DNA of 64,000 nucleotides from Allomeiothermus silvanus DSM 9946 (GTDB lineage Bacteria > Deinococcota > Deinococci > Deinococcales > Thermaceae): the NCBI RefSeq assembly GCF_000092125.1, contig NC_014213.1:124001-188000 (forward strand). Direction: 5' to 3'. A model generated the notes under the pieces. That model made no database searches and was not told the origin of the DNA. It worked only from the letters and a program-made list of their open reading frames with translations. The position numbers and the translations under genes were made by a program. Of the stretch, positions 1 to 64,000 are shown in pieces. Numbering within the stretch: the stretch's first letter is position 1; each line of letters starts with the position of its first letter.

Positions 1-1
1 T

Positions 2-1222
2 CTCCGCTGTACCCTCAAGCCTACTCCTGAACAGGCGGCGGCGCTTGCGGCCACGGTGCGGTTGTTCGCCCAGGGCTGCAACCACGCCCTGAGGGTGGCT
101 AAGGAGCACGGGGAGTTCCGCCGGTTCAAACTGCACCGCTTGGTGTACAGAGACCTCCGCGCGATGGGCCTCAGTGCCAACCTCGCCGTGCAGGCCATTG
201 CCCGTGTGGGCAAAAAGAAGGGCAGCCGGGCGAAGTTCTACCAGCCCACCTCCTGTACCTTCGACCCGCGCACCCTCTCGCTGCGGGAGGAGTCGGTTTC
301 GCTGACCACCGTTGCGGGTCGAATGCTCATCCCGATGAAGCTGGGGAACTACCAGCGGGGGGTGCTGAAGCGGGCCAGGAGCGTGCAGGGTGGGGTGCTG
401 ACCCAGGGGCCGAAGGGCAGGTGGTATATCAACCTGATCCTTCGCCTCGACGTTCCCACCCCGCCCACCAGCGGGGGCAAGGTGGTGGGCGTCGATTTGG
501 GGCAGAAGGCCCTGGCCACCCTCTCCAGCGGGGTGCAGTTTTCCGGCGGTTCCCTCAAGGGAAAACGTCTGCATTATCTGGCGAAGCGGGCTGAAGTACG
601 GAGTAAGCTCGACACCGAACGCACCAGAGGACTCAAGAACCTTTGGGAACGGCTTAGCGGTAAAGAGCGCCGCTTCGTGGACCACACCCTGCACACCCTG
701 GCCAGGCGCATCGTGGATGGGTTGGAGCCTGGTGACACCCTCGCTATCGAGGATTTGACCGGGCTTAGGGGCCGCACCACCAAGAGGGGTAAGAAGGAAA
801 GGCACCTCCACAACCTCTGGCCCTACGCCCGATTTCGCTCCCTGTTGGAGTATAAAGCGGCTCTGAAGGGGGTGCGGGTGGTGGCCGTAGACCCCAGGCA
901 CACCAGCCAGGAGTGCCCCCGCTGCGGACATACCGCCAGGGAGAACCGTAAAAGCCAGGCCCTCTTCCGTTGCCAGTGCTGCGGTTTCCAGCACAACGCG
1001 GATTGGGTGGCCGCGCATAACGTTGCCTTGCGTGCAGGGCCGCAGGCCCTCCCGCAGGGGATCGTTGCCCAAAGAGCCGGCTCGATGGGCATTGGCCGTG
1101 AAGGTTTTGGGCGCTTTGCGCCTGACCGGTGTAAACCGGCCCGGATTCGTGGGGGTCTCCTCTGCACCGTCCTCCCTCGGAAAGCCCCCGGCTTTAGCCG
1201 TGGGGTGGTTTACTACCCATAA
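2..1222 (+). CDS. tnpB: IS200/IS605-family TnpB RNA-guided nuclease (5' partial)
   Basis: The frame is open to the left edge, so the true start lies outside the window; an internal GTG at 56 would give 388 residues. Counting from that GTG, the three RuvC-type acidic residues are visible: Asp in GVDLGQ near residue 145, Glu in LAIEDL near 231, and Asp in HNADW after a four-cysteine zinc finger (CPRCG...CQCCG). TnpB proteins are RNA-guided DNA endonucleases that promote retention of IS200/IS605 elements. No tnpA is visible, but it could lie upstream. The C-terminal codons run through the transposon right-end hairpin at 1184-1206, so the natural stop may read into the element boundary. Family assignment is firm; activity is unknown. 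Confidence 0.93.
   Translation, partial: LRCTLKPTPEQAAALAATVRLFAQGCNHALRVAKEHGEFRRFKLHRLVYRDLRAMGLSANLAVQAIARVGKKKGSRAKFYQPTSCTFDPRTLSLREESVSLTTVAGRMLIPMKLGNYQRGVLKRARSVQGGVLTQGPKGRWYINLILRLDVPTPPTSGGKVVGVDLGQKALATLSSGVQFSGGSLKGKRLHYLAKRAEVRSKLDTERTRGLKNLWERLSGKERRFVDHTLHTLARRIVDGLEPGDTLAIEDLTGLRGRTTKRGKKERHLHNLWPYARFRSLLEYKAALKGVRVVAVDPRHTSQECPRCGHTARENRKSQALFRCQCCGFQHNADWVAAHNVALRAGPQALPQGIVAQRAGSMGIGREGFGRFAPDRCKPARIRGGLLCTVLPRKAPGFSRGVVYYP
1184..1212 (+). ncRNA. Probable right end of the TnpB element and 3' part of its omega RNA
   Basis: A hairpin of the form GCCCCCGGC-TTTA-GCCGTGGGG, followed by TTTAC, lies at the 3' end of tnpB. Hairpins of this kind are typical of IS200/IS605 right ends, where the guide RNA scaffold overlaps the end of tnpB and the guide is taken from the flanking DNA. 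If so, the guide would begin near 1212. The exact boundary is inferred. Confidence 0.5.
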
Positions 1223-1342
1223 GTCTTGATTTCGTTGCTATACGCATCCCTTCGACCAGGGTTTGCAGTTTAAACATTTCGGACAACCCTATAGAACCCC
1301 CTACTCCAAGTTTCACGGTGCGCAATGAAGGCTCCTCCAGAC

Positions 1343-1395
1343 CCCCGTGGCGTATTTTCGCCGAGCGGGGCGAGGGGTGGGGATGGCCGTAGGCC
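1343..1395 (-). repeat. Copy of a ~50-bp repeat also found inside the HNH gene
   Basis: On the minus strand this stretch reads GGTATGGCC, a short variable part, then CACCCCTCGC and GCTCGGCGAAAATACGCC. The same words in the same order occur on the plus strand at about 3903-3952. The rest of 1223-1439, between tnpB and the CRISPR array, shows no gene I can support; it is the leader-distal flank of the array. Confidence 0.45.
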
Positions 1396-1439
1396 ATACC
1401 GGCTTTGCCCGTAATCTGGCTGATGGGGTAGCTGCCTTG

Positions 1440-1762
1440 GTTTCAATCCTCACTCGAGCTTTCGCCCGAGTGCAACTTTCTAAGGCGCTCCTAGACAAGC
1501 CTCAATGTCTGTTTCAATCCTCACTCGAGCTTTCGCCCGAGTGCAACCTTTGGCCTAATCACACCATTGGAATATTTCAAGGTTTCAATCCTCACTCGAG
1601 CTTTCGCCCGAGTGCAACCAGAATTGTATTTAGGTATTCCTGTGTAGTCAGTCCGTTTCAATCCTCACTCGAGCTTTCGCCCGAGTGCAACGGCAGTAAG
1701 TATTGACAAGCCGCTCGAGTTATGCGTTTCAATCCTCACTCGAGCTTTCGCCCGAGTGCAAC
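1440..1762 (-). CRISPR. CRISPR array, leader-distal half (5 repeats)
   Basis: Five 37-bp repeats start at 1440, 1511, 1582, 1655 and 1726, identical by eye, with spacers of 34, 34, 36 and 34 bp. On the plus strand each repeat begins GTTTCAATCC and ends GAGTGCAAC. The transcribed strand is the minus strand, giving a repeat that ends ATTGAAAC, the usual crRNA 5' handle. The repeat folds into a 9-bp stem (CACTCGGGC with GCTCGAGTG, one G-U pair) closed by a GAAA tetraloop. The half continues beyond an IS insertion at 3195-3518. Confidence 0.98.
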
Positions 1763-1788
1763 CTATGTGGATATTTCTAACAGCTACG

Positions 1789-3181
1789 GAGATACCATCA
1801 AGGGGTGTGGAAATACGCTGAGGGCGGTGTATCCTTCCTCCTGGCAAAAAAGTGAGGGCTTGAAGCCCGAGGGAGGAGGCACACCGCCATGGGGAAGCGT
1901 ACCAAAGTGGCTGCTTCGCCGATAGGCGAACACCTTGAGGCCCGTTCGTCATCTCCCACCTGGGAGACGTTGCGGGATTGGCTGAGGGGGAAGATCCGGG
2001 AGTTGATGCAGGGGCTGCTGGAGGAGGAAGTGACGGAATTTCTGGGCCGTGCCCGGTATGAGAGGCGGGCGGCCGTCGATGCGTGCGGTTACCGCAACGG
2101 CTACGGCAAGCCGCGGAAGCTGACGACCTCCATGGGCACCATCGAGGTGCGGCGGCCCCGGGTCCGGGGGGTGGAGGAGCGGTTCGAGAGCCGGATTCTC
2201 CCCCTGTTCGCCCGGCGCACGAGGGAGGTCTCGGAGCTGTTGCCCGAGCTGTACCTGCACGGGCTGGCCGAGGGCGACTTCGACCTGGCCCTGCGGGGGC
2301 TGCTCGGAGAGGAGGCGGCGCTTTCGGCCCGGACGGTAGCCCGCCTGAAGGAGCGGTGGCAGGCGGAGTGGGAGGCCTGGCGCACGCAGCGGCTGGACGA
2401 CCGGGCGGTGGTCTACCTGTGGGTGGACGGGGTGTACGTGAAGGCGGGCTTGGAGCGCGAGCGGGCGGCGCTCTTGGTGGCCATCGCCGCCTTGTCGGAT
2501 GGCCGCAAGGTGGTGGTGGCGGTCGTACCCGGGTACCGGGAGTCGGTGGAGAGCTGGTCGGAAGTGCTGCGGGACCTGCGGGAGCGGGGGATGAACGCGC
2601 CGCGGCTGGTGATCGGGGACGGGCACCTGGGGATCTGGGGGGCACTGCGCAACGTGTGGCCGGAGGCCGACGAGCAGCGGTGCTGGAACCACAAGGTGCT
2701 CAATGTGCTGGAGCAGTTGCCGCGCCACCAGCAGGCCGTGGCCAAGCCCATGCTGGGGGCCATCGCCTACGCGCCGACCCGGGCGGAGGCGGAACGGAAG
2801 GGCAAGGAGTTCGAGGCCTGGTGTCACCGGCACGGCTACGGCAAGGCGGCGCAGACGCTGGGGCGGGACTGGGAGCGGATGGTGACCTTCTACCGGTACC
2901 CCAAGGAGCACTGGCGCCACCTGCGGACCACGAACGTGATCGAATCGCCCTTCGCCGCACTGCGGCTGCGGACGGATGCGGCCAAGCGGTTCAAGAAGGT
3001 GGAACGGGCCACGGCAGTGATCTGGAAGATGCTGATGGTGGCCCAAAAGAGGTTCCGGCGGTTGAATGCCCCGGAGTTGCTGGCCAAGGTCCACGCCGGG
3101 GTGCGCTACGAGGACGGCATCGAGGTCACCCAGGAGGAGGTCGCTGCCTGAGCAGGTTTACACACCTATTGACGGAACCTC
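1789..3181 (+). mobile_element. IS256-family insertion sequence inside a CRISPR spacer
   Basis: The element is 1,393 bp. Its ends are an imperfect inverted repeat of about 26 bp: the left end reads GAGATACCATCAAGGGGTGT and the reverse complement of the right end reads GAGGTTCCGTCAATAGGTGT. It is flanked by an 8-bp direct repeat CAGCTACG at 1781-1788 and 3182-3189, the length expected for IS256 elements. It splits the fifth spacer; rejoining 1763-1788 with 3190-3194 gives a 31-bp original spacer. Confidence 0.93.
1889..3151 (+). CDS. IS256 (Mutator-type) family transposase
   Basis: This 420-residue protein is full length for the family. The DDE residues are recognisable: Asp in YLWVDGVYVK, Asp in VIGDGHLGIW and Glu in TTNVIESPF. 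The start ATG follows a GGAGGAGG ribosome binding site. It is the only gene of the 1789-3181 element. Nothing suggests inactivation, and the intact inverted repeats and target duplication point to a fairly recent insertion. Confidence 0.96.
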   Translation: MGKRTKVAASPIGEHLEARSSSPTWETLRDWLRGKIRELMQGLLEEEVTEFLGRARYERRAAVDACGYRNGYGKPRKLTTSMGTIEVRRPRVRGVEERFESRILPLFARRTREVSELLPELYLHGLAEGDFDLALRGLLGEEAALSARTVARLKERWQAEWEAWRTQRLDDRAVVYLWVDGVYVKAGLERERAALLVAIAALSDGRKVVVAVVPGYRESVESWSEVLRDLRERGMNAPRLVIGDGHLGIWGALRNVWPEADEQRCWNHKVLNVLEQLPRHQQAVAKPMLGAIAYAPTRAEAERKGKEFEAWCHRHGYGKAAQTLGRDWERMVTFYRYPKEHWRHLRTTNVIESPFAALRLRTDAAKRFKKVERATAVIWKMLMVAQKRFRRLNAPELLAKVHAGVRYEDGIEVTQEEVAA

Positions 3182-3194
3182 CAGCTACGTGATC

Positions 3195-3518
3195 GTTTCA
3201 ATCCTCACTCGAGCTTTCGCCCGAGTGCAACTCGAGTACGCGGGGATCGTGACCAACATCGGCCCGTTTCAATCCTCACTCGAGCTTTCGCCCGAGTGCA
3301 ACATTGTTTTATACAGGCCAGTAGGGTAAACGCAAAGGTTTCAATCCTCACTCGAGCTTTCGCCCGAGTGCAACACTAGTTTAAATACTTTCTTTAATGT
3401 TTAAAAATAGTTTCAATCCTCACTCGAGCTTTCGCCCGAGTGCAACTCAGCGGTTTGCAAACAGGCTGCGGTGTGGGTTCAGTTTCAATCCTCACTCGAG
3501 CTTTCGCCCGAGTGCAAC
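3195..3518 (-). CRISPR. CRISPR array, leader-proximal half (5 repeats)
   Basis: Five more copies of the same 37-bp repeat start at 3195, 3266, 3338, 3410 and 3482, with spacers of 34, 35, 35 and 35 bp. The last repeat ends at 3518 and abuts the leader, so the newest spacer is 3447-3481. Together with 1440-1762 this makes one array of 10 repeats and 9 spacers before the IS256 insertion. The IS lies between the halves, so a transcript started at the leader must cross about 1.4 kb of IS DNA to reach the older spacers. Confidence 0.98.
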
Positions 3519-3699
3519 GGCCCCATTCTAGCGTGCGTGCTGGACAGGGTTCAAGGGGCCGTTTGCGCGAACCCCCCAAAAAAGCCTCCGACGCAGGGTG
3601 GGGGATGTTGAAGGGAAAACGGGTTTTCAATGTCCCCTAGCCGATTTCTCGGCTTGCGCGAACCCCCCCGGGTTTTGGCACTTGCTTGGGGTTCGCGCA
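3519..3699 (-). promoter_or_regulatory. CRISPR leader, copy 1
   Basis: This sequence borders the last repeat. Its 3547-3699 part is about 93 percent identical to 59568-59720, next to cas2, so it is a leader shared with the cas1-cas2 module. It holds TGCGCGAACCCCCC twice (3564 and 3655) and the inverse GGGGTTCGCGCA at 3688-3699, plus a CCGA-TTTC-TCGG hairpin at about 3641-3652. These may be adaptation-complex contact sites, which is inference. Confidence 0.85.
3525..3554 (-). promoter_or_regulatory. Predicted crRNA promoter
   Basis: On the minus strand a -35 box TTGAAC (3554-3549) and a -10 box TAGAAT (3530-3525) are separated by 18 bp. Transcription would begin at about the first base of the first repeat. 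Position and orientation fit a CRISPR leader promoter; the assignment rests on sequence alone. Confidence 0.6.
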
Positions 3700-3799
3700 T
3701 AACCAGCTTATACCCTGCTTAGGAGTTCTTCTTGCTTGGACTATCGGTTAACGAAAACCTTTCATCCCTGCTTCAGCAGGTTAGGCTACCCTCCTACAC

Positions 3800-4669
3800 A
3801 TGTTGCCTTGCCTGCAGACGTTTCTTTCGCCGCGCAGCGGGGTGGGCAAACACGTACCGAGAAGAGCCTGGCTCTGGGCTATCGGGGTTTTTCTAGGCAT
3901 CGGTATGGCCCAACTTGCGCCACCCCTCGCTCTGCTCGGCGAAAATACGCCTCCTATCCTGCCGGACGCCAGCAAGACCCCGGGAGACGTACTTACCACC
4001 GATGCCTCCCTGGTTTGCCAGAAAGGGTACAGCGCATCGGTGAGAAACGTCCCCCCTGCGCTGAAACGGCAGGTCTTTGCGCTATATGGCCTCACCAAGA
4101 AAGCAGGACAAGACTGGGAGGTAGACCATCTGATCTCCCTCGAGCTTGGCGGCTCCAACTCGGTGAGAAATCTCTGGCCTCAAGCGGGGTTCACCACCCC
4201 CTGGAACTACCACGTCAAAGATCGGCTGGAAAACGCCTTGCACTACCTGGTGTGCCGTGGGGAACTGCCCATCTCGGTAGCCCAACACGCAATCGCCAAA
4301 AACTGGATCGAATCCTTTAAGGCCGTCTGCGGTGATGCTGCCGCGGGCTGTGCGGCCTTCCGCTACGGCGCACGCTATCCGGAAGCATTCCATCTCACTC
4401 CGGAAGCTAAGCAGAAGCTCTCCGCCCTGGGCCAAGTTGCTTTGCCTGAAGGGCAAACACGTCTTGATACCCCACCGCCCCCGGCGAACACCCCGCAAAG
4501 CGCCCGCCCGAACCCAGATGGCTCCTGCCCTGCGGAAGCGCCCATCAAAGGCTCTAAGACCCGTGTCTACCACCTTCCAAGTGACCCCTATTACGCCGCT
4601 ACCCACGCGGTAGCCTGCTTCCCGAGCGAAGAGGCGGCACGCAGTGCTGGGTACCGCTCGAGCCGCTAG
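3800..4669 (+). CDS. Secreted HNH-type endonuclease with C-terminal Ada-like/'sunset' domain
   Basis: The 289-residue frame has an N-terminal hydrophobic segment (LWAIGVFLGIGMAQL, about residues 25-39) that should act as a signal peptide or anchor. It is followed by a compact nuclease domain containing EVDHLISLELGGSNSVRNLW (about residues 106-125), the pattern of secreted HNH-like nucleases in which the His of DH and the following Asn are catalytic. The C-terminus (CPAEAPIKGSKTRVYHLPSD... to the end) resembles small Cys/His metal-binding domains appended to surface nucleases. ATG 3800 has no good ribosome binding site; GTG 3842 is an alternative that still keeps the signal segment. The CCTGC-TTCA-GCAGG hairpin at 3767-3780 lies just upstream. 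The gene directly follows the CRISPR leader. Confidence 0.75.
   Translation: MLPCLQTFLSPRSGVGKHVPRRAWLWAIGVFLGIGMAQLAPPLALLGENTPPILPDASKTPGDVLTTDASLVCQKGYSASVRNVPPALKRQVFALYGLTKKAGQDWEVDHLISLELGGSNSVRNLWPQAGFTTPWNYHVKDRLENALHYLVCRGELPISVAQHAIAKNWIESFKAVCGDAAAGCAAFRYGARYPEAFHLTPEAKQKLSALGQVALPEGQTRLDTPPPPANTPQSARPNPDGSCPAEAPIKGSKTRVYHLPSDPYYAATHAVACFPSEEAARSAGYRSSR
3903..3952 (+). repeat. Second copy of the ~50-bp repeat, within the HNH gene
   Basis: The plus strand reads GGTATGGCC, then CACCCCTCGC and GCTCGGCGAAAATACGCC, matching the inverted copy at 1343-1395. It encodes the stretch after the signal segment of the HNH protein. A shorter partial match (CTGCTCGGCGAAA) occurs upstream of the replication gene near 18538. 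Confidence 0.4.
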
Positions 4670-4744
4670 TGAAGGGCTATCGGCTCCCGGCTGGCGCCGG
4701 TACTCAAGGGCAGCTTTGCTATCGTGGGAGAAAGGCCAAAAGCT

Positions 4745-5023
4745 ATGAAAATACGCATCGCAGGAATAGAGGTTGAGTACAGTGCCTTTGGTGAGGGCCT
4801 CGAGGCCCTTTCGGATCCACCTACACGCCAAGAAGAAACCGCGCTGGCCGCTCTTTTCGCAGCGATCACGGCCCAGGAGCTTACCCCGCAGAAAGTGGAG
4901 AGCTACCGCAGCCTGGGGATGGCCCAAAGGGGCCGCTTCCTGCTGCGCTCTACCGACCCAGCCGGTCACCCCAAGGAGCACTACGGACGCTGGGTGAAGG
5001 GCAAGGCCCTCCTGGAGGGCTAA
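4745..5023 (+). CDS. Small conserved-looking hypothetical protein
   Basis: The 92-residue product starts MKIRIAGIEVEY and is soluble, with no signal or membrane segment. I chose ATG 4745 because a GGGAG/AAAGG purine-rich site lies 9-20 bases upstream; a GTG at 4724 would add seven residues. The middle is acidic and helical, and the end (SLGMAQRGRFLLRS) is basic. I do not recognise the family. It is 75 bp downstream of the HNH gene on the same strand and converges with the protease gene. Confidence 0.55.
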   Translation: MKIRIAGIEVEYSAFGEGLEALSDPPTRQEETALAALFAAITAQELTPQKVESYRSLGMAQRGRFLLRSTDPAGHPKEHYGRWVKGKALLEG

Positions 5024-5053
5024 CTTGCCGTGCCCCCTACTGCCTGCGAATGC

Positions 5054-6448
5054 TCAGTTGGGAAAGCAGGCGGCAGTGTCGGTCAGCACCCGGTCCGCCT
5101 GTAAGAGTCCGTAGCCGGTCTGGGGATCGTAGAAGCCGCCATTGCTGGCCGTTTGGGTGAGGCAGCGCCGAACCTGGTCGGGGGTGGGACCCTGGCCGTA
5201 GCGGGCGGTGAACTTGGCCACATATAAAGCCGCCACCCCGCTCACCTGAGGGGCAGCAAAGGACGTACCGGCCCAGGCGGCATAGCGCCCCAGGCTTTGG
5301 TAGTAGGGGTAATTTTGACCGAGGGCCAGCGAGTAGAGGAGCTGCTGGGGGCTCTTGTTCCCCGCCGCAACGAGCACCAGGTCCTTGGTTTGGGAGGAGT
5401 AGTTGGAGAAGTCAGCGCGCCCCCCCTCCAGCCGGGCCGCACCCGCCGCTAATACGCCCGAGTAGGCCGCCGGGTAGTCGAGGCCATCGGTGCCGTCGTT
5501 TCCCGAAGCCGCCACGGGCAAAGCCCCCTTGGACAGGGCGTAGGTTAGGGCCTGCTGGACGGCCGGGTCCAGCGGTGTGGGGCTGCCCAGGCTCATGTTT
5601 ATGACCGCAGCGTTCTGGTCGGCGGCGTAGCGGATGGCGTTGGCCAGCACATCGGAGGAAACGCTGTAGCTGCTTCCCACCCAGTAGAATACCTTGACCG
5701 GGAGTACCTTGACGTAGTTGAGGCCCACCCCGGGAATACCTTTTCCGTTGTCCGCTGTTGCCGCGACCAGGCCCGCTACCCCCTCGCCGTGGTCGGCATC
5801 CCCCTGCATATAGCTGCTGCCCTGGGGAGGTGGGCCGGGGCTCAGGTCACTCTGGCCCAACCCGTCCGGGGTGAGGTTTTTCCCGGGGAGGAGGTTGGCT
5901 TGTAGGTCGGGGTGGCTAGGGTTGAAGGCCGTGTCCAATACTGCCACTACCGGCGTGCAGCGCAGCGGGCCCACCTTGTCCCAGGCGGACTCCAGGTTAA
6001 TTTTTTGATAAAACGGCTGCAGGCGGTACGGATCCGTGCTGGCAGGGTAGAGCGGATCGTTGGGCTGGTAAAGGGGGAAGTAGAGGTAGTTTGGCTGCAC
6101 CCACCGGGCCCCCGCTGCCAGCAACGCCTCCGCCTTGGCCCGTTCCTGGCCCACCGGCACGCGCAGGCGAAGGAAGCCTTCAGCTAGGCGATCCTGGACC
6201 TGGGTTCCCTCCACCCGGGCGGTGAGGGTCTGCGGGGCGATTCCTGCAGATAAGGCCAGGAGTTCCCCTGGCACATGGGGAGCAAGAAAGTCCCCCAAGC
6301 CCTGAGGAACCGCGAACGAGCGGGCCTGGGTCGAAGGGCTAAGCAGGCAGGGAGAGAAACCCGAGGGGGCGGGAACCGGAGCTACCGAGTTGCAGGCGGA
6401 AAACACCAGCCCCAGCAGAAGCGCCCACCCTCCGCGCGTCAGAGGCAT
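5054..6448 (-). CDS. Subtilisin-like serine protease (S8), predicted lipoprotein
   Basis: The catalytic triad of the S8 family is present: Asp in VVAVLDTAFNPSHPDL (about residue 171), His in DADHGEGVAGLVAA (about 219, an HGEGVAG variant of the usual HGTHVAG) and Ser in AGTSFAAPQVSGVAAL (about 395). ATG 6448 is preferred over the longer frame (to 6523) because it begins directly with a lipoprotein signal ending in LVFSAC. The enzyme would be exported and lipid-anchored, with an N-terminal inhibitor-like region before the catalytic domain. It is the last gene before a convergent junction. Confidence 0.9.
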   Translation of the reverse strand: MPLTRGGWALLLGLVFSACNSVAPVPAPSGFSPCLLSPSTQARSFAVPQGLGDFLAPHVPGELLALSAGIAPQTLTARVEGTQVQDRLAEGFLRLRVPVGQERAKAEALLAAGARWVQPNYLYFPLYQPNDPLYPASTDPYRLQPFYQKINLESAWDKVGPLRCTPVVAVLDTAFNPSHPDLQANLLPGKNLTPDGLGQSDLSPGPPPQGSSYMQGDADHGEGVAGLVAATADNGKGIPGVGLNYVKVLPVKVFYWVGSSYSVSSDVLANAIRYAADQNAAVINMSLGSPTPLDPAVQQALTYALSKGALPVAASGNDGTDGLDYPAAYSGVLAAGAARLEGGRADFSNYSSQTKDLVLVAAGNKSPQQLLYSLALGQNYPYYQSLGRYAAWAGTSFAAPQVSGVAALYVAKFTARYGQGPTPDQVRRCLTQTASNGGFYDPQTGYGLLQADRVLTDTAACFPN

Positions 6449-6529
6449 AGGGGCTGGGGTTGATGATCGCCTTACCCCGCCGCTAGCTTCAGAACCCGTG
6501 GCTTCCCGGTGTAATAGACGCACGACGCC

Positions 6530-6736
6530 CTAGGGTTTTGCCTTGTCTTGCTCGGTGGCTGCGGGTTTAGGCGGCTCCGGGGCTACGGGTTTATCCTCGT
6601 CCAAGAGCCCCTCAGCGCCCTTCTTGAACTCCCGCACACTCTGACCCAACCCTCGAGCGAGCCCGGGAAGCTGCTTGGGCCCGAGCAGCAGCAGGGCAAT
6701 GAGAAGTACCACTACCAGATCTTGACCGGCCAGCAT
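6530..6736 (-). CDS. tatA: Sec-independent protein translocase subunit TatA/TatE
   Basis: The 68-residue protein has the TatA layout: an N-terminal transmembrane helix (DLVVVLLIALLLLGPKQLP), the conserved FGPKxLP-like hinge (here LGPKQLP), an amphipathic helix (GLARGLGQSVREFKKG) and a charged, proline-rich tail. TatA forms the pore-like part of the twin-arginine translocon. No tatB or tatC is nearby, so it would work with chromosomal partners. It lies 15 bp after the histidine-rich gene and may share its promoter. Confidence 0.9.
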   Translation of the reverse strand: MLAGQDLVVVLLIALLLLGPKQLPGLARGLGQSVREFKKGAEGLLDEDKPVAPEPPKPAATEQDKAKP

Positions 6737-6751
6737 AGTGAACCTCGGCGC

Positions 6752-6973
6752 TTAGTGGGGCTTTGGCGCGTGGTGCTCAGCGTCGTGTTTTGCAGCTTGG
6801 GCAGCGTGCTCCTCAGCGTGCTTATGGTGCGCATAGGCCGTGTCGGCGTGGTGGGCGGCCTGTTCGTGCTCGCCTTTTTCGTGGTGCTCGGCTGCTGCGT
6901 GGTGGTGCTTGGCGGCTTGCTCATGGTGCTCTGCGGCCTTGTGGTGGTGCTCGGCTCCCTTATGCGCTGCCAT
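6752..6973 (-). CDS. Small histidine-rich protein, probable metal binder
   Basis: Of 73 residues, about a third are histidines, arranged in AEHH and AKHH repeats (KAAEHHEQAAKHHHAAAEHH), with alanine, glutamate and lysine between them. This suggests a helical metal-binding or metal-storage protein. It has no signal sequence. The ATG follows AGGAGG, and a perfect dyad (6985-7004) sits just upstream. It precedes tatA in the same direction. The family is not one I can name, but codon use, ribosome binding site and spacing make it a convincing gene. Confidence 0.75.
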   Translation of the reverse strand: MAAHKGAEHHHKAAEHHEQAAKHHHAAAEHHEKGEHEQAAHHADTAYAHHKHAEEHAAQAAKHDAEHHAPKPH

Positions 6974-6984
6974 GGTACCCTCCT

Positions 6985-7004
6985 AGTTTCGCATCTCCGA
7001 AACT
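6985..7004 (-). promoter_or_regulatory. Perfect dyad upstream of the histidine-rich gene
   Basis: AGTTTCG-N6-CGAAACT lies 12 bp before the start codon and directly abuts the ribosome binding site. It could be a repressor operator or, in the mRNA, a 7-bp hairpin next to the Shine-Dalgarno sequence. No regulator gene is adjacent. Confidence 0.5.
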
Positions 7005-7120
7005 GACCTAGGTTCCCATCTTGCGATGAAGCGCACATGAAGAGGGTACATCTTTCCCTGGCCGATGCAGCGAAAAGGCTCCGAGACGCTCTCGAGCGCA
7101 TCCCATCGGGACGCGAGGGA

Positions 7121-8596
7121 TCAGCGCAGCGACTCGAGGTCGCCCATTTGGGTAGCGGCTGCACCCACCGCCTCGCGGGCGATGGCCTGGGCTAGGTCGC
7201 TGAAGATGCGCCGGTGGATGGGGTAGAGCCCCCACCAGTAGAGGAACCCCATCAGCCCCTTGGGCTCGAAGTAGGCGGTCTGCACCAGGGAGCTGCCCCC
7301 TTCCTCGGGCAGCGCCCGCCACTCCAGCCAGGCCCGCCCAGGAAGGCGCATCTCCGCCCGCAGGCGCAGCAGTTCGAAAGGACGCACCTCCTCCACCCGC
7401 CAGAAATCCACCGCCTCCCCGGGGAGCAGTTCGCTGGGGTGGCGGCGCCCCCGGCGCAGCCCGGGGCCTCCCAGGAGCCGGTCCAGCAGGCCCCGCAGCG
7501 CCCAGGCCCAGTCCCACACGCGCCAGCCCTGCTCCCCGCCCAAGGAGGCGAAGCTGCGAAACAGGGCCTCGGGGGGGGCGGCAACGGGCACACGGCGCAC
7601 CTCGCGGATGATCCCCTCGCGGTCCTCGAGGGCGTAGCTGGGGCCTGCCAGCAGCGCCCCGGACCAGCGGGTCTCCACCTCGCCCAGGGCGATGCGCTCC
7701 AGGGCTAGCTCCACCGCCGTGCGGTAGGGGATGGGTGCTATCTGGGGAAAAAGCTCTTGGGCGCGGCGGGTATCGGCTACCAGCGGATGCAGAATCCCCT
7801 CTACCAACGGCAGGGCCAGCCGGTTGGGGATGGGGGTCACCAGCCCCACCCACAGCGCCGCGAGGTGGGGGGCCAGCACCGGTAGCGGGAGGATCAGGCG
7901 CTTCAGCCCCCGCACCGCGGCGTAGGTTTCCATCATGGCCCGGAAGGTGAGGGGCGCGCTGCCGATCTCCACCACCCCTAAGGGTTCGCGATCCAGGGCC
8001 AAGAGGAGGTAGCTCAAAACATCGCGGATGGCGATGGGGGAAACCAAATTCAGAACCCAGCGCGGGGCTACCATGATGGGCAGGCGCTCGGTGAGGTAGC
8101 GGACCATCTCGAAACTGGCCGAACCCGAGCCGATGATGGGGCCTGCGCGGAACTCGGTGGTGGGTACCCAGGCCCGCAGGGTTTCCCCCACCTTGGCCCG
8201 GCTGGCGAGATGGGGGGAAGGCGGGACCCCTTTTGGCTGGAGCCCTCCCAGGTAGATCACCCGCCCCACCCCCGCGCGGTGTGCGGATTGGGCGAAAGTC
8301 TCAGCCTGACCGCTTTCCAGCTGGGGAAAATCCCCCCCCGCCAGCATGGCGTGGACCAGGTAATAGGCTACGTCCACCCCCTCCAGGGCGCGGTCCAGGC
8401 TCGAGGCGTGATCTGGGTGTTGGCTGGGCGAAGCCTCCAGGCTGCCCTGCACCACCTCCACTTGGGAAAGCCAAGGGCGCCCCTGCAAGCGTGAGGGGTC
8501 GCGCACCAGTACCCGCACGGTATGCCCCCGCTCGAGCAACCGGGGCACCAGCCGCCCCCCCACGTAGCCCGTAGCTCCGGTTACCAGGATGCGCAT
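7121..8596 (-). CDS. NAD(P)-binding SDR-family epimerase-like protein with DUF2867 C-terminal domain
   Basis: The 491-residue protein starts with the Rossmann motif VTGATGYVGGRLV and continues as an atypical extended SDR (YbjT-like), in which the usual catalytic Tyr-x3-Lys is not obvious. Residues from about 320 to the end, rich in aromatic residues (TRWSGALLAGP, GLMGFLYWWGLYP), match the DUF2867 domain often fused to such SDRs. The substrate is unknown; quinone- or flavin-linked roles have been suggested for relatives. It stands alone and diverges from the TRAP gene. Confidence 0.88.
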   Translation of the reverse strand: MRILVTGATGYVGGRLVPRLLERGHTVRVLVRDPSRLQGRPWLSQVEVVQGSLEASPSQHPDHASSLDRALEGVDVAYYLVHAMLAGGDFPQLESGQAETFAQSAHRAGVGRVIYLGGLQPKGVPPSPHLASRAKVGETLRAWVPTTEFRAGPIIGSGSASFEMVRYLTERLPIMVAPRWVLNLVSPIAIRDVLSYLLLALDREPLGVVEIGSAPLTFRAMMETYAAVRGLKRLILPLPVLAPHLAALWVGLVTPIPNRLALPLVEGILHPLVADTRRAQELFPQIAPIPYRTAVELALERIALGEVETRWSGALLAGPSYALEDREGIIREVRRVPVAAPPEALFRSFASLGGEQGWRVWDWAWALRGLLDRLLGGPGLRRGRRHPSELLPGEAVDFWRVEEVRPFELLRLRAEMRLPGRAWLEWRALPEEGGSSLVQTAYFEPKGLMGFLYWWGLYPIHRRIFSDLAQAIAREAVGAAATQMGDLESLR

Positions 8597-8748
8597 ACCT
8601 ACACTCTACTTCCCCGCGCTGTGCCTACGGTACAGAAACCGGGGCGGCGTGGCGAGCCAAGCTGAAAGCGCAAAGCACCATAACCTCCCACCCTATACAT
8701 AGCCCAAGACCATACAGTAAATTTTGAACATACGCACAGGAGGTTCAC

Positions 8749-9825
8749 ATGCAAAGGCGCGACCTCATCAAGAAAGCGGGTGCCGGTCTGGCCGCAAGCC
8801 TCTCGTATTCGGCCTTGGCCCAAGCCACGCCGCAGGTGCGGTGGCGGATGGTATCCAGCTACCCTAGGAGCTTGGACACCCTCTACGGCGGGGCGGAAGA
8901 CCTGGCTAAACGGGTCGCCGAACTCACCGAAGGGCGCTTTCAAATCCGCGTCTACCAGGCCGGTGAGATCGTTCCCGGAGGACAGGTCCTGGACGCTGTC
9001 CAAGCTGGCACCGTGGAAGCCGGGCACACCTACGGGCCTTTCTACGTGGGCAAAAACCCCGCTTTGGCCTTCGATGGAGGGGTGCCCTTTGGCATGACCT
9101 ACCGGCAGCACAATGCCTGGATGTACTTTGGCGGTGGACTGGAACTGCTCCGATCCCTCTACGCAGACTACGGGGTACTCCAGTTCCCCGGCGGCAACAC
9201 CGGCACCCAGATGGGGGGCTGGTTTCGCAAGGAGGTCAGGTCCTTGGCTGACCTAAAGGGCCTGCGGATGCGTATCCCTGGCCTGGGCGGGCTGGTGATG
9301 GGACGGCTGGGGGTGGTGCCGCAAACCCTGGCGGCGGGGGACATTTACCCGGCCCTGGAGCGCGGTGCCATCGATGCCACCGAGTTCTCCGGGCCCTACG
9401 ACGACGAGAAGCTGGGCTTTTACAAGGTGGCCCGCTACTACTATTACCCCTCTTTCTGGGAACCCTCTGCCCAGCTCTCTTTCCTCGTCTCCCAACGGGA
9501 ATGGCAGCGGCTCCCCAAGGAATTCCAAGAAGCCTTCCAGGTGGCCGCCACCGAGGTCAACCTCACCATGATGGCCAAGTACGACGCCCAGAACCCGCTC
9601 GCCCTCCAGCGGCTGCTCAAAGGGGGGGTGCTGCTGCGCAAGTGGACCGTGGAGATTATGCGCAAAGCCCAGGAAGAGGCCAAGGCGCTCTACGAGGAGC
9701 AAGCCGCCAAGGACGCCACCTACCGGGAGATCTACACCAGCTACCGGAAGTTCCTCGAGTTGGAGTACCGCTGGTTCTCCGTAGCCGAACTGGGCTTCGA
9801 ACAGTTTGCTTTCCCCGGGGTGTAG
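8749..9825 (+). CDS. TRAP transporter solute-binding protein (DctP/TakP family), Tat-exported
   Basis: The 358-residue product begins MQRRDLIKKAGAGLAASL, a twin-arginine signal, and continues with a DctP-type periplasmic binding fold (VRWRMVSSYPRSLDTLYGG...). TakP-like relatives bind 2-keto acids or other organic anions as dimers. The ATG follows a strong AGGAGG site. No TRAP membrane subunits (DctQ/DctM) follow, so the transporter is incomplete here. The tatA gene nearby is a suggestive but unproven link. Confidence 0.88.
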   Translation: MQRRDLIKKAGAGLAASLSYSALAQATPQVRWRMVSSYPRSLDTLYGGAEDLAKRVAELTEGRFQIRVYQAGEIVPGGQVLDAVQAGTVEAGHTYGPFYVGKNPALAFDGGVPFGMTYRQHNAWMYFGGGLELLRSLYADYGVLQFPGGNTGTQMGGWFRKEVRSLADLKGLRMRIPGLGGLVMGRLGVVPQTLAAGDIYPALERGAIDATEFSGPYDDEKLGFYKVARYYYYPSFWEPSAQLSFLVSQREWQRLPKEFQEAFQVAATEVNLTMMAKYDAQNPLALQRLLKGGVLLRKWTVEIMRKAQEEAKALYEEQAAKDATYREIYTSYRKFLELEYRWFSVAELGFEQFAFPGV

Positions 9826-10196
9826 CCAGGGCCTTACAGAAAAGCCCGCGCGAAAGCTCCCTTCGTTAGGGGCGGATAGAAACGTGGTATAGCTCGCGCG
9901 TTGAACTAATGGGGTGCGGAGCCTTCGCGTACAAAAGGCGGACTCGCCGCGCAAGCGGTAGTGCTGCGGGTAGTACGCGGCTGATGTAGGTTCCCACTGT
10001 TTGCGCCTAGGGAAAGGGATTGCTCGCTCATCAAGGGCATAGCTGGCGAGTACGCTTGCCACGCCTCGTCTACCCACAAAGGTTTGCCGTCCATGGCTTT
10101 GGCGTTGGTCACGGAGCCGGCGTACTAGGAGCTGTGGAGCGCCTCGAGGGTGCCCGCCGGAGGGCTTGGAGGAAGCCCTTGGTAGCCGCCCTGCGC
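9826..10196. other. Intergenic region, no supported gene
   Basis: This 371-bp gap holds a GC-rich stretch with a possible hairpin after the TRAP gene (CGCGCGAAAGCT near 9848 against AGCTCGCGCG near 9891). A minus-strand frame of 68 codons (9906-10112) has no recognisable family or ribosome binding site. I see no RNA gene. Confidence 0.4.
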
Positions 10197-10868
10197 TCAG
10201 CCAGCAGCGCCTGCGACGGGCAGGAGCTCGAGGAACCAGTACTCGCCGTGAAGGCGCTTATCGCCGAAGCCCACCTCGAGCCGCTGCGCGAAGAGCGGGC
10301 AATTCAGCACCAAGGTGTGGTACTCGCCGTTCTCGCCGCAGGGATCAGCCCCGGCCGCCTCGAGCTCGGCCACGGTTTCGGCGCTGAGGGTACGGCCTAA
10401 GAAGCCGGGGCCCAGGTGAGGGTTGCAGGAGACGATGACCGCCTCGAGCCCCTCGGCCACCATGCGGCGCACTAAGGCGGCGCGGTCCTCCTTCCACAGC
10501 GGCAGCACCGGCTCGAGGCCCACCCGTGCGCACACCTTCTCCTCCCACTCGCGGTGGGGCTCGAAGTCGATGTCGCCGAAGACCGCGTGGGTCACGCCGT
10601 GCTCGAGCCGAACCTGCTCGAGCGCCCCCACGAAGCGGCGCTCGTACTCCGACCAACTGCTGGGAAAGGCCACCAGCGGCACCCCCAGGGCCCGGGCCTG
10701 CTGCTCGAGGACGGGGCGGGGGATGCCGTGGGCGCGGGAGATCCGGCCCTTTTCGTTGAGCACGTTGAGCAGGACAGCGGGCTCCAGGCCGCGCCGCTGG
10801 GCCTGCATCACGGCGTAGCAACTGTCCTTGCCCCCGCTCCAGGAGGCGACGAAGCGCCTAGGGTCCAT
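10197..10868 (-). CDS. Dph6-like ATP-pyrophosphatase (PP-loop; MJ0570/diphthine-ammonia-ligase family)
   Basis: The 223-residue protein opens with the PP-loop FVASWSGGKDSCYAV and later has the family signatures GDIDFEPHREWEEKVC and GENGEYHTLVLNCPLF. In eukaryotes and archaea this family amidates diphthine on EF2; bacteria lack diphthamide, so the bacterial substrate is unknown, though an ATP-dependent amidation is likely. It lies 16 bp after the alpha/beta hydrolase gene and probably shares its transcript. Confidence 0.88.
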   Translation of the reverse strand: MDPRRFVASWSGGKDSCYAVMQAQRRGLEPAVLLNVLNEKGRISRAHGIPRPVLEQQARALGVPLVAFPSSWSEYERRFVGALEQVRLEHGVTHAVFGDIDFEPHREWEEKVCARVGLEPVLPLWKEDRAALVRRMVAEGLEAVIVSCNPHLGPGFLGRTLSAETVAELEAAGADPCGENGEYHTLVLNCPLFAQRLEVGFGDKRLHGEYWFLELLPVAGAAG

Positions 10869-10884
10869 GCTCGAGGCGTGTGTT

Positions 10885-12033
10885 TCACTGCGCGAAAGCA
10901 GCGAGGCGGATGCCCACCTTAGCGCGGGGCCGGAAGCCGGGGAGGCTGGGCTCGAGGTACTGCCCGGCCTGGGCCTCGCCTTTGAGGTGATGCTGGAAGA
11001 AAGCGGCGGTGAAGTGGCGGGCCAGGTCGAAGAGGCGCTCCTTGTCCCACACCGGCTCCCAGCAACGCTCGAAGTCCTCGGGGTTGGCGCGGACCTCGGG
11101 CGGGCAGACCACGAAGGGGTTGTGGCGGGCTCCTGCCAGGGTCAAGAGGTACTTGGCCTTAGACCCGGCGCGGCGGTAGACCTCGAGGCCATCGCGGGCG
11201 TAGGTCGCCACGTCGTCCTCCTCGCCCACCGCCACGAACAGCGGCACCTCGAGCCTGGGCAGCGAGCCGTAGTACCAGGGGGCGCCGTAGGGGGCGATGA
11301 CGAACACCGCCTTCACGCGCGGGTCGGGACGGACCACCTGGGCCCCTCGCTGGGGCTCAACCTGCGCCAGGAAGGGTAGCAGGAAGCAGGGGCCCTCGTT
11401 GCCCGCCTGCTGGCAGTACTGCTCCAGCCCGGCCCGCTCGATGCCCACCCCGGCCGCGCCCAGCACCGAGTAGCCGCCGTAGCTGTAGCCGATCAGGCCC
11501 ACCGTGTCGCCGTCGGCGCTGGGGAGGCTCTTGGGCACCTGGCCGAGCACAAAGAGGATGTCGAGCGGGCGGTCCACCAGCGAGGTGACGTAGGCGGGCT
11601 GGGTGAGGTCGCGGTAGAGGCTGCCGGTGTGGTCGATGGCCGCTACCACGAAGCCCCTCGAGGCCAGGTGCTCCATCAGGTAGGCCGACTGGTAGCGGCT
11701 GCCGGGCTGCCCATGCGAGTAGACCAAGAGCGGGAACTTCCCCGCCTCGGGCGCCGCGTCGCGCAGGGCTTGGCCCGGCAGGTCGAACTCCACCGAGCCC
11801 ACGACGCCCTTGTAGACGGCGGGCTGGGCGGCCCCGGCGGCCCGGCGGGCCGGATACCACACCTCGACGGTAAGGCCGCGGGCCCGGGCGGGGTCGGTGA
11901 GCTGCAGGGTGCGGACCCCCACGGCGTGGGCCCCAGGCGCGGCCAGGGGCGGGGCATCAGGCCGCTGCATAGCGGTCTTCTGCGATAGGGCGAAGGCGCA
12001 CAAGGTCAGGGCGAGGACGGCAATTTTCCACAT
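10885..12033 (-). CDS. Exported alpha/beta hydrolase (PAF-acetylhydrolase/dienelactone-hydrolase-like)
   Basis: An N-terminal signal peptide (MWKIAVLALTLCAFALS) is followed by a 360-residue hydrolase. The nucleophile elbow is GYSYGGYS, the oxyanion region is LVYSHGQPGS and the likely catalytic His is in LAGARHNPFV. Five cysteines in the catalytic half (EQYCQQAGNEGPCF, VVCPPEV, ERCW) may form disulfides. It would cleave an ester or lactone outside the cytoplasm. The gene begins 21 bp after the purD fragment. Confidence 0.87.
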   Translation of the reverse strand: MWKIAVLALTLCAFALSQKTAMQRPDAPPLAAPGAHAVGVRTLQLTDPARARGLTVEVWYPARRAAGAAQPAVYKGVVGSVEFDLPGQALRDAAPEAGKFPLLVYSHGQPGSRYQSAYLMEHLASRGFVVAAIDHTGSLYRDLTQPAYVTSLVDRPLDILFVLGQVPKSLPSADGDTVGLIGYSYGGYSVLGAAGVGIERAGLEQYCQQAGNEGPCFLLPFLAQVEPQRGAQVVRPDPRVKAVFVIAPYGAPWYYGSLPRLEVPLFVAVGEEDDVATYARDGLEVYRRAGSKAKYLLTLAGARHNPFVVCPPEVRANPEDFERCWEPVWDKERLFDLARHFTAAFFQHHLKGEAQAGQYLEPSLPGFRPRAKVGIRLAAFAQ

Positions 12034-12054
12034 GGCCTAGCATACCCGCTGGGC

Positions 12055-12318
12055 TCATCCCCACGAAAGTGAGCGCTCGAGCTGGTCGGCCAGCCCTTTC
12101 ACCAGCGGGGCCTCGGGGCCCACGATCACCAGGTCGATGGCGTCGCGCTCGGCCCACTCGGCGAGTTCCCGCACGTGGGTTATGGGCACCAGCTCGGCCA
12201 GCTCGGCTATGCCCGGGTTGCCCGGCGCGGCGTAGAGCTTGGAGACGAGGGGAGACTGGGCCGCCTTCCAGACCAGGGCGTGATCGCGCCCACCTGAGCC
12301 CACCACGAGAACTTTCAC
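12055..12318 (-). pseudogene. purD: purD N-terminal fragment (phosphoribosylamine-glycine ligase)
   Basis: [18 protein letters not shown] through [15 protein letters not shown] is the N-terminal domain of PurD, which is normally about 415-430 residues. Here the frame ends after 87 residues (SLSWG, then TGA) and none of the ATP-grasp domain follows; the next gene starts 21 bp later. This is a truncated copy left by a rearrangement and cannot catalyse purine biosynthesis. A complete purD is expected elsewhere in the genome. Confidence 0.85.
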
Positions 12319-12484
12319 GCCGCCATTCTAAACGGCCCGGCGAGGGAAGGTTGCCCCGCTTACAAAAGACTCCCTGCAGAAGCCGCTGGCGGCTGACGGT
12401 CGATAGTTGCGTCAAGCACGGCCGCTCGAGGCGGCTTGCCGGCGTTTCCGCAGGGGATCTAAAGGATTGGGGAGACAACGGGCT

Positions 12485-12510
12485 GACCGCCACCTGGGGA
12501 GGGTGGCGGC
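12485..12510 (-). terminator. Hairpin after the lipoprotein operon
   Basis: A perfect 8-bp stem (CCGCCACC with GGTGGCGG) and a 7-base loop lie 14 bp beyond the stop of the 12524-13891 gene. There is no T-run, so it may only be an RNA-stabilising or weak terminator structure. The rest of 12319-12523 shows no gene. Confidence 0.4.
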
Positions 12511-12523
12511 CTGGCTCAAGGGC

Positions 12524-13891
12524 TTACCTACGCTCAAAGCGGAACTCCCACCCCGAATTGAACACATCGGTGGCGGTGTAGGCGTCACCCGGCTTCTGCA
12601 AACAGCTGAGGTCCACCGCGAAAGCAGTTCCCCCCCGATCCCAGGAGTACCCAGGAAAGGTCGAGGCCAGGCAGCCCTTGTCGGTGCGGAGGTACAAGGT
12701 GACCGGGGGAACCGTCACACTTCCCTCCAAGGTGAAGTAGTAAAGTTTGTCGGTCGCTCCCATGAACCGCCAGGAACTGACGCTCAGGTGCTCGTAATCC
12801 CCGCCCAGTTGGAAGCTGCAGATCCCCTGCTCTAAGCCCGCTTCGGGCCGGGCGTTGGCTTCCGTGGAGAGAGTGTTCTGGATGTTATCCATGTAAGAGC
12901 CGCTGCCGCCGGGTTCAGTGGAAAGCCCCAGGTCGGCCTCAAAGCGGTCCTGCACGTCGGCGATAACGCCAACCGCAATGGGGTGACCGACGTAGCTGAA
13001 GGAGCCGACGACGTGAACCTGAACGAGGGCGTCCTGGACGGTGATCCTCGAGGTGAAGCGCTTGGTGACCTTCCGCTCCTCCCAGGTCATGTCGGCGGTG
13101 ACGGTGACCGGGTTGGGGCTGGGGACTTTGGCCGGGGCGGTGTAGGTGGCCCTCGAGCTCGGTTGCAGGGGGATAACCGTGCCGTAGGTGCCGTTGCCCC
13201 CAGGAACCCCGTTGACCGCCCAGCTCCCGGTGCGCACTGAAGGCCCGCAGGACTCCCGGTCCTTGGGAATCAGCGGCGCGAGAAGCTCTTCCTCATCGAA
13301 CTCGGGCACCGGCCCGGCGTACTGCTCCAGCACACAGGCGATCACCATTAGCCCGAGGGACTCCCCCACCTTGAGGCGGGCCTCCTCGGGGATGAACACC
13401 CAGAAGGTCTTCCGCACCCAGTCGCTGAAGTGCCGGGTCTGTACGGAGAGGGTACGTCCCGCCTTGTCCAACTCGGTCCCCAGGTGGGCCCACCACACGC
13501 CCTTCTCGTCCTGGAACGCCAGCCCCAGCCCCTCGGGGCTGGCCTCCCCCAGTTCCTCCTCGGTGTAGCGGAAGGTGAGCTTCACCGGCTTCGGGAAGGT
13601 CCGCCCTTCCGGGCTGAGCCGGTAACCGCTCGCCAGGCCTCCCGCGGTGTTGGTGATGGGCTGGATGCCGAACTGGGTGGGGGCCTCCACGGCCCCCGGG
13701 GGGACCTCGAGGGTGAGCACCCCGTCCGCCGAGGCCAGGCGGCCCCCCTCCGGCCCGATGGTGGCCACCGCCGGATCGCCGGTGGGGGTGCCCCTGGGGG
13801 CGGGTTCCGGCCCCTGTGGCCTCGAGCCCCCGCTACAGGCCCCCAGCAGCCCCAGGAGCAGGGCTGCGGCCAGATAAACCCTCTTTCTCAA
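12524..13891 (-). CDS. Lipoprotein with ZU5-like domain, unknown function
   Basis: The TTG start follows AGAAGGAGG. A lipoprotein signal (LLLGLLGAC) anchors the 455-residue protein. Residues about 45-90 (IGPEGGRLASADGVLTLEVP, PPGAVEAPTQFGI) match the ZU5-like beta domain seen in bacterial surface proteins. The rest is beta-rich with several cysteines (VIACVLEQY, RESCG, GICSF, KGCLA, LSCLQ), probably disulfide-bonded. It is the last gene of a four-gene cell-surface operon (12524-16351). Confidence 0.72.
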   Translation of the reverse strand: MRKRVYLAAALLLGLLGACSGGSRPQGPEPAPRGTPTGDPAVATIGPEGGRLASADGVLTLEVPPGAVEAPTQFGIQPITNTAGGLASGYRLSPEGRTFPKPVKLTFRYTEEELGEASPEGLGLAFQDEKGVWWAHLGTELDKAGRTLSVQTRHFSDWVRKTFWVFIPEEARLKVGESLGLMVIACVLEQYAGPVPEFDEEELLAPLIPKDRESCGPSVRTGSWAVNGVPGGNGTYGTVIPLQPSSRATYTAPAKVPSPNPVTVTADMTWEERKVTKRFTSRITVQDALVQVHVVGSFSYVGHPIAVGVIADVQDRFEADLGLSTEPGGSGSYMDNIQNTLSTEANARPEAGLEQGICSFQLGGDYEHLSVSSWRFMGATDKLYYFTLEGSVTVPPVTLYLRTDKGCLASTFPGYSWDRGGTAFAVDLSCLQKPGDAYTATDVFNSGWEFRFERR

Positions 13892-13906
13892 GCCTCTAGC
13901 CTCCTT

Positions 13907-14908
13907 CTACCGCGCCAAGGGCGACCACTCCGGCTCCGAGCCCTTGGGGTCCACCACGAAAGCCCGCATCGAGGGGCCGATCGGTCCGGTCACCAGCAGG
14001 CCGCGCGCGTCGGCGAAGGCCATGGCCCGACCGTCGGGCGAGATCGCCCCGCCCTGGGGTTCGCCCTGGAGCGAGAAGCCCCCCTCGGGAATCCAGCCCG
14101 GAACGCAGCTCCCCCCGCCGAAGCGCGCCGTGCTGTCGCCCCGGCAGGCGCGCATCTCCTCGAGGCTGAACTCGTAGACCGCCTGCTCCTCCGGTCGGGC
14201 AGGCCGGTAGGCGATGGCGTGCCAGCCCGTGATCTGCTCCTTGTAATCCACGATGCGGTAGGTGGCCCCGATCACCAGGAAGCGCGCACCATTGCGGGCG
14301 ATGTCGTAGGTCTCGTAGCGAAGCCCGGGGATCTCGAACTGGTAGGGGCTTTCCTCACCCTCCCAACCGCTCTTCGCCCCGCGTACCAGGTAGGGAAACG
14401 ATCCCCCGCCCGAGAGGACCAGGCGCTCGGCGGTCATCCAGCGGGCATGGTAGTAGCTAGAGCTGAAGCTTCCCCCCACCCCGGCGGCGGCCCAGTGGTC
14501 GGAAAAGGTCAGGCCCACGCGGGCGGGGTTGGGTCCCAGGGGGGTCACCACCACGTAGGCAAAAGCAAAGAGACTCCCATCCGGCGATAGCTCGGCGTGC
14601 ACCAGGTTGATGAGCTCCCCCGGCGGGAAGGCCCGCTTCTGCCCATTGGGGCGGATGGTCACGAAGTGCGAGCGGCCAGCGATCGTCTGCACCGCGCCTA
14701 GGGTGCCGTCGTCGGCCAGGGAGGGGCTGCGGTAGCCCCCGTCCTGGGTCAGCTGCCGCCGCTCCCCGGTAGACGGCGTGAATGCCCAGACGTTGCCCTC
14801 GCGGATGTAGACGATGGTCCCCTTGAGCGAGGCCAAAGGGTTGTCCTGACCCCAGACGAGCGGCAAGAGCATGAGCCCCAGGGCCAAGTAAGCCGCCAAA
14901 CCTTTCAC
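13907..14908 (-). CDS. Exported TolB-like (PD40) beta-propeller protein
   Basis: A signal peptide ([17 protein letters not shown]) precedes repeated propeller blades of the TolB/PD40 type, for example [32 protein letters not shown] and [16 protein letters not shown] 14908 overlaps the stop of the upstream S74 gene by 4 bp, so translation is coupled. Such propellers usually bind proteins or carbohydrates; no catalytic motif is visible. Confidence 0.75.
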
Positions 14909-16209
14909 CGCTCACCCCTTTCCAGGCCCGCGAGCCGCGCCTCGAGGGCCTGGAGTCGGACCTTTAGCTCCTGGTTCTCCCGATGGAGAGCCTGGATGGC
15001 CGCCAGGGCCACCCCGTCGGCGTCCACGGTGCTGATGTGGCGGTCATCCTCACCCAGCCCGAAGGCTGCCTTGAAGTCCTGGGCGGTAGGCCCCAGGTGG
15101 CGTACGCCGGGCCCTTGGGCCCGGTAGCTCCACTCGTAGATGGGCATGGCCGCCAGCCGCTCTAGCACGGCCTTGGGGTTTGCCGGAACCAGGCTGGTCT
15201 TCACCGCGCGGTCGCTCAGGCTGCTCCAGGAGCCCGAACCCGCAGCTAGGCTGGCCCCCGTGGTCAGGGGAGCGTTAGTGTAGAAAACCGCTCCACCTGA
15301 GGCCCGCACCACGAACTGGTTGGCTGCGCTCGAGGCCACGTCGGCATCGGTGGCGTCACCCCAGACGAAGGTCCCGTCATGCTGGGCCTTGGCCCGGCGG
15401 CCGGCGGCGAAGCTGAAGCTGCCGCTGGCTGTATTGCCAAATCCGCCCGGCACCACCGATTCGGCCCCAGAAGCAGCGTTAAAAGCACCACCCTCTACGG
15501 TAGCCTCAAACCCACTGGCCTGGTTACCAAAACCCCCACTCACCGTGCTAAAGCGCGCGTTGTTCAGATCGCCATCGTTGTTACCCGCGCGGTTGCCCGC
15601 CCCCCCGGCCACCGTGCCCTGGTGGTCGGTGACCTCGTTGTGGCCGAACTTAGCGCTTCCCCCACCCCCGATCACCGCTCCAAAGACCCCTGCGGTAACC
15701 CGGTTGCCTGGCCCAGAGGTCCCGCCAAAGCCGCCGATCAGATTAGGGCTCATACCAAAATTGTCGTCGGTAGCGGGTTCAATCCGATAGGCTTGCCGAT
15801 TGTTCACCTTCATTAACAGGGGCTGGTTGTCGCTGGTGCCCAGGAAGTGGGTGGCGGGGTTGGTGCCGGCGTTGCCGGAAAGCTCCCAGGCCGAGCTGGC
15901 CGCACCCGCGTTGTCGTCGGCCCAGGCCAGCCCCCCGCCCTGGAACTTGAGCACCTTGCCCTCGGCGGCGGCGTTGGCCGTCTTGAGCTTGGGGGCGCTC
16001 ACCGCACCGTCGGCCAGGCGGTCGGTGATAATGGGGGCCTCGAGGGCCACGATGGCGTCCCGCAGGGTCTTGAAGTTGGCGTTGACCTCGGCGGACTTGA
16101 TGGGCGTACCGGGGCTAAAGCTGGTGAGGTTGCCCACCGCCGCTACATAGAGCCCCATGGCCGAAAGCAAAAGCCCCAACGCGAAATACTTGAGGTTTTT
16201 CCCTTGCAT
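14905..16209 (-). CDS. Tail-fibre/YadA-head-like repeat protein with C-terminal S74 chaperone domain
   Basis: The protein of about 434 residues has an N-terminal hydrophobic segment and then a long Gly/Ala/Asn-rich region of 14-residue beta-roll repeats ([36 protein letters not shown]) like trimeric autotransporter heads. It ends in [20 protein letters not shown]...[19 protein letters not shown], the S74 intramolecular chaperone domain of phage tail spikes, followed by a short coiled coil. ATG 16209 with its GAGGTGGGGG site is preferred to GTG 16218. A trimeric surface fibre is likely. Confidence 0.85.
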
Positions 16210-16219
16210 CTCCCCCACC

Positions 16220-16351
16220 TCACTGCCAGTTCGCTTGATCCCATTGGCTCTGGTCCCAGACCCCTGCCTTGTTTTGACCCCCGGCTGGACCCGTGCAGGC
16301 GGCTAGCAGCACCACCAAAAGCCAGAGCCAACCCAGCAGCTTGACCCTCAT
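16220..16351 (-). CDS. Small lipoprotein (43 aa)
   Basis: [20 protein letters not shown] is a clear lipoprotein signal with lipobox LAAC, followed by a short mature part with two WDQ repeats ([11 protein letters not shown]). The ATG has a near-perfect TAGGAGGTG site. It heads the surface operon: its stop is 10 bp before the S74 gene start. Confidence 0.7.
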
Positions 16352-16361
16352 CTCCCACCTC

Positions 16362-16802
16362 CTAGCCCAAAGGCGGCCCCACGAACTCGATGCCGTAAGT
16401 CTCTGCGATCTTCCCCACGCGCTCTAAGTCCTGGGGGGTGGGAGGGGGCAGTTCCTCCCGCTCCGCCGGGCGGCTCATGGCTCGCACGAAGCGCTCAAAG
16501 TCCCGGTGGGCGGTGAAGGTGATCCAACGGGCCCCCTCCTGGGACTCCACCCGGTAGGTGTGGGGCACCCCCTTGGGGGCCAGAAGTATGTCAAAGGGGC
16601 GGGCGTAGCCACTGGTGTCGCCGACCTGCAAGCGAAGTTCCCCTTCTAAAACCACGAAGACCTCGTCCTCGGTGTGGTGGACGTGTAGGGGCGGGGAGTC
16701 CCCGTAAGGGGCTTGATGCTCTAGCACAGAGAGGCCATCCTGGCCGTCGATTTCCGAGACCCATAGGCGAACCTAGGTGTTGAAGAACCAAAGGGCCTGC
16801 AC
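16362..16802 (-). pseudogene. Cupin-domain protein gene with a nonsense codon
   Basis: From GTG 16802, preceded by a strong AAGGAGG site, the frame reads MQALWFFNT, then an amber TAG at 16775-16773, then VRLWVSEIDGQDGLSVLEHQ and an intact cupin (PPLHVHHTEDEVFVVLEGEL, with metal-binding His and Glu). The text on both sides of the stop looks like one continuous protein. Translation could restart at GTG 16727 (122 residues), losing the first beta strands. It is either a point-mutant pseudogene or a short functional cupin. Confidence 0.7.
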
Positions 16803-17118
16803 GACTCCTCCTTCCTCCTCAGGAGGGTTAGGCCGAAGACCCGCCCGCCAGGTTGAGGACAGGTTAGGCGACCCTGGATGACGGGAGGATGACACTCCCC
16901 CGCTGTAGTGGGAAGCCGCTGGGATTCCTGGACTCACACCTGATAACGACTGGACTTACGCGGCCTTGGTTTTGCCCAACAACGGACTCAAACCCAGAGT
17001 CTGCTTGCCTACGATGAGTTCCCGTCGGCATGGGTAGAAACTCAACCCGAACCCCTGCCGCGCCGCGTACCAGGCAAAGAGCACCCCCCGGTACAAACCC
17101 CCCCTCCCAGGCAGCGGT
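16803..17118. other. Intergenic region between cupin and replication genes
   Basis: On the minus strand an open stretch at about 16960-17130 reads GLYRGVLFAWYAARQG and later FYPCRRELIVGKQTLG up to a TAA. It looks like the C-terminal end of a broken gene, but I cannot name it, and it has no start or ribosome binding site. Nothing else is evident. Confidence 0.3.
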
Positions 17119-18522
17119 TCATTCCCGTTCCAGGCTATCCAGCACCTGCATCAGTTCCTGAGTGAAGGGCACTAGCTGCAACTGGACCTGAGCCCGCACC
17201 GCCCCTTCAGCGACCTCGCGCGGATCCAGCCGCCCGCTCTCAAAAGCCTCCATCAGCCCGCTAAAGTAGCGAATCGGTACATGTTTGCCCAGGATCAGCG
17301 TGAGCATGCGCATGGCCTTGGTGGCCCGGCCCTTGGCGTCGAGCTGCTCCCACTCGGCCTCCGCTTGCTGATTTTTGCGCTCTTCGGCTCGCTTGGCTGC
17401 CTCAGCCCGCTTGGCCTTGGCAGCGTCCGCATCCATCCGCCGGCTCCGCGAGACAAAGCCCTCGGGGTCGCTGTACTTGCCCTCTTCATCGCGCACTACA
17501 TCGACTAAAAAACCCGCTCGGTTGCGCGGGGCGTACCCGGCCAGAAGGATGGCCTCAAACCGGGCGATCCGCTCCTCCACCCGCTCGAGGCCATAAACCC
17601 CGATCAGGCTATGGGCCACCGGGCGGGACACCCCGTAGCGGGAGAGCCGGGCCACCACCTCGCGCGCCTCCTCAGGCAGGGTGGCCTGCTTAGCAAAGGT
17701 GTAGATCACCTCCTGCTTGGGGCCTCGCCCCTGGTATTCCACCGCGGCCAGATAGCCCCGTTCGACCAGTTCAGCGTGAGCCCCTTCGAGCGTGCGACGC
17801 ACCCGGCTGGGGGTCTGATCGACGATCTTGCAGGCCTTGGCCCACTCCACGATGTTGGTGCGGAACTGGGTCACCTCTCCCCCCTCCGGCGCGACTCTCT
17901 GGGCATCCAGCAGCCGGTACAGGGCGCGGGTGAGGGGGCGGTCGAGGCTGGTGAGGAACTCGAGGTCCAGGGGTTTGAGGTACTTGGCCCGAATCGACTC
18001 CACGATCTCGCGAGCCAGCTTGATCTTGAGCACACTCTGCCCCGAGAGCCCCAGCTTGTCGTCCTCGCTGGTGTACTCCAGGCGGTCGATGTAGCGGAAC
18101 TTGACCGTGGTCCACTTCTTGCCGCTGCGCCAGGCTTCGCTCGCGGTGAAGGTGGCGGTGGTGAGCCGGTCGAGGCTTTCCTTGAGGGCCTGGTAGTAGT
18201 GGCCGCTGGTATCCCAACCAATCACCGAGAGAATGCGATAGGCGGTGGTAACGATGGTGCCATCCTCGGGGCTACCGGCCTCCTGGTAAAGGGTGATCAG
18301 GGCCAGCGAGACATCGTTGTCGAGGCCGTGCGGCACCCCGCCGTGCTCCGCCACCGCGACGCAGGAAAGCCGGGCCTGACGACCATCGACCGCGAAGTCG
18401 ATGGTCCAGCTGGTGAAGTCAGGGGGTATACGCTCTTGAATGCTGATCAGGCCGAGCCGCGCCACATTAGCCTCGTCGAAGCGCCGGATCTCGTTGCTCT
18501 CGTTCGGGCTCTTCTGTGCCAT
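17119..18522 (-). CDS. repA: Plasmid replication initiator (RepA-like)
   Basis: The 467-residue protein resembles the replication initiator A group of Deinococcus-Thermus plasmids: an N-terminal winged-helix part (SWTIDFAVDGRQARLSCVAV, DRPLTRALYRLLDAQR), a second DNA-binding half (TPSRVRRTLEGAHAEL) and a basic, Ala/Lys/Glu-rich helix (AKAKRAEAAKRAEERK). It would bind the iterons at 18709-19197, which begin about 190 bp upstream of its start. ATG 18522 has no strong Shine-Dalgarno site. The call rests on architecture plus iteron context. Confidence 0.82.
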   Translation of the reverse strand: MAQKSPNESNEIRRFDEANVARLGLISIQERIPPDFTSWTIDFAVDGRQARLSCVAVAEHGGVPHGLDNDVSLALITLYQEAGSPEDGTIVTTAYRILSVIGWDTSGHYYQALKESLDRLTTATFTASEAWRSGKKWTTVKFRYIDRLEYTSEDDKLGLSGQSVLKIKLAREIVESIRAKYLKPLDLEFLTSLDRPLTRALYRLLDAQRVAPEGGEVTQFRTNIVEWAKACKIVDQTPSRVRRTLEGAHAELVERGYLAAVEYQGRGPKQEVIYTFAKQATLPEEAREVVARLSRYGVSRPVAHSLIGVYGLERVEERIARFEAILLAGYAPRNRAGFLVDVVRDEEGKYSDPEGFVSRSRRMDADAAKAKRAEAAKRAEERKNQQAEAEWEQLDAKGRATKAMRMLTLILGKHVPIRYFSGLMEAFESGRLDPREVAEGAVRAQVQLQLVPFTQELMQVLDSLERE

Positions 18523-18607
18523 CGTCCTCCCCTCATTCTGCTCGGCGAAACCGCACCACGATTATACCGAAGGCTCGCGGGCGTTCTGCTCAAAGCGGGC
18601 GTGATGA

Positions 18608-18660
18608 TGACCGTTTAAAGCTCTTGATCTTTTAAAAACTATTGATTAATGTCAACATCA
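18608..18660. other. AT-rich segment of the plasmid origin
   Basis: This is a markedly AT-rich run (CTTTTAAAAACTATTGATTA) in otherwise GC-rich DNA, lying between repA and the first iteron. It is a good candidate for the duplex-unwinding element; no clear DnaA box is seen. Confidence 0.45.
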
Positions 18661-18708
18661 AGGCCCGGTGGAAAATTGCGTGCTGTACGGAAAAAATTGG
18701 CGATTTTG

Positions 18709-18955
18709 GCCAAGTATTCCGATAGTTTTGGCCCCCAACCGGCCAAGTATTCCGATAGTTTTGCGGCGGAATTAGCCAGGTATTCCGATACTTGGCTCCC
18801 CAGACTGGCCAAGTATTCCGATAGTGCCTGGGTAGGAATGGCCAAGTATTCCGATACAGGGCCAGGGCAAATAGCCAAGTATTCCGATAGTGCCTGGGTA
18901 GGAATGGCCAAGTATTCCGATACAGGGCCAGGGCAAATAGCCAAGTATTCCGATA
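18709..18955 (+). repeat. Origin iterons, block 1 (8 direct repeats, 33-bp period)
   Basis: Eight copies of GCCAAGTATTCCGATA start at 18709, 18742, 18775, 18808, 18841, 18874, 18907 and 18940. The third reads GCCAGG. The period is exactly 33 bp, about three helical turns, placing initiator proteins on one face of the DNA. Two 66-bp units within the block are near-identical, showing recent tandem duplication. Confidence 0.93.
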
Positions 18956-19052
18956 GTGCTATCCGAACCCAGTCAGCGGGGTAGGCTAAACCGGATTATG
19001 CTGTCCAGGAGCGGTTTATCTGGATTGGCTAGCGCCGTGATGGCCGGAAATA

Positions 19053-19197
19053 GCCAAGTATTCCGATACCCCGGTGGAGTGGGACTCGCCAAGTATTCCG
19101 ATACCCCCTGATTTTGGCCAAGTATTCCGATACCTCGAGCGTGAAATGGCCAAGTATTCCGATAGGGGGTGGGACAAACTAGCCAAGTATTCCGATA
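19053..19197 (+). repeat. Origin iterons, block 2 (5 direct repeats)
   Basis: Five more copies of the same 16-mer start at 19053, 19088, 19117, 19149 and 19182, with uneven spacing (35, 29, 32, 33 bp). A 97-bp spacer separates them from block 1 and holds an inverted pair TAAACCG/CGGTTTA. This block may serve copy-number control, as secondary iteron blocks do in other plasmids; that is inference. The last iteron ends 5 bp from the UvrD gene stop. Confidence 0.9.
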
Positions 19198-19202
19198 CCG
19201 AG

Positions 19203-21224
19203 TCACCGAAGCGTAGCGCTAACCCGGGAATTCAGCTGCTCGAGGAAAAAGCTGGGCTCGCCCCAGTATCCCACCCAAAGCCGCTCCCTGGCTCGCGAAA
19301 GGGCCACGTAGAGGAGGTTGCGCTCCTGGTTCAGGAGGGCTTCTCGGTCTAGCTCGGAGGGCGCCTGGCGCAGTTGGGACTCCAGGGGGAAAAGATTCCG
19401 GTTGGCTCCAAAGACCGCCACTGCCCTGAACTCCAGGCCTTTTACGCCGTGAACCGCCCCCAGGCGAAGCCCTTCGCGGGTGTCTTCTGCCTCTTGAAGT
19501 AGGGTGACCGGGATAGAGGCTTGCTTAAGAGCCTCCCTGAGCGCATTGGCTAAATTTTTCATTCGGGTCAGAACACAGATTTCCTCAGCGCGAAGCCCTT
19601 GATCTAAAAGCCAGCGCGTCCAGCGAATCAGCTCTGCCGTGCAGGCATTCTGGTCGGCGAAGCCCCGCACCTCGGGGTCGGGGCCTTTAAGAAGGGATAG
19701 TACTTCGCGAACCTCGCCTTCCACGGTGGGAGGTAGAACCTTTTCCGCGACCCCGGCCACTTCCCGGGTGGTGCGGTAGTTTACCTTGAGCCGGATCGAT
19801 CGCCCCCGGATCTCGAGGCCTAAAGCTTGCCAGGAAAGGGGCGCTGTGTAAATGCGCTGGGCTGGATCCAAGGCGAAGGAGAGATTATCCGGCGCTTCGT
19901 CGGCAAGGGATCGAATAAGCAGGATCTCGGCGGGCCCCAGGTCCTGAGCTTCGTCCACCACTACCGCCCGGAAGCGGGGCAACTCCCCGGCCGCAGCCTT
20001 GGCGCGCAGACGATGGGCCAAGCCGTTGAAGGTCAGGAAGCCCTCGGCCTCCATACGGGCCCACACCTTCTGGAAGACCTCAAAGAGCTTGAGGCGCTCG
20101 CGGGCGGTTAGGGGTACGCCCCGGCCGGTGCGGGGGAAGGCCCGGTAAGCCTCCCAGGTGTAAAGGCCCCAGGCGTCCACGAAGGCAAACTCAGAAAGGA
20201 GGAAGGCTGCGTCCTGGCCGAGACCCTGCCCGGCCTCCAGGAGCCAGGGTTTATAGCGTTTCTCGGTGATGATCCGCGCCTGGCCTGGATGGTGGTTGTG
20301 GAGGCGCCATGCCAGGCTATGCAGGTTTTCCACGGTGAGGTTGGGCGGTATCTCTCCCATCAGGAGGCGCAAGCCAGCTTGTAGGCGGGAAGATAGAAAG
20401 CGGTTAAAGGAGGTGAGGAGAATGGGTGCCTCCGGGTAGCGGCGGGCCAGGGTGGCTGCCCGGTGGAGGGCCACCACCGTCTTCCCGGTTCCCGCTGGCC
20501 CGGTGACCCGTGCGGGGCCTTGAAAGGTGCGCTCAACCGCTTCCTGCTGGGCCGGATGCAGGAAGACCATCCACCGCTCCCAGGGGTAGGACAAAGCCCG
20601 GCGCAGCTCGTCCAGGTTCTGGATGAACTGGAGATGTTGCCGCGTGAGGGGATGCTGGGCCAGATCCTCGAGGGTGCTCACCTTGGGAGGGGGCACCACC
20701 GTTTTACCTGTATAGAGGTCTAGAAGCCTCTCCTGCACGTCCTGGGGAAGGCCGGAGATGAGATCCGAAAACTGGTCCTCGGTCTCCACAAGAAGCAGGG
20801 GCTTGATGTAGGAGGGGGGCACGCCCAGGTCCAGGAGGTAGTCCTCGGGGTAGTTGAAAAGGGGGCGGACCTCCCGGAGCACCACCCTCTTTTCTTCCAC
20901 CACGCGGAAAATCTGGAGCACACCCGTCCTGGGGTGGACCTCCAACTGGTGGGTTTCGGCCCAGCGATAGGCGTCGTCGTGGTGGCCTGTGTAGGCGAGG
21001 ATCCAGCCCCCCTCGGCCTGTTCGTAGAGGATAATGCGCAAATCCATGTTGACGTAGGCGGACCAGAACCCTTTGGTCTTAAGCTTTCCCAGCTTGTGCG
21101 TCTTGAGGCTTGGATGTTTAGGGTTCTGCAGGAAGAGGAAGACGCTTTCCCGCACCCGGTTCTGCTCCTCACTGGTGAGCTTGGAAAGACTTTTATAAAA
21201 AGAGTCCGCGATGGCGGCGTTCAT
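19203..21224 (-). CDS. UvrD/Rep-like SF1 helicase with N-terminal RelE-like domain
   Basis: The 673-residue protein has two parts. Residues 1 to about 95 (SFYKSLSKLTSEEQNRVRES, VNMDLRIILYEQAEGG, YTGHHDDAYRWAE) resemble the RelE/ParE toxin fold. The rest is an SF1A helicase: Walker A in GPAGTGKTVVA (about residue 246), DEAQ in VVVDEAQDLGP (about 425), VNYRTTREVA (motif IV) and YVALSRARERLWV (motif VI). ATG 21224 is chosen over GTG 21230 because GGAGGTG sits at the right distance. It is the last gene of the defence-like operon, 10 bp after the DUF1998 helicase gene. Whether the RelE part cuts RNA or only binds is unknown. Confidence 0.88.
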   Translation of the reverse strand: MNAAIADSFYKSLSKLTSEEQNRVRESVFLFLQNPKHPSLKTHKLGKLKTKGFWSAYVNMDLRIILYEQAEGGWILAYTGHHDDAYRWAETHQLEVHPRTGVLQIFRVVEEKRVVLREVRPLFNYPEDYLLDLGVPPSYIKPLLLVETEDQFSDLISGLPQDVQERLLDLYTGKTVVPPPKVSTLEDLAQHPLTRQHLQFIQNLDELRRALSYPWERWMVFLHPAQQEAVERTFQGPARVTGPAGTGKTVVALHRAATLARRYPEAPILLTSFNRFLSSRLQAGLRLLMGEIPPNLTVENLHSLAWRLHNHHPGQARIITEKRYKPWLLEAGQGLGQDAAFLLSEFAFVDAWGLYTWEAYRAFPRTGRGVPLTARERLKLFEVFQKVWARMEAEGFLTFNGLAHRLRAKAAAGELPRFRAVVVDEAQDLGPAEILLIRSLADEAPDNLSFALDPAQRIYTAPLSWQALGLEIRGRSIRLKVNYRTTREVAGVAEKVLPPTVEGEVREVLSLLKGPDPEVRGFADQNACTAELIRWTRWLLDQGLRAEEICVLTRMKNLANALREALKQASIPVTLLQEAEDTREGLRLGAVHGVKGLEFRAVAVFGANRNLFPLESQLRQAPSELDREALLNQERNLLYVALSRARERLWVGYWGEPSFFLEQLNSRVSATLR

Positions 21225-21234
21225 AGGCACCTCC

Positions 21235-24200
21235 TCACGCTTTCAAGTATGCTGCTACCGCCTCCAAGGGCGCGTCGGGTTTGACCGGGTACCCGAGGGC
21301 CTCAAGGCCCTCGGGTACCAGGCGCTTTTCGCCCCAGCGGGCGATGCTCTGGCCCACGATGCGCCCCTCCGCCACCAGGTCCTCCCCCACCTCGGTAGGC
21401 GGCGTGAGCCCCATGGCTTTAAGTCCCTCGAGGAGAGGGCGGTAGGCTGGATCCACCAGCGCCAGGGCTTCCGCCCACAGGTCGGGGCTGGTATCTTTGC
21501 GCGTCAGCAGCCCGGCCAGCTCCCGGAAGGGCTCGTCCCAAGCCTCTCCCTCCTGGAAAACCACGAAGGGCATCCCCAGAAGGGTAAGCTGGGTGCGAAG
21601 TTGCCGGTCTTTTTGGCGACGCTCATCCTCCTGATGGGGTGGCCCATCTACGTAGATCCCCAAGCCCTGATCGTAATAAAAATCAAAGCGAGTGAAGGTC
21701 TCCCTCAGGGGAAAGGTGTACTGCGCTCTTTGTGGCAGGGGCACACCCCGGCGGTGGGCTTCTAACAGCCAACGCCGCTCGAGATCGCTCTCGCACTGGG
21801 CCAGAAGCCCATCCAGATGGGTTGGGTCCTTTTCTGCAGGCTTGAACTCGAGGCCTTTTAGCTTGTGGAAAAAAGGCAGCACCAGGGTGCGGTCCAGCAA
21901 AGGGTGATCCCACTGGTTGCTATAGTCCATGAGGCAGTCGTAGCAAGCCTTTTCGCAGCCTTCCTCCTCAGCGTGCATCAGGCGCAGGGCCACCTCCACC
22001 AGCTCGTGGAAGGGGTGCGTTTCCTCTGCCCCGGGCCAGTTGGCCAAAGCCGCCAAGGCTCCCAAGCCCCCTTCCTGCCCTTCCACCAGCACCACCCGGT
22101 AGGGAAGCCTGGGCTCAGGGGTAGGCTGAAGAAAGCCGATAAGCTCGTCGTCCGCCAGTTCCAGGGTAATTAGGGCTGCTTTGCGGAAGGCGGACAGCAC
22201 GCTCTTGTAGAAAGCGTCCACGGCGGGTCCATCCAGATCTAAGGGCCTGGGTATCTCCAGCGCCAGCACATCGCTTTCGGCCCTGGCCTGGATCAGCAGG
22301 TTGGGTAAAAGGTCGCTCGCGGTACCCCCCATGGTGCAGCGCCCTTCCTTGCTGTCTTGCCAGGGGTGCTCCTCCAGCTCTTTTTCGGTGAGAAGAAAGC
22401 GGCGGCACCGCTTACAAAGAACAAAGCCCCCCCGCAAGGGGTTGTCTTCCTCTTCGTCCAAGAACCAAGAACGCGGCCCCTTATTGAGGGCCACCACCTC
22501 GGCGTTGTGCTCGTAGAAAAGCCGTAGCGAATCAGCCTGGAGCGTCTGGGGGTCTTTGGGTCGCCAGTCCCATTCCACCTCGTAACCGAGACGCGAGCGC
22601 TCCTCCTCCTCGCTGGAGATGCGCCTTTTGGGTAGACCCAGCACCACCGGCGGCGGTATGAGCCGCACCTCAGTCACTTCTTGGCTTAGATCCCGGCCAC
22701 AGGCCCGACAGCGCAGGCCCTGGGTTTCGATATGACCGCAAGTGCACCGCTTGCCTTTCTCCAGGGAAGATTCCTTGGGTAAAAAACCCGCCCGCTCGAG
22801 GCTATAACGTCGCGAGCCGTAGTAGAGGGTATTGCCGGGAGCCAACTCGGTGAGGGCCGTAAAGGGCGGGCGCTCGATCCGCCGAACCTCCTTGGGCGTA
22901 AGGATCTCGGCCCAGGTTCCAGCTCGGGCAAAGGCGTAGTTGGGCAGGAAGCCCCGGCTGCCCAGGTAGCCCCTGAGGTCCAGGTCTATCAGGTGAGTGC
23001 GTTGCTCGTCGGCCTTCTGCACCTCCTTTTGGATCTCTTCTCTTTGGTGGTGCTTGGGGGGCATGTGCTTGAGGCGGGTAGCGTACTCCCCATAGCGGGC
23101 TTGCGCATCGTGGTACTCCTCGCGCCAGGGAACCATCTCCTGATCGAGTTCTTCCAGGAAGCCCCGCACGGTTTGGCTGATGGTGGCCGGGCTTAGCCAG
23201 GGGTAGCGTTTGATCTCCTGGTTGAAGGCCTCCTGTACCGCCGCTTCTATATCGGTCTGGCAGGCCCGAAGCTCTTCGGCGAGCCCCTGGCGGAAAACGG
23301 CTCTGAGCGGGTAGAACTGGGCTTGATCCTCGTAGTCCACGGCCTGACCTACCTTGGCGGGTAGGGAAAAACCCGCTTTCTGGGCCAGTACCTCCAGCAC
23401 CAAAGCCCGGATGTGGGCCCGGATCAAGCGGGGGTTGTCCAGCAGAAAGCGCGGTGCCTGGATGCTGCCCCGGACCATCTTCTCCGGATAGCGGTAGAAG
23501 TACTGGTCGTGCCCGAAGGCGCCCGAGAAGGCCTGGATGAGGGCCGGCTGCCCCTTGCGCCCAGCCCGGCCTGAGCGCTGGGCATAGCTGGCGGGGGAGG
23601 GGGGAATGTTGCGCAAGAAGACCGACGAAAGGGCCCCGATGTCGATCCCCATTTCCAGGGTAGGGGTGGCCACCAGGGCGCTCAGGGGGTCTTTGGGGTC
23701 GCGGAAACGCTCTTCCAGCTTGCGCCGCTCCTCCCCCGGCACCTGACCCGAATGGGCGCGGGCCTCGAGGGGTACGGGGAAAACCCGCACCCGGTAAAGG
23801 GCTTGGTAGAAGGGGTGTACCTCCCGCTCCTCTAGCAGTTGGGTGGGGTACTCCGGGGAGCGATACAGGTGATAGAGAAAGCCCGTGTAGGTGCTGCGAG
23901 GGCAGATCAAGTAGCGGCCTTCGGTTTTTTTGATCAAGATAGCGTTGGGGTTCAGCACCAGGCCTGCCACCTCTCCCTTGCCCCAGGCTGGTAGGCTGGC
24001 GGTTTGGAGCACCCTATGCTCCTTCAGGGCCTGCACTACCCGCTTGAGCAGGGCTTGGGCCCCTTCGCGGGCCAGGTCGAGGGCCCCCATAGTCCAGCTT
24101 TCGAACAGGCTGGGGCGCCGCTCCCCCACCAGGCGAAAGGTGTGGCCAGAGCGCGGGGTCTGAGGGACGCGGGTTTCCAGCACCACCGCCGAACCCACCG

Positions 24201-26751
24201 CTTCCACAAAAATTTCCTGGGGGTAGGCGGCCAGCTTCTCCTCTATTTCGAAGCGGAAACGCCAGGGGTTGAAGAATTCGTGGGCAATGGCCCCACGGCG
24301 GCGCATCAGGTCTAGAAGCCCTTGCAGGTAGTCCCGGCGTGCCTCCGGGGCGAACTCGAGCCCCTCCCATACCCGCGGGTCTTCACCCACCTTGTCCAGG
24401 TGGCGGTAGGTATAGTGCGCCAGGCCCGCGGCCTCGAGGTTCTTCAGGTTGGGCTGGGTGTTGCGGGCGGCCTCCAGGATGGCCGCCAGGGAGAGCAGGC
24501 GACGGAAGGCCTGGCCCTCGGGCGCGCCGATATCGTAAAGCTCGCTCAGCTCTTCCCGCGGATCGCTCGTTTTCCAGGCCTCAAACACCCGATCCCCCAG
24601 CACGCTCAGGTGAATCGGGCCCTCCCGCAGAATTTCCAGCGTGGTCTGGCGGAAAAGCACCTTGCGGAAGAGATCCTGGAAGTGGCCCGCCTGGAACTCG
24701 GCGTCCTGGCGATTGTCGGTAAAGACAATCATCTTGCGTTCCTGGTTGGGGAGGTTGGCCAGGGTAGAAAGGGTGAGGATATCAGTGGCGGTGGAGCGGC
24801 CTACCAACCCAAAGGCCGCCAGCTTGCGGATCTCCCCTCCCCTACGGGTGTGGGCTACCTGGCAGGTGGGGCAAAAACTGAAGGGATACGGCACCGCCGC
24901 CACCGGCACCCCCTTACCTTCATCTCGCTGGCCTGTGAAGGGATCTAGCCGCAGGTTGCTGGGCAGCAGGGCCTGTTTTGCTGGCTTAACCCGGCCATTT
25001 TCCAGCCAGTCCTCGGGCAGGGGTTCTTTCTCCATATCCCAAAACCCGGGGCGCAGGTAGCGCACCTGGGCATCGAAGGGGCTCAAAAGCGACGGGCCAG
25101 GCAGAAAGGCTTTATCCAGGCGCGCCACCAGGTACTCCTGCCCACAGTTGCGGCAGAACACCAAGGGGTAAGCCGGTTTGCCATCCAAGAAGCGCTCCCC
25201 TTTGAGGGAGAGGCTCTGCATATCCAGGGTGGCGGTGAGGTCGGGGGCCTGGGCGTAGAAGGCATGGATGCGGGGGACCAGGTACCCCGTGGCCGCCCCC
25301 ACCCGGAGGGCCAGGGCCACCTCGTCCCGGGCCTGGTCCTGGGGGACGCCTTCGGCCTCGACGAGCCCCTGGGCCAGCTCGCTTAGGGTCTTGGGCTGGG
25401 AGAGGGCCTGCTCCAGAAAGATGACCACCCGGCGCACCCGCTCCTCGCCTCCCGGACGCCCCGCCACCGCCTCCTGGAGGTCTTCCGGAAGCTGGGAAAG
25501 GTTCAGGGGAGGGGGATCCTCGAGGGTCTCCCCGGTGACCCGGGCCACCGATGCGCCAAAGAGGTTTTCCGCGAAGCGGCGGATGGCCTCCTCTCCCCGG
25601 TCCACGGTGGCCGAGGTGCCGATGACCTGGAGGCTTTGGGTGGTGCCGGTATGCTGCCGTAGGCGGCGGATGAGCAGGGCCACATCCGCCCCCCGTAGGC
25701 CCGCGTAGGTGTGCACCTCGTCCAACACCAGGTAGCGCAGCAGCCCCCGGTGCTCTCTCGGAAAGAGATAGCGGTCTTCCCCCCGTGTGAGCAAAAGCTC
25801 GAGCTGAACGTAGTTGGTCATGAGGATGTCGGGAGGGTGGGCGCGGATTTCCTGGCGGCTCATCACCTCCGCGTCGCTTACGGGGCGCTCGAGGGCGATG
25901 CGCTCCCGTAGGGCCTGGCCCTCTTCCTGGGTGAAGGGGGTCTCGCCGTTGTAGAGGGCGATGCGCAGGCCCGAGCCATGAAGCCGCAGGGCGAAGTCCC
26001 GGTACTGGGAGTTGGCCAGCGCGTTCATGGGGTAGACGATGACGGCCTTGATGCCGGGACGCCTCTCCTTCAGGGCGTAGGCCAGGATGGGCATGCCGAA
26101 GGCCAGGCTCTTCCCCGAGCCCGTGCCCGTGGCCACCACAAAGCTTTCCCCGGCCAAGGCCGCCCGCAGGGCCTCCTCCTGGTGGACGTAGGGGTGGAAG
26201 GGGGTGGGGTCCTGGAAGTCCTCCGGGTTGCGCCGGAGCAGGGGCCGGATTTCCCTGGGAAAGAGGCCCTCGCGGATGAGTTCGTCCACGCTCTTACCCT
26301 GGCGGTAACGCCTTTTCTGGGCGATGAAGGGCTCGCGCCAGAGGAGGTCGGCTTCCTCGATGCCTTTTTGCAGATATTCAGCAATGCGGGCGTTGCGGGG
26401 CACGATAAAGCTTTCGGCATAGCCCCGGAAATTTTCCTGAATGTTGTGCAGCTGGCCGAAGGGGTCACGAATGGCAGGCCCCCCGGTGAGCGCAGGGGGT
26501 TCAAGCCCCATCAGGGCGGCCACCGTATGGCGTAGCGCCGCCGACATGGTAGGAAAACCCAGGCGCTCCATCAGATCCTCGGGGGTAAGGCTCAGGGCTT
26601 TTAGCGGGCCTAGAAGGGTTTCCAAGGTCTTGAGATCGGCCTCGGTCTCGCTCCAGTCCAGGCTTTCGCCCCCCACCACGCGAGGAAAAACCTGAGCAAA
26701 CCAAACCTGGGGCTCGAGCCAGCGGGGCACTTCCTTCAAGCAAACGGGCAT
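21235..26751 (-). CDS. Large DEAD/DEAH helicase with DUF1998/MZB region and nuclease-like C-terminus
   Basis: The 1,838-residue protein belongs with the DUF1998-type helicases used in DISARM (DrmA), Druantia (DruE) and some BREX types. Walker A is VVATGTGSGKS (about 205), motif II is LVLDEVHTY (about 343) and motif VI is QRSGRAGRKGQ (about 1062). Cysteine clusters follow (FCRNCGQEY, CTCGH...CRACG, and CEKACYDCLMDY of the MZB domain). Residues about 1688-1735 (RFDFYYDQGLGIYVDGPPHQ, then KDRQLRTQLTLLGMPFVVF) look like a DUF559/Vsr-type PD-(D/E)xK fold in which the usual catalytic Glu before VDG is Tyr. The last 80 residues match the end of the BrxL-like protein. ATG follows the methyltransferase stop by 9 bp. 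Confidence 0.9.
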   Translation of the reverse strand: MPVCLKEVPRWLEPQVWFAQVFPRVVGGESLDWSETEADLKTLETLLGPLKALSLTPEDLMERLGFPTMSAALRHTVAALMGLEPPALTGGPAIRDPFGQLHNIQENFRGYAESFIVPRNARIAEYLQKGIEEADLLWREPFIAQKRRYRQGKSVDELIREGLFPREIRPLLRRNPEDFQDPTPFHPYVHQEEALRAALAGESFVVATGTGSGKSLAFGMPILAYALKERRPGIKAVIVYPMNALANSQYRDFALRLHGSGLRIALYNGETPFTQEEGQALRERIALERPVSDAEVMSRQEIRAHPPDILMTNYVQLELLLTRGEDRYLFPREHRGLLRYLVLDEVHTYAGLRGADVALLIRRLRQHTGTTQSLQVIGTSATVDRGEEAIRRFAENLFGASVARVTGETLEDPPPLNLSQLPEDLQEAVAGRPGGEERVRRVVIFLEQALSQPKTLSELAQGLVEAEGVPQDQARDEVALALRVGAATGYLVPRIHAFYAQAPDLTATLDMQSLSLKGERFLDGKPAYPLVFCRNCGQEYLVARLDKAFLPGPSLLSPFDAQVRYLRPGFWDMEKEPLPEDWLENGRVKPAKQALLPSNLRLDPFTGQRDEGKGVPVAAVPYPFSFCPTCQVAHTRRGGEIRKLAAFGLVGRSTATDILTLSTLANLPNQERKMIVFTDNRQDAEFQAGHFQDLFRKVLFRQTTLEILREGPIHLSVLGDRVFEAWKTSDPREELSELYDIGAPEGQAFRRLLSLAAILEAARNTQPNLKNLEAAGLAHYTYRHLDKVGEDPRVWEGLEFAPEARRDYLQGLLDLMRRRGAIAHEFFNPWRFRFEIEEKLAAYPQEIFVEAVGSAVVLETRVPQTPRSGHTFRLVGERRPSLFESWTMGALDLAREGAQALLKRVVQALKEHRVLQTASLPAWGKGEVAGLVLNPNAILIKKTEGRYLICPRSTYTGFLYHLYRSPEYPTQLLEEREVHPFYQALYRVRVFPVPLEARAHSGQVPGEERRKLEERFRDPKDPLSALVATPTLEMGIDIGALSSVFLRNIPPSPASYAQRSGRAGRKGQPALIQAFSGAFGHDQYFYRYPEKMVRGSIQAPRFLLDNPRLIRAHIRALVLEVLAQKAGFSLPAKVGQAVDYEDQAQFYPLRAVFRQGLAEELRACQTDIEAAVQEAFNQEIKRYPWLSPATISQTVRGFLEELDQEMVPWREEYHDAQARYGEYATRLKHMPPKHHQREEIQKEVQKADEQRTHLIDLDLRGYLGSRGFLPNYAFARAGTWAEILTPKEVRRIERPPFTALTELAPGNTLYYGSRRYSLERAGFLPKESSLEKGKRCTCGHIETQGLRCRACGRDLSQEVTEVRLIPPPVVLGLPKRRISSEEEERSRLGYEVEWDWRPKDPQTLQADSLRLFYEHNAEVVALNKGPRSWFLDEEEDNPLRGGFVLCKRCRRFLLTEKELEEHPWQDSKEGRCTMGGTASDLLPNLLIQARAESDVLALEIPRPLDLDGPAVDAFYKSVLSAFRKAALITLELADDELIGFLQPTPEPRLPYRVVLVEGQEGGLGALAALANWPGAEETHPFHELVEVALRLMHAEEEGCEKACYDCLMDYSNQWDHPLLDRTLVLPFFHKLKGLEFKPAEKDPTHLDGLLAQCESDLERRWLLEAHRRGVPLPQRAQYTFPLRETFTRFDFYYDQGLGIYVDGPPHQEDERRQKDRQLRTQLTLLGMPFVVFQEGEAWDEPFRELAGLLTRKDTSPDLWAEALALVDPAYRPLLEGLKAMGLTPPTEVGEDLVAEGRIVGQSIARWGEKRLVPEGLEALGYPVKPDAPLEAVAAYLKA

Positions 26752-26760
26752 ATTTCTATG

Positions 26761-29700
26761 CTAGCCAAATGCGGGGTCCGACCCCAGGTTTTTGACCTGA
26801 TTCTCGCGCAAAAGCCTCTCCCACGCCTCGAGCACCAGCCTCCTCGTGCGGTACTCCCCGTAGCGCCGGATGTCCTTGTCCTTGAGCACGCGGAAGGTCT
26901 CGCCGGGGAAGCGGCTCGCCTCCACCCGCTTGCGGTAGGCCCGCTCGTCCAGGGGGTCTTCCACCTCCTCGTGGTCGGAGAGGATGTCCGAAAGCTCCCT
27001 CTCGGTGAGGTCCTTGGGGTCTAGGATGTAGCGGAGCTGCTTGCGGTTTAGGCCATAGCGCCTGGCGTAGTAGGCGTCCAGCTCGGCCCGCAGCAGGGCG
27101 CGGCGCTCCTCGTCCCAGCGGAAGGGCGGGAAGGGGTAGGCGGACTCTAACCAGGAGGGCCGGTTAGGCGGGTGACCGCCGTTGGCTTCCCACTGTCGCT
27201 GGAGCAGCTCGCGTAGGTCTTCATCGGCCTCTTCCCAGACATCTTGGGCGAAGGAGGCCAGGTCCCAGGCGGTGTAGGTGAGCTCCAGGACCCGGGGGAC
27301 GAGGAAGCGGAGGTCTTGGGGCCCGTAAGCGGAAGGGGGGAGGACGGGGAACTGCTTGAGGTAGTGGAAGTTGAGGTGAGTCCCACTTACTTTTTGTCGG
27401 GCCACGTAGTCCAGGGCGAGGGTGGAGACATTGCCGATCAAGGTCAAGCTTTCTAAGGCGCTTTTTGCGTGCAAGAAGAGGGGCGCAGTATTTCCCACCC
27501 CCACCCTCGGCAGGGCGGCGAAGATGGCCGTGCGCTCGTTGGTAGCGTTGGTGATATCCCGGAACCCCAGCAACCACCCCCGGTCCCACTCCCACACCAC
27601 GTTCCCGTTCCGGTCCTTCTGCACCAGGCGCTCCTCAACCTCCTTCTGCGGCACCCAGTAGCGCGGCAGCGGCAGCGCCTCAGGGCTGGCGTGCTCGGCG
27701 GGGGTCATATCCCTGATGTCGGCCCCGTCGTAGGTGGCGAAGCGGTGGTCAAAGTGCCAGATGAGCTTGGCTTCGTAGAGGGGCAGGTAGGCCGAGCCTT
27801 CCTTCACCATGCGGTTGCCCACCAGACGGTAGCCCCCCTGCTCGAGGTCCCCCCTGGTCCTGAAGAGGCCGGAGTCACTGGTCATGTTGAACAGACCTTG
27901 ACGGAACTTGATGCCCCAGGGGTTCTCTTCGGGCTCTTCCTTCCACAGCACCGGCACCCGGCGGTAAATCTTCTTGGTCAGCTCGGCGTCGGCGCGGGTG
28001 CGGAAGACGGGGCAGGTCTTGGTGTTGGGGTTCAGAAGGGCGAAGTCCTCGGGGGTGAGGGAGAACACCCGGGTGGGGTCTTCCAGCCCCTCGGGGCGGG
28101 TGAGGAAGAAAGCCAGGCGGGCGGGCTCCCTCTTGGCTTGGCCCCGGAGGGCGAGGACGGAGAACTTCATGCGGCTATCCACCGCGGGGAAAATCCCCTC
28201 CCGGTTCTCAAAGTCGTAGAGGGCCGCAAGCTCTCCCCTTGCCACTACCTCGCCGAAGAAGACCTTGTTGGAATCATCGGTGGCGATGCCGGTGGGGACA
28301 ATCGCCCCGGCGCGGCCCTGGTGGCCCATCATGGTGCGGTTGTGTTCGGCAAAAGCCGAGTATAGATTGATTTTTCCCGTGCCGGTGAGAGGGTAGCGTC
28401 CCGACCCGCCAATGAACCCCGCGGTGTTGCTTACCTCATGGACATGCTCTATCCAGGCTTGATAAAGCGAAGGGTCGTCCTCCCTGAGCCTTTCGATGAG
28501 CCTCTTTCGCTCTGCCCCCGTGCTGGCTTCAGCAATCTTTTCGTGCTTTCCAGCAAAAAACTTGGTCTCCTCAGGCTGCACGACTTCCCAAGGGGGGTTG
28601 CCCAGCACCACGTCGAAGCCGCCCCGCTCCATCACCTCCGGGAACTCCAGCCACCAGTGGAAGAAGCGGTGGCGGTACCGGGCGGTTTGGATGGCGGCCA
28701 GGGTGGGAGGGGAAAGGTAGGTGGAGCTTTCCCACTGGGCCAGGCTGGCGTGTCCGGCCTGCTGGGCCAGCCAGTTGAGGCCCTGGGCGTCGGGGAGGCG
28801 CACGGCGGGGGTGGGGCGCAGGAAAAAAGCGGCCACCCAGTAGTCGGCCAGGCGCTCCCACTTCTGCACGGCTTCGCTCTGGCGCCACTGGGTGTACAGG
28901 CGGCGCTTTTTCTCTACGTCCTGCACACTTTTTTCTTCGTAGTCGAGGGGCGGGGGTGGGGGTGGGTTGTCCAGGGCCAGGGGGGTTTTGCCGGGCTTCT
29001 TGGTAAAGCTCAGGCCTTTCACCACCTCGGCTGGCACGCCCTCGCGCTTGTAGGCCTCCTTGGGAATGCCCATTTCCAGAAAGTCGCGGGGAGCCCCCAC
29101 CAGAGAGTTGCCCACCTTGAGGTGGTGGTCCAGGAAAGAGAGGGGGCGGCCCCGGGCCGCGGCGGCAATCCACAGAGAAAGCTTGGCCAGCTCTACCGCC
29201 ATGGGGTTGAGGTCTACGCCGTAGATGCAGCGGGCGGCCACCTCGTGCCGGGCTTCCTCGTAGAGCCGGGCAAACTCGGACTGGGGGTTGGCCTTTTGTC
29301 GCAGCTCGGCCAGCCGCTGGGCCAGGTACTCCAAAGCCGAGATCAGGAAGGCCCCCGAGCCCATGGCGGGGTCAATGACCCGCAGGGAGAGCAAGGCACT
29401 GACCTGGGCCTCGAGATCCTCACCGGCGGCTTTCAATCGCTCTTCCAGCACCGGGGCCAGCGCTTCTTGCACCACTAGCTGCACCAGCTCGCGGGGGGTG
29501 TAGTAGCTGCCCGAGGACTTGCGCTCCAGCAGATGGCTCTCCAGGCTGTAGCGGCCCTCCACCAGGCGGGGCGAAAGGGCCAGGATTTCTTCGTATACAT
29601 GGCCTATCTCTTCGACCTCGAGGTCTCGGTAGTTCACCCGCTCCAACGCCCCTTCCCGCTCCACAAAAGCTAGGTAGCGTATGGCCTCCAGCAGCTCGCT

Positions 29701-30777
29701 GTTTTTGGGTGAACGGCCCCGCTGGGTGAGGGTGGCGATAGCCTCGGGCGCAAACAGTTCACCGTTCAGGGCGGGCACACCCAGGGCCTGATCCCCCTCG
29801 TGCGCCAGCCGGAAGGTAAGCAGCAGCTTGGCCCACAAATCGGTCTGGTCATCGCGCTGGAAGCGCAGCCGGGCCGCCCGCTCCCGCAGGGCCAGCAGGC
29901 TATACTCCCGCTCGTAGACCCAGGATAGCTGCCCTTCGTGCGGTATCAGCGCGCGCTGCTCGGCGTAGAACAAAAAGAGCAGGCGGTACACCAGGCGCAA
30001 AAGCTCCTGGTGATAGGCCTGCAAGCGCTGGGGGCTTTGATATTCTGCCCGCAGTCCCTCGCTCAAAAAGGCATTGCCCAAAGCTTCTAGGGCGCGCACC
30101 ACGCCTTTTTTCAGGGCTTCTTTGGCCCGCACCCCTACCTCGCGGGCCAGGCGGCGGTAGCGGTCCAGGGGGGCTTCGCCCTGGGCTTGTTGGAAGCGGC
30201 TTTGCGAAAGCAACAGATACAGAACCTGGAACTCTCTCAGGGCCGCTTCTCGCGGAGCCTCAAAGAGTTCGGTCGGGTAGAAGGCCACGTAGCCGGGGGT
30301 GGAAACATGGAAGTACTTACCCACCAGACGCGCTTCACGGGGGTTGGCCACCACGCCCCAGGCTTGCTTCGGGTGCAGGTTCAAGTAGGCCTGGAGCAGT
30401 CCGTGGGGGCTTTTGCTTCGATGAGCGACCTTCTCATCCAGGTCTTGCAGCACCAGGTGCAGAGGTGGGGCCTCCTCCTGGTTCCAGCCTAGGTGGCTTA
30501 TGGGAAAAGTCTGCTCCTCCACCTGGAGGTGAGCCCGGTTGTACACCGGATCAAAGCCCAAGACCCGGAAAAAAGGGATCAGCCATGACTCCCGGGCCTG
30601 GGAAACATCGGGGAACTCGAGCGGGCGTACCCGCTCATACAGGCTGAAGAGGGCCAGGAACTTTTCCTCCAGCTCCTCTGGCGAAAGGCCCACTTCCTTC
30701 AGGGCCTCGGGTCGAGCCAGATTATTCAGAAATTCCTCGGTCAGAAGACCGCCGGAGATGCGGACGCTGTAGAACAT
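26761..30777 (-). CDS. Eco57I-class adenine-N6 DNA methyltransferase (DrmMI/PglX-like)
   Basis: This 1,338-residue protein has SAM-binding motif I VIDPAMGSGAFLI (about residue 470) and catalytic motif IV LGNPPWEVV (about 725). Between them is YGVDLNPMAVELAKLSLWIA, typical of the Eco57I/PglX class. The N-terminal 400 residues are helical with a domain (HGLLQAYLNLHPKQAWGVVA) found in large phage-defence methylases; I see no convincing PD-(D/E)xK nuclease there. The C-terminal third should hold target recognition. It would mark host DNA so that the accompanying helicases attack only unmarked DNA. It is tightly spaced between the SNF2 and DUF1998 genes (9 bp on each side). Confidence 0.9.
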   Translation of the reverse strand: MFYSVRISGGLLTEEFLNNLARPEALKEVGLSPEELEEKFLALFSLYERVRPLEFPDVSQARESWLIPFFRVLGFDPVYNRAHLQVEEQTFPISHLGWNQEEAPPLHLVLQDLDEKVAHRSKSPHGLLQAYLNLHPKQAWGVVANPREARLVGKYFHVSTPGYVAFYPTELFEAPREAALREFQVLYLLLSQSRFQQAQGEAPLDRYRRLAREVGVRAKEALKKGVVRALEALGNAFLSEGLRAEYQSPQRLQAYHQELLRLVYRLLFLFYAEQRALIPHEGQLSWVYEREYSLLALRERAARLRFQRDDQTDLWAKLLLTFRLAHEGDQALGVPALNGELFAPEAIATLTQRGRSPKNSELLEAIRYLAFVEREGALERVNYRDLEVEEIGHVYEEILALSPRLVEGRYSLESHLLERKSSGSYYTPRELVQLVVQEALAPVLEERLKAAGEDLEAQVSALLSLRVIDPAMGSGAFLISALEYLAQRLAELRQKANPQSEFARLYEEARHEVAARCIYGVDLNPMAVELAKLSLWIAAAARGRPLSFLDHHLKVGNSLVGAPRDFLEMGIPKEAYKREGVPAEVVKGLSFTKKPGKTPLALDNPPPPPPLDYEEKSVQDVEKKRRLYTQWRQSEAVQKWERLADYWVAAFFLRPTPAVRLPDAQGLNWLAQQAGHASLAQWESSTYLSPPTLAAIQTARYRHRFFHWWLEFPEVMERGGFDVVLGNPPWEVVQPEETKFFAGKHEKIAEASTGAERKRLIERLREDDPSLYQAWIEHVHEVSNTAGFIGGSGRYPLTGTGKINLYSAFAEHNRTMMGHQGRAGAIVPTGIATDDSNKVFFGEVVARGELAALYDFENREGIFPAVDSRMKFSVLALRGQAKREPARLAFFLTRPEGLEDPTRVFSLTPEDFALLNPNTKTCPVFRTRADAELTKKIYRRVPVLWKEEPEENPWGIKFRQGLFNMTSDSGLFRTRGDLEQGGYRLVGNRMVKEGSAYLPLYEAKLIWHFDHRFATYDGADIRDMTPAEHASPEALPLPRYWVPQKEVEERLVQKDRNGNVVWEWDRGWLLGFRDITNATNERTAIFAALPRVGVGNTAPLFLHAKSALESLTLIGNVSTLALDYVARQKVSGTHLNFHYLKQFPVLPPSAYGPQDLRFLVPRVLELTYTAWDLASFAQDVWEEADEDLRELLQRQWEANGGHPPNRPSWLESAYPFPPFRWDEERRALLRAELDAYYARRYGLNRKQLRYILDPKDLTERELSDILSDHEEVEDPLDERAYRKRVEASRFPGETFRVLKDKDIRRYGEYRTRRLVLEAWERLLRENQVKNLGSDPAFG

Positions 30778-30786
30778 GTGCTACTC

Positions 30787-33546
<2,760 letters not shown>

Positions 33547-35075
33547 TGTAGGCCCAAGAAGCGCAGCACCTCTTCGGGCGGGGTGTGGGGCGCTACCGAC
33601 AGCCCCTGGCCCGTTACACCCTGGGGTAGAAGACGTTTGTCTCCCCAGCGGGCCAGGCTTTGACTCATCTCGCCGTTGGTGCCGGGCAGATCTTCGGGGC
33701 CTTCGCTGGGCGGAGGTGCTCCGCGTTGCTGGAGGGCCCGAAAAAGAGGATGATAGGCCTCGTCCAGCAGGGTAAAAAGCTCTTCCCAACCCAGGCCGGG
33801 TTCCTCCCGCCTGCGTGGGGGGAATTCCAGGGGGTTATAGTGGCTCATCTCCTGGTAGACCCGTTCGCGAAGCTCGAGGGCGAAGTCAGCCAGGTCCTGC
33901 GCCCGGCTTTCTGGCCAGTCGCGGCCGGGGTAGAGAAGCTTCAAAAGCCCCGATACCCACTTGCGCACCGCCCGGGCATCCCGCTGGGTGAGCCCCTTGG
34001 GAAGCGCCAGGGGGGGGTCAAAGGCGAGGGGGCGAAGTTTCTTGAAGGCAGCGCTCAGGTAGTCCACCACCAGCCCCGGCCCCTGGTAGAGCAGCTCGGG
34101 GGAGATCTTGGGGAACTCGTGGCCGGGCAGAAGTCCATGGATGCGGTCCAAGAGGGCGGTATCCCCCCGCAGACCCTGGGGGAGCACCTGGGTGAGGGGT
34201 GCCTCAGGCCGGTCGGTGTTGCCCAGGAAGACCAAGGAGGCCTCGGCGGTCAGGGTTCTGCCCCCGCGGCTGAACTGGCCCGACTCCATGTAGTCCTTGA
34301 GAATGGACAGAATGGAAGGGTCTTCCCAGGCGGTGTGGGCCACCTCGTCAAAGATCAGCACCTGGTAGGTGGGGATGAGGCCCGGCTTGCGGGTGAGCTG
34401 GTTGTAGTAAAGAACCGCAGGCGTGACCTTGCCCCCAGAGATAACGAAGGCTTCCGGGGATAGGTTGCGCAGCAGGTAGGTCTTCCCCGTCTGTCGGGGG
34501 CCCAGCTCCATCAGGTGCAGGTTGGGTTCTACCAGGGGGGCCAGGCGGGCCAGGTATAAAAGCTTCTGTCTGGAAGTTAGCCCCTCGGGGTTGAGCCCCA
34601 CGCTGGCCAGAAGAAAATCGGTCCACTCCGCCTCGGTAAAGGCCTGGCGGCCCTTCAGGAAAGGCTCCAGGGAGTTCAGGCTGGTCTGGAAGGGGATAAA
34701 CTGCTTGACCCTTAGCGGGCTTCTCCCCCCTTCGTATTCCAGCTCCAAGGTGCCCCAAAGGCCGTAGAGGACGCCGGGGTGCTGCTCCGGCAGGTGGTAG
34801 TCTACCTCCGCCGGGTACTCGCCCAGGCTGGGGAGCTGGGCCCGGTGGCTCCCCGTGTTGAGGTCTACCCGAACCTCGAGGCGGTCGATGAGGACCTTGC
34901 GTTTGTGGCGCAGGAGTTGGTCTTTGAGCCACTCCTGGTGTCCGGGGCCCAGGTAGAGCTCCTCCAGTTTCTTGCGCACCTTGTCTACCGCCTCGAGCGT
35001 GCCGCCCGCCTTGGCCAGCAAGTACTCCACCACAAACCGGGGTAGGCGGTGGAACGAGGTTTCCTGCAACAGCCT

Positions 35076-36167
35076 TAGGACTTACGCAGTTGGCTGAAGG
35101 ATGTGGAGGGGATGGGCGAGATAACTTCGTATTGCCTCGCGAACAATGGACGCCTTGGCCTCGTACCAGCTCACCCCCCTGCGCAGCCGGTAGACCTCCA
35201 GCCGGAGGAAGGCCCGCAAAGCCAGGAGGAGGTGCCGCAGGATGGAGACCGCCTTCCTCACCTGGGCCCGCTCCACCCCACAGCACTGCTTGAGCCCCCG
35301 ATGGTACACTTCGATCCCCCATCCTTGCCGCTCTAACTCCGCCCGCTTCTCTTCGCTCATCCCCAGATGGTTCGTGGCCCAGTACTCCGCCTCCCCGTCC
35401 TTGGAGAGCGTTCGGAACACCCTCACGAACCCAAAACCCCGAAGATGAACCACCCTCCCCTCCCCAGGGATTTCCACCTCACGGATGGGTACATTTCCCT
35501 TCCCCTCCGGGTTGACCAGGCGGTTGCCCTTCAGCCGCGTCAGAAACCGCCAGCCAAAGCTGACTATGGCCTTGAGGTTCTCCAAGCTGGCATACCAGCT
35601 GTCCATCAGGACATATTCCGGCTGAAACCCCCGCTCCTTCGCTTTCTGGAGCATGGTCTGAAAGTGGTCGTTTTTGCTCTTCCCATCCTGGGGCTTGTCG
35701 TAGACCCGAAAGTCGCAGGGGATCAGGGCCTGCCCCTCCGTCCACAGCAGGGTCATGAGGGCGATGCCCCTAACCACCCTTTGGTGTTTGCCGCTCCAGT
35801 GGTAACTCACCAGATCCATGTCCCGAGCGTAGGGCTTATCCAGGGTGGTGTCGTCCAGGATCAGCAGCCCCTCCCTGAGCTTCACGAAGGCCTTGGCCTC
35901 CTGCCACAGCGCCGCCGTGTCGGGCGGCTGTCTTTGCAGCAGGCGGGTAAAGGCATCATGGGCGGGAGGGCTCTTCTCCTTTGGACTACAGCGAGCGGCC
36001 TCGGTACAGGTGAAGACCCGCTGAGCGGCGATGAGAAAGTGGATGTAGTCCAGGTCATCGCACTTCGGTGGGTTCATGGGCATCACCCCCTTTGGAGAAG
36101 CTTGGCTAAGCACTCTCCTCCTAGCACACAGAAGAATGTCCAGTCAACTGCAACTGCGTAACTCCTA
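35076..36167 (-). mobile_element. IS element (IS4/IS701-like), copy 1, inside the BrxL-like gene
   Basis: The element is 1,092 bp with ends TAGGACTTACGCAGTTG and the inverse of TAGGAGTTACGCAGTTG (one mismatch). It is flanked by a 5-bp direct repeat AGCCT (35071-35075 and 36168-36172). It appears identical to the copy at 42728-43819. The distinct target duplications show independent insertions. Confidence 0.93.
35082..36113 (-). CDS. IS4/IS701-like DDE transposase, copy 1
   Basis: The 343-residue protein has LLILDDTTLDKPYARDMDLV (first Asp region), VLMDSWYAS (second Asp) and GWGIEVYHRGLKQCCGVERA (Glu with the E-x6-K signature). These fit the IS4/IS701 superfamily; the 5-bp target duplication is not the usual value for either, so the exact family is uncertain. 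The start is GTG 36113; ATG 36083, with AAGGGGGTG upstream, is an alternative. Confidence 0.93.
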   Translation of the reverse strand: MLSQASPKGVMPMNPPKCDDLDYIHFLIAAQRVFTCTEAARCSPKEKSPPAHDAFTRLLQRQPPDTAALWQEAKAFVKLREGLLILDDTTLDKPYARDMDLVSYHWSGKHQRVVRGIALMTLLWTEGQALIPCDFRVYDKPQDGKSKNDHFQTMLQKAKERGFQPEYVLMDSWYASLENLKAIVSFGWRFLTRLKGNRLVNPEGKGNVPIREVEIPGEGRVVHLRGFGFVRVFRTLSKDGEAEYWATNHLGMSEEKRAELERQGWGIEVYHRGLKQCCGVERAQVRKAVSILRHLLLALRAFLRLEVYRLRRGVSWYEAKASIVREAIRSYLAHPLHILQPTA

Positions 36168-36233
36168 AGCCTTTTTTCCAGCACATAACCTGCGAAAGCT
36201 TCCAGGGCTTTTTCCTTAAACACAGGGCCTCCT

Positions 36234-38294
36234 TCACTTGAAGATCTCGTCCAGCAGAGGGTTATGCCGGATCAACACCTCCTCCCCAGGAGGGGCGGGG
36301 GATGTGGGGGGGGTTTCCTCCCCGTACGATTCAGGGGTCAGTGGGGTAGTTCCCTCCAAAAACTGCTCTGGCGTTAAAGGGAAAACCATCCGAAACAGGA
36401 TCCCCTCCCCAGGAAGCCAGCTTTCCTGGTCGTAGGCCTCCCCCCACCGCGCCTTGGGGTTCGGACCCAGCACGTAGGCGTACTGGCGGTGCTCCGGCCA
36501 GTTGTGCACCAGCACCCGGGGTGCTCCAGCGACCACCAGCGTAGACCAGAGCACCTCATCCGGGGTGGAAAGCTGCACGGGGCCCAGGCGCTTCGCCAAC
36601 CACTGGGCCACTTCCCACAGGCGGTTTTCAAAGCCCTTCAGATCGTTGTCCCAGAAAGCCTCGAGGGCCCCCTCCTTAACCAGGTAGTGAGCCGCAGCCC
36701 GCACCTTGGGGTGGGTGGAGGGGACGTGTTGAGGGATGCGCACGACCAGGGGGTTGTCCTCGGGATGAACGCGGGAGGGGACAAACCCCTTAACTAGGGT
36801 AAGGGCCCGCTTAGCCCGCTCTTGCTCCCGCTTTAGGGCCTCGAGATACCTGTTGACCATAGCGAAGCGGTCGAGCACCTCCCCGAAGAAGAGGTGGCGC
36901 TGGGTGAGGCGCTCTTGCTGGGGATGGGCCTCCTGGAGCAGGTGCCAGGCATTGCCGCAGAGCCGTTTACGAATCGAGGCCATCTCCGGCCCAGACTCGG
37001 GTGGGGTCGCCGGGCGCAGACGGTTTGTGAACCACTGCGTCCACTGTTTGGGGCGGTTGGATGGAGGCGGTGGGTTATCCACCTCCTTTTCCCAGCGCTC
37101 CCGGTTGTTCTGGAACCGCTCTTCCAAGGTAGCCAGCTCCCTGCTGGCTTGCTGGGCCTCGGGGTCGTGCTGAAGGAAAAAGGCTACATTGCCCTCCTCC
37201 AGGGCCTGATCCACCGGCTCCAGCGCCTTTTCCAGTGTCCGGATTTCCTGCTGAAGATCCTCACGCCCTCCCAGGCCTCCCCGCTGTATTCGTGCCCGAA
37301 GGCGATTAAGGCGGGCCCGCTTCTCGGCCACCCCGGCGGTCTTGTCCAGGGTTTCTAAAAGCGCCGCGCGCTCGTCCTCCGCGCGCTGGATGGCTTTTTT
37401 TAGGCCGTTCAGGCTTTTGGGTAAAACAGGCAGGCCCAACAGCAAAGCCTGGCGTCCGAGTTCGTAGGGAGCGGGGCTCTCGAGGGGCAATAGGGCTTGC
37501 TCCACAACCAGGCTGGCCGCAGCCCGCTGCTCCTGGCGGTACCTATCCCAGTTGGGGTTACTCCAATTGGGGTGGGCATCGCAGCTTGTCCGTTCCGGGC
37601 GGGCCGGAGGGGGGGTCGGCTGGAAGGCCCATGGGGGAGGAGGCGGCACCTCGGGAGGTACACCCAACTCCACCTGCCGAATGGCCTCCCACAGGATGGG
37701 CACTAGGGTTTGGGGGTTTGGCTGCTCCATTTCCAGCCGGGCTATGCCAAGCCCCACCCAGTCCCGTCCCTTTTCCGGTTGGAGCGGGGCCTGGGAGGCT
37801 ACCAGGGCCTCCACGAAGTGCTGCACCCATACGGCCAGGTGCTCTTCTTTGGGCAAATAGAGGCCGTTTCTGGCCCAGCGGGAGACCGGCCAGACCCGCG
37901 TGGGAGGGTGGTGGTCGGGATTCGGCGGGAAGTGCGCCAGGTTCTCGAGTTCCCGCAGGAAGAGCACCAGGTGCAGCCGCAGCTCCATCCCCGCCCAGGG
38001 CCCATTGCTTATCTTCTGTTCTAGTTTTTCCACGAAGCCAGGTAGGCCCGCTTCATCCCCGGAAGCTATGACCGCCAGAGTCAGGGCGGGGTCGGGATCA
38101 TAACCTTTTCGGCGGAGTTCCAGCTGGCGGGGCTGGGCCAGCAGGGAGACCAGGGCCCCATCCAGCGAATCCGGGTGCGCGACCTCGAGGGCCAGCGCCT
38201 TGGGCCCCAGTCGCTCCTGCCAGAGGGGTTCGGCTACCCGCACCAGGGCCTCAGCGAGCCCCGGAAAGGCGACCAGCACAGTGGGGTGAATCAT
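36234..38294 (-). CDS. Unknown 686-aa protein in the tubulin/VWA/BrxL operon
   Basis: I do not recognise the family. The N-terminus (VLVAFPGLAEALVRVAEPLW) has a Rossmann-like beta-alpha start, residues about 195-225 are a proline-rich linker (EVPPPPPWAFQPTPPPARPE) and residues about 270-420 are charged and helical, probably coiled coil (AEDERAALLETLDKTAGVAE, LQQEIRTLEKALEPVDQALE). No nuclease, ATPase or membrane motif is visible. ATG follows the tubulin gene stop after 3 bp and its own stop is 10 bp before the BrxL-like start, so it belongs firmly to the operon and probably works with the tubulin-like protein. Confidence 0.7.
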   Translation of the reverse strand: MIHPTVLVAFPGLAEALVRVAEPLWQERLGPKALALEVAHPDSLDGALVSLLAQPRQLELRRKGYDPDPALTLAVIASGDEAGLPGFVEKLEQKISNGPWAGMELRLHLVLFLRELENLAHFPPNPDHHPPTRVWPVSRWARNGLYLPKEEHLAVWVQHFVEALVASQAPLQPEKGRDWVGLGIARLEMEQPNPQTLVPILWEAIRQVELGVPPEVPPPPPWAFQPTPPPARPERTSCDAHPNWSNPNWDRYRQEQRAAASLVVEQALLPLESPAPYELGRQALLLGLPVLPKSLNGLKKAIQRAEDERAALLETLDKTAGVAEKRARLNRLRARIQRGGLGGREDLQQEIRTLEKALEPVDQALEEGNVAFFLQHDPEAQQASRELATLEERFQNNRERWEKEVDNPPPPSNRPKQWTQWFTNRLRPATPPESGPEMASIRKRLCGNAWHLLQEAHPQQERLTQRHLFFGEVLDRFAMVNRYLEALKREQERAKRALTLVKGFVPSRVHPEDNPLVVRIPQHVPSTHPKVRAAAHYLVKEGALEAFWDNDLKGFENRLWEVAQWLAKRLGPVQLSTPDEVLWSTLVVAGAPRVLVHNWPEHRQYAYVLGPNPKARWGEAYDQESWLPGEGILFRMVFPLTPEQFLEGTTPLTPESYGEETPPTSPAPPGEEVLIRHNPLLDEIFK

Positions 38295-38297
38295 GGC

Positions 38298-41060
38298 TTA
38301 GAGGGGGGGGAAGACGTCTTGGCCCGCATCTGGGCGAAGGGCTACCAGCTCTTCCCGCCACCGCTTCAAAACCGCGATCTCTTGCTGGAATATCTCCTTG
38401 TCCTCGTTGCTGAAGGAGGCGTCTTCCAGCTTTTGCTCTCTCGAGCCGATGACCTCGGGAAGCCTGAGCTTAAGTCCTTCCAGCGCCTCTGGATCGCGCC
38501 GGCGTCCACCTTCTTCCTTCTTCACCTGGGCTTCCAGCTCCTTGAAGGCGAAGAAGTCTTTGCGGAGGGCCGCAAAGGCATCCGCCGGGGTAGTGCCCAG
38601 CACGTGTCTTCTTGCAGTCCCCTGCCTACGATCGGTGAAACCGTAACCCACCTCGTTGGTGAGCAGGCCCAGCGCCCGGGCCTTGGTCCAGACCTCGGCA
38701 ACCTCCTCTTTGCTCGGGGTGGGAAAGAGGTCTTCGAGGCCCTCCTCCCAGTCCCGGTGGATGTGGAAGCTCCTTTCCCTCGCCAAGGCCTCGTACTTTT
38801 CCCGGTAAATCTGGATGCCCCTCAGCACAAAGGCTGGAATAGAGGCCTCCATCTTGTAGAAGAGCACCCGGTTGGGATCGCCGGTGGAAACCCGCTGTAG
38901 GCGCATGCGGTCATGCAGGTTGGAGGCGAAGAGGTTGAGGATCTCGTCTCGGCCTACGAAGGGATCGTCCCGGCTGCTGGCATTGGCTACCCCCAGGATG
39001 TGTACCTTCTCCCGGTAGCCGAGTCCGGGGTTGGATACCCAGGCGTCCTCGTAGTCCCAGGCCGGGTCCGAAATCCGGTCCAGCTCCCGCAGATTGCGCT
39101 CCACCGCCTCCCAAAGCCCAGGATCTTGGTCTTTACGCAAAAGCGCCTGGTTGAGCCATTCGGCCATGGCGGCGGCCTCGCTTTTCTCTAGGGCCTGCTT
39201 GATAGCCGCATGCGGATCCCGGAGGAGTGCCTCCAGATCCCACCTGATCTCGCCCCCATCCTCCCTCACCTCTACCCTTCCCGTCTGCTCGACATAGGGG
39301 GGCGGCAAGGTGAGGGTGAAGGGCTCTACGTCCTGGGCTTGCCCGGTTCCGCTGTAGTTTTCCGATTCAAGCTTGCTGCGGTATTCCTGAATCCTTTGGC
39401 TAGCCCTTCTTATCTCTTCCAGAAGCTCGTCGAGGGCCTGCACCCAGGTCGTGGCCAGCGCCTCCCGGCCTTCCTGGATGCCCACGTCTGCAGAACTCTC
39501 GTAGATTCGCTGAAGGGTTCGTCGGGTGAGTTCCGCATCTTGGGGCTGCCGACCCAGACCGAAAAATCCCCGTGCGGGGTTGTTATTCACCCGAGTTTGG
39601 GTATCCTCCAGACGCTTATCCCTGCGTTCCTTAGCCGTAGCTGCCTCATTTTTCAGTTCCTTTTCCAGCGCTTGGGCACGCTGAAGAAGCTGTTTCAGGG
39701 AATCCTCGAGGCCCTTTAGCCCCGCACCCTGGCCTAGGGCTTGGGCCGCTTCCTGTCGGACGAAAGGCCTTATACTTTCACGGTGTTTGTGCAAAAGCGC
39801 TTCCCGGTGTTTTTGAAGAACCTCTTCGACCTGAGACTCCACGATGGGCCACAGCTTTCGGTCTTCCTCCCGGGATGAGGCCGCACTGGGCAGTTCCAGC
39901 TCGAACTGAAGCGCAAGAGTCTTGAGTTCCTCCAGCTTGGCGTGGATGGCGGAGGGTGTCCATCCGTATCCCTGGTCAAGGAGCTTGTCCAAAGCCTTTA
40001 AGGCTTGGGCGCGCTGGCTCTCCCGCTTTATACCCTCGGGCTCGAAGCGCAGTTCCGCGGCGCCAAAGCTGGCGTAGTGGGCGGTTTTCCCGTAATACTT
40101 GCCCTTTTGTTCGTTGAGTTTGTGGACGATGTTATCGAAGGTATCGGCCTGCTCTTTGCCCAAAGGCCCGGCCGACAGGTAAAGCCCAAGGCCCAAAAGC
40201 TCCATGAGGTCGTCAATCTCGTTGAAGGTCTTCCCCGCGCGGTTTTGGCGGTTGACCAGGAATACCATGTCAAAAGGCTTCTTGCGAACCTCGACCTCCC
40301 TCCCACCAAAGCGGTAGCGGAAGGTGTCTTCCAGGCTCATGAAGTAATCCAGCTCCTTAATAGCAGCGTAGGCGTTGGCCTCTACGTTCTGTGTACCGGG
40401 CCGGTTCACGTAGATGTCGGGCAGCAGGAAGTGGCCGAAAAGCTGGTCTTCATCCTTCATGAGCTGACGCAGGACAAAGGCCACATCCAGGAAGATACCC
40501 GATCCCGTCCCCCCGGCCAGTGACCCCACCAAGGCTACCGTGAGGTGGGGCGTGTAGGGCTCGTAGATGTTTTGCCAATCGCCGCTTGGGCGCTCGTCCC
40601 GGTAGTCTCGGGCGAGGGCTAGGAGGTCGCGGAGGTTCTCATAGACCACCGTGGCGTTGGCAAACAGGGCGAGCCGTCCCAAAGCACGAATCTGCCCGGC
40701 CCCCGAAAGGATGTTGGCCTTCAGATCAGCCTTGGGGGGAAACCACTCGCGGATCTCGTCGTGGACGCGCGGAAGTAGGCTGGCTCCCCGGGCTTCGATA
40801 TGGAGGATCTCGTCGGCCCGGAGGCGTACCGGTTTCTCTCCCGCAGGCGTTTGTGCAACCAGGTGGTCGGTGTTGGCGCTGGTGGTATCGATAAGGAGAT
40901 GTTTGACCAGAGGCGGCTCCTCGCCGAAGGTCTCCAAAAAGCGCTTCTTGGCGTGTAACAAGGCTTTCTTTCCCGTGCCCCCGAGACCGATAAGAACCGT
41001 GCGCTTGAGTCTGCGAACACCGGGCATGGCCCGGGTTTTATCCTGTGGCGCTCCAATCAT
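38298..41060 (-). CDS. Tubulin-like GTPase (Tubulin_2 family)
   Basis: The 920-residue protein starts with a nucleotide-binding strand (TVLIGLGGTGKKALLHAKKR) and has the tubulin/FtsZ signature loop LVGSLAGGTGSGIFLDVA near residue 182, followed by FGHFLLPDIY. This matches the bacterial Tubulin_2 family, which often sits next to VWA genes. The C-terminal 500 residues are helical and partly coiled coil (LKQLLQRAQALEKELKNEAA) and may bind partners. GTP-driven assembly is inferred from the family. ATG is 9 bp after the VWA gene stop. Confidence 0.88.
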   Translation of the reverse strand: MIGAPQDKTRAMPGVRRLKRTVLIGLGGTGKKALLHAKKRFLETFGEEPPLVKHLLIDTTSANTDHLVAQTPAGEKPVRLRADEILHIEARGASLLPRVHDEIREWFPPKADLKANILSGAGQIRALGRLALFANATVVYENLRDLLALARDYRDERPSGDWQNIYEPYTPHLTVALVGSLAGGTGSGIFLDVAFVLRQLMKDEDQLFGHFLLPDIYVNRPGTQNVEANAYAAIKELDYFMSLEDTFRYRFGGREVEVRKKPFDMVFLVNRQNRAGKTFNEIDDLMELLGLGLYLSAGPLGKEQADTFDNIVHKLNEQKGKYYGKTAHYASFGAAELRFEPEGIKRESQRAQALKALDKLLDQGYGWTPSAIHAKLEELKTLALQFELELPSAASSREEDRKLWPIVESQVEEVLQKHREALLHKHRESIRPFVRQEAAQALGQGAGLKGLEDSLKQLLQRAQALEKELKNEAATAKERRDKRLEDTQTRVNNNPARGFFGLGRQPQDAELTRRTLQRIYESSADVGIQEGREALATTWVQALDELLEEIRRASQRIQEYRSKLESENYSGTGQAQDVEPFTLTLPPPYVEQTGRVEVREDGGEIRWDLEALLRDPHAAIKQALEKSEAAAMAEWLNQALLRKDQDPGLWEAVERNLRELDRISDPAWDYEDAWVSNPGLGYREKVHILGVANASSRDDPFVGRDEILNLFASNLHDRMRLQRVSTGDPNRVLFYKMEASIPAFVLRGIQIYREKYEALARERSFHIHRDWEEGLEDLFPTPSKEEVAEVWTKARALGLLTNEVGYGFTDRRQGTARRHVLGTTPADAFAALRKDFFAFKELEAQVKKEEGGRRRDPEALEGLKLRLPEVIGSREQKLEDASFSNEDKEIFQQEIAVLKRWREELVALRPDAGQDVFPPL

Positions 41061-42727
41061 TGCATTTCCTCACTTATGGTCGATCCGCAAAGAGCCCAAC
41101 TCCTTGCCCGAATCGTAGAACTTGAGAACCTCTCCCCATTCCAGGGTTGTTCTAGCATCAACGGGATAGTTACCGCTTTTGACCTCCACCCCCAGGGGAA
41201 CACCCTCCAGGTACGGTTTGCCCTTATGACGCCGCAGCTCGAGCCCCTCCAATCTGTCCTCTCCAAAAAGCCTCCCCACGTCCACCGCTCCTTTGAGAGG
41301 TTTTTCGACGTCCTGGCATCCTCGATCCGGAGCTGTGGTGAAAGTCCCTTTGCCCCAGGGCCGCTGCGACTGCCACCAGCGCCAAAGGAGCCCCCCCAGG
41401 AGCAGTAAAAGGAGTAGAAAGAACCACCAGTAGCGCCTGAGCCAGTCCCACCAGGTCATGGGCTGGGTGACCGGTGGGAGGGTGCTGGGGGTCTGGAGGG
41501 TGCTTCCCGGGGGGGGCGTGAGCTGGAGGCTTGGCCTGACCGTGCTGCCGCCCCCCAACCCGGTGTTTTCCACCGCCACCTTCAACTCCTCCCCGGGGCG
41601 GAGTGTGACTGGACCCTCCTGCCCGTTCAGGGAGGCCCTTAAGCCTTTGGGCGCCTCCACCGCCACCGTGAGGGGCTCCTTGGCCCAGGCGTTGCCCTGC
41701 AGCCGGTAGGTAAGGGCGGCCTTCTCCCCAGGCCGCAGTTGCAGGGTCTCGGGAACGTTGACGGGCACCAGGGTGTAGGCACCCGGGGGGTGAAAAGCCA
41801 GCCGGAGGGGAATGCCTCTGGGTCGGACCACGGTTTCGCTGGGGGCTTTGGGGCATAGCCAGGCCTGGTAAGTTCCGGGGGTGAGACCATCGGAGTTGCG
41901 CAAGCGGAAAGTCAGGGTCGCGGTACCCCCCGCGGGAACCCTCGAGGGCTCCACCTGGAGGAAGGCCCCAGCCCGGTCCAAGACCGGGGCCTCCACGCCA
42001 AGGCCGATGGTCTGAACAGAACCCCGGGACTCCAGCTGGATGTCCCTCCGGATCTCCCGTGTATCCCATAGGTTGCCCAGGTCAAGGGCGGAGGGGCGAA
42101 GGATCACCTCGCTCAGGCTGGGTACCTGGTTAGGAGGGGCCTCGAGAACCCGCGCGTTGGGTGCTTTGCTCAAGGAGGTAATCACGTCCTTAGGGGCCGG
42201 AATGCCCAGGCTGATGTAAAAGATCCAGTCATACGCGCCGCGCTGGAGTTCGTAGCGGCGGGTCACATCTTGGATGGTCAACGGGGCGGGATCGTTGTCC
42301 TGCCCATCCGTAAAGACGTAGACGTTGTAGGCCTCGTTGGGACGCCGATTTTGTCCGATACCCTCGAGGATCTTCAGAAGGGTAGCGTAGAGATAGGTTT
42401 GTGAGCCCCGGGCCTCGAGGGTGTCCACATAACGGAAAAGGGCATCTTTCTCCGCGGGTAAAACAAAGGTGCGGCTCGGCCCAGGCCCGGCGTCGAAGGG
42501 CTGGATGGTAATGCGGCTGTCGGGGGGTAGCTGCTCTGCGAAACGCTTCAGCTCCGTTTTGACCCGGGGAAAGATCACCCGCCCCTTACCGTCACCCAGC
42601 CCCATCATGGAGCCCGAGGTGTCCAAAACAAACACGTAGTGGTAGCGATCTGGTAGAGGCGCCAGCGCTACGCCCGGGCCAGCTTCACTGGTAGAGCAGG
42701 TTTGGGCGCGGACTGGGGAAAGCAGAT

Positions 42728-43819
42728 TAGGACTTACGCAGTTGGCTGAAGGATGTGGAGGGGATGGGCGAGATAACTTCGTATTGCCTCGCGAACAATG
42801 GACGCCTTGGCCTCGTACCAGCTCACCCCCCTGCGCAGCCGGTAGACCTCCAGCCGGAGGAAGGCCCGCAAAGCCAGGAGGAGGTGCCGCAGGATGGAGA
42901 CCGCCTTCCTCACCTGGGCCCGCTCCACCCCACAGCACTGCTTGAGCCCCCGATGGTACACTTCGATCCCCCATCCTTGCCGCTCTAACTCCGCCCGCTT
43001 CTCTTCGCTCATCCCCAGATGGTTCGTGGCCCAGTACTCCGCCTCCCCGTCCTTGGAGAGCGTTCGGAACACCCTCACGAACCCAAAACCCCGAAGATGA
43101 ACCACCCTCCCCTCCCCAGGGATTTCCACCTCACGGATGGGTACATTTCCCTTCCCCTCCGGGTTGACCAGGCGGTTGCCCTTCAGCCGCGTCAGAAACC
43201 GCCAGCCAAAGCTGACTATGGCCTTGAGGTTCTCCAAGCTGGCATACCAGCTGTCCATCAGGACATATTCCGGCTGAAACCCCCGCTCCTTCGCTTTCTG
43301 GAGCATGGTCTGAAAGTGGTCGTTTTTGCTCTTCCCATCCTGGGGCTTGTCGTAGACCCGAAAGTCGCAGGGGATCAGGGCCTGCCCCTCCGTCCACAGC
43401 AGGGTCATGAGGGCGATGCCCCTAACCACCCTTTGGTGTTTGCCGCTCCAGTGGTAACTCACCAGATCCATGTCCCGAGCGTAGGGCTTATCCAGGGTGG
43501 TGTCGTCCAGGATCAGCAGCCCCTCCCTGAGCTTCACGAAGGCCTTGGCCTCCTGCCACAGCGCCGCCGTGTCGGGCGGCTGTCTTTGCAGCAGGCGGGT
43601 AAAGGCATCATGGGCGGGAGGGCTCTTCTCCTTTGGACTACAGCGAGCGGCCTCGGTACAGGTGAAGACCCGCTGAGCGGCGATGAGAAAGTGGATGTAG
43701 TCCAGGTCATCGCACTTCGGTGGGTTCATGGGCATCACCCCCTTTGGAGAAGCTTGGCTAAGCACTCTCCTCCTAGCACACAGAAGAATGTCCAGTCAAC
43801 TGCAACTGCGTAACTCCTA
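42728..43819 (-). mobile_element. IS element (IS4/IS701-like), copy 2, inside the VWA gene
   Basis: This is a 1,092-bp copy matching 35076-36167 with the same terminal repeats and orientation, flanked by a 5-bp direct repeat CAGAT (42723-42727 and 43820-43824). It cuts the VWA gene within its signal peptide. Confidence 0.93.
42734..43765 (-). CDS. IS4/IS701-like DDE transposase, copy 2
   Basis: The protein is identical to the 343-residue transposase of copy 1 (LLILDDTTLDKPYARDMDLV and GWGIEVYHRGLKQCCG are the diagnostic parts). Identity of both copies indicates recent transposition within this replicon or from a shared source. Confidence 0.93.
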   Translation of the reverse strand: MLSQASPKGVMPMNPPKCDDLDYIHFLIAAQRVFTCTEAARCSPKEKSPPAHDAFTRLLQRQPPDTAALWQEAKAFVKLREGLLILDDTTLDKPYARDMDLVSYHWSGKHQRVVRGIALMTLLWTEGQALIPCDFRVYDKPQDGKSKNDHFQTMLQKAKERGFQPEYVLMDSWYASLENLKAIVSFGWRFLTRLKGNRLVNPEGKGNVPIREVEIPGEGRVVHLRGFGFVRVFRTLSKDGEAEYWATNHLGMSEEKRAELERQGWGIEVYHRGLKQCCGVERAQVRKAVSILRHLLLALRAFLRLEVYRLRRGVSWYEAKASIVREAIRSYLAHPLHILQPTA

Positions 43820-43879
43820 CAGATGAAGAATTCCCAACAAGACCCACAAACTCAACGACTTCGTAGCAACACTCTTCAT

Positions 43880-44195
43880 AGACCCTGTGCTCCGTAAAAT
43901 TTGCTCAACCGAGTGGGATAACCCCGTGCGAAATCCTCTCCCCTGCTGCAAAGCCTTGGGTAGCGGGAGCGACTGCGGCTGGGTTCCCCACGGGACTGGA
44001 GACCACCCCAGGCCATAGCGATCACCTCAGAACAAATGAGCGGCAAAAAGGCTTCGGGTGAGAAAGTCTTCCGGAGCCTTCCCGAGCGAATTATATTTCT
44101 CTGCAAAAGCTTTTCCTGAACCACGGTCACCTCTGTTAGCGGTGAGTATCACAAGACGAAGCGACACTTAATGTCGTTTCCGGGGGCCTGGAAAC
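43880..44195 (-). promoter_or_regulatory. Upstream region of the VWA-to-UvrD operon
   Basis: This 316-bp gap lies between the WYL gene and the reconstructed VWA start. On the minus strand it has a good -10 box TATAAT (44095-44090) with only a weak -35, an inverted pair TCACC/GGTGA (about 44127-44145) and the CGACA-N5-TGTCG palindrome at 44162-44176. No gene is seen. It is the likely control region of the second transcription unit. Confidence 0.5.
44161..44177. promoter_or_regulatory. Palindromic operator candidate A
   Basis: GCGACACTTAATGTCGT contains the dyad CGACA-N5-TGTCG. It lies 18 bp beyond the WYL gene stop and upstream of the VWA operon. A site matching at 15 of 17 bases is at 54230-54246, upstream of the other transcription unit. 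The WYL regulator is the obvious candidate to bind both, by analogy with BrxR-type WYL regulators of BREX. Confidence 0.5.
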
Positions 44196-45200
44196 CTAGC
44201 GCGAAAGGGTCAACGGCGACAGCTCCCTCAAACGTAGTGCCTCCCCCCACCTGGCTGCCAGGGTGCGAATCTCGCCGAGCCAGCGGACCCGCAGGTCCTC
44301 CGGGGCCACCACCTCCACCAGACTGCCCCAGGAAAGAACCCAACCCAGAAGCTCGAAGGGGTACCCATCCGGACCCGCATTCACCTCGTACACCGCCTCG
44401 GCGCGGCCATCTTCCAACGGGTGCCATTCCACAGCTTCCGGCAGGTCCCCCTCCCGGAGCCTTGGAATCACCTCCGGGGCGAAGCGAAGCACTACCTGCA
44501 CCTTGCGGTGAGCTAGGGTAACGCCCCAGGCCCCGGAAAGCAGCTGGTTCGGGTCGAAGCTCTCGGGGATAGAGTAGCGCTCGTCCAGGAGCACCGGGTT
44601 GGACATGCGGGCCAGCTTGTACACGCTGGGGCCGGGATGCCTTGAGCCGGGCATGCGGGCCAGCGCATACAGTGCCAGGTTCCAACGGTTCAGCTCCAGA
44701 AACCAGACCTCCAGCTTCCGTTGGGACCGTCTACCCTGCAGATCGCGGTAACCGACTTGCAAAACCCGCCGCTCCTGCCAGGCCCGGAGCACCATCTCCA
44801 GGACGCGATCGGAGGGGAGGTTGCGCCGGCGGTACGCCTCGAGGTCTCGCGCAACCAAGCCGCGAATATGCTCGGGAAGCTGCTTGATATGGCGGTGTAG
44901 CTCGTCTAAAAAATACTGATGATGGGTAGGGGCCTGGTGGTAGAAGAACCGAAAGATGGTGTAGTTCAAGAGGAGGCTGTAGGGACTTTGTTGCGTCTTG
45001 GTAACCAGGTAATAGCGCCCTTGGGCGTCCACCTGTACGCTGCCGTGCAACTTGCGCAGGTCGTCGAGATCCCGCTGAATCGTTCTCTGGCTAATCCCAA
45101 GCCGCTCGGCCAGTTCTGCCGTGCTGCGTGGCCGGAGTTCTAAATGCCTTTCAATTTCCAACAGGCGTATAGACTTCTTGTGCGACCGCTTTTCACCCAT
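44196..45200 (-). CDS. HTH-WYL domain transcriptional regulator
   Basis: The 334-residue protein has an N-terminal winged helix (RSTAELAERLGISQRTIQRD, residues about 28-47) and a WYL domain (VLQVGYRDLQGRRSQRKLEV with WNLALYALAR), then a C-terminal WCX-like region. WYL regulators such as BrxR control BREX and CRISPR loci and sense small ligands or nucleic acids. It lies at the end of the first defence-like unit and directly before the second, between two copies of a shared palindrome. The ATG has no strong Shine-Dalgarno site. Confidence 0.9.
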   Translation of the reverse strand: MGEKRSHKKSIRLLEIERHLELRPRSTAELAERLGISQRTIQRDLDDLRKLHGSVQVDAQGRYYLVTKTQQSPYSLLLNYTIFRFFYHQAPTHHQYFLDELHRHIKQLPEHIRGLVARDLEAYRRRNLPSDRVLEMVLRAWQERRVLQVGYRDLQGRRSQRKLEVWFLELNRWNLALYALARMPGSRHPGPSVYKLARMSNPVLLDERYSIPESFDPNQLLSGAWGVTLAHRKVQVVLRFAPEVIPRLREGDLPEAVEWHPLEDGRAEAVYEVNAGPDGYPFELLGWVLSWGSLVEVVAPEDLRVRWLGEIRTLAARWGEALRLRELSPLTLSR

Positions 45201-45279
45201 ACCTTATGCTAGCCGGGACGCAAACGAACGCCTGTGGAGTTTGACCTAGTGGCCTCAGCCAGGAGGCGCAGCGCCTCGC

Positions 45280-46809
45280 TTAGGCCAACGACCGGCCCAA
45301 GCCTAAACCCTGCCGCCACCATTCCCCCGGCCACCCTTGCGGCATAAGGGTAAAGGACACGGATGCATCGAACACATCCGCCTCGATTCGAAGCGGCATC
45401 AATGTGGGCCGCACCAGCAGACTACCCTCAGGCTCCGTTGGCAAAACTTCCTCCCGTATCAGGCGCTCCCCCGCAAAGACTCGAGCCCGCAGGGCGAGGC
45501 CCGGAGGATGGGTGCGGACAAAAGCCCCCTGGGGCCCGGTCCAGCCCTCGAGGCGCACCCTCACCTCCACGGGCAAGCTCGCTAGCTTGCGCCATTCGTT
45601 TTTCTGACCGTCGGTCCTGACCTCCACGATGAGTTCGTCCTTGGGGGTTAAGCCCTCTCCAATCTCCTGCGCCAGTTCCTCGGGACGCTCCTTAATCTCC
45701 CCCCCGGAGGCCAGGAGGAAGCGCAGGGGATGTTGCGCGGGGTCGAAGCCGATGGGGCGCACCTCGAGGGGCTCCCCCAGCGTCCATGTCGCCCTGGAGA
45801 AGCGAACCGCGAAGGCCCTGTGCTGCAGGCGGAAGCCCACTGCCTCGCCTTCCTCAAAGGAGACCTCGAGTTCTTCGGGGAGGGGTTCTCCCTCCGGCGT
45901 ACACCGAGGCACCCAGGAAAAGCGCTTGAAGCGCCCATCTTCCAGGGTGACTTTTCCGTATACTCTCCACCCCTCCAGCAAGGGCTCGCGGCTAAGCGTG
46001 GGCTGAATCTCCTCGAGAGTGGGTATGGCTTGCAGCAGTTCGACCCTCACCTGCTTATGCCGGAAACGCGCACGGCGAGCTACAGCCGATGTCTTCCCTC
46101 CCCTGAGTTCCCAGAAGAGGTCCTTCAGGGCCTGATCCGAGCGGTTGAACAAAAGCCGCACGGGGTTGGGTTCTCCCAGGTAGAGGCCCGCCTGGGTGAG
46201 AAAGTCCAGAACGGCCCCCTCGTCGCCTAGATCCGGAACGGTCTCCTCTTCCAGCAGGAGTTCCATCGCCTCCTGGAGTCTGCGGAACACCCGCTCGTAG
46301 GGCTGGGCTTTCTCGGGAAGCCCGCCGGTCCGGTAAAAATCCAGGAAAGAAGCTTTGAGCGCGGTGAGCCGGAGAGCCTTGAATTGAAAGACCGCATCCA
46401 GACTGCCTATGAAATCCCTATCGCCGTTTTCGTGAACCTTGAGGCAACACCTGGTTTCATCGTGCAAATCCAGGGCTTCCCAAAGGCGATCGTACTCCGC
46501 CCGCGTGGGGCTACGCCCCTCCATACCCAGGTCTTGCAGGAAATGGGGCCAGAAGGCGCGGTCGTTCTCCGGCACCTCTCGGTAGAGAAAATAGCCGCGT
46601 AGGTAGCCGAGGAGGACTCGAGCAGGGATCAACGCCTCCCCTTGCGAGCGGACCGACTCCAGCAGATTCGTCCAGCGCTCACCCCGCCATACCTGGCCCA
46701 TCAGGGGCTTTACCCCCTCGTAGTCCTGCTGGGCCACGTGGGCCTGCGCTACTCCCTCCCGCTGCACCGCTTTATCCAAGTTCAGCGCGTGAATCCAAGG
46801 ATCCGCCAT
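45280..46809 (-). CDS. Unknown 509-aa protein
   Basis: I do not recognise the family. The N-terminal 240 residues are helical (WRGERWTNLLESVRSQGEAL, RFRHKQVRVELLQAIPTLEE) and the C-terminal half is beta-rich (EVSFEEGEAVGFRLQHRAFA, LRIEADVFDASVSFTLMPQG), with no signal, membrane segment, ATPase or nuclease motif. ATG 46809 lies inside the end of the coiled-coil gene (38-bp overlap), so the two are translated together. It is probably a structural or adaptor part of the system. Confidence 0.68.
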   Translation of the reverse strand: MADPWIHALNLDKAVQREGVAQAHVAQQDYEGVKPLMGQVWRGERWTNLLESVRSQGEALIPARVLLGYLRGYFLYREVPENDRAFWPHFLQDLGMEGRSPTRAEYDRLWEALDLHDETRCCLKVHENGDRDFIGSLDAVFQFKALRLTALKASFLDFYRTGGLPEKAQPYERVFRRLQEAMELLLEEETVPDLGDEGAVLDFLTQAGLYLGEPNPVRLLFNRSDQALKDLFWELRGGKTSAVARRARFRHKQVRVELLQAIPTLEEIQPTLSREPLLEGWRVYGKVTLEDGRFKRFSWVPRCTPEGEPLPEELEVSFEEGEAVGFRLQHRAFAVRFSRATWTLGEPLEVRPIGFDPAQHPLRFLLASGGEIKERPEELAQEIGEGLTPKDELIVEVRTDGQKNEWRKLASLPVEVRVRLEGWTGPQGAFVRTHPPGLALRARVFAGERLIREEVLPTEPEGSLLVRPTLMPLRIEADVFDASVSFTLMPQGWPGEWWRQGLGLGRSLA

Positions 46810-47335
46810 CCCGCACCCCCTCTAGCCAAGCCAAAAGAGCCCACTCCAGCACCAGGCCGGTGCGTATCCTCCGCCAGTCGGGCTCCTTGCCCCCGAGCGC
46901 TCGGGACAGGGCTTCCTTCCGTTCTTCCCAGCCCGCCTCGATCCAGTGTTCTAATTCATTTCCCTGAAGCTCACGCGCCTTCTCGACCAGGGTCTGATCC
47001 CAAATCTCCAGCGCCTGTGCCAGGAAGCGAAAGAAGCCCTCGCCCAACGGAGGCTGCGATAACCCCTCCAAGCGATTGTTGGCTTTCTGTAGGGCGCGCT
47101 CGCAGCGATGAAGGGCTTGTCGTTGCTCTTCGACGGTGCGCTGCAAAGTTTCAGTCTTGCGGAGGTATTCTTCGCGGAGGGTGTGTTCCTGCTCGGTGAG
47201 CTTCTGTCTCAGCTCTACGATCTCCCTGCTCTGCGCTTCCAAGCGCTCTTCCAGCCTTCCTTTTTCCGTTTGCCAGCGGCGACGATCCTCCTCCCAATGC
47301 TGCTCGAACCACTTCAGCCGTTCTTGGCAGTCCAT
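46772..47335 (-). CDS. Coiled-coil protein (187 aa)
   Basis: Residues 5 to about 95 form a continuous charged coiled coil (RWQTEKGRLEERLEAQSREI, LRQKLTEQEHTLREEYLRK); the rest is a small helical domain (LAQALEIWDQTLVEKARELQ). ATG overlaps the stop of the upstream gene (TAATG). Its pairing with the next coiled-coil gene suggests that the two products form a hetero-oligomer; function is unknown. Confidence 0.72.
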   Translation of the reverse strand: MDCQERLKWFEQHWEEDRRRWQTEKGRLEERLEAQSREIVELRQKLTEQEHTLREEYLRKTETLQRTVEEQRQALHRCERALQKANNRLEGLSQPPLGEGFFRFLAQALEIWDQTLVEKARELQGNELEHWIEAGWEERKEALSRALGGKEPDWRRIRTGLVLEWALLAWLEGVRDGGSLDSRAELG

Positions 47336-48345
47336 TATTCCTCCCTAACGCGGGGCGAAGAGGGTCGCCGCCCTTCCAGAAGCAGTGCCTCCAGGCGGAA
47401 AGCGTGGGTCCTTAGCCAGCGTGCGAGGGGGAGGCCGGCCAGGTCCAGCAGCAACTGCTCCAGCCCTAGAAGCACGATTCCCTCCGGTTCGCCCATGATC
47501 AGCTCACGATTGCTGTGGTCAAAGGCGGGGTGACCCTTCCCCTCGAGGAGGGCTTGGTATCCCTCGATAAGGGCGATCACCCGCTCTTCCGCCTTGCCCC
47601 CCAGGCGGGGATAGTCCAGCACCAGAACCCGAAGGAGGGCCTCTGGCGGGAAGGGCTCGGGAAGGGCTTGCTGGAAGCTTTTGAGCCTGTAGAGCTGGGC
47701 CTCGAGGTGCTTTTTTTGCTCCGCGATGCTCTCGAGTTCCCGTACCCGGGCCTCGAGCTCGTCCACACGCCTTTTTTGTCCCCTGATCTGCTCTTCCAGC
47801 GCCGCTTTGGCCGTCTGGAAGGTGGCGTTTTCGGCCTGAGCCTTGTGCAGGGCTTGCCGTGTTTCCTCTAGCTGAGTGCGAAGCTGGCTTTCCTCTTCGG
47901 CAACACGCGATAGCGCCTTACGGAGTTCAGCCGCTTCTTGCTGGGCTTTTCCCTTGGCGCTCTCCGCTTCTTGCCTGGCCCGCTCGACCTTCTCGAGGCT
48001 GGCTTTGAGCTTTGCAGCGGCGTCGGCCTTTTGCTGGAACTTTTTCTCACACTGCTGCAGCCTGCGTAAGAGGTCTCGATCGTGAACGGGCATCTGCATT
48101 TCTCCGTCAGGTTGCGCGGCGGGCGGCCTTGATCCGATCTCAACCACCTCACCCGCGGTTGTTTCTCGGGGTGAGGTTTTCGCGGATTCCCCGTCCCGGC
48201 CTGAGGGGATTGCGAGCGTTTCCTTGAAGTTAGGGGGCAATGCCTGCAAGACCTTCTTCACGGAGGGGACAGGGCCTCTGGCCTCGGCTGGAAGGCCGAG
48301 GACATGCCGCGCCACTTCCCTCAAGACCCCCTCAAGCTCCTCCAT
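47335..48345 (-). CDS. Coiled-coil protein (336 aa)
   Basis: After about 90 variable residues a long coiled coil runs from about 90 to 215 (LLRRLQQCEKKFQQKADAAA, QEAAELRKALSRVAEEESQL), followed by a globular C-terminal domain (ALLRVLVLDYPRLGGKAEER). The layout resembles GrpE- or MukB-like scaffolds only in general form; no family is recognised. ATG 48345 with GGAGGTGG upstream overlaps the end of the helicase fusion gene by 14 bp. Confidence 0.72.
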   Translation of the reverse strand: MEELEGVLREVARHVLGLPAEARGPVPSVKKVLQALPPNFKETLAIPSGRDGESAKTSPRETTAGEVVEIGSRPPAAQPDGEMQMPVHDRDLLRRLQQCEKKFQQKADAAAKLKASLEKVERARQEAESAKGKAQQEAAELRKALSRVAEEESQLRTQLEETRQALHKAQAENATFQTAKAALEEQIRGQKRRVDELEARVRELESIAEQKKHLEAQLYRLKSFQQALPEPFPPEALLRVLVLDYPRLGGKAEERVIALIEGYQALLEGKGHPAFDHSNRELIMGEPEGIVLLGLEQLLLDLAGLPLARWLRTHAFRLEALLLEGRRPSSPRVREE

Positions 48346-51300
48346 GCGCCACCTCCTGCCTCAGCCGGCGCTCGTGGCGGGCCCGGCCTCGCTCGGTAAG
48401 CCCGTAAAGCGGGCTGCCCTCGTATGCGCCCTTCGGCTCGAGATACCCCTCCTTCAGCGCTGCCTTGAAGGTGCGCTTCAGCTCTTTGGGCTTGATGAAG
48501 GAAAGGTGGCCGAAGAAGCGGTTGTCGGTGTACTTGCGCCCCAAAGAGCCGCTCTTGCCCCGGTCCTGGCCCCGCAGGGCCATCAGGGTGCTGCGCTCTC
48601 CCAGATACATGTAGCGAGCTTCCCGCGACCGGGCGCTTTCCTCGGCCCAGGCGAAGAAAGCCAGCAGGGTATCCAGGGGGCGGTAGGCCCGCTCGAGATC
48701 CTCTTCCTCCAGCCCCTCCAGGGCTTCCCAGGGACCGGGATCTCTTTCACAGACATCGCAAACAGCGCAAGCAGCCGAGCTTTCTCCTAGATGCTTTAGC
48801 AACACCTGCGTGCGGCAGCGGGCATTCTCGGCATAGCGCCGTACCTGAGCCAAGCGTTCTTTCGCGCTTTTTTCAAGTTCTCGGCGCTCCTGATCCCAGT
48901 GGCGGTAGCCCACCTCCAGCCCCTGGCCCGCTCTGATGTAAAGCAGGGGCTCTCGGTAGTGGTAAAGCCCGATTCTGCGCTCCCTGAACAGCCGATAAAG
49001 TCTTTGATCAAGCTCCAGGGCTTTCTCTGGGGGAATCTGGGAGAAGTCTAACCCATCCCCCCGCTCCGCACCCCCGTAGCCAACCTTATGCAAAAGAGCG
49101 ATCTCTTCGTCGGTCAGGCACTCACGAAGCACATCCTCGGAGGCCTGAAGCAAGGCCTTTCCTGGCCGGTACTCGTACTCCAACACCCTGGCTCGCTCGA
49201 GGCTGGAGAGGGTGCGCTCGAGGTTCTCCAGGCCCAGCTCCCGCCGCAGGGGGGTCGCGGTTGCTTCCTCCTCGTCCTCCGTATCGCCCTCTTCCGGGTC
49301 TTCCGCGAGGGCATCCTCGGCTTCGCTTTCCTCGGATTCGCTGCTGTAAATGCGTTCGTAAATGCGTTCGTATAGCTGCTTGGAGTAGCGGATCAGGGTG
49401 CCTTCCTCGCTCAGGAGGTCGATCAGCAGGTTGGCGAAGTCCGCCTGGGCCTTGCTGGCTTGCCCTACTCCAACGGCCCACTCGAGGAACGACCAGTCCG
49501 CCCCGGTATGCAGCAGCAGGCAGTATGCGGTCTTGCCATCCCTTCCTGCACGCCCCGACTGCTGGACGTACTCCTCCAGGCTGCGCGGAGGTCGCCAGTG
49601 GATCACCAGGCGTATGTCCGGCTTGTCAATGCCCATACCGAAAGCGGTAGTGGCCACCATGACCCGGATCTGACCGGAGATGAAACGCTCCTGGGCCTCG
49701 CGGCGGGGCACCGGGCCCAGCCCCGCGTGGTAGGCCTCAACCTCCAGGTCGGGAAAGAGGCGGCCCAAAGCCCAGGAGAGCCGCTCGGCCTCGGCTCGGG
49801 TGGCGGTATAGACGATGGCGCTGCCTCCCTCCCCACACTCCGTGAGCCAATGCAGCGCTTTAGCCAGAACCTGGAACTTGCCCGCTTCCCCCTTAGCCTT
49901 TCTCACCACAAAGCGGAGGTTGGGGCGGTGGAAGCTCTCGGGCTTGATGAGCTGGGAGGTTTCCAGTCTAGCGGCTTCCTGCAGCCGCTTGAGATCCTTC
50001 AAGGCCAGGGTAGCGGTGAAAAAGCTCCGGGGAACCCCTTCTAGAGCCTTCAGCCTTTCCAGAACCTTGAGGTAGTCGGGCCGAAAGTCGAAGCCCCACT
50101 CCACCAGGCAGTGGGCCTCGTCGAAAACCACCCGCCGCAGTTTCCCCGCAGAATGCACCTCCTGGATCAGGTTCCAGAGGGTCTTGCTGCGGTTGAGCCG
50201 CTCCGGGCTTACATACAGGAGTTGCACCCGCCCGGCCCTGACCTCATCCAGCACGCTCCTTTGCTCCCCCGATCCCATCAGCGAGTGCACCGCACCCACC
50301 GGCAGGCCCAGCTCCAGAAGCCGGTCGGCCTGATCCTTCATCAAGGCCACCAAGGGAGAGATCACCAAGGTGAGCCCCTCCTGCATGAAGGCTGGGAGCT
50401 GGAAGGCCAGGCTCTTGCCGAAGCCGGTAGGGAGCAGAGCTACCAGGTCCTGGCCCTCCAGGGCCCCCCGGATAGCCTCCGCCTGTTTGCCCCAGCGGTC
50501 TTCAACCAGCAAAAGCCCATAGACCTGCTCCGCGATACGTCGGGCTTTTGCCAGGGGCTCGAGGTCGGTCTGCAGGATCGCCCGCAGCTGGCGCAAGGCT
50601 TCATCTTCCAGCTCATCCCAAGGGAGCTGGTTTCGCTCCACCTCCAGGATTTTTGCGAGCCGGTCGTAAAGGTCTTTGCGATCCTCGGGGAAGTGCTGCT
50701 GAACGCCCGGCGGCAGGGCACGGTAAAAGGCTACCTGGTAAGCAGCATTGAGTAGCTTCTTGTCCCACAGGATGAAGGCCCCGTCCCCCACCCCCACCCG
50801 CTGATCCCGAATGAGTCGGCCGAAAGCCTGGGCGAAGGAAAGAACGGCCTTGGGAAGGTAATAATCCCACCACTTGTCCAACCCTTGCTCATAGGCCCGC
50901 TCCATGCGCTTGCTAAGCAGTAGGGAGGGTAAGGGAAAGGGAATGCGCTCCAGGCTCACCAGCTTCAATGCCGGGAAGTCCACCCCTTCCATGTAGCTTC
51001 GCGACCCCAGGGCGGCCAAGGGGGCCTCGGGGTTCTGCTTGATGCGGCTGGCGATATCTTCGCGCTCCTTGCGAGTGAGGGGGACCAGGAGGTGAGGATG
51101 GTCCTGCAGGGCATCCTTAGCTTCGTGCAAGCGCTTCAGGCTGGTGAAGAGGGAGAGGCTGCGGTGGGATTTAGGCAGGAGAACCCTGAGTTCCTCGTGG
51201 AGCATGCGCTGAAAGCGGGGCAGGGTGCCCTCGCGAGCCTCGGGGAGGTGACGGGGCACCAGCAGGTGGGCCTTTTCGTAGGGCAAAGAGGGAGGCAGCC

Positions 51301-53365
51301 GGTGGTGCTCGGCTTCGTTCAAGCCCAGGACCCGCTTTTGCAGACCAAAGCCCTCGGGGTCTTGCTCGGTAGGCACGCTCAGGGTTGCGCTGGTGAGAAC
51401 TATGCCCTTAAAGCGGGGCCACAGCTTGGCCTCGAGCGCGCGCGATACGTCAATGGGCTGCGCCAGGTGCCGCCAGCTCCCGGTGGTCGGATCCCACTCC
51501 GAAAGGTGGAGCCGGTTGGGGTCGGGCTCCCCCTTGGCCAGCCCCAGAACCCGGCGGCGCTCGAAGAGCATATCCAAGGCTTCTTTGAGATACTCCCGAA
51601 GGGGTGCCAGATCGCGGGCCATGAGGCTTCTCGAATCCTGTCCGATAGCGCTGAGCGCTGCTTTGAGTTCACCAAGGATTTGGATGAGCAGCTGTTCTTC
51701 TTGATTGATGCGAGGCCACTCTTCAAGCCTTTTCCAGGCGCCGCTCAGCCCCAGGCTGAGGCCGTAGCGCGGATCCCCCGAACCCCGGTTCTTGATAAAG
51801 GCCACCAGATGACGGGAATAGTTGCCCAAGGCCTCACGCAGTCTGGGAAGCAGCTTCTGAACGACCTCTTTGGCCTTGTCCTGCTCCTCCTCAGGCAGCT
51901 CGCTCAGCCGTCGATGGTCCTTGAGAAGGCCACGATCCTTGCTGGGGTGGGCCAGCCGGTTGAGCTGATGGGCGAACTCCTCATGATCCAAAACCAGGGA
52001 GAGGGCCTCGGTGGCGGTGTCCTCGAGGTGGTGGGCCTCGTCCAGGACCAGGTGAACCGCTACCTCTTCTCCTTCCCCCTCCTCTTCCCGCAATAAGTGG
52101 GCCAGAAGGTAGGCCTGGTTGGTTACCCGGATCTGGGCCCCATTGCGCTGACCCAGCTGGTGCTGGAAGGCGCAGGTGTGGAAAAAGGCGCAGTCTTCCC
52201 GGCAGCGGCGAGGATTGGTGCCTACCCGGCCTCTCGCCTCGCGGAAGCCCTTGGAGAAGTGCCAGTAGCCGGGAAGGGCCTCGAGGTCGTGACCCCCTAA
52301 AGCCGCATAGTGCAGGAGCAGGCCCACCGCGGTCCTAAACTCTTCATCCTCTTCTCCCCTGGCGTCCAGAAAGAGTTCGAAGAGGGCCTCCGGGCAGAGG
52401 GTGTCCCTGGGGCTCTTGACCAGGGCAGCTTTTACCTGGTAGCCCTTCTCGCCTAGCTCCTTGAGCTCCTTCAGGGCCTGGGCCTGTAGCACCTTGGTAT
52501 GGGTGGCTACCCAGGTTGTTTCGTTCACGTGCAGGGCGGGGTATAGATAGCCCTTGGTCTTGCCGGTGCCGGTGGGGGCCTCGAGGAAAACCCGCCGCCC
52601 ATTCCGCAAGGCTCCTTCCACCGCCTGGAACATCGCATCCTGGGCATCTCTACGGGTAGTCAGCAGATCCGAGCCCAAACCGGAGGGATGGGGCAGGGGC
52701 CGACCGTCGTAGAAAACCGACTCCACCCAAGCCGGGGTGGCTAGAAGATCCCTGACCTGGCCTGGGGTATCCACGAACAGCTCCCCCTCGATGAGCCCAA
52801 GCTCACGCCAGGCCCGGGCCACCCCGTCGGGCAGCTTTTGCAGCACCAGCCCAGCCAGGACCTTCCAGGTGGCCTCTACGTCAGCCCCAGCCCGGTGAGC
52901 ACCGGTCAGTTCCTCATCGGTGAAGTAGCGGTAGAGATCCCCCAATCGATAGCCGGAAAGCCCCTCAGGTGGAAGGGGAAAGACCAACTGGGCCAGGCGC
53001 AGGGTATCCAGCGCGGGCTGCGCTGTGGAGGGGAGCTCCAGGCCCACCTCCCGTAAGGCTCGCTTCAGCAAGGGAAGGTCGTAGCGTAGCAGGTTATGGC
53101 CGAGGAGGGGGCGGTCGCCCAGGAAGTCCAGGAGTTCCTTGAATGCCCTTTCGCGCGGTACCTTTTCCCTCTCGTACTCGTGGAAGTCAATACCGGTAAA
53201 GCGGAACGCTTCGTGATCCGGTTTTAGGGGTTCAGGGGTATCGATATACCAGCGGCGGGAATGCCCCTGCATGTCCTGAGCGGCAATCTCGAGGATGTGT
53301 GCTTCCGCTGGGTCCGGGGCGGCGGCCTCAAGATCCAGGGCCACCCAGTCTCTCGCTGTGCTCAC
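48332..53365 (-). CDS. DnaQ-exonuclease / DinG-helicase / RecQ-helicase triple fusion
   Basis: The 1,677-residue protein joins three enzymes. Residues 1-180 are a DEDD 3'-5' exonuclease (VALDLEAAA, GHNLLRYD, AHRAGADVEA; the acidic residues and His are present). Residues about 240-900 are an XPD/DinG helicase: Walker A EAPTGTGKTKG near 268, DEAHHLED near 443, SATLS, and four cysteines (TLCPEAL...RRCREDC...HTC) that could bind a 4Fe-4S cluster. Residues about 960-1560 are RecQ: LPTGFGKSLAF near 982, VFDEAHCLVEWG near 1085, QQSGRAGRDGK, and a zinc site (ARCRT...CAVCDVC). A winged-helix-like tail ends the protein. DnaQ-DinG fusions are known; adding RecQ is unusual. It starts the helicase part of the first unit. 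Confidence 0.92.
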   Translation of the reverse strand: MSTARDWVALDLEAAAPDPAEAHILEIAAQDMQGHSRRWYIDTPEPLKPDHEAFRFTGIDFHEYEREKVPRERAFKELLDFLGDRPLLGHNLLRYDLPLLKRALREVGLELPSTAQPALDTLRLAQLVFPLPPEGLSGYRLGDLYRYFTDEELTGAHRAGADVEATWKVLAGLVLQKLPDGVARAWRELGLIEGELFVDTPGQVRDLLATPAWVESVFYDGRPLPHPSGLGSDLLTTRRDAQDAMFQAVEGALRNGRRVFLEAPTGTGKTKGYLYPALHVNETTWVATHTKVLQAQALKELKELGEKGYQVKAALVKSPRDTLCPEALFELFLDARGEEDEEFRTAVGLLLHYAALGGHDLEALPGYWHFSKGFREARGRVGTNPRRCREDCAFFHTCAFQHQLGQRNGAQIRVTNQAYLLAHLLREEEGEGEEVAVHLVLDEAHHLEDTATEALSLVLDHEEFAHQLNRLAHPSKDRGLLKDHRRLSELPEEEQDKAKEVVQKLLPRLREALGNYSRHLVAFIKNRGSGDPRYGLSLGLSGAWKRLEEWPRINQEEQLLIQILGELKAALSAIGQDSRSLMARDLAPLREYLKEALDMLFERRRVLGLAKGEPDPNRLHLSEWDPTTGSWRHLAQPIDVSRALEAKLWPRFKGIVLTSATLSVPTEQDPEGFGLQKRVLGLNEAEHHRLPPSLPYEKAHLLVPRHLPEAREGTLPRFQRMLHEELRVLLPKSHRSLSLFTSLKRLHEAKDALQDHPHLLVPLTRKEREDIASRIKQNPEAPLAALGSRSYMEGVDFPALKLVSLERIPFPLPSLLLSKRMERAYEQGLDKWWDYYLPKAVLSFAQAFGRLIRDQRVGVGDGAFILWDKKLLNAAYQVAFYRALPPGVQQHFPEDRKDLYDRLAKILEVERNQLPWDELEDEALRQLRAILQTDLEPLAKARRIAEQVYGLLLVEDRWGKQAEAIRGALEGQDLVALLPTGFGKSLAFQLPAFMQEGLTLVISPLVALMKDQADRLLELGLPVGAVHSLMGSGEQRSVLDEVRAGRVQLLYVSPERLNRSKTLWNLIQEVHSAGKLRRVVFDEAHCLVEWGFDFRPDYLKVLERLKALEGVPRSFFTATLALKDLKRLQEAARLETSQLIKPESFHRPNLRFVVRKAKGEAGKFQVLAKALHWLTECGEGGSAIVYTATRAEAERLSWALGRLFPDLEVEAYHAGLGPVPRREAQERFISGQIRVMVATTAFGMGIDKPDIRLVIHWRPPRSLEEYVQQSGRAGRDGKTAYCLLLHTGADWSFLEWAVGVGQASKAQADFANLLIDLLSEEGTLIRYSKQLYERIYERIYSSESEESEAEDALAEDPEEGDTEDEEEATATPLRRELGLENLERTLSSLERARVLEYEYRPGKALLQASEDVLRECLTDEEIALLHKVGYGGAERGDGLDFSQIPPEKALELDQRLYRLFRERRIGLYHYREPLLYIRAGQGLEVGYRHWDQERRELEKSAKERLAQVRRYAENARCRTQVLLKHLGESSAACAVCDVCERDPGPWEALEGLEEEDLERAYRPLDTLLAFFAWAEESARSREARYMYLGERSTLMALRGQDRGKSGSLGRKYTDNRFFGHLSFIKPKELKRTFKAALKEGYLEPKGAYEGSPLYGLTERGRARHERRLRQEVAHGGA

Positions 53366-53416
53366 CCAGTACCTACCTCATAACGCGGGAAATCTTGACT
53401 TGCAGTAGTAACCCTT

Positions 53417-53686
53417 TTACTTCTTGGGCGCGAACTCATACTTGCCGGTGAAAGGGTTTTGCTGAATCTCCCAATCCTCCGGCACTTGCTCGTAGCGGCC
53501 GGTGTAGGGGTTGAACTTGTCCACCAGCTTGTTTCCCTTCTTGCTATAGCCCCGGGTAAAGGGGGAGTAGCTCAAATCCTCCGCCTTGCCGTACTCGTAG
53601 CGCCCTTCGTATTCGTTGTAGGTAGGCTCCATGTCCTCTTCCGCGTACTCATAGCGCTGGGTATAGGGGTTGTACTTGAGGGGCAT
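53417..53686 (-). CDS. Small NPYTGRYE-repeat protein (89 aa)
   Basis: The protein is built of five imperfect 16-20-residue repeats around (Y/F)NPYTGRYE: KYNPYTQRYEYAEED, TYNEYEGRYEYGKAED, SYSPFTRGYSKKG, KFNPYTGRYEQVPED, QQNPFTGKYEFAPKK. It is rich in Tyr, Lys and Glu and probably lacks a hydrophobic core. I do not know the family. It lies 51 bp before the triple-fusion gene and 21 bp after the YbjN-like gene. Confidence 0.7.
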   Translation of the reverse strand: MPLKYNPYTQRYEYAEEDMEPTYNEYEGRYEYGKAEDLSYSPFTRGYSKKGNKLVDKFNPYTGRYEQVPEDWEIQQNPFTGKYEFAPKK

Positions 53687-53707
53687 TTTGACCTCCTTGG
53701 AGTGTTT

Positions 53708-54190
53708 TTAGCACTCTAGCGACTCTTCCGCTGAGTTAAATGACCCAAGCAGTTGCAAAAAAAGCCCTCCCAGGTCTTTTCCTTCCATCCAGGCCACAAA
53801 CTGACCCACCCCGGCCACCACCCGGCCTACCATGTCCCGCAGCAGCCCCGGATGGATGCCCGCCTCGAGGTCTAGGTGAAAATCCAGGTACACCCTTCCC
53901 CCCTTCACAAAAGCTCGGGGCCAGCGGTATCCCGCGTTCCAGGCGTTGGCTTTCTCCAAAAGCTCCTGCTCGGGGAAAGGGGGCAGGTTTTCCACCTGAG
54001 CCACTATCGAGAACACTTCCCCCTGTACGCCCGAAACCACGAAATGGAGGATGGCCAACCCGCTCAGACCCTCTTGCCGCATAAGGACCACAAAGTCCCC
54101 GTCTTTGTCCACCAGGTAGTGGAGATCGAAGGTGTCCAGCACCTCTTGTAGCATCGAGCGATTGAAGGGTTGAACCTGGTTCAGGATCAT
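53708..54190 (-). CDS. YbjN-like (type III secretion chaperone fold) protein
   Basis: The 160-residue product resembles the YbjN family: MLQEVLDTFDLHYLVDKDGDFVV, a central FSIVAQVENLP, and WPRAFVKGGRVYLDFHLDLE with a final helix ending FVAWMEGK. Such proteins have a tetrameric secretion-chaperone-like fold and bind peptides; exact roles are unknown. The ATG follows GGAGGT. It is the first gene of the first unit, about 40-55 bp downstream of palindrome B. Confidence 0.72.
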   Translation of the reverse strand: MILNQVQPFNRSMLQEVLDTFDLHYLVDKDGDFVVLMRQEGLSGLAILHFVVSGVQGEVFSIVAQVENLPPFPEQELLEKANAWNAGYRWPRAFVKGGRVYLDFHLDLEAGIHPGLLRDMVGRVVAGVGQFVAWMEGKDLGGLFLQLLGSFNSAEESLEC

Positions 54191-54203
54191 AGGGGTACCT
54201 CCA

Positions 54204-54251
54204 CTAGCACTTAATCCTGCCCCCCCGGAGCGACACCTACTGTCGTGCTAG
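54204..54251. promoter_or_regulatory. Palindromic operator candidate B and nested dyad
   Basis: GCGACACCTACTGTCGT (54230-54246) repeats operator candidate A at 44161-44177 with two changes, both in the spacer between the CGACA and TGTCG arms. Around it, CTAGCAC (54204-54210) and GTGCTAG (54245-54251) form an outer inverted pair. The site is upstream of the YbjN-like gene. Between here and 54362 I see no gene. Confidence 0.5.
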
Positions 54252-54362
54252 GCGTCTTCTTGGCTCACCCTCATTTTTCCTGTCCCTGCTTCGTCTGCGA
54301 TCTTGGCCAAGGCTCTGCACCAGCGCGCCTCCGAGGTCGCAGATGCTTGGCGTGGTCATAGC

Positions 54363-54750
54363 CTAGCGGATGGTGTTTGCCCTCACCCGCAGGTTGGGTA
54401 GCCGTGTCCGGGCCGACTCGGCCGTAAGTGCCTCGGGCCCTCGTGCCTCAGCCAAGGCACACGCAGTCGCCGAGGCTAAGGTTGAAGGGCTTTCGCCGGG
54501 CGTACCAGAAAGCCGCTAGATTGGACTGCGCTAAATCAAAGGGCCCGATCTGCAAGGCTTCGCCGAGCAACTCCAGGGCTTCCCGGACTTCGCTCTCGCC
54601 GTAGCTGCCGCTTCCCACCAGCTTGCCCAAGAGCCTGGTGCGGATCACAGCAGAGACTACACATGCTCACTGGAGCAGGATTCTGGCCACTTTTTCATGA
54701 CCCGTCTCTTTGCGCAGAAAGGCCATTAGCGCTGAGGCATCGATCACCAT
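54363..54750 (-). pseudogene. Decayed VapC-type PIN-domain toxin gene
   Basis: From ATG 54750 the frame reads MVIDASALMAFLRKETGHEK (the PIN start with its first Asp), meets a TGA at 54669-54667, then continues IRTRLLGKLVGSGSYGESEV and NLSLGDCVCLG to a stop at 54448. Shifting frame there restores ALAEARGPEALTAESARTRL up to TAG 54363, the normal VapC C-terminus. One nonsense codon and one frameshift make this a pseudogene. A functional VapC would be an RNA-cleaving toxin. Confidence 0.75.
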
Positions 54751-54836
54751 TCCTTGGCCTCGGTTTCCTCGCGGCGCTCTTGCAACGGCTTGGCGATAAG
54801 GTCTTTGCCATCGTCCTTAGCCCGGATCCTCGAGGG
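54744..54836 (-). pseudogene. Remnant of the cognate antitoxin C-terminus
   Basis: A short frame reads IRAKDDGKDLIAKPLQERRE and ETEAKEW before a TGA that overlaps the vapC ATG, the usual antitoxin-toxin arrangement. No N-terminal DNA-binding part is left: the frame runs into the 3' end of the RNB gene. It is probably the tail of a truncated vapB. Confidence 0.4.
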
Positions 54837-56625
54837 CGAAGCGGGTCTCTAAGCTGGGCAAGTCCGCCCCTTGGAAGCGGAGGATCCCCTCCCAATCTAG
54901 GGGGGAGGGCCGGGCCAGAAGCACCGCGGTACTGAGCCCGATCTCGGGGAGAAGAAAGACCCCCTGACTTCCCCGCTTTTCCACCAGAACCCCCGGCCCC
55001 TGATAGCCCTGCTCCATCAGGTAAAGGAGGGTCCAGTGGAGCCGGCTCTTGCGCTCGGCCTCCCGCACCAGGTCGGCCACCGCCTCCGCCGCCCCGACCC
55101 GCTCCAGAAGCTCCGCGTGCGAAAGGGGACGTTTCCCCTTGAGCCAAGCCCTGAGCTGCTGGTGGGCTACCAGATCCAAGTAGCGCCGTAAGGGGCTCGT
55201 CACCTGGGCATACAGGGGCAAACCCAGGCCTTTGTGGGGGGCGGGCACCGCCTTGAGCTGGGCCCGCTTGAGGGCTTTGCGCTGCTCCCACAGGGCAGCC
55301 AGGCCCTCCCCTTGGACCCGGCGGCTCGGGGCCTCCTGGGTGGCGAAGGGAAAAGGAAGCCCCTCGCGTAGCGCCAGGTGAGCCGCGGCGTACCCCGCCA
55401 GGAGCATGGCCTCCCGCACCCAGTGGCGGCTTGGGTAGGGCGGGAGGGGGGTGATGCGGATCTCCTCCCCCTCCACCTGCACTTTGACCTCGGGGAGGGC
55501 CAGGTCTAAGGCCCCCTGGGACAGGCGTTTCTGCCCGAAAGCCTCGGCCAGCTCCTTGAGGGGGGAAAGCGGGGGCACCTCGAGGGCCTCCCGGTAGCTG
55601 AGGCGGCGCACCCGCACCCAGCTCGGGAAAAGCCGCTCCTCCAAGAGTTCCCCCTCCTCGGAGACAAAAAGCGCAAAGGTGAGGGCCGGGGAGATCTCCT
55701 GTAGGCCCAGCCCCAAAACCTCCGTAGCCCTGGGGGGAAGCATGGGCACGGTGCCCTCGGGCAGGTAGAGGTTGGCCCCCCGGTGCATGGCCTCCTGATC
55801 CAAAAGGCTGCCCGGCTCTACCAAAGCGGCCACGTCCGCCACGTGTACCAGCAGGCGGAACCCCCCTTCCGTCCGCTCGGCCCAGACCGCGTCATCGGGA
55901 TCCTGGCTTCCTTCGTCGTCGATGGCGTAGGCCTCGAGGTGGGTGAGGTCGGTCCGCTCTTCCTCGGGCAACGGGGGAACGGGAAGCTCCATCGAGCCGA
56001 GGCGCAGGCCCAGCCGCCTGGGGTGGGGGTTTTCCCGCCGCCACACCCCCAGCCGCAGCAGGAGGCCGTGGGCGGCCTGGGGGGTCTGGGGCAGGCCCAA
56101 TGCCTTCAGGAGCGGGCTCTCCTTGCGCTCCCCCAGGGCCAAGGCCTCCACCTCGGCCAGGAGGGGGTGGTCTTCCGGGGCCAGGTGGCCCGTGCGCAAA
56201 CGCTCCACTCCCTCCTCGAAAGCCCGCAGGCGGGCTTGTTTCGCCGCTTGAGCCCGCTGCCAGGCGGCGAACTCCTCATGGGTGCGGGCCCGTACCCGCT
56301 CCCCCTCGAGGACGAACCGCTCCCCTCTTTGGGCTAACCGGTAGGCGCCATAAGCAGCCTGGGGGGTGTAATCCCCGTACACCAACTCGGCCAGTTCCTT
56401 GAGACTCACCGTCTGGCCCTGCAAAAGTTCCCAGGCCTCCACCTCCTCCCCTTCCGGGGGCTTTAGGTCTAGGTCAGCGGGGCCAGGGTGCAAGGGGAAG
56501 ACGTCCTTAGGACGTACCTTGAGCTTTTCCCCACCCAAGAGGCTCAGCTCCAGCCGGTCGCCCTTCGCCTCCGCGAGGGCCGGTCTGCCTTTGTAGATGA
56601 CGAGGGACGCCTGGGGAAATGACAT
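54817..56625 (-). CDS. RNase II/R-family (RNB) exoribonuclease
   Basis: The 602-residue protein has the RNB catalytic signature AIDDEGSQDPDDAVWAE (about residue 235, with the metal-binding Asp cluster), LLVHVADVAALVEPG, and YAQVTSPLRRYLDLVAHQQL with the conserved Arg residues. It degrades RNA 3' to 5'. It is shorter than RNase R (about 700-800) because N-terminal cold-shock domains are reduced. It lies 42 bp after the Ro60 gene, same strand, so it is likely co-transcribed and may be a Ro60-linked nuclease, as known for Deinococcus Rsr with exonucleases. Confidence 0.9.
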   Translation of the reverse strand: MSFPQASLVIYKGRPALAEAKGDRLELSLLGGEKLKVRPKDVFPLHPGPADLDLKPPEGEEVEAWELLQGQTVSLKELAELVYGDYTPQAAYGAYRLAQRGERFVLEGERVRARTHEEFAAWQRAQAAKQARLRAFEEGVERLRTGHLAPEDHPLLAEVEALALGERKESPLLKALGLPQTPQAAHGLLLRLGVWRRENPHPRRLGLRLGSMELPVPPLPEEERTDLTHLEAYAIDDEGSQDPDDAVWAERTEGGFRLLVHVADVAALVEPGSLLDQEAMHRGANLYLPEGTVPMLPPRATEVLGLGLQEISPALTFALFVSEEGELLEERLFPSWVRVRRLSYREALEVPPLSPLKELAEAFGQKRLSQGALDLALPEVKVQVEGEEIRITPLPPYPSRHWVREAMLLAGYAAAHLALREGLPFPFATQEAPSRRVQGEGLAALWEQRKALKRAQLKAVPAPHKGLGLPLYAQVTSPLRRYLDLVAHQQLRAWLKGKRPLSHAELLERVGAAEAVADLVREAERKSRLHWTLLYLMEQGYQGPGVLVEKRGSQGVFLLPEIGLSTAVLLARPSPLDWEGILRFQGADLPSLETRFALEDPG

Positions 56626-56667
56626 ACAGACCTCGGCGATCTGAGCTTACCTGAAAACCTCAGCTCC

Positions 56668-58170
56668 CTACGCCAGCGCCCTCCAGGCCCCCGTACGCAC
56701 CCAGGCCACGGGATCTTGCGATTCTAAGAGCGGCAACAAGGCCAGCAATCGTTCGCTAAAGCCCCCCACGCGCACCACCCCCTGCTCGGGGATGGCTAGC
56801 GGGGCGTACCCGGCCACGTTCACCAGGTAGGCCATGCGGCCCTGGCCTGCGCGAATCCAGCGGCGAAGGGGGGTTTCCGCGTCGTCGTGGACCTGCTCGT
56901 CGGTGAAGATCACCACCCTTTGCCCCTGGAAGCCGGCCAGGCTTTGCTGCAGGGCATGGCCCAGGCAGGTGCCCCCACCCCCCTGGTCCAGGAGGTGGCG
57001 AACCATCTGTGCCACCGAAGCCTCCGGGCCGTAGGGCAGCTCGATCAGGTCATCGTCAAAGCCATATAGGCGGCCTCCCGTGCGGCGGTACAGCACCGCC
57101 CCCAGGCTGGCTGCGGCCAGGGCGTAGGTGGCCTCGCTGTGCTGGCTAAGGTTTGAGAACATCGAGCCCGAAAGGTCTACCAGCACCAGGCTGGGGCCCT
57201 GCAAGGGAAGAGGGGGCAGGGTGGCTTCCAGGGCAAGCTCCAGGGCTGCCTTCACCTCCGATAGGGCTCGGGAAGCCGGTAGCTCTGCCAGGGAAGTAGA
57301 TAGGGCCTCGAGCTGAAAAATGGCCAGCAACCACTGGTAGGGGAACAGACGCCAGCGGCGCACCTCCTCTGGGCGGGTGAGCTTTTGGAGAAGGAGACTA
57401 CGGGCCTCGGGGTCTTGCAAAAGCCCTGCTCCGTGGAGGTTCTTGAGGTTACGCACCAAGGAAAGGCCCTGCAGATGGGGTAGCGCCTGTTGCCAGGCCT
57501 GGGGGGTGCGGCCCTGCTCGGAGAGGATGCGCTCCCAGGTAGGGCGCTCCTCCAGGAGGGCCTGGGCATAGGCCTGAGCCTCCGGCAGGGCCTGAGGCCC
57601 ACGGACGAGGTACTCGTACACCAGCGCGTGGTCGCGGTCTTTGGGTTGGGGGTGGCATAGGATCAGGGCGTCTTTCTGGCTCACGCTACGCCCCCTGCGG
57701 CGGTATTTCAACAACGCCGCTGGGCTCATGGTGTTGAGGCGCTCGGCTACGGCCTGCTTCAAGGCTTTGCGCAGTTTCCAGCCCTGGGCTTGGGTATAAG
57801 CCAAGGTCTCGAGGTGTTCGTCCCCGCGCAGCCAGACCCCTTTGGCCACCTCGCGCGCCAGGGCGGTGGGGCCCCACCAGAACAGGTGCGCCAGCAAGGC
57901 GCTGGGCCCCGAGCGCAGACCGAGCCCCTGACGAGCATATACGGCCAAAGCGGCCACAAACTCGGGATCGGCCTGGGTCACCGGCTCGGCCAGGCGGGCC
58001 AAGCGATCTTTTCGATGTATGTCCCTCTCGTAAAAGGTGTCGCCGGAGAACAGGCTGCCCGTCACCAACAGCAAGAGCTCCATGGCGGCAGAAGGGGCAA
58101 AGCCACGGCCACCTTCATGGGTGAGGATCTCGGCATCGCTACGGCTTTTTCGGCTGGTATTGAAGGACAC
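56668..58170 (-). CDS. rsr: Ro60/Rsr (TROVE-VWA) RNA-binding protein
   Basis: The 500-residue protein has a TROVE/HEAT-like ring domain (residues about 1-310, for example ALAVYARQGLGLRSGPSALL, LKYRRRGRSVSQKDALIL, LKNLHGAGLL) and a C-terminal VWA domain with a MIDAS DLSGSMFS near residue 332 and VIFTDEQVHDD. Ro60 binds ends of misfolded RNAs in its ring and Y RNAs on its outer face. The GTG start follows a GAGGTG site. It precedes an RNB exoribonuclease in the same direction. No Y RNA is confidently seen, though the 264-bp upstream gap could hold one. Confidence 0.92.
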   Translation of the reverse strand: MSFNTSRKSRSDAEILTHEGGRGFAPSAAMELLLLVTGSLFSGDTFYERDIHRKDRLARLAEPVTQADPEFVAALAVYARQGLGLRSGPSALLAHLFWWGPTALAREVAKGVWLRGDEHLETLAYTQAQGWKLRKALKQAVAERLNTMSPAALLKYRRRGRSVSQKDALILCHPQPKDRDHALVYEYLVRGPQALPEAQAYAQALLEERPTWERILSEQGRTPQAWQQALPHLQGLSLVRNLKNLHGAGLLQDPEARSLLLQKLTRPEEVRRWRLFPYQWLLAIFQLEALSTSLAELPASRALSEVKAALELALEATLPPLPLQGPSLVLVDLSGSMFSNLSQHSEATYALAAASLGAVLYRRTGGRLYGFDDDLIELPYGPEASVAQMVRHLLDQGGGGTCLGHALQQSLAGFQGQRVVIFTDEQVHDDAETPLRRWIRAGQGRMAYLVNVAGYAPLAIPEQGVVRVGGFSERLLALLPLLESQDPVAWVRTGAWRALA

Positions 58171-58417
58171 GGCAACACCTCACATCGTCTGCCACCGGGC
58201 CGCGCTCCTACCCCAGCAGGGTAGAAAAGGCCCCAGGGCTTAGAGACCCCGATTTTTTCCGGGAATCGCTCGCTTAGCTCGCCTGCCGCCTGTTACCGAC
58301 GATTTGTAGGGGTGGTACCCGGGGATATGTGCACTCGGTTTTAGTTACTTTCCGTCGCGAATAGAAGTAACCGAAGCGCTGCGCCGCCGGGCAAGAAAAG
58401 AAGTTATCACACCTTGT
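58171..58417. other. Intergenic region upstream of rsr
   Basis: On the minus strand it contains a GTTACTT/AAGTAAC hairpin (about 58344-58371) and several GC-rich hairpins closer to rsr. Its place upstream of a Ro60 gene makes it the natural place to seek a Y RNA, but I cannot identify one. It lacks any CRISPR repeat, although it lies where the second array would be expected to extend. Confidence 0.4.
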
Positions 58418-59497
58418 TCATTTTTGCAATACCCTGTAATCGGTCAACACATTTGAGACTCTTTGAGGAACCGACTCCTCTTGCATCTTAGCCAAAAACT
58501 CCAGCGGAGCAAGACCCCCCAGGGCCATGTGAGGCCTTCGGCGGTTGTAGTAGTCCAGGTAGGTATCCAGCTCTGCCTGCAGCTCGCTGAGCGGGGTGGG
58601 CAAAGGCCGGGTGTAGAACTCCTCCTTGAAGGTCCGCTGCATCCGCTCCACGTGACCATTGAGTTTAGGACTCCTCGGCGGTAGCACAAACAAGGCAATC
58701 CCCAGAGCACAGCAGGCCTCCTCAAACTCGGCCATGAACTCGCTGCCCCCATCCACCTGGATGGCCCGGATGGGAAAAGGGGCCCTGGCCAGAAGCAAGG
58801 ACAAGAACCCCTCAGAAAGCTTAGCCGTGGCCCGGCTGTGCACCTCCGCCAGGACAAACCGGCTATGGAGGTCAATCGCCGAGAAGTGCTTGACCATGCT
58901 TCCCGGTCCTAAGGTCAGGGTGAGGGTGTCCACCTGGACCAGGTCCCCAGGAGCCCTGGCCTCGTATCCTCGGGGCTTCCTTTTGGCGTAGGGCCGGTTT
59001 ACCCTTCGCTTTAGCTTCCCTCTTTGAGTCCGGGCCAGGTAGCCGGCCACGCTCTCGATACGTCGGTGCTTCTCCAGGTAGGCCAGGATGCGCCCCACCG
59101 TGCGTTCGCTCATCTGGAAACCCTCCTTGCGGAGGGTAAGCCAGATGGACCAGCGTCCCCAGGTGGGGTTTTCCTTGCGGAGAGTTTCTATTCTAATGAG
59201 CAGCCCTGGGGTCCAGTGGACCTTTGTGCGCAGGTGCTTAGGGCGGCGGGAGCGGGGTTTGAGTCCAGCCAGGCCCTTTTCTTTTAGGGCTTTTTGCCAG
59301 CGGTGGTAGGTGGCCCGGCTGATCCCGACCAGGTCCTGGATCTCCTTCCAGCTCTTTTTACTTTCACGCAGGGCTTTGACCAGTCGGAGCTTGCGCAGAC
59401 GTTCCTGGACCTCTGGGTCGCTTGCGTTGGCCTCGGCCAGCCTCTGTGCTTGTCTAGCGCCTCTCCATATCTCTCGGCCAACGGTGGTAAACTGCAC
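58418..59497 (-). CDS. IS481-family transposase
   Basis: The 359-residue protein has an N-terminal helix-turn-helix (SWKEIQDLVGISRATYHRWQ) and an integrase core with DDE residues in DLVQVDTLTLTLG, IQVDGGSEFMAEF and GHVERMQRTFKEEF. It is full length. Its last codons run through the left inverted repeat, so the extreme C-terminus may come from flanking DNA. Confidence 0.93.
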   Translation of the reverse strand: MQFTTVGREIWRGARQAQRLAEANASDPEVQERLRKLRLVKALRESKKSWKEIQDLVGISRATYHRWQKALKEKGLAGLKPRSRRPKHLRTKVHWTPGLLIRIETLRKENPTWGRWSIWLTLRKEGFQMSERTVGRILAYLEKHRRIESVAGYLARTQRGKLKRRVNRPYAKRKPRGYEARAPGDLVQVDTLTLTLGPGSMVKHFSAIDLHSRFVLAEVHSRATAKLSEGFLSLLLARAPFPIRAIQVDGGSEFMAEFEEACCALGIALFVLPPRSPKLNGHVERMQRTFKEEFYTRPLPTPLSELQAELDTYLDYYNRRRPHMALGGLAPLEFLAKMQEESVPQRVSNVLTDYRVLQK

Positions 59498-59567
59498 CTG
59501 GGGAACCTCCTTTCCTGGTCGGTTCCCCTCTTTTTATCCCAGCTTAGAGTCTCACATGTGTTTGTCC
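58418..59567 (-). mobile_element. IS481-family insertion sequence replacing the second CRISPR array
   Basis: The terminal inverted repeats include ACACATTTGAGACTCT (about 58447-58462) and the inverse of ACACATGTGAGACTCT (59546-59561). Exact ends are uncertain by about 20 bp and no target duplication is visible, which fits an IS-mediated deletion of neighbouring DNA. The right end abuts the truncated leader at 59568. Confidence 0.75.
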
Positions 59568-59720
59568 GGGTTCAGGGGCTGTTTGCGCGAACCCCCCCAA
59601 AAAGGCTTCCGACGCAGGGTGGGGGAAGGTGAAGGGAAAACGGGTTTTCAATGTTCCCTAGCCGATTTCTCGGCTTGCGCGAACCCCCCCGGGTTTTGGC
59701 ACTTGCTTGGGGTTCGCGCA
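59568..59720 (-). promoter_or_regulatory. CRISPR leader, copy 2 (orphan, truncated)
   Basis: This 153-bp sequence is about 93 percent identical to 3547-3699, including both TGCGCGAACCCCC motifs and the final GGGGTTCGCGCA. It is adjacent to cas2 and in the orientation to serve an array below 59568, but no repeat follows. The match stops between the positions of the -35 and -10 boxes of copy 1, so its promoter is broken. Confidence 0.88.
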
Positions 59721-59739
59721 AAGCAAGTGCCAGGGTGGC

Positions 59740-60039
59740 CTAGACCACCAAGGGGTCATCGAAGTCGGTGTACTTGTCCTGGCCGTGTACCCGCAAGCAC
59801 TTTTCCCGGCCTCCGGGCAGGGTGTAGATGCGCAGGCTGTCTTTGTCCGGCTCGATAATTTTGAGTAGTTTGGCCTCCATGTCCTCGAGCTGGGCCCGCG
59901 TCACGCGGCACTCAAACACCGACATCTGCACCCGCTGGCCAAAGTTCTTGCAGACCTTGGCGACCCGGGCCAAGCGCGCCTGGCCGTCTGCAGAGGTCAC
60001 GTTTACATCGTAGGTAACCAGAATATCCAGCCGTTCCAT
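59740..60039 (-). CDS. cas2: CRISPR-associated endoribonuclease/integrase subunit Cas2 (type I-C-like)
   Basis: The 99-residue protein has the ferredoxin-like Cas2 fold with the metal-site Asp in ILVTYDVNV, then RLARVAKVCKNFGQRVQMSV and LLKIIEPDKDSLRIYTL, closest in style to type I-C Cas2. With Cas1 it integrates new spacers at the leader end. ATG lies 2 bp after the cas1 stop. Confidence 0.95.
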   Translation of the reverse strand: MERLDILVTYDVNVTSADGQARLARVAKVCKNFGQRVQMSVFECRVTRAQLEDMEAKLLKIIEPDKDSLRIYTLPGGREKCLRVHGQDKYTDFDDPLVV

Positions 60040-60041
60040 AT

Positions 60042-61061
60042 CTACCTACCAACAAACGGGGGGTACTCGGGCAGGTCGCCCCGCAGGTAGCGGGCCAGCA
60101 GGCGGGCCTGGATGTGGGGCAGCAACCCGATGGGTACGGGCTCTTTGAAAAAGGGGTGCTGCACGGTTTCTTGCCTACGGCCCTGAAAGGCCACGATAAC
60201 TGCCTTTCTCCCTTCCTCGTTCAACAACACCGCACCGCCGCGGCGTTCCTCGAAGTGCTGGGGAGAAAGCTGCTTGCGGTTCAAGAGCGAGAGCACCAGC
60301 CGGTCGGCCCACCAGGCCCTGAACTCCTCGAGCAGGTCCAGGGCCAACGCGTTGCGCCCAGGCCGCAGGGCATGCAGAAAGCCTACCTGGGGATCGAGCC
60401 CCACCCCTTCCAAGGCGGCGGTGCACTGGGTGGTGAGCAGGGCATATACAAAGCCCAGCAGGGCGTTCACCGGGTCGCGCGGGGGGCGTTTGTTGCGCCC
60501 CTCGAAGCGAAACTCGCCCGAGAGCAATAGATCCCCAAAGGCCGCGAAGTAGGCGCTGGCGGCCTGCCCCTCGAGGCCCCGTACCTCGTCCACCGTTCGC
60601 GCTTGGGCAAGCTGGCGCAGGGCCGCTTCGTGTTCAAAAAGAGCTTGATTCAGGGCCTCGGTCTCGCCCCGTTCGCGCACGGCCCGCTGTAGCACCAGCC
60701 GAGCGTTCTTAAGCTTGCCCTCCACAAAGCGCGCGGCCAGATACAAGCAGGTCGAAGGATTCTCCAGCGCCCGGTACTGCGCCCGCCGCAGCAGCACGTT
60801 TCCAGAAACCGGCCCCGCAAGCCGTCCCTGAAAACGGCCCGACTCGCTAAACCAGGTGACCTCGAGGCCATCTTCGGCGCAGCGGTGGAGCAGAAAGGGC
60901 GAAACCAGCACGTTGCCAAAAAGCGCCAAGCCCCCCAGGTGGTGCAGCGGTACATGGCGCAGGGTTACGTCTTCGTGCTGGATGCGCAGGGTGTCGCTCT
61001 CAAGCCGAAGGTATACGCCTTGGGTCTGAATGTAAAGGGTATTGAGCAGCTCGGTAGTCAT
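60042..61061 (-). CDS. cas1: CRISPR integrase Cas1 (type I-C-like)
   Basis: The 339-residue protein has all signature parts: LYIQTQGVYLRLESDTLRI at the start, the catalytic Glu in RGLEGQAASAYFAAFG, FEGRNKRPPRDPVNALLGF, the catalytic His in GFLHALRPGRNALALDLLEE and the following Asp. Sequence style is that of I-C-type Cas1. ATG overlaps the cas4 stop by 4 bp. It would insert spacers at the shared leader; the only remaining array is about 57 kb away at 1440-3518. Confidence 0.96.
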   Translation of the reverse strand: MTTELLNTLYIQTQGVYLRLESDTLRIQHEDVTLRHVPLHHLGGLALFGNVLVSPFLLHRCAEDGLEVTWFSESGRFQGRLAGPVSGNVLLRRAQYRALENPSTCLYLAARFVEGKLKNARLVLQRAVRERGETEALNQALFEHEAALRQLAQARTVDEVRGLEGQAASAYFAAFGDLLLSGEFRFEGRNKRPPRDPVNALLGFVYALLTTQCTAALEGVGLDPQVGFLHALRPGRNALALDLLEEFRAWWADRLVLSLLNRKQLSPQHFEERRGGAVLLNEEGRKAVIVAFQGRRQETVQHPFFKEPVPIGLLPHIQARLLARYLRGDLPEYPPFVGR

Positions 61062-61714
61062 GGCTGGTTATGGCTGAGGTAGTTCAGCAAAGCCTGGGGC
61101 ACCTCGGGCATGCACACCGCAAAGAGCGAGCAGTGGCGGCAGCGCTCGTCCGCAGCGGGCGGGGGCAGGCGGTCTTGAAGCAAAAGCTTACGCAGGGCAC
61201 TGAGGGTCGCCAGGGTGGCCGCCCGCAACTCGGGGGTAAATTCCACCTCTCGGCGGCGCTGACTGGCCTTGCTGAACAAAGCCCCGGCGGGCACGCTCTG
61301 GCCGAACATCTCCTCCAGGCACAGGGCCTGGGCGCAGAGCTGCACCTCGGCGGCCTTACGGGCCAGCTCGCGGGGCCACCGCTTGCCCACCTTGTACTCC
61401 ACCGGGTAGGGCACCCCGTTCACAAACTCCACCACATCCGCCCGTCCCGAAAGCCCCAGCCGCTCCGACCAGATGGGCAAGGCCCGCTCGACCCAGACCC
61501 CTTCGCGCAAGAGTCCTTCGGGAATGTCCGCATTCTCGTGGGCACGGGTTCCCCGCAGGGTGTACTCGTTGTCCTCCCACTCGCCCTCCAGCAGAATCAG
61601 CGCGGCCCGGCGGGGGCAATAGGTGTACTGGGCAAGGGCGCTTAGGGGCAGGGGCTCCTGCTCGGCAGGGCTGGGCGGGTCTATTTGGTGGAATAGGTCG
61701 TCCAGCTCATCCAT
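61058..61714 (-). CDS. cas4: CRISPR-associated exonuclease Cas4
   Basis: The 218-residue protein has the first iron-sulfur cysteine in YTYCPRRAALIL, RecB-like nuclease motifs (GRADVVEF and YPVEYKVGKR, the Glu-x-Lys) and the C-terminal cysteines in ERCRHCSLFAVC. Cas4 trims pre-spacers and selects those next to a PAM for Cas1-Cas2. It has a GGAGG site and is translationally coupled to cas1. Confidence 0.94.
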   Translation of the reverse strand: MDELDDLFHQIDPPSPAEQEPLPLSALAQYTYCPRRAALILLEGEWEDNEYTLRGTRAHENADIPEGLLREGVWVERALPIWSERLGLSGRADVVEFVNGVPYPVEYKVGKRWPRELARKAAEVQLCAQALCLEEMFGQSVPAGALFSKASQRRREVEFTPELRAATLATLSALRKLLLQDRLPPPAADERCRHCSLFAVCMPEVPQALLNYLSHNQP

Positions 61715-61741
61715 AAAGCCTCCGGACAGGCTTTGGGGGCT

Positions 61742-62788
61742 TCAACCGTCGAGCAGGGTGAAGTCCTGCGGCGAATAATCACGCCAGTAGAAGCCCTCCT
61801 GGCACATGCGCTCGTACTCGGGGCCGTGGTGGGTGAGGGCGAACACATACAGCGCACCCTCCTTCTCGGCGTAAAAAACCCGCTCGTCCGTGCGCCCTTT
61901 GGGAAACCCCAGAGCCTCGCCTCCGCCGCTTTTGAGTTCGCTGCTGGCAGCACGGTTGGGCAGCCGTAGGCGCTCTAGCAGCTTGCGGTAGCGCTCTTTG
62001 GTGGCGGGCTCGAGGCCCTCCCAGGTGCGCTTGGCCTTGGGCGCGAGATAGATGGGAATGATTTGGGCCTGCTCGAGTTCACCCCGAAAGGCCTCGAGGT
62101 AAGCCTGACCTAGCGGGGAGAGCACCGTGTAACCGTCGGGCATCTCCTCCAGCAGTAGGCTTATCTCGGTGGGCAACCCTCCAACCCGGGACCTCACCTC
62201 GGCGGTTGGGCGAAGCTCGGCGTCGATCCAATCGAAGAAATCCGTGTTCCAGGCAATTAGGTTGTTCTCCCAGCCGAAGGGAGAAGGGGGTAGCGTCACG
62301 ATGTCGCCAAACCTCTCGTGGATGTAATAGACCGGAACCTTGAACACCAGACCCAGCGCGGTGGCATAGGCGATCTCGGCCTTAAAGCCCCCGGTGGCGT
62401 TGATAGCCGCTGAGTGACCTTCTCGACGGGTCTGACGAATACGCCCGGCCAGCAGTTGAACGAACTGCCTCAGCCCGTAGTCCACGAAACCTTTAGCTTC
62501 GTAGGCCAAGCCCTGTACCTTGAACAGCTCCGTGGGGAATCCCTTTTCGTGCAGGTATGTGGCCACCCACTCCGCGCACCAGCGCCCGTCCTCAGTGTCG
62601 CTGTGCAGCAACTCCACCCGGTCACCCTCGGCCAAAATATGGCTAAGCGAGTTGGTCTCGGCGCTGGCTTTGGCCGGATCCTGGTGGATGTATTCCCGGA
62701 TCTCCGAAGTGTTTTCTTTGCCAATGCCTGCGCGGGCAATATTCCCTAGTAGGCTGGTGCCGACGGTGGTGAGGAAGACAGTGCTCAT
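61742..62788 (-). CDS. CARF-domain protein with C-terminal RelE-like domain (APE2256/Csx1-Csm6-type)
   Basis: The 348-residue N-terminal part is a CARF sensor domain: VGTSLLGNIARAG at the start and INATGGFKAEIAYATALG near residue 131, the ligand-binding loop of the APE2256 family, which senses cyclic oligoadenylate made by type III systems. A winged-helix linker follows (about 195-235). Residues about 243-348 (APKAKRTWEGLEPATKERYR, DERVFYAEKEGALYVFALTH) resemble a RelE-type RNase instead of the usual HEPN domain. ATG overlaps the stop of a truncated upstream gene (ATGA). The RelE call is by pattern only. Confidence 0.8.
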   Translation of the reverse strand: MSTVFLTTVGTSLLGNIARAGIGKENTSEIREYIHQDPAKASAETNSLSHILAEGDRVELLHSDTEDGRWCAEWVATYLHEKGFPTELFKVQGLAYEAKGFVDYGLRQFVQLLAGRIRQTRREGHSAAINATGGFKAEIAYATALGLVFKVPVYYIHERFGDIVTLPPSPFGWENNLIAWNTDFFDWIDAELRPTAEVRSRVGGLPTEISLLLEEMPDGYTVLSPLGQAYLEAFRGELEQAQIIPIYLAPKAKRTWEGLEPATKERYRKLLERLRLPNRAASSELKSGGGEALGFPKGRTDERVFYAEKEGALYVFALTHHGPEYERMCQEGFYWRDYSPQDFTLLDG

Positions 62789-62886
62789 GAAACCTCCGGC
62801 AGCTCGAGGCCCAGCGAAGAGACAGCTTTCCTAAGGCTATCGATCTTTTCTGAGACCTCTTTGGGAATGGATGCTTCAGATCGAGC
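62785..62886 (-). pseudogene. C-terminal remnant of a gene cut by the IS3 element
   Basis: The frame reads SEASIPKEVSEKIDSLRKAV and SSLGLELPEVS before a TGA that overlaps the CARF gene start by 4 bp, the tight coupling typical of operon partners. The frame runs unbroken into the IS3 end at 62887. About 33 codons remain. The lost gene was probably a cas or accessory gene; its identity cannot be told. Confidence 0.6.
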
Positions 62887-62926
62887 TGTACTGCGCCCCT
62901 AAATTTGCACCACCTCACCGGTCAGT

Positions 62927-63766
62927 TTAGTCAGGGCTCCCACCCCCTTTCAACAGGCTGTCCACAAAAGCTTCAGGCGTCAGGTACCCCAAGGCCGAGT
63001 GCGGACGCTTGCGGTTGTACACCTCAAAGACGAACGCCTCCACCGACGCCCGCGCCTCCTCCAGAGTCCGGTACTCCCGCAGGTCCACCCACTCCTCCTT
63101 GACGGTCCGGATCAGCCGCTCCGCGTGCCCGTTCTCCCAGGGCCTCCCCGTCCCCGCGTAGCTCAGCCTCACCCCTAGCCCCAAAAGCCGCTCCACATAG
63201 GCCCTGGAGGTGTACTGCACCCCCCGGTCCGAATGGTGCACCTCGGGGCATCCCTCCCTAAGGGCCATCTCCAGCGCCGCAAGAGCAAGCCCCTGGGACA
63301 GCCTCGGCCCCAGGGCCACCCCCAGGATCTTGCGGGTGTGGAGGTCCATCACCACCGCCAGGTAGGCCACCCCCTCCCCCAGGACCACGTAGCTCAGGTC
63401 CGCCACCCACACCTGGTGGAAGCCGGTCACCTCAAGCCCCAGCAGAAGGTTGGGCACCCCCTCCGGGAGAAGCTCTTCCGGGAGAGTGGTCCTGGGCTTG
63501 AGGGGCTTCCGGGTAAGGAGCAGGCCTTCCCTCCGCATCAGGGAGCGCACCCGCTTCTCCCCCACCCCGAAGCCCTCCCCCCGCAAGAGAGCGGCGAGGC
63601 GCCGGTATCCATACCGGGGCCAGGCCCCCGCCAGCTCCCGCAAGCGGCCTCGGAGGACCGCCTCCTCGGGATTGGGACCCTTAGACCGGTAGTAGAGGGT
63701 GCTCCGGGGCACCCCAAGGGCCCGGCACAGCAGGCGGAGGGGATAGGCCTCCTTGAGGGCCATCAC
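62927..63766 (-). CDS. IS3-family transposase OrfB
   Basis: The 279-residue integrase-type protein has HTH_21-like AWPRYGYRRLAALLRGEG and the DDE residues in VWVADLSYVVLG, HHSDRGVQYTS and NGHAERLIRTVKEEW. It overlaps orfA by 4 bp; in IS3 elements the active enzyme is made by -1 frameshifting between the two, which is not shown here. Confidence 0.94.
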   Translation of the reverse strand: MMALKEAYPLRLLCRALGVPRSTLYYRSKGPNPEEAVLRGRLRELAGAWPRYGYRRLAALLRGEGFGVGEKRVRSLMRREGLLLTRKPLKPRTTLPEELLPEGVPNLLLGLEVTGFHQVWVADLSYVVLGEGVAYLAVVMDLHTRKILGVALGPRLSQGLALAALEMALREGCPEVHHSDRGVQYTSRAYVERLLGLGVRLSYAGTGRPWENGHAERLIRTVKEEWVDLREYRTLEEARASVEAFVFEVYNRKRPHSALGYLTPEAFVDSLLKGGGSPD

Positions 63767-63999
63767 CAGCTCCCGCCTTTCCTTTGCCGGTAGAGTCCCG
63801 AGGCTTTTTTTAGGACCTCCAGCTCCAGGGCCATCTGGCCGACCAAGCGTTCCAGTTCGCGGACGCGGGCCTCTTGTTCTGCGCAGCTATGGGAGAAGGC
63901 GGCATGGGCGTTATCCAAGAACGCCCGTTGCCACCTGTAGAGCACGGACTCTGCGACCTCGTGAGCTCGGCAGGCTTCGGCCACGGTCCTTTGACCCGA
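63763..63999 (-). CDS. IS3-family transposase OrfA (5' partial)
   Basis: The visible part reads VAEACRAHEVAESVLYRWQR (helix-turn-helix) followed by a leucine-zipper-like helix (VRELERLVGQMALELEVLKK). The frame is open to the window edge, so the start lies outside; the GTG at 63984 is not the true start. Confidence 0.88.
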   Translation of the reverse strand, partial: SGQRTVAEACRAHEVAESVLYRWQRAFLDNAHAAFSHSCAEQEARVRELERLVGQMALELEVLKKASGLYRQRKGGSW

Positions 64000-64000
64000 C

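Follow-up and report, generated by a model that had tools for sequence, protein, structure and literature searches.

The window, a 64,000-nucleotide stretch of Allomeiothermus silvanus DSM 9946 DNA, carries on its reverse strand a gene (gene A; 48332..53365, GTG start) whose 1,677-residue product joins three parts: a DEDDh exonuclease; an Fe-S SF2 helicase of the DinG type; and a RecQ helicase. This triple fusion in one frame had been proposed from the letters of the DNA, and is confirmed by Pfam and NCBIfam domains together with invariant motifs. The exonuclease occupies residues 8-170 (52856..53344; Pfam RNase_T, 1.4e-13). The DinG/XPD-type helicase spans residues 238-887 (50705..52654), as delimited by NCBIfam DinG models, alignment to E. 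coli DinG (6fwr), and Pfam Helicase_C_2 at residues 730-886 (1.3e-27; PF13307, 97.4 bits against a cut-off of 25.3). The RecQ helicase core, residues 961-1277 (49535..50485), contains Pfam DEAD (961-1127, 7e-43) and Helicase_C (1163-1277, 9e-25) domains and matches the RecQ structure 4tmu; a TIGR00614 (recQ_fam) score of 314.5 bits, above the cut-off of 219.8, places it in the RecQ family. A RecQ zinc-binding region lies at residues 1493-1540 (48746..48889; Pfam RecQ_Zn_bind, PF16124, 3.4e-8, 34.6 bits against a cut-off of 25). All of these features are on the reverse strand.

Each part retains its motifs. In an alignment of 14 proteins, the invariant columns include: D11, E13, D96, H157 and D162 of the DEDDh domain; GTGKT (266-270), DEAH (442-445) and the Fe-S cysteines C324, C388, C392 and C398 of the DinG part; and Walker A around K984, DEAH (1082-1085), GRAGRD (1271-1276) and the four zinc cysteines C1517, C1533, C1536 and C1539 of the RecQ part. 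C388, C392 and C398 line up with clustered cysteines in E. coli DinG (6fwr); with its helicase motifs and four Fe-S cysteines, this part belongs to the DinG/XPD family. The description of the RecQ part as complete with its zinc site was slightly generous: core and zinc site are present, but HRDC is absent from the gene A protein, and a search of the genome found none. The part also falls below the canonical bacterial RecQ equivalog (TIGR01389, 332.7 bits against a cut-off of 640.2). No other protein in this genome matches the DinG half.

Gene A heads a conserved operon of four overlapping genes, all on the reverse strand. Gene B (47335..48345, 336 residues) consists of a long coiled coil and a small domain at the C-terminus, and shares 14 nucleotides with A. 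The start of gene C (46772..47335, 187 residues, coiled coil) overlaps the end of B. Gene D (45280..46809, 509 residues), helical in its N-terminal part and Ig/FN3-like beta in its C-terminal part, shares 38 nucleotides with C. B, C and D lie downstream of A in intact Thermaceae loci. In two further Thermales families B and D are present; C was recognised clearly in one, and only weakly or not at all in the others. Gene D accompanies full-length gene A in all 14 Deinococcota genomes that have it, and is missing beside both gene A fragments. No Pfam, NCBIfam or PADLOC model matched C or D, and in the same collections B matched coiled-coil models only, weakly so in PADLOC. The predicted structure of B is a long coiled coil of low overall confidence. 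Foldseek and VIA-align returned only generic Ig/FN3-like beta-sandwich matches for gene D, with low TM-scores, and no function was therefore read from its fold.

Purifying selection acts throughout gene A. Among 50 Thermaceae genomes, ten near-full-length single-frame relatives besides the window's own share 57-79% identity with it. Values of dN/dS stay within 0.12-0.30 in all segments, and within 0.19-0.28 over the DinG-RecQ junction (residues 890-955). A hidden frameshift or missed stop at this junction, the flaw that the sequence-only reading had itself named, is thus excluded by the relatives' frames and by dN/dS. The TGA flagged in the G041 copy is its terminal stop, and its 1,657 residues translate without interruption; the G038 copy has its first ~48 residues in a different frame. 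Decayed fragments do exist (G003, G004), which is what a reading of the single frame as an assembly error, a missed stop or a gene in decay could cite. Against it stand the ten relatives of the same length, the dN/dS values, and the occurrence of the same fusion in Thermus thermophilus HB27 (PMC1274311) and in other Thermales families. The comparative data already refute this reading, and its probability is negligible.

The operon is patchy, occurring in 14 of 111 genomes. It is found on Thermus and Meiothermus plasmids, often megaplasmids, but in G024, G041 and G058 it lies on contigs of megabase size, probably chromosomes. Residues 1-681 of gene A are 98% identical in G004, which belongs to another genus, as compared to 79% in the sister species G001, and this disparity indicates recent lateral transfer. 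The proposed search for the same domain order and its neighbours returned relatives, the operon partners B, C and D, and defence genes nearby. A search for distant relatives gave, among the matches listed, mostly ordinary RecQ proteins. The 80 loci kept from viral contigs included no triple fusion.

The fusion itself has been known since 2005. The accessible text of Omelchenko et al. (PMC1274311) reports a DnaQ-DinG-RecQ fusion unique to T. thermophilus HB27 and absent from HB8; that text does not describe partners B, C and D or the spread of the fusion. The pTT27 protein concerned, TT_RS10770, has the same domain order, the same four-gene operon and 57% identity to gene A, and is its orthologue. 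The four-gene operon was not found in the literature searched. Neither was a functional study of the fusion since 2005, in a search that covered few subscription journals, nor any literature on TTP0114-0119 (numbers deduced from that of a neighbouring gene). The sequence-only reading had missed both the conserved downstream partners and the 2005 report (PMC1274311).

Several known systems share part of this architecture. The Firmicutes ExoDinG (8zef; PMC11981726) has a DEDDh exonuclease and DinG in the same order as gene A and can be aligned to it. Gene A differs by its C-terminal RecQ and by Fe-S cysteines alignable with those of E. coli DinG, an alignment not seen in the S. aureus relative 8zef; its score for TIGR01407 (DnaQ/DinG), 225.4 bits, is far under the cut-off of 547.7. 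The RecQ half matches PsyrT and DpdF in PADLOC (2.7e-78 and 7.5e-109); both matches are confined to this half, and the window genes that were scanned yielded no additional Dpd or PsyrTA component outside the helicases. WRN carries a DEDD-type exonuclease and a RecQ helicase in one chain. The RecQ part of gene A matches WRN structures; WRN, however, lacks a DinG/XPD motor, and gene A lacks HRDC. RecBCD/AddAB and Sgs1-Dna2 each combine two motors of opposite polarity with a nuclease. Here the likeness is one of analogy only; the motors (SF1 in RecBCD) and the nuclease fold are unrelated: gene A has only SF2 motors and an RNase_T-type exonuclease, and not the SF1 motors and PD-(D/E)XK nuclease of RecBCD/AddAB. 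In addition, Dna2 trims the 5' strand, whereas the DEDDh domain of gene A is expected to trim 3' ends.

The two motors are expected to have opposite polarity (DinG 5'-3', RecQ 3'-5'), and on this point the earlier expectation agrees with the families. The further proposal that the protein could unwind and degrade DNA from either direction was misstated. Placed on the antiparallel strands of one duplex, motors of opposite polarity share a net direction of travel, as in RecB and RecD, which makes a dual-motor machine that enters at a single end the appropriate comparison. The likeness to RecBCD is reasonable as a hypothesis. In the gene A protein, each strand of a duplex would be taken by a different motor, one by RecQ moving 3'-5' and the other by DinG moving 5'-3', so that both advance the same way into it; meanwhile the DEDDh domain would trim exposed single-stranded 3' ends, the only ends that it should digest. 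In B. subtilis Exo-DinG, 3'-5' exonuclease activity was shown, but robust 5'-3' helicase activity was not (PMC12525004).

The gene A product would act with its three operon partners, perhaps in a complex. A scaffolding or assembly role is probable for the coiled-coil proteins B and C, and a sensor or adaptor role for D, which combines a helical part with Ig-like beta domains. The operon, an accessory unit that moves laterally, most likely serves to destroy or process DNA that invades the cell (phage, plasmid or transforming DNA). Defence-related genes are found near the operon in many loci. CRISPR, DISARM, Hma, BrxL or toxin-antitoxin genes are near 9 of 17 loci, a raw count not set against random loci; in the other eight, some on short contigs, no recognised defence or toxin gene was present among the genes inspected. 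The megaplasmids carrying the operon are rich in defence genes anyway. The neighbours include: Cas1, Cas4 and CARF in the window, which also has BrxL, DrmD-, DrmMI- and DruE-like genes; Cas4 in G001; type I-C and III-B cas genes in HB27; BrxL in L033 and T. oshimai; DrmA and DrmB, with HsdM/HsdS/HsdR-like frames read by eye, in LSA4; HmaC in G041; a RES toxin gene in G024; and a VapC toxin and a DruE-like helicase in T. aquaticus. Among related triple fusions in Chloroflexota, one comes directly after HsdR-HsdM-HsdS and another adjoins a sacsin-like gene.

The most probable reading, at about even odds, is that the gene A product combines two motors and a nuclease in a single chain and works in defence. 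The main rival, which we consider rather unlikely, is an accessory factor for DNA repair or recombination: a one-chain resection or fork-processing enzyme with B, C and D as helpers. Both RecQ and DinG are helicases with a classical part in repair, and the logic resembles the eukaryotic Sgs1/BLM-Dna2 pair (RecQ, 5'-3' helicase and exonuclease). In this genome neither an HRDC protein nor a second match to the DinG half was found. Further, B. subtilis Exo-DinG mitigates replication stress (PMC12525004), and in G064 the operon follows, in the same orientation, RecA-like and RNase Y-like genes (identified by eye), neighbours that would suit repair or competence. Yet patchy occurrence, location on plasmids, lateral transfer and decay in several genomes are not the marks of a core repair gene. 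AddAB and RecFOR are already present in T. thermophilus (PMC11143384), HB8 lacks the fusion that HB27 has (PMC1274311), and many loci have defence neighbours.

Maintenance of the plasmid or mobile element (megaplasmid replication, conversion or partition) rather than immunity is distinctly improbable. It would account for the megaplasmid location in many strains and for the par/rep genes near the operon in T. brockianus and M. taiwanensis, but the rep/par linkage is inconsistent and the operon also occurs on the probable chromosomes noted above. A more specific form of the defence reading, offered tentatively and with less than even confidence, is that A-B-C-D is an undescribed Thermales anti-invader system, with a one-polypeptide two-motor helicase-exonuclease as effector, D as sensor and B/C as scaffold, and that the related Chloroflexota fusions were recruited beside type I restriction systems. 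B, C and D are not recognised as components of a known anti-phage system in PADLOC 2023. With its conserved partners, the strict co-occurrence of A and D and frequent neighbours from defence, what was an odd domain architecture becomes a system open to testing, and T. thermophilus HB27 is a genetically tractable thermophile that carries the operon. If the defence reading is correct, one chain would unite two SF2 motors of opposite polarity and a nuclease for use in immunity, and nature would have a one-protein equivalent of RecBCD or Sgs1-Dna2.

Several flanking genes are not assigned to the core. VWA-tubulin-BrxL genes are not counted, since most loci have A-D but not these genes. Membership of BREX was considered and rejected; a 2026 BREX survey makes no mention of DinG, tubulin or Thermus (PMC12839542). 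Downstream on the same strand, an HTH-WYL regulator (44196..45200) recurs in only some other loci. Upstream, also on the reverse strand, an 89-residue protein with a repeated NPYTxRYEY-like motif (53417..53686; phrog_28453) recurs beside gene A in some relatives only (L029, L037, L033 and L043).

Gene A (48332..53365, minus strand) is a single uninterrupted frame of 1,677 residues with a GTG start. Its domain matches agree with the sequence-only reading of one protein that joins an exonuclease, a DinG helicase and a RecQ helicase: Pfam places RNase_T at residues 8-170, the DinG-type Helicase_C_2 at 730-886, DEAD at 961-1127, Helicase_C at 1163-1277 and RecQ_Zn_bind at 1493-1540, and NCBIfam places DinG at 238-887 and RecQ at ~960-1308. 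In an alignment of 14 proteins, the catalytic residues are invariant: D11, E13, D96, H157 and D162 of the exonuclease (DEDDh type); GTGKT 266-270, C324, C388, C392, C398 and DEAH 442-445 of the DinG half; and the Walker A around K984, DEAH 1082-1085, GRAGRD 1271-1276, C1517, C1533, C1536 and C1539 of the RecQ half. Three of the four DinG cysteines map onto the E. coli DinG cysteine cluster (alignment to 6fwr). The RecQ half had been described as complete with a zinc site; the helicase core, RecQ_Zn_bind and the four cysteines bear this out, but the protein lacks an HRDC domain.

Among 50 Thermaceae genomes, near-full-length relatives (57-79% identity) occur in 10 besides the window's own, and decayed N-terminal fragments in 2 more; 1 other has a fragment of the C-terminal part, located where its contig ends. 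In the relatives, a flagged TGA (G041) is the terminal stop, and the first ~48 residues of another fusion (G038) lie in a different frame. Compared with two relatives, the window protein has a Nei-Gojobori dN/dS of 0.12-0.30 in all segments, which, together with the near-full-length relatives, rules out the single frame as an artefact. At the DinG-RecQ junction, where a frameshift or missed stop had been named as refutation, none was found; dN/dS is 0.19 and 0.28, so the fusion stands.

Downstream of gene A, with overlapping reading frames, lie genes B (47335..48345, 336 aa), C (46772..47335, 187 aa) and D (45280..46809, 509 aa), all on the minus strand. By tblastn, this order holds in the examined intact Thermaceae loci, including T. 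thermophilus HB27 (pTT27), T. brockianus, T. aquaticus, T. oshimai and M. taiwanensis; B is interrupted in locus L031. Profile searches place B and D beside the fusion in two further Thermales families (three genomes); C is clear in locus LSA4 but weak in L225, and it was not detected in L224. The fusion itself is patchy (14/111 Deinococcota genomes); D is present in all 14 genomes with a full-length fusion and absent from G003 and G004, which hold only fragments. B is a long coiled coil, and coiled-coil matches for B are the sole exception to the lack of a curated family for B, C or D in Pfam, NCBIfam and PADLOC. The AlphaFold model of D (mean pLDDT 83.7, pTM 0.48) predicts a helical N-terminal and a beta C-terminal part; structure searches return only generic Ig/FN3-like matches.

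The fusion is carried on plasmids of Thermus and Meiothermus, and the window sits on a 347,854-base contig, presumably plasmid pMESIL01 of Allomeiothermus (Meiothermus) silvanus. Residues 1-681 are 98% identical in G004, of another genus, versus 79% in the sister species G001, which indicates recent lateral transfer.

The proposed search for other proteins of this domain order and their neighbours returned examples from Thermaceae, further Thermales, Chloroflexota and, more distant, a Deinococcus actinosclerus plasmid, where the neighbours are different. With a score cut-off set above ordinary RecQ proteins (at most about 340 bits), candidates occur in 4/400 genomes of Chloroflexota (phylum of locus L066) and 1/396 of Solirubrobacter's phylum; Pfam confirms exonuclease-DinG-RecQ in L253 and L254. 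In the Chloroflexota loci L253, L255 and L256, the gene after the fusion encodes a conserved protein of ~500 aa, different from B/C/D and of no recognised family, and B, C and D were not found; in L253 a full HsdR-HsdM-HsdS set precedes the fusion. In a RecQ-core tree (n=64; non-fusion sample pattern-selected, several branches long), the 16 fusion RecQs all cluster together (support 97/87), which suits a single origin. The cluster also holds, on a long branch, a viral-contig protein of ~1,760 aa (L135:198-5489) with exonuclease and RecQ regions and no DinG match.

The protein architecture is already known, having been published for HB27 (Omelchenko et al., 2005, PMC1274311); the RecQ fusion is not among the ten subgroups in the text consulted of a 2025 review on DinG proteins (PMC11981726). 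Publications on the partner genes or on the fusion's function did not turn up in the literature searched, so the conserved operon is regarded as a new form of helicase-nuclease system.

The RecQ family moves 3'-5' and the DinG family 5'-3'. Unwinding from either direction, as proposed earlier, does not follow from these family polarities: on antiparallel strands of one duplex the two motors would travel the same way, while the exonuclease would trim 3' ends, making RecBCD, or Sgs1-Dna2 in resection, the sensible analogy. B. subtilis Exo-DinG degrades ssDNA 3'-5', and robust 5'-3' helicase activity was not seen (PMC12525004), so the DinG half of gene A could be mainly DNA-binding or a regulated motor. 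The kept Fe-S cysteines favour an active motor.

Seventeen Deinococcota A-D loci were inspected by eye and with family scans. Recognised defence or toxin-antitoxin genes lie within roughly 10-15 kb in 9/17: the window (Cas1, Cas4, CARF-type; BrxL; DrmD/DrmMI/DruE-like), genomes G001 (Cas4), G024 (RES toxin), G041 (HmaC) and G049 (BrxL), HB27 (types I-C and III-B cas), T. aquaticus (VapC; DruE-like), T. oshimai (BrxL) and LSA4 (DrmA and DrmB). This raw count is suggestive, not statistical. A repair role is suggested by the recA-like and rny-like genes seen by eye beside A-D in G064.

In the window, genes for Cas1, Cas4 and a CARF-type Cas_APE2256 protein (60042-62788, minus strand) lie ~7 kb upstream of A; no CRISPR array was found at 59400-60100. 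VWA, Tubulin_2 (tubulin-like), 686-aa, BrxL, DrmD-like, DrmMI/PglX-like, DruE-like and UvrD-like genes run in one direction (19203-42974, minus strand). The VWA-tubulin-686-BrxL order recurs adjoining A-D in L033 and, together with UvrD, in T. oshimai (L043), and this block is possibly an undescribed BrxL-containing system. Two IS701-family transposase genes (35082-36113 and 42734-43765) of equal length, same protein ends, identical family scores and same orientation flank the VWA-tubulin-686 block, and the VWA ORF (41070-42974) takes its first ~83 codons from IS sequence. About 200 N-terminal residues of the UvrD-like helicase (19203-21230, minus strand) resemble a RelE/ParE-type toxin by eye, without Pfam confirmation. 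An 89-aa protein with repeated NPYTxRYEY-like units (53417-53686, minus strand) is kept near A in several genomes and matches phrog_28453, an uncharacterised phage family.
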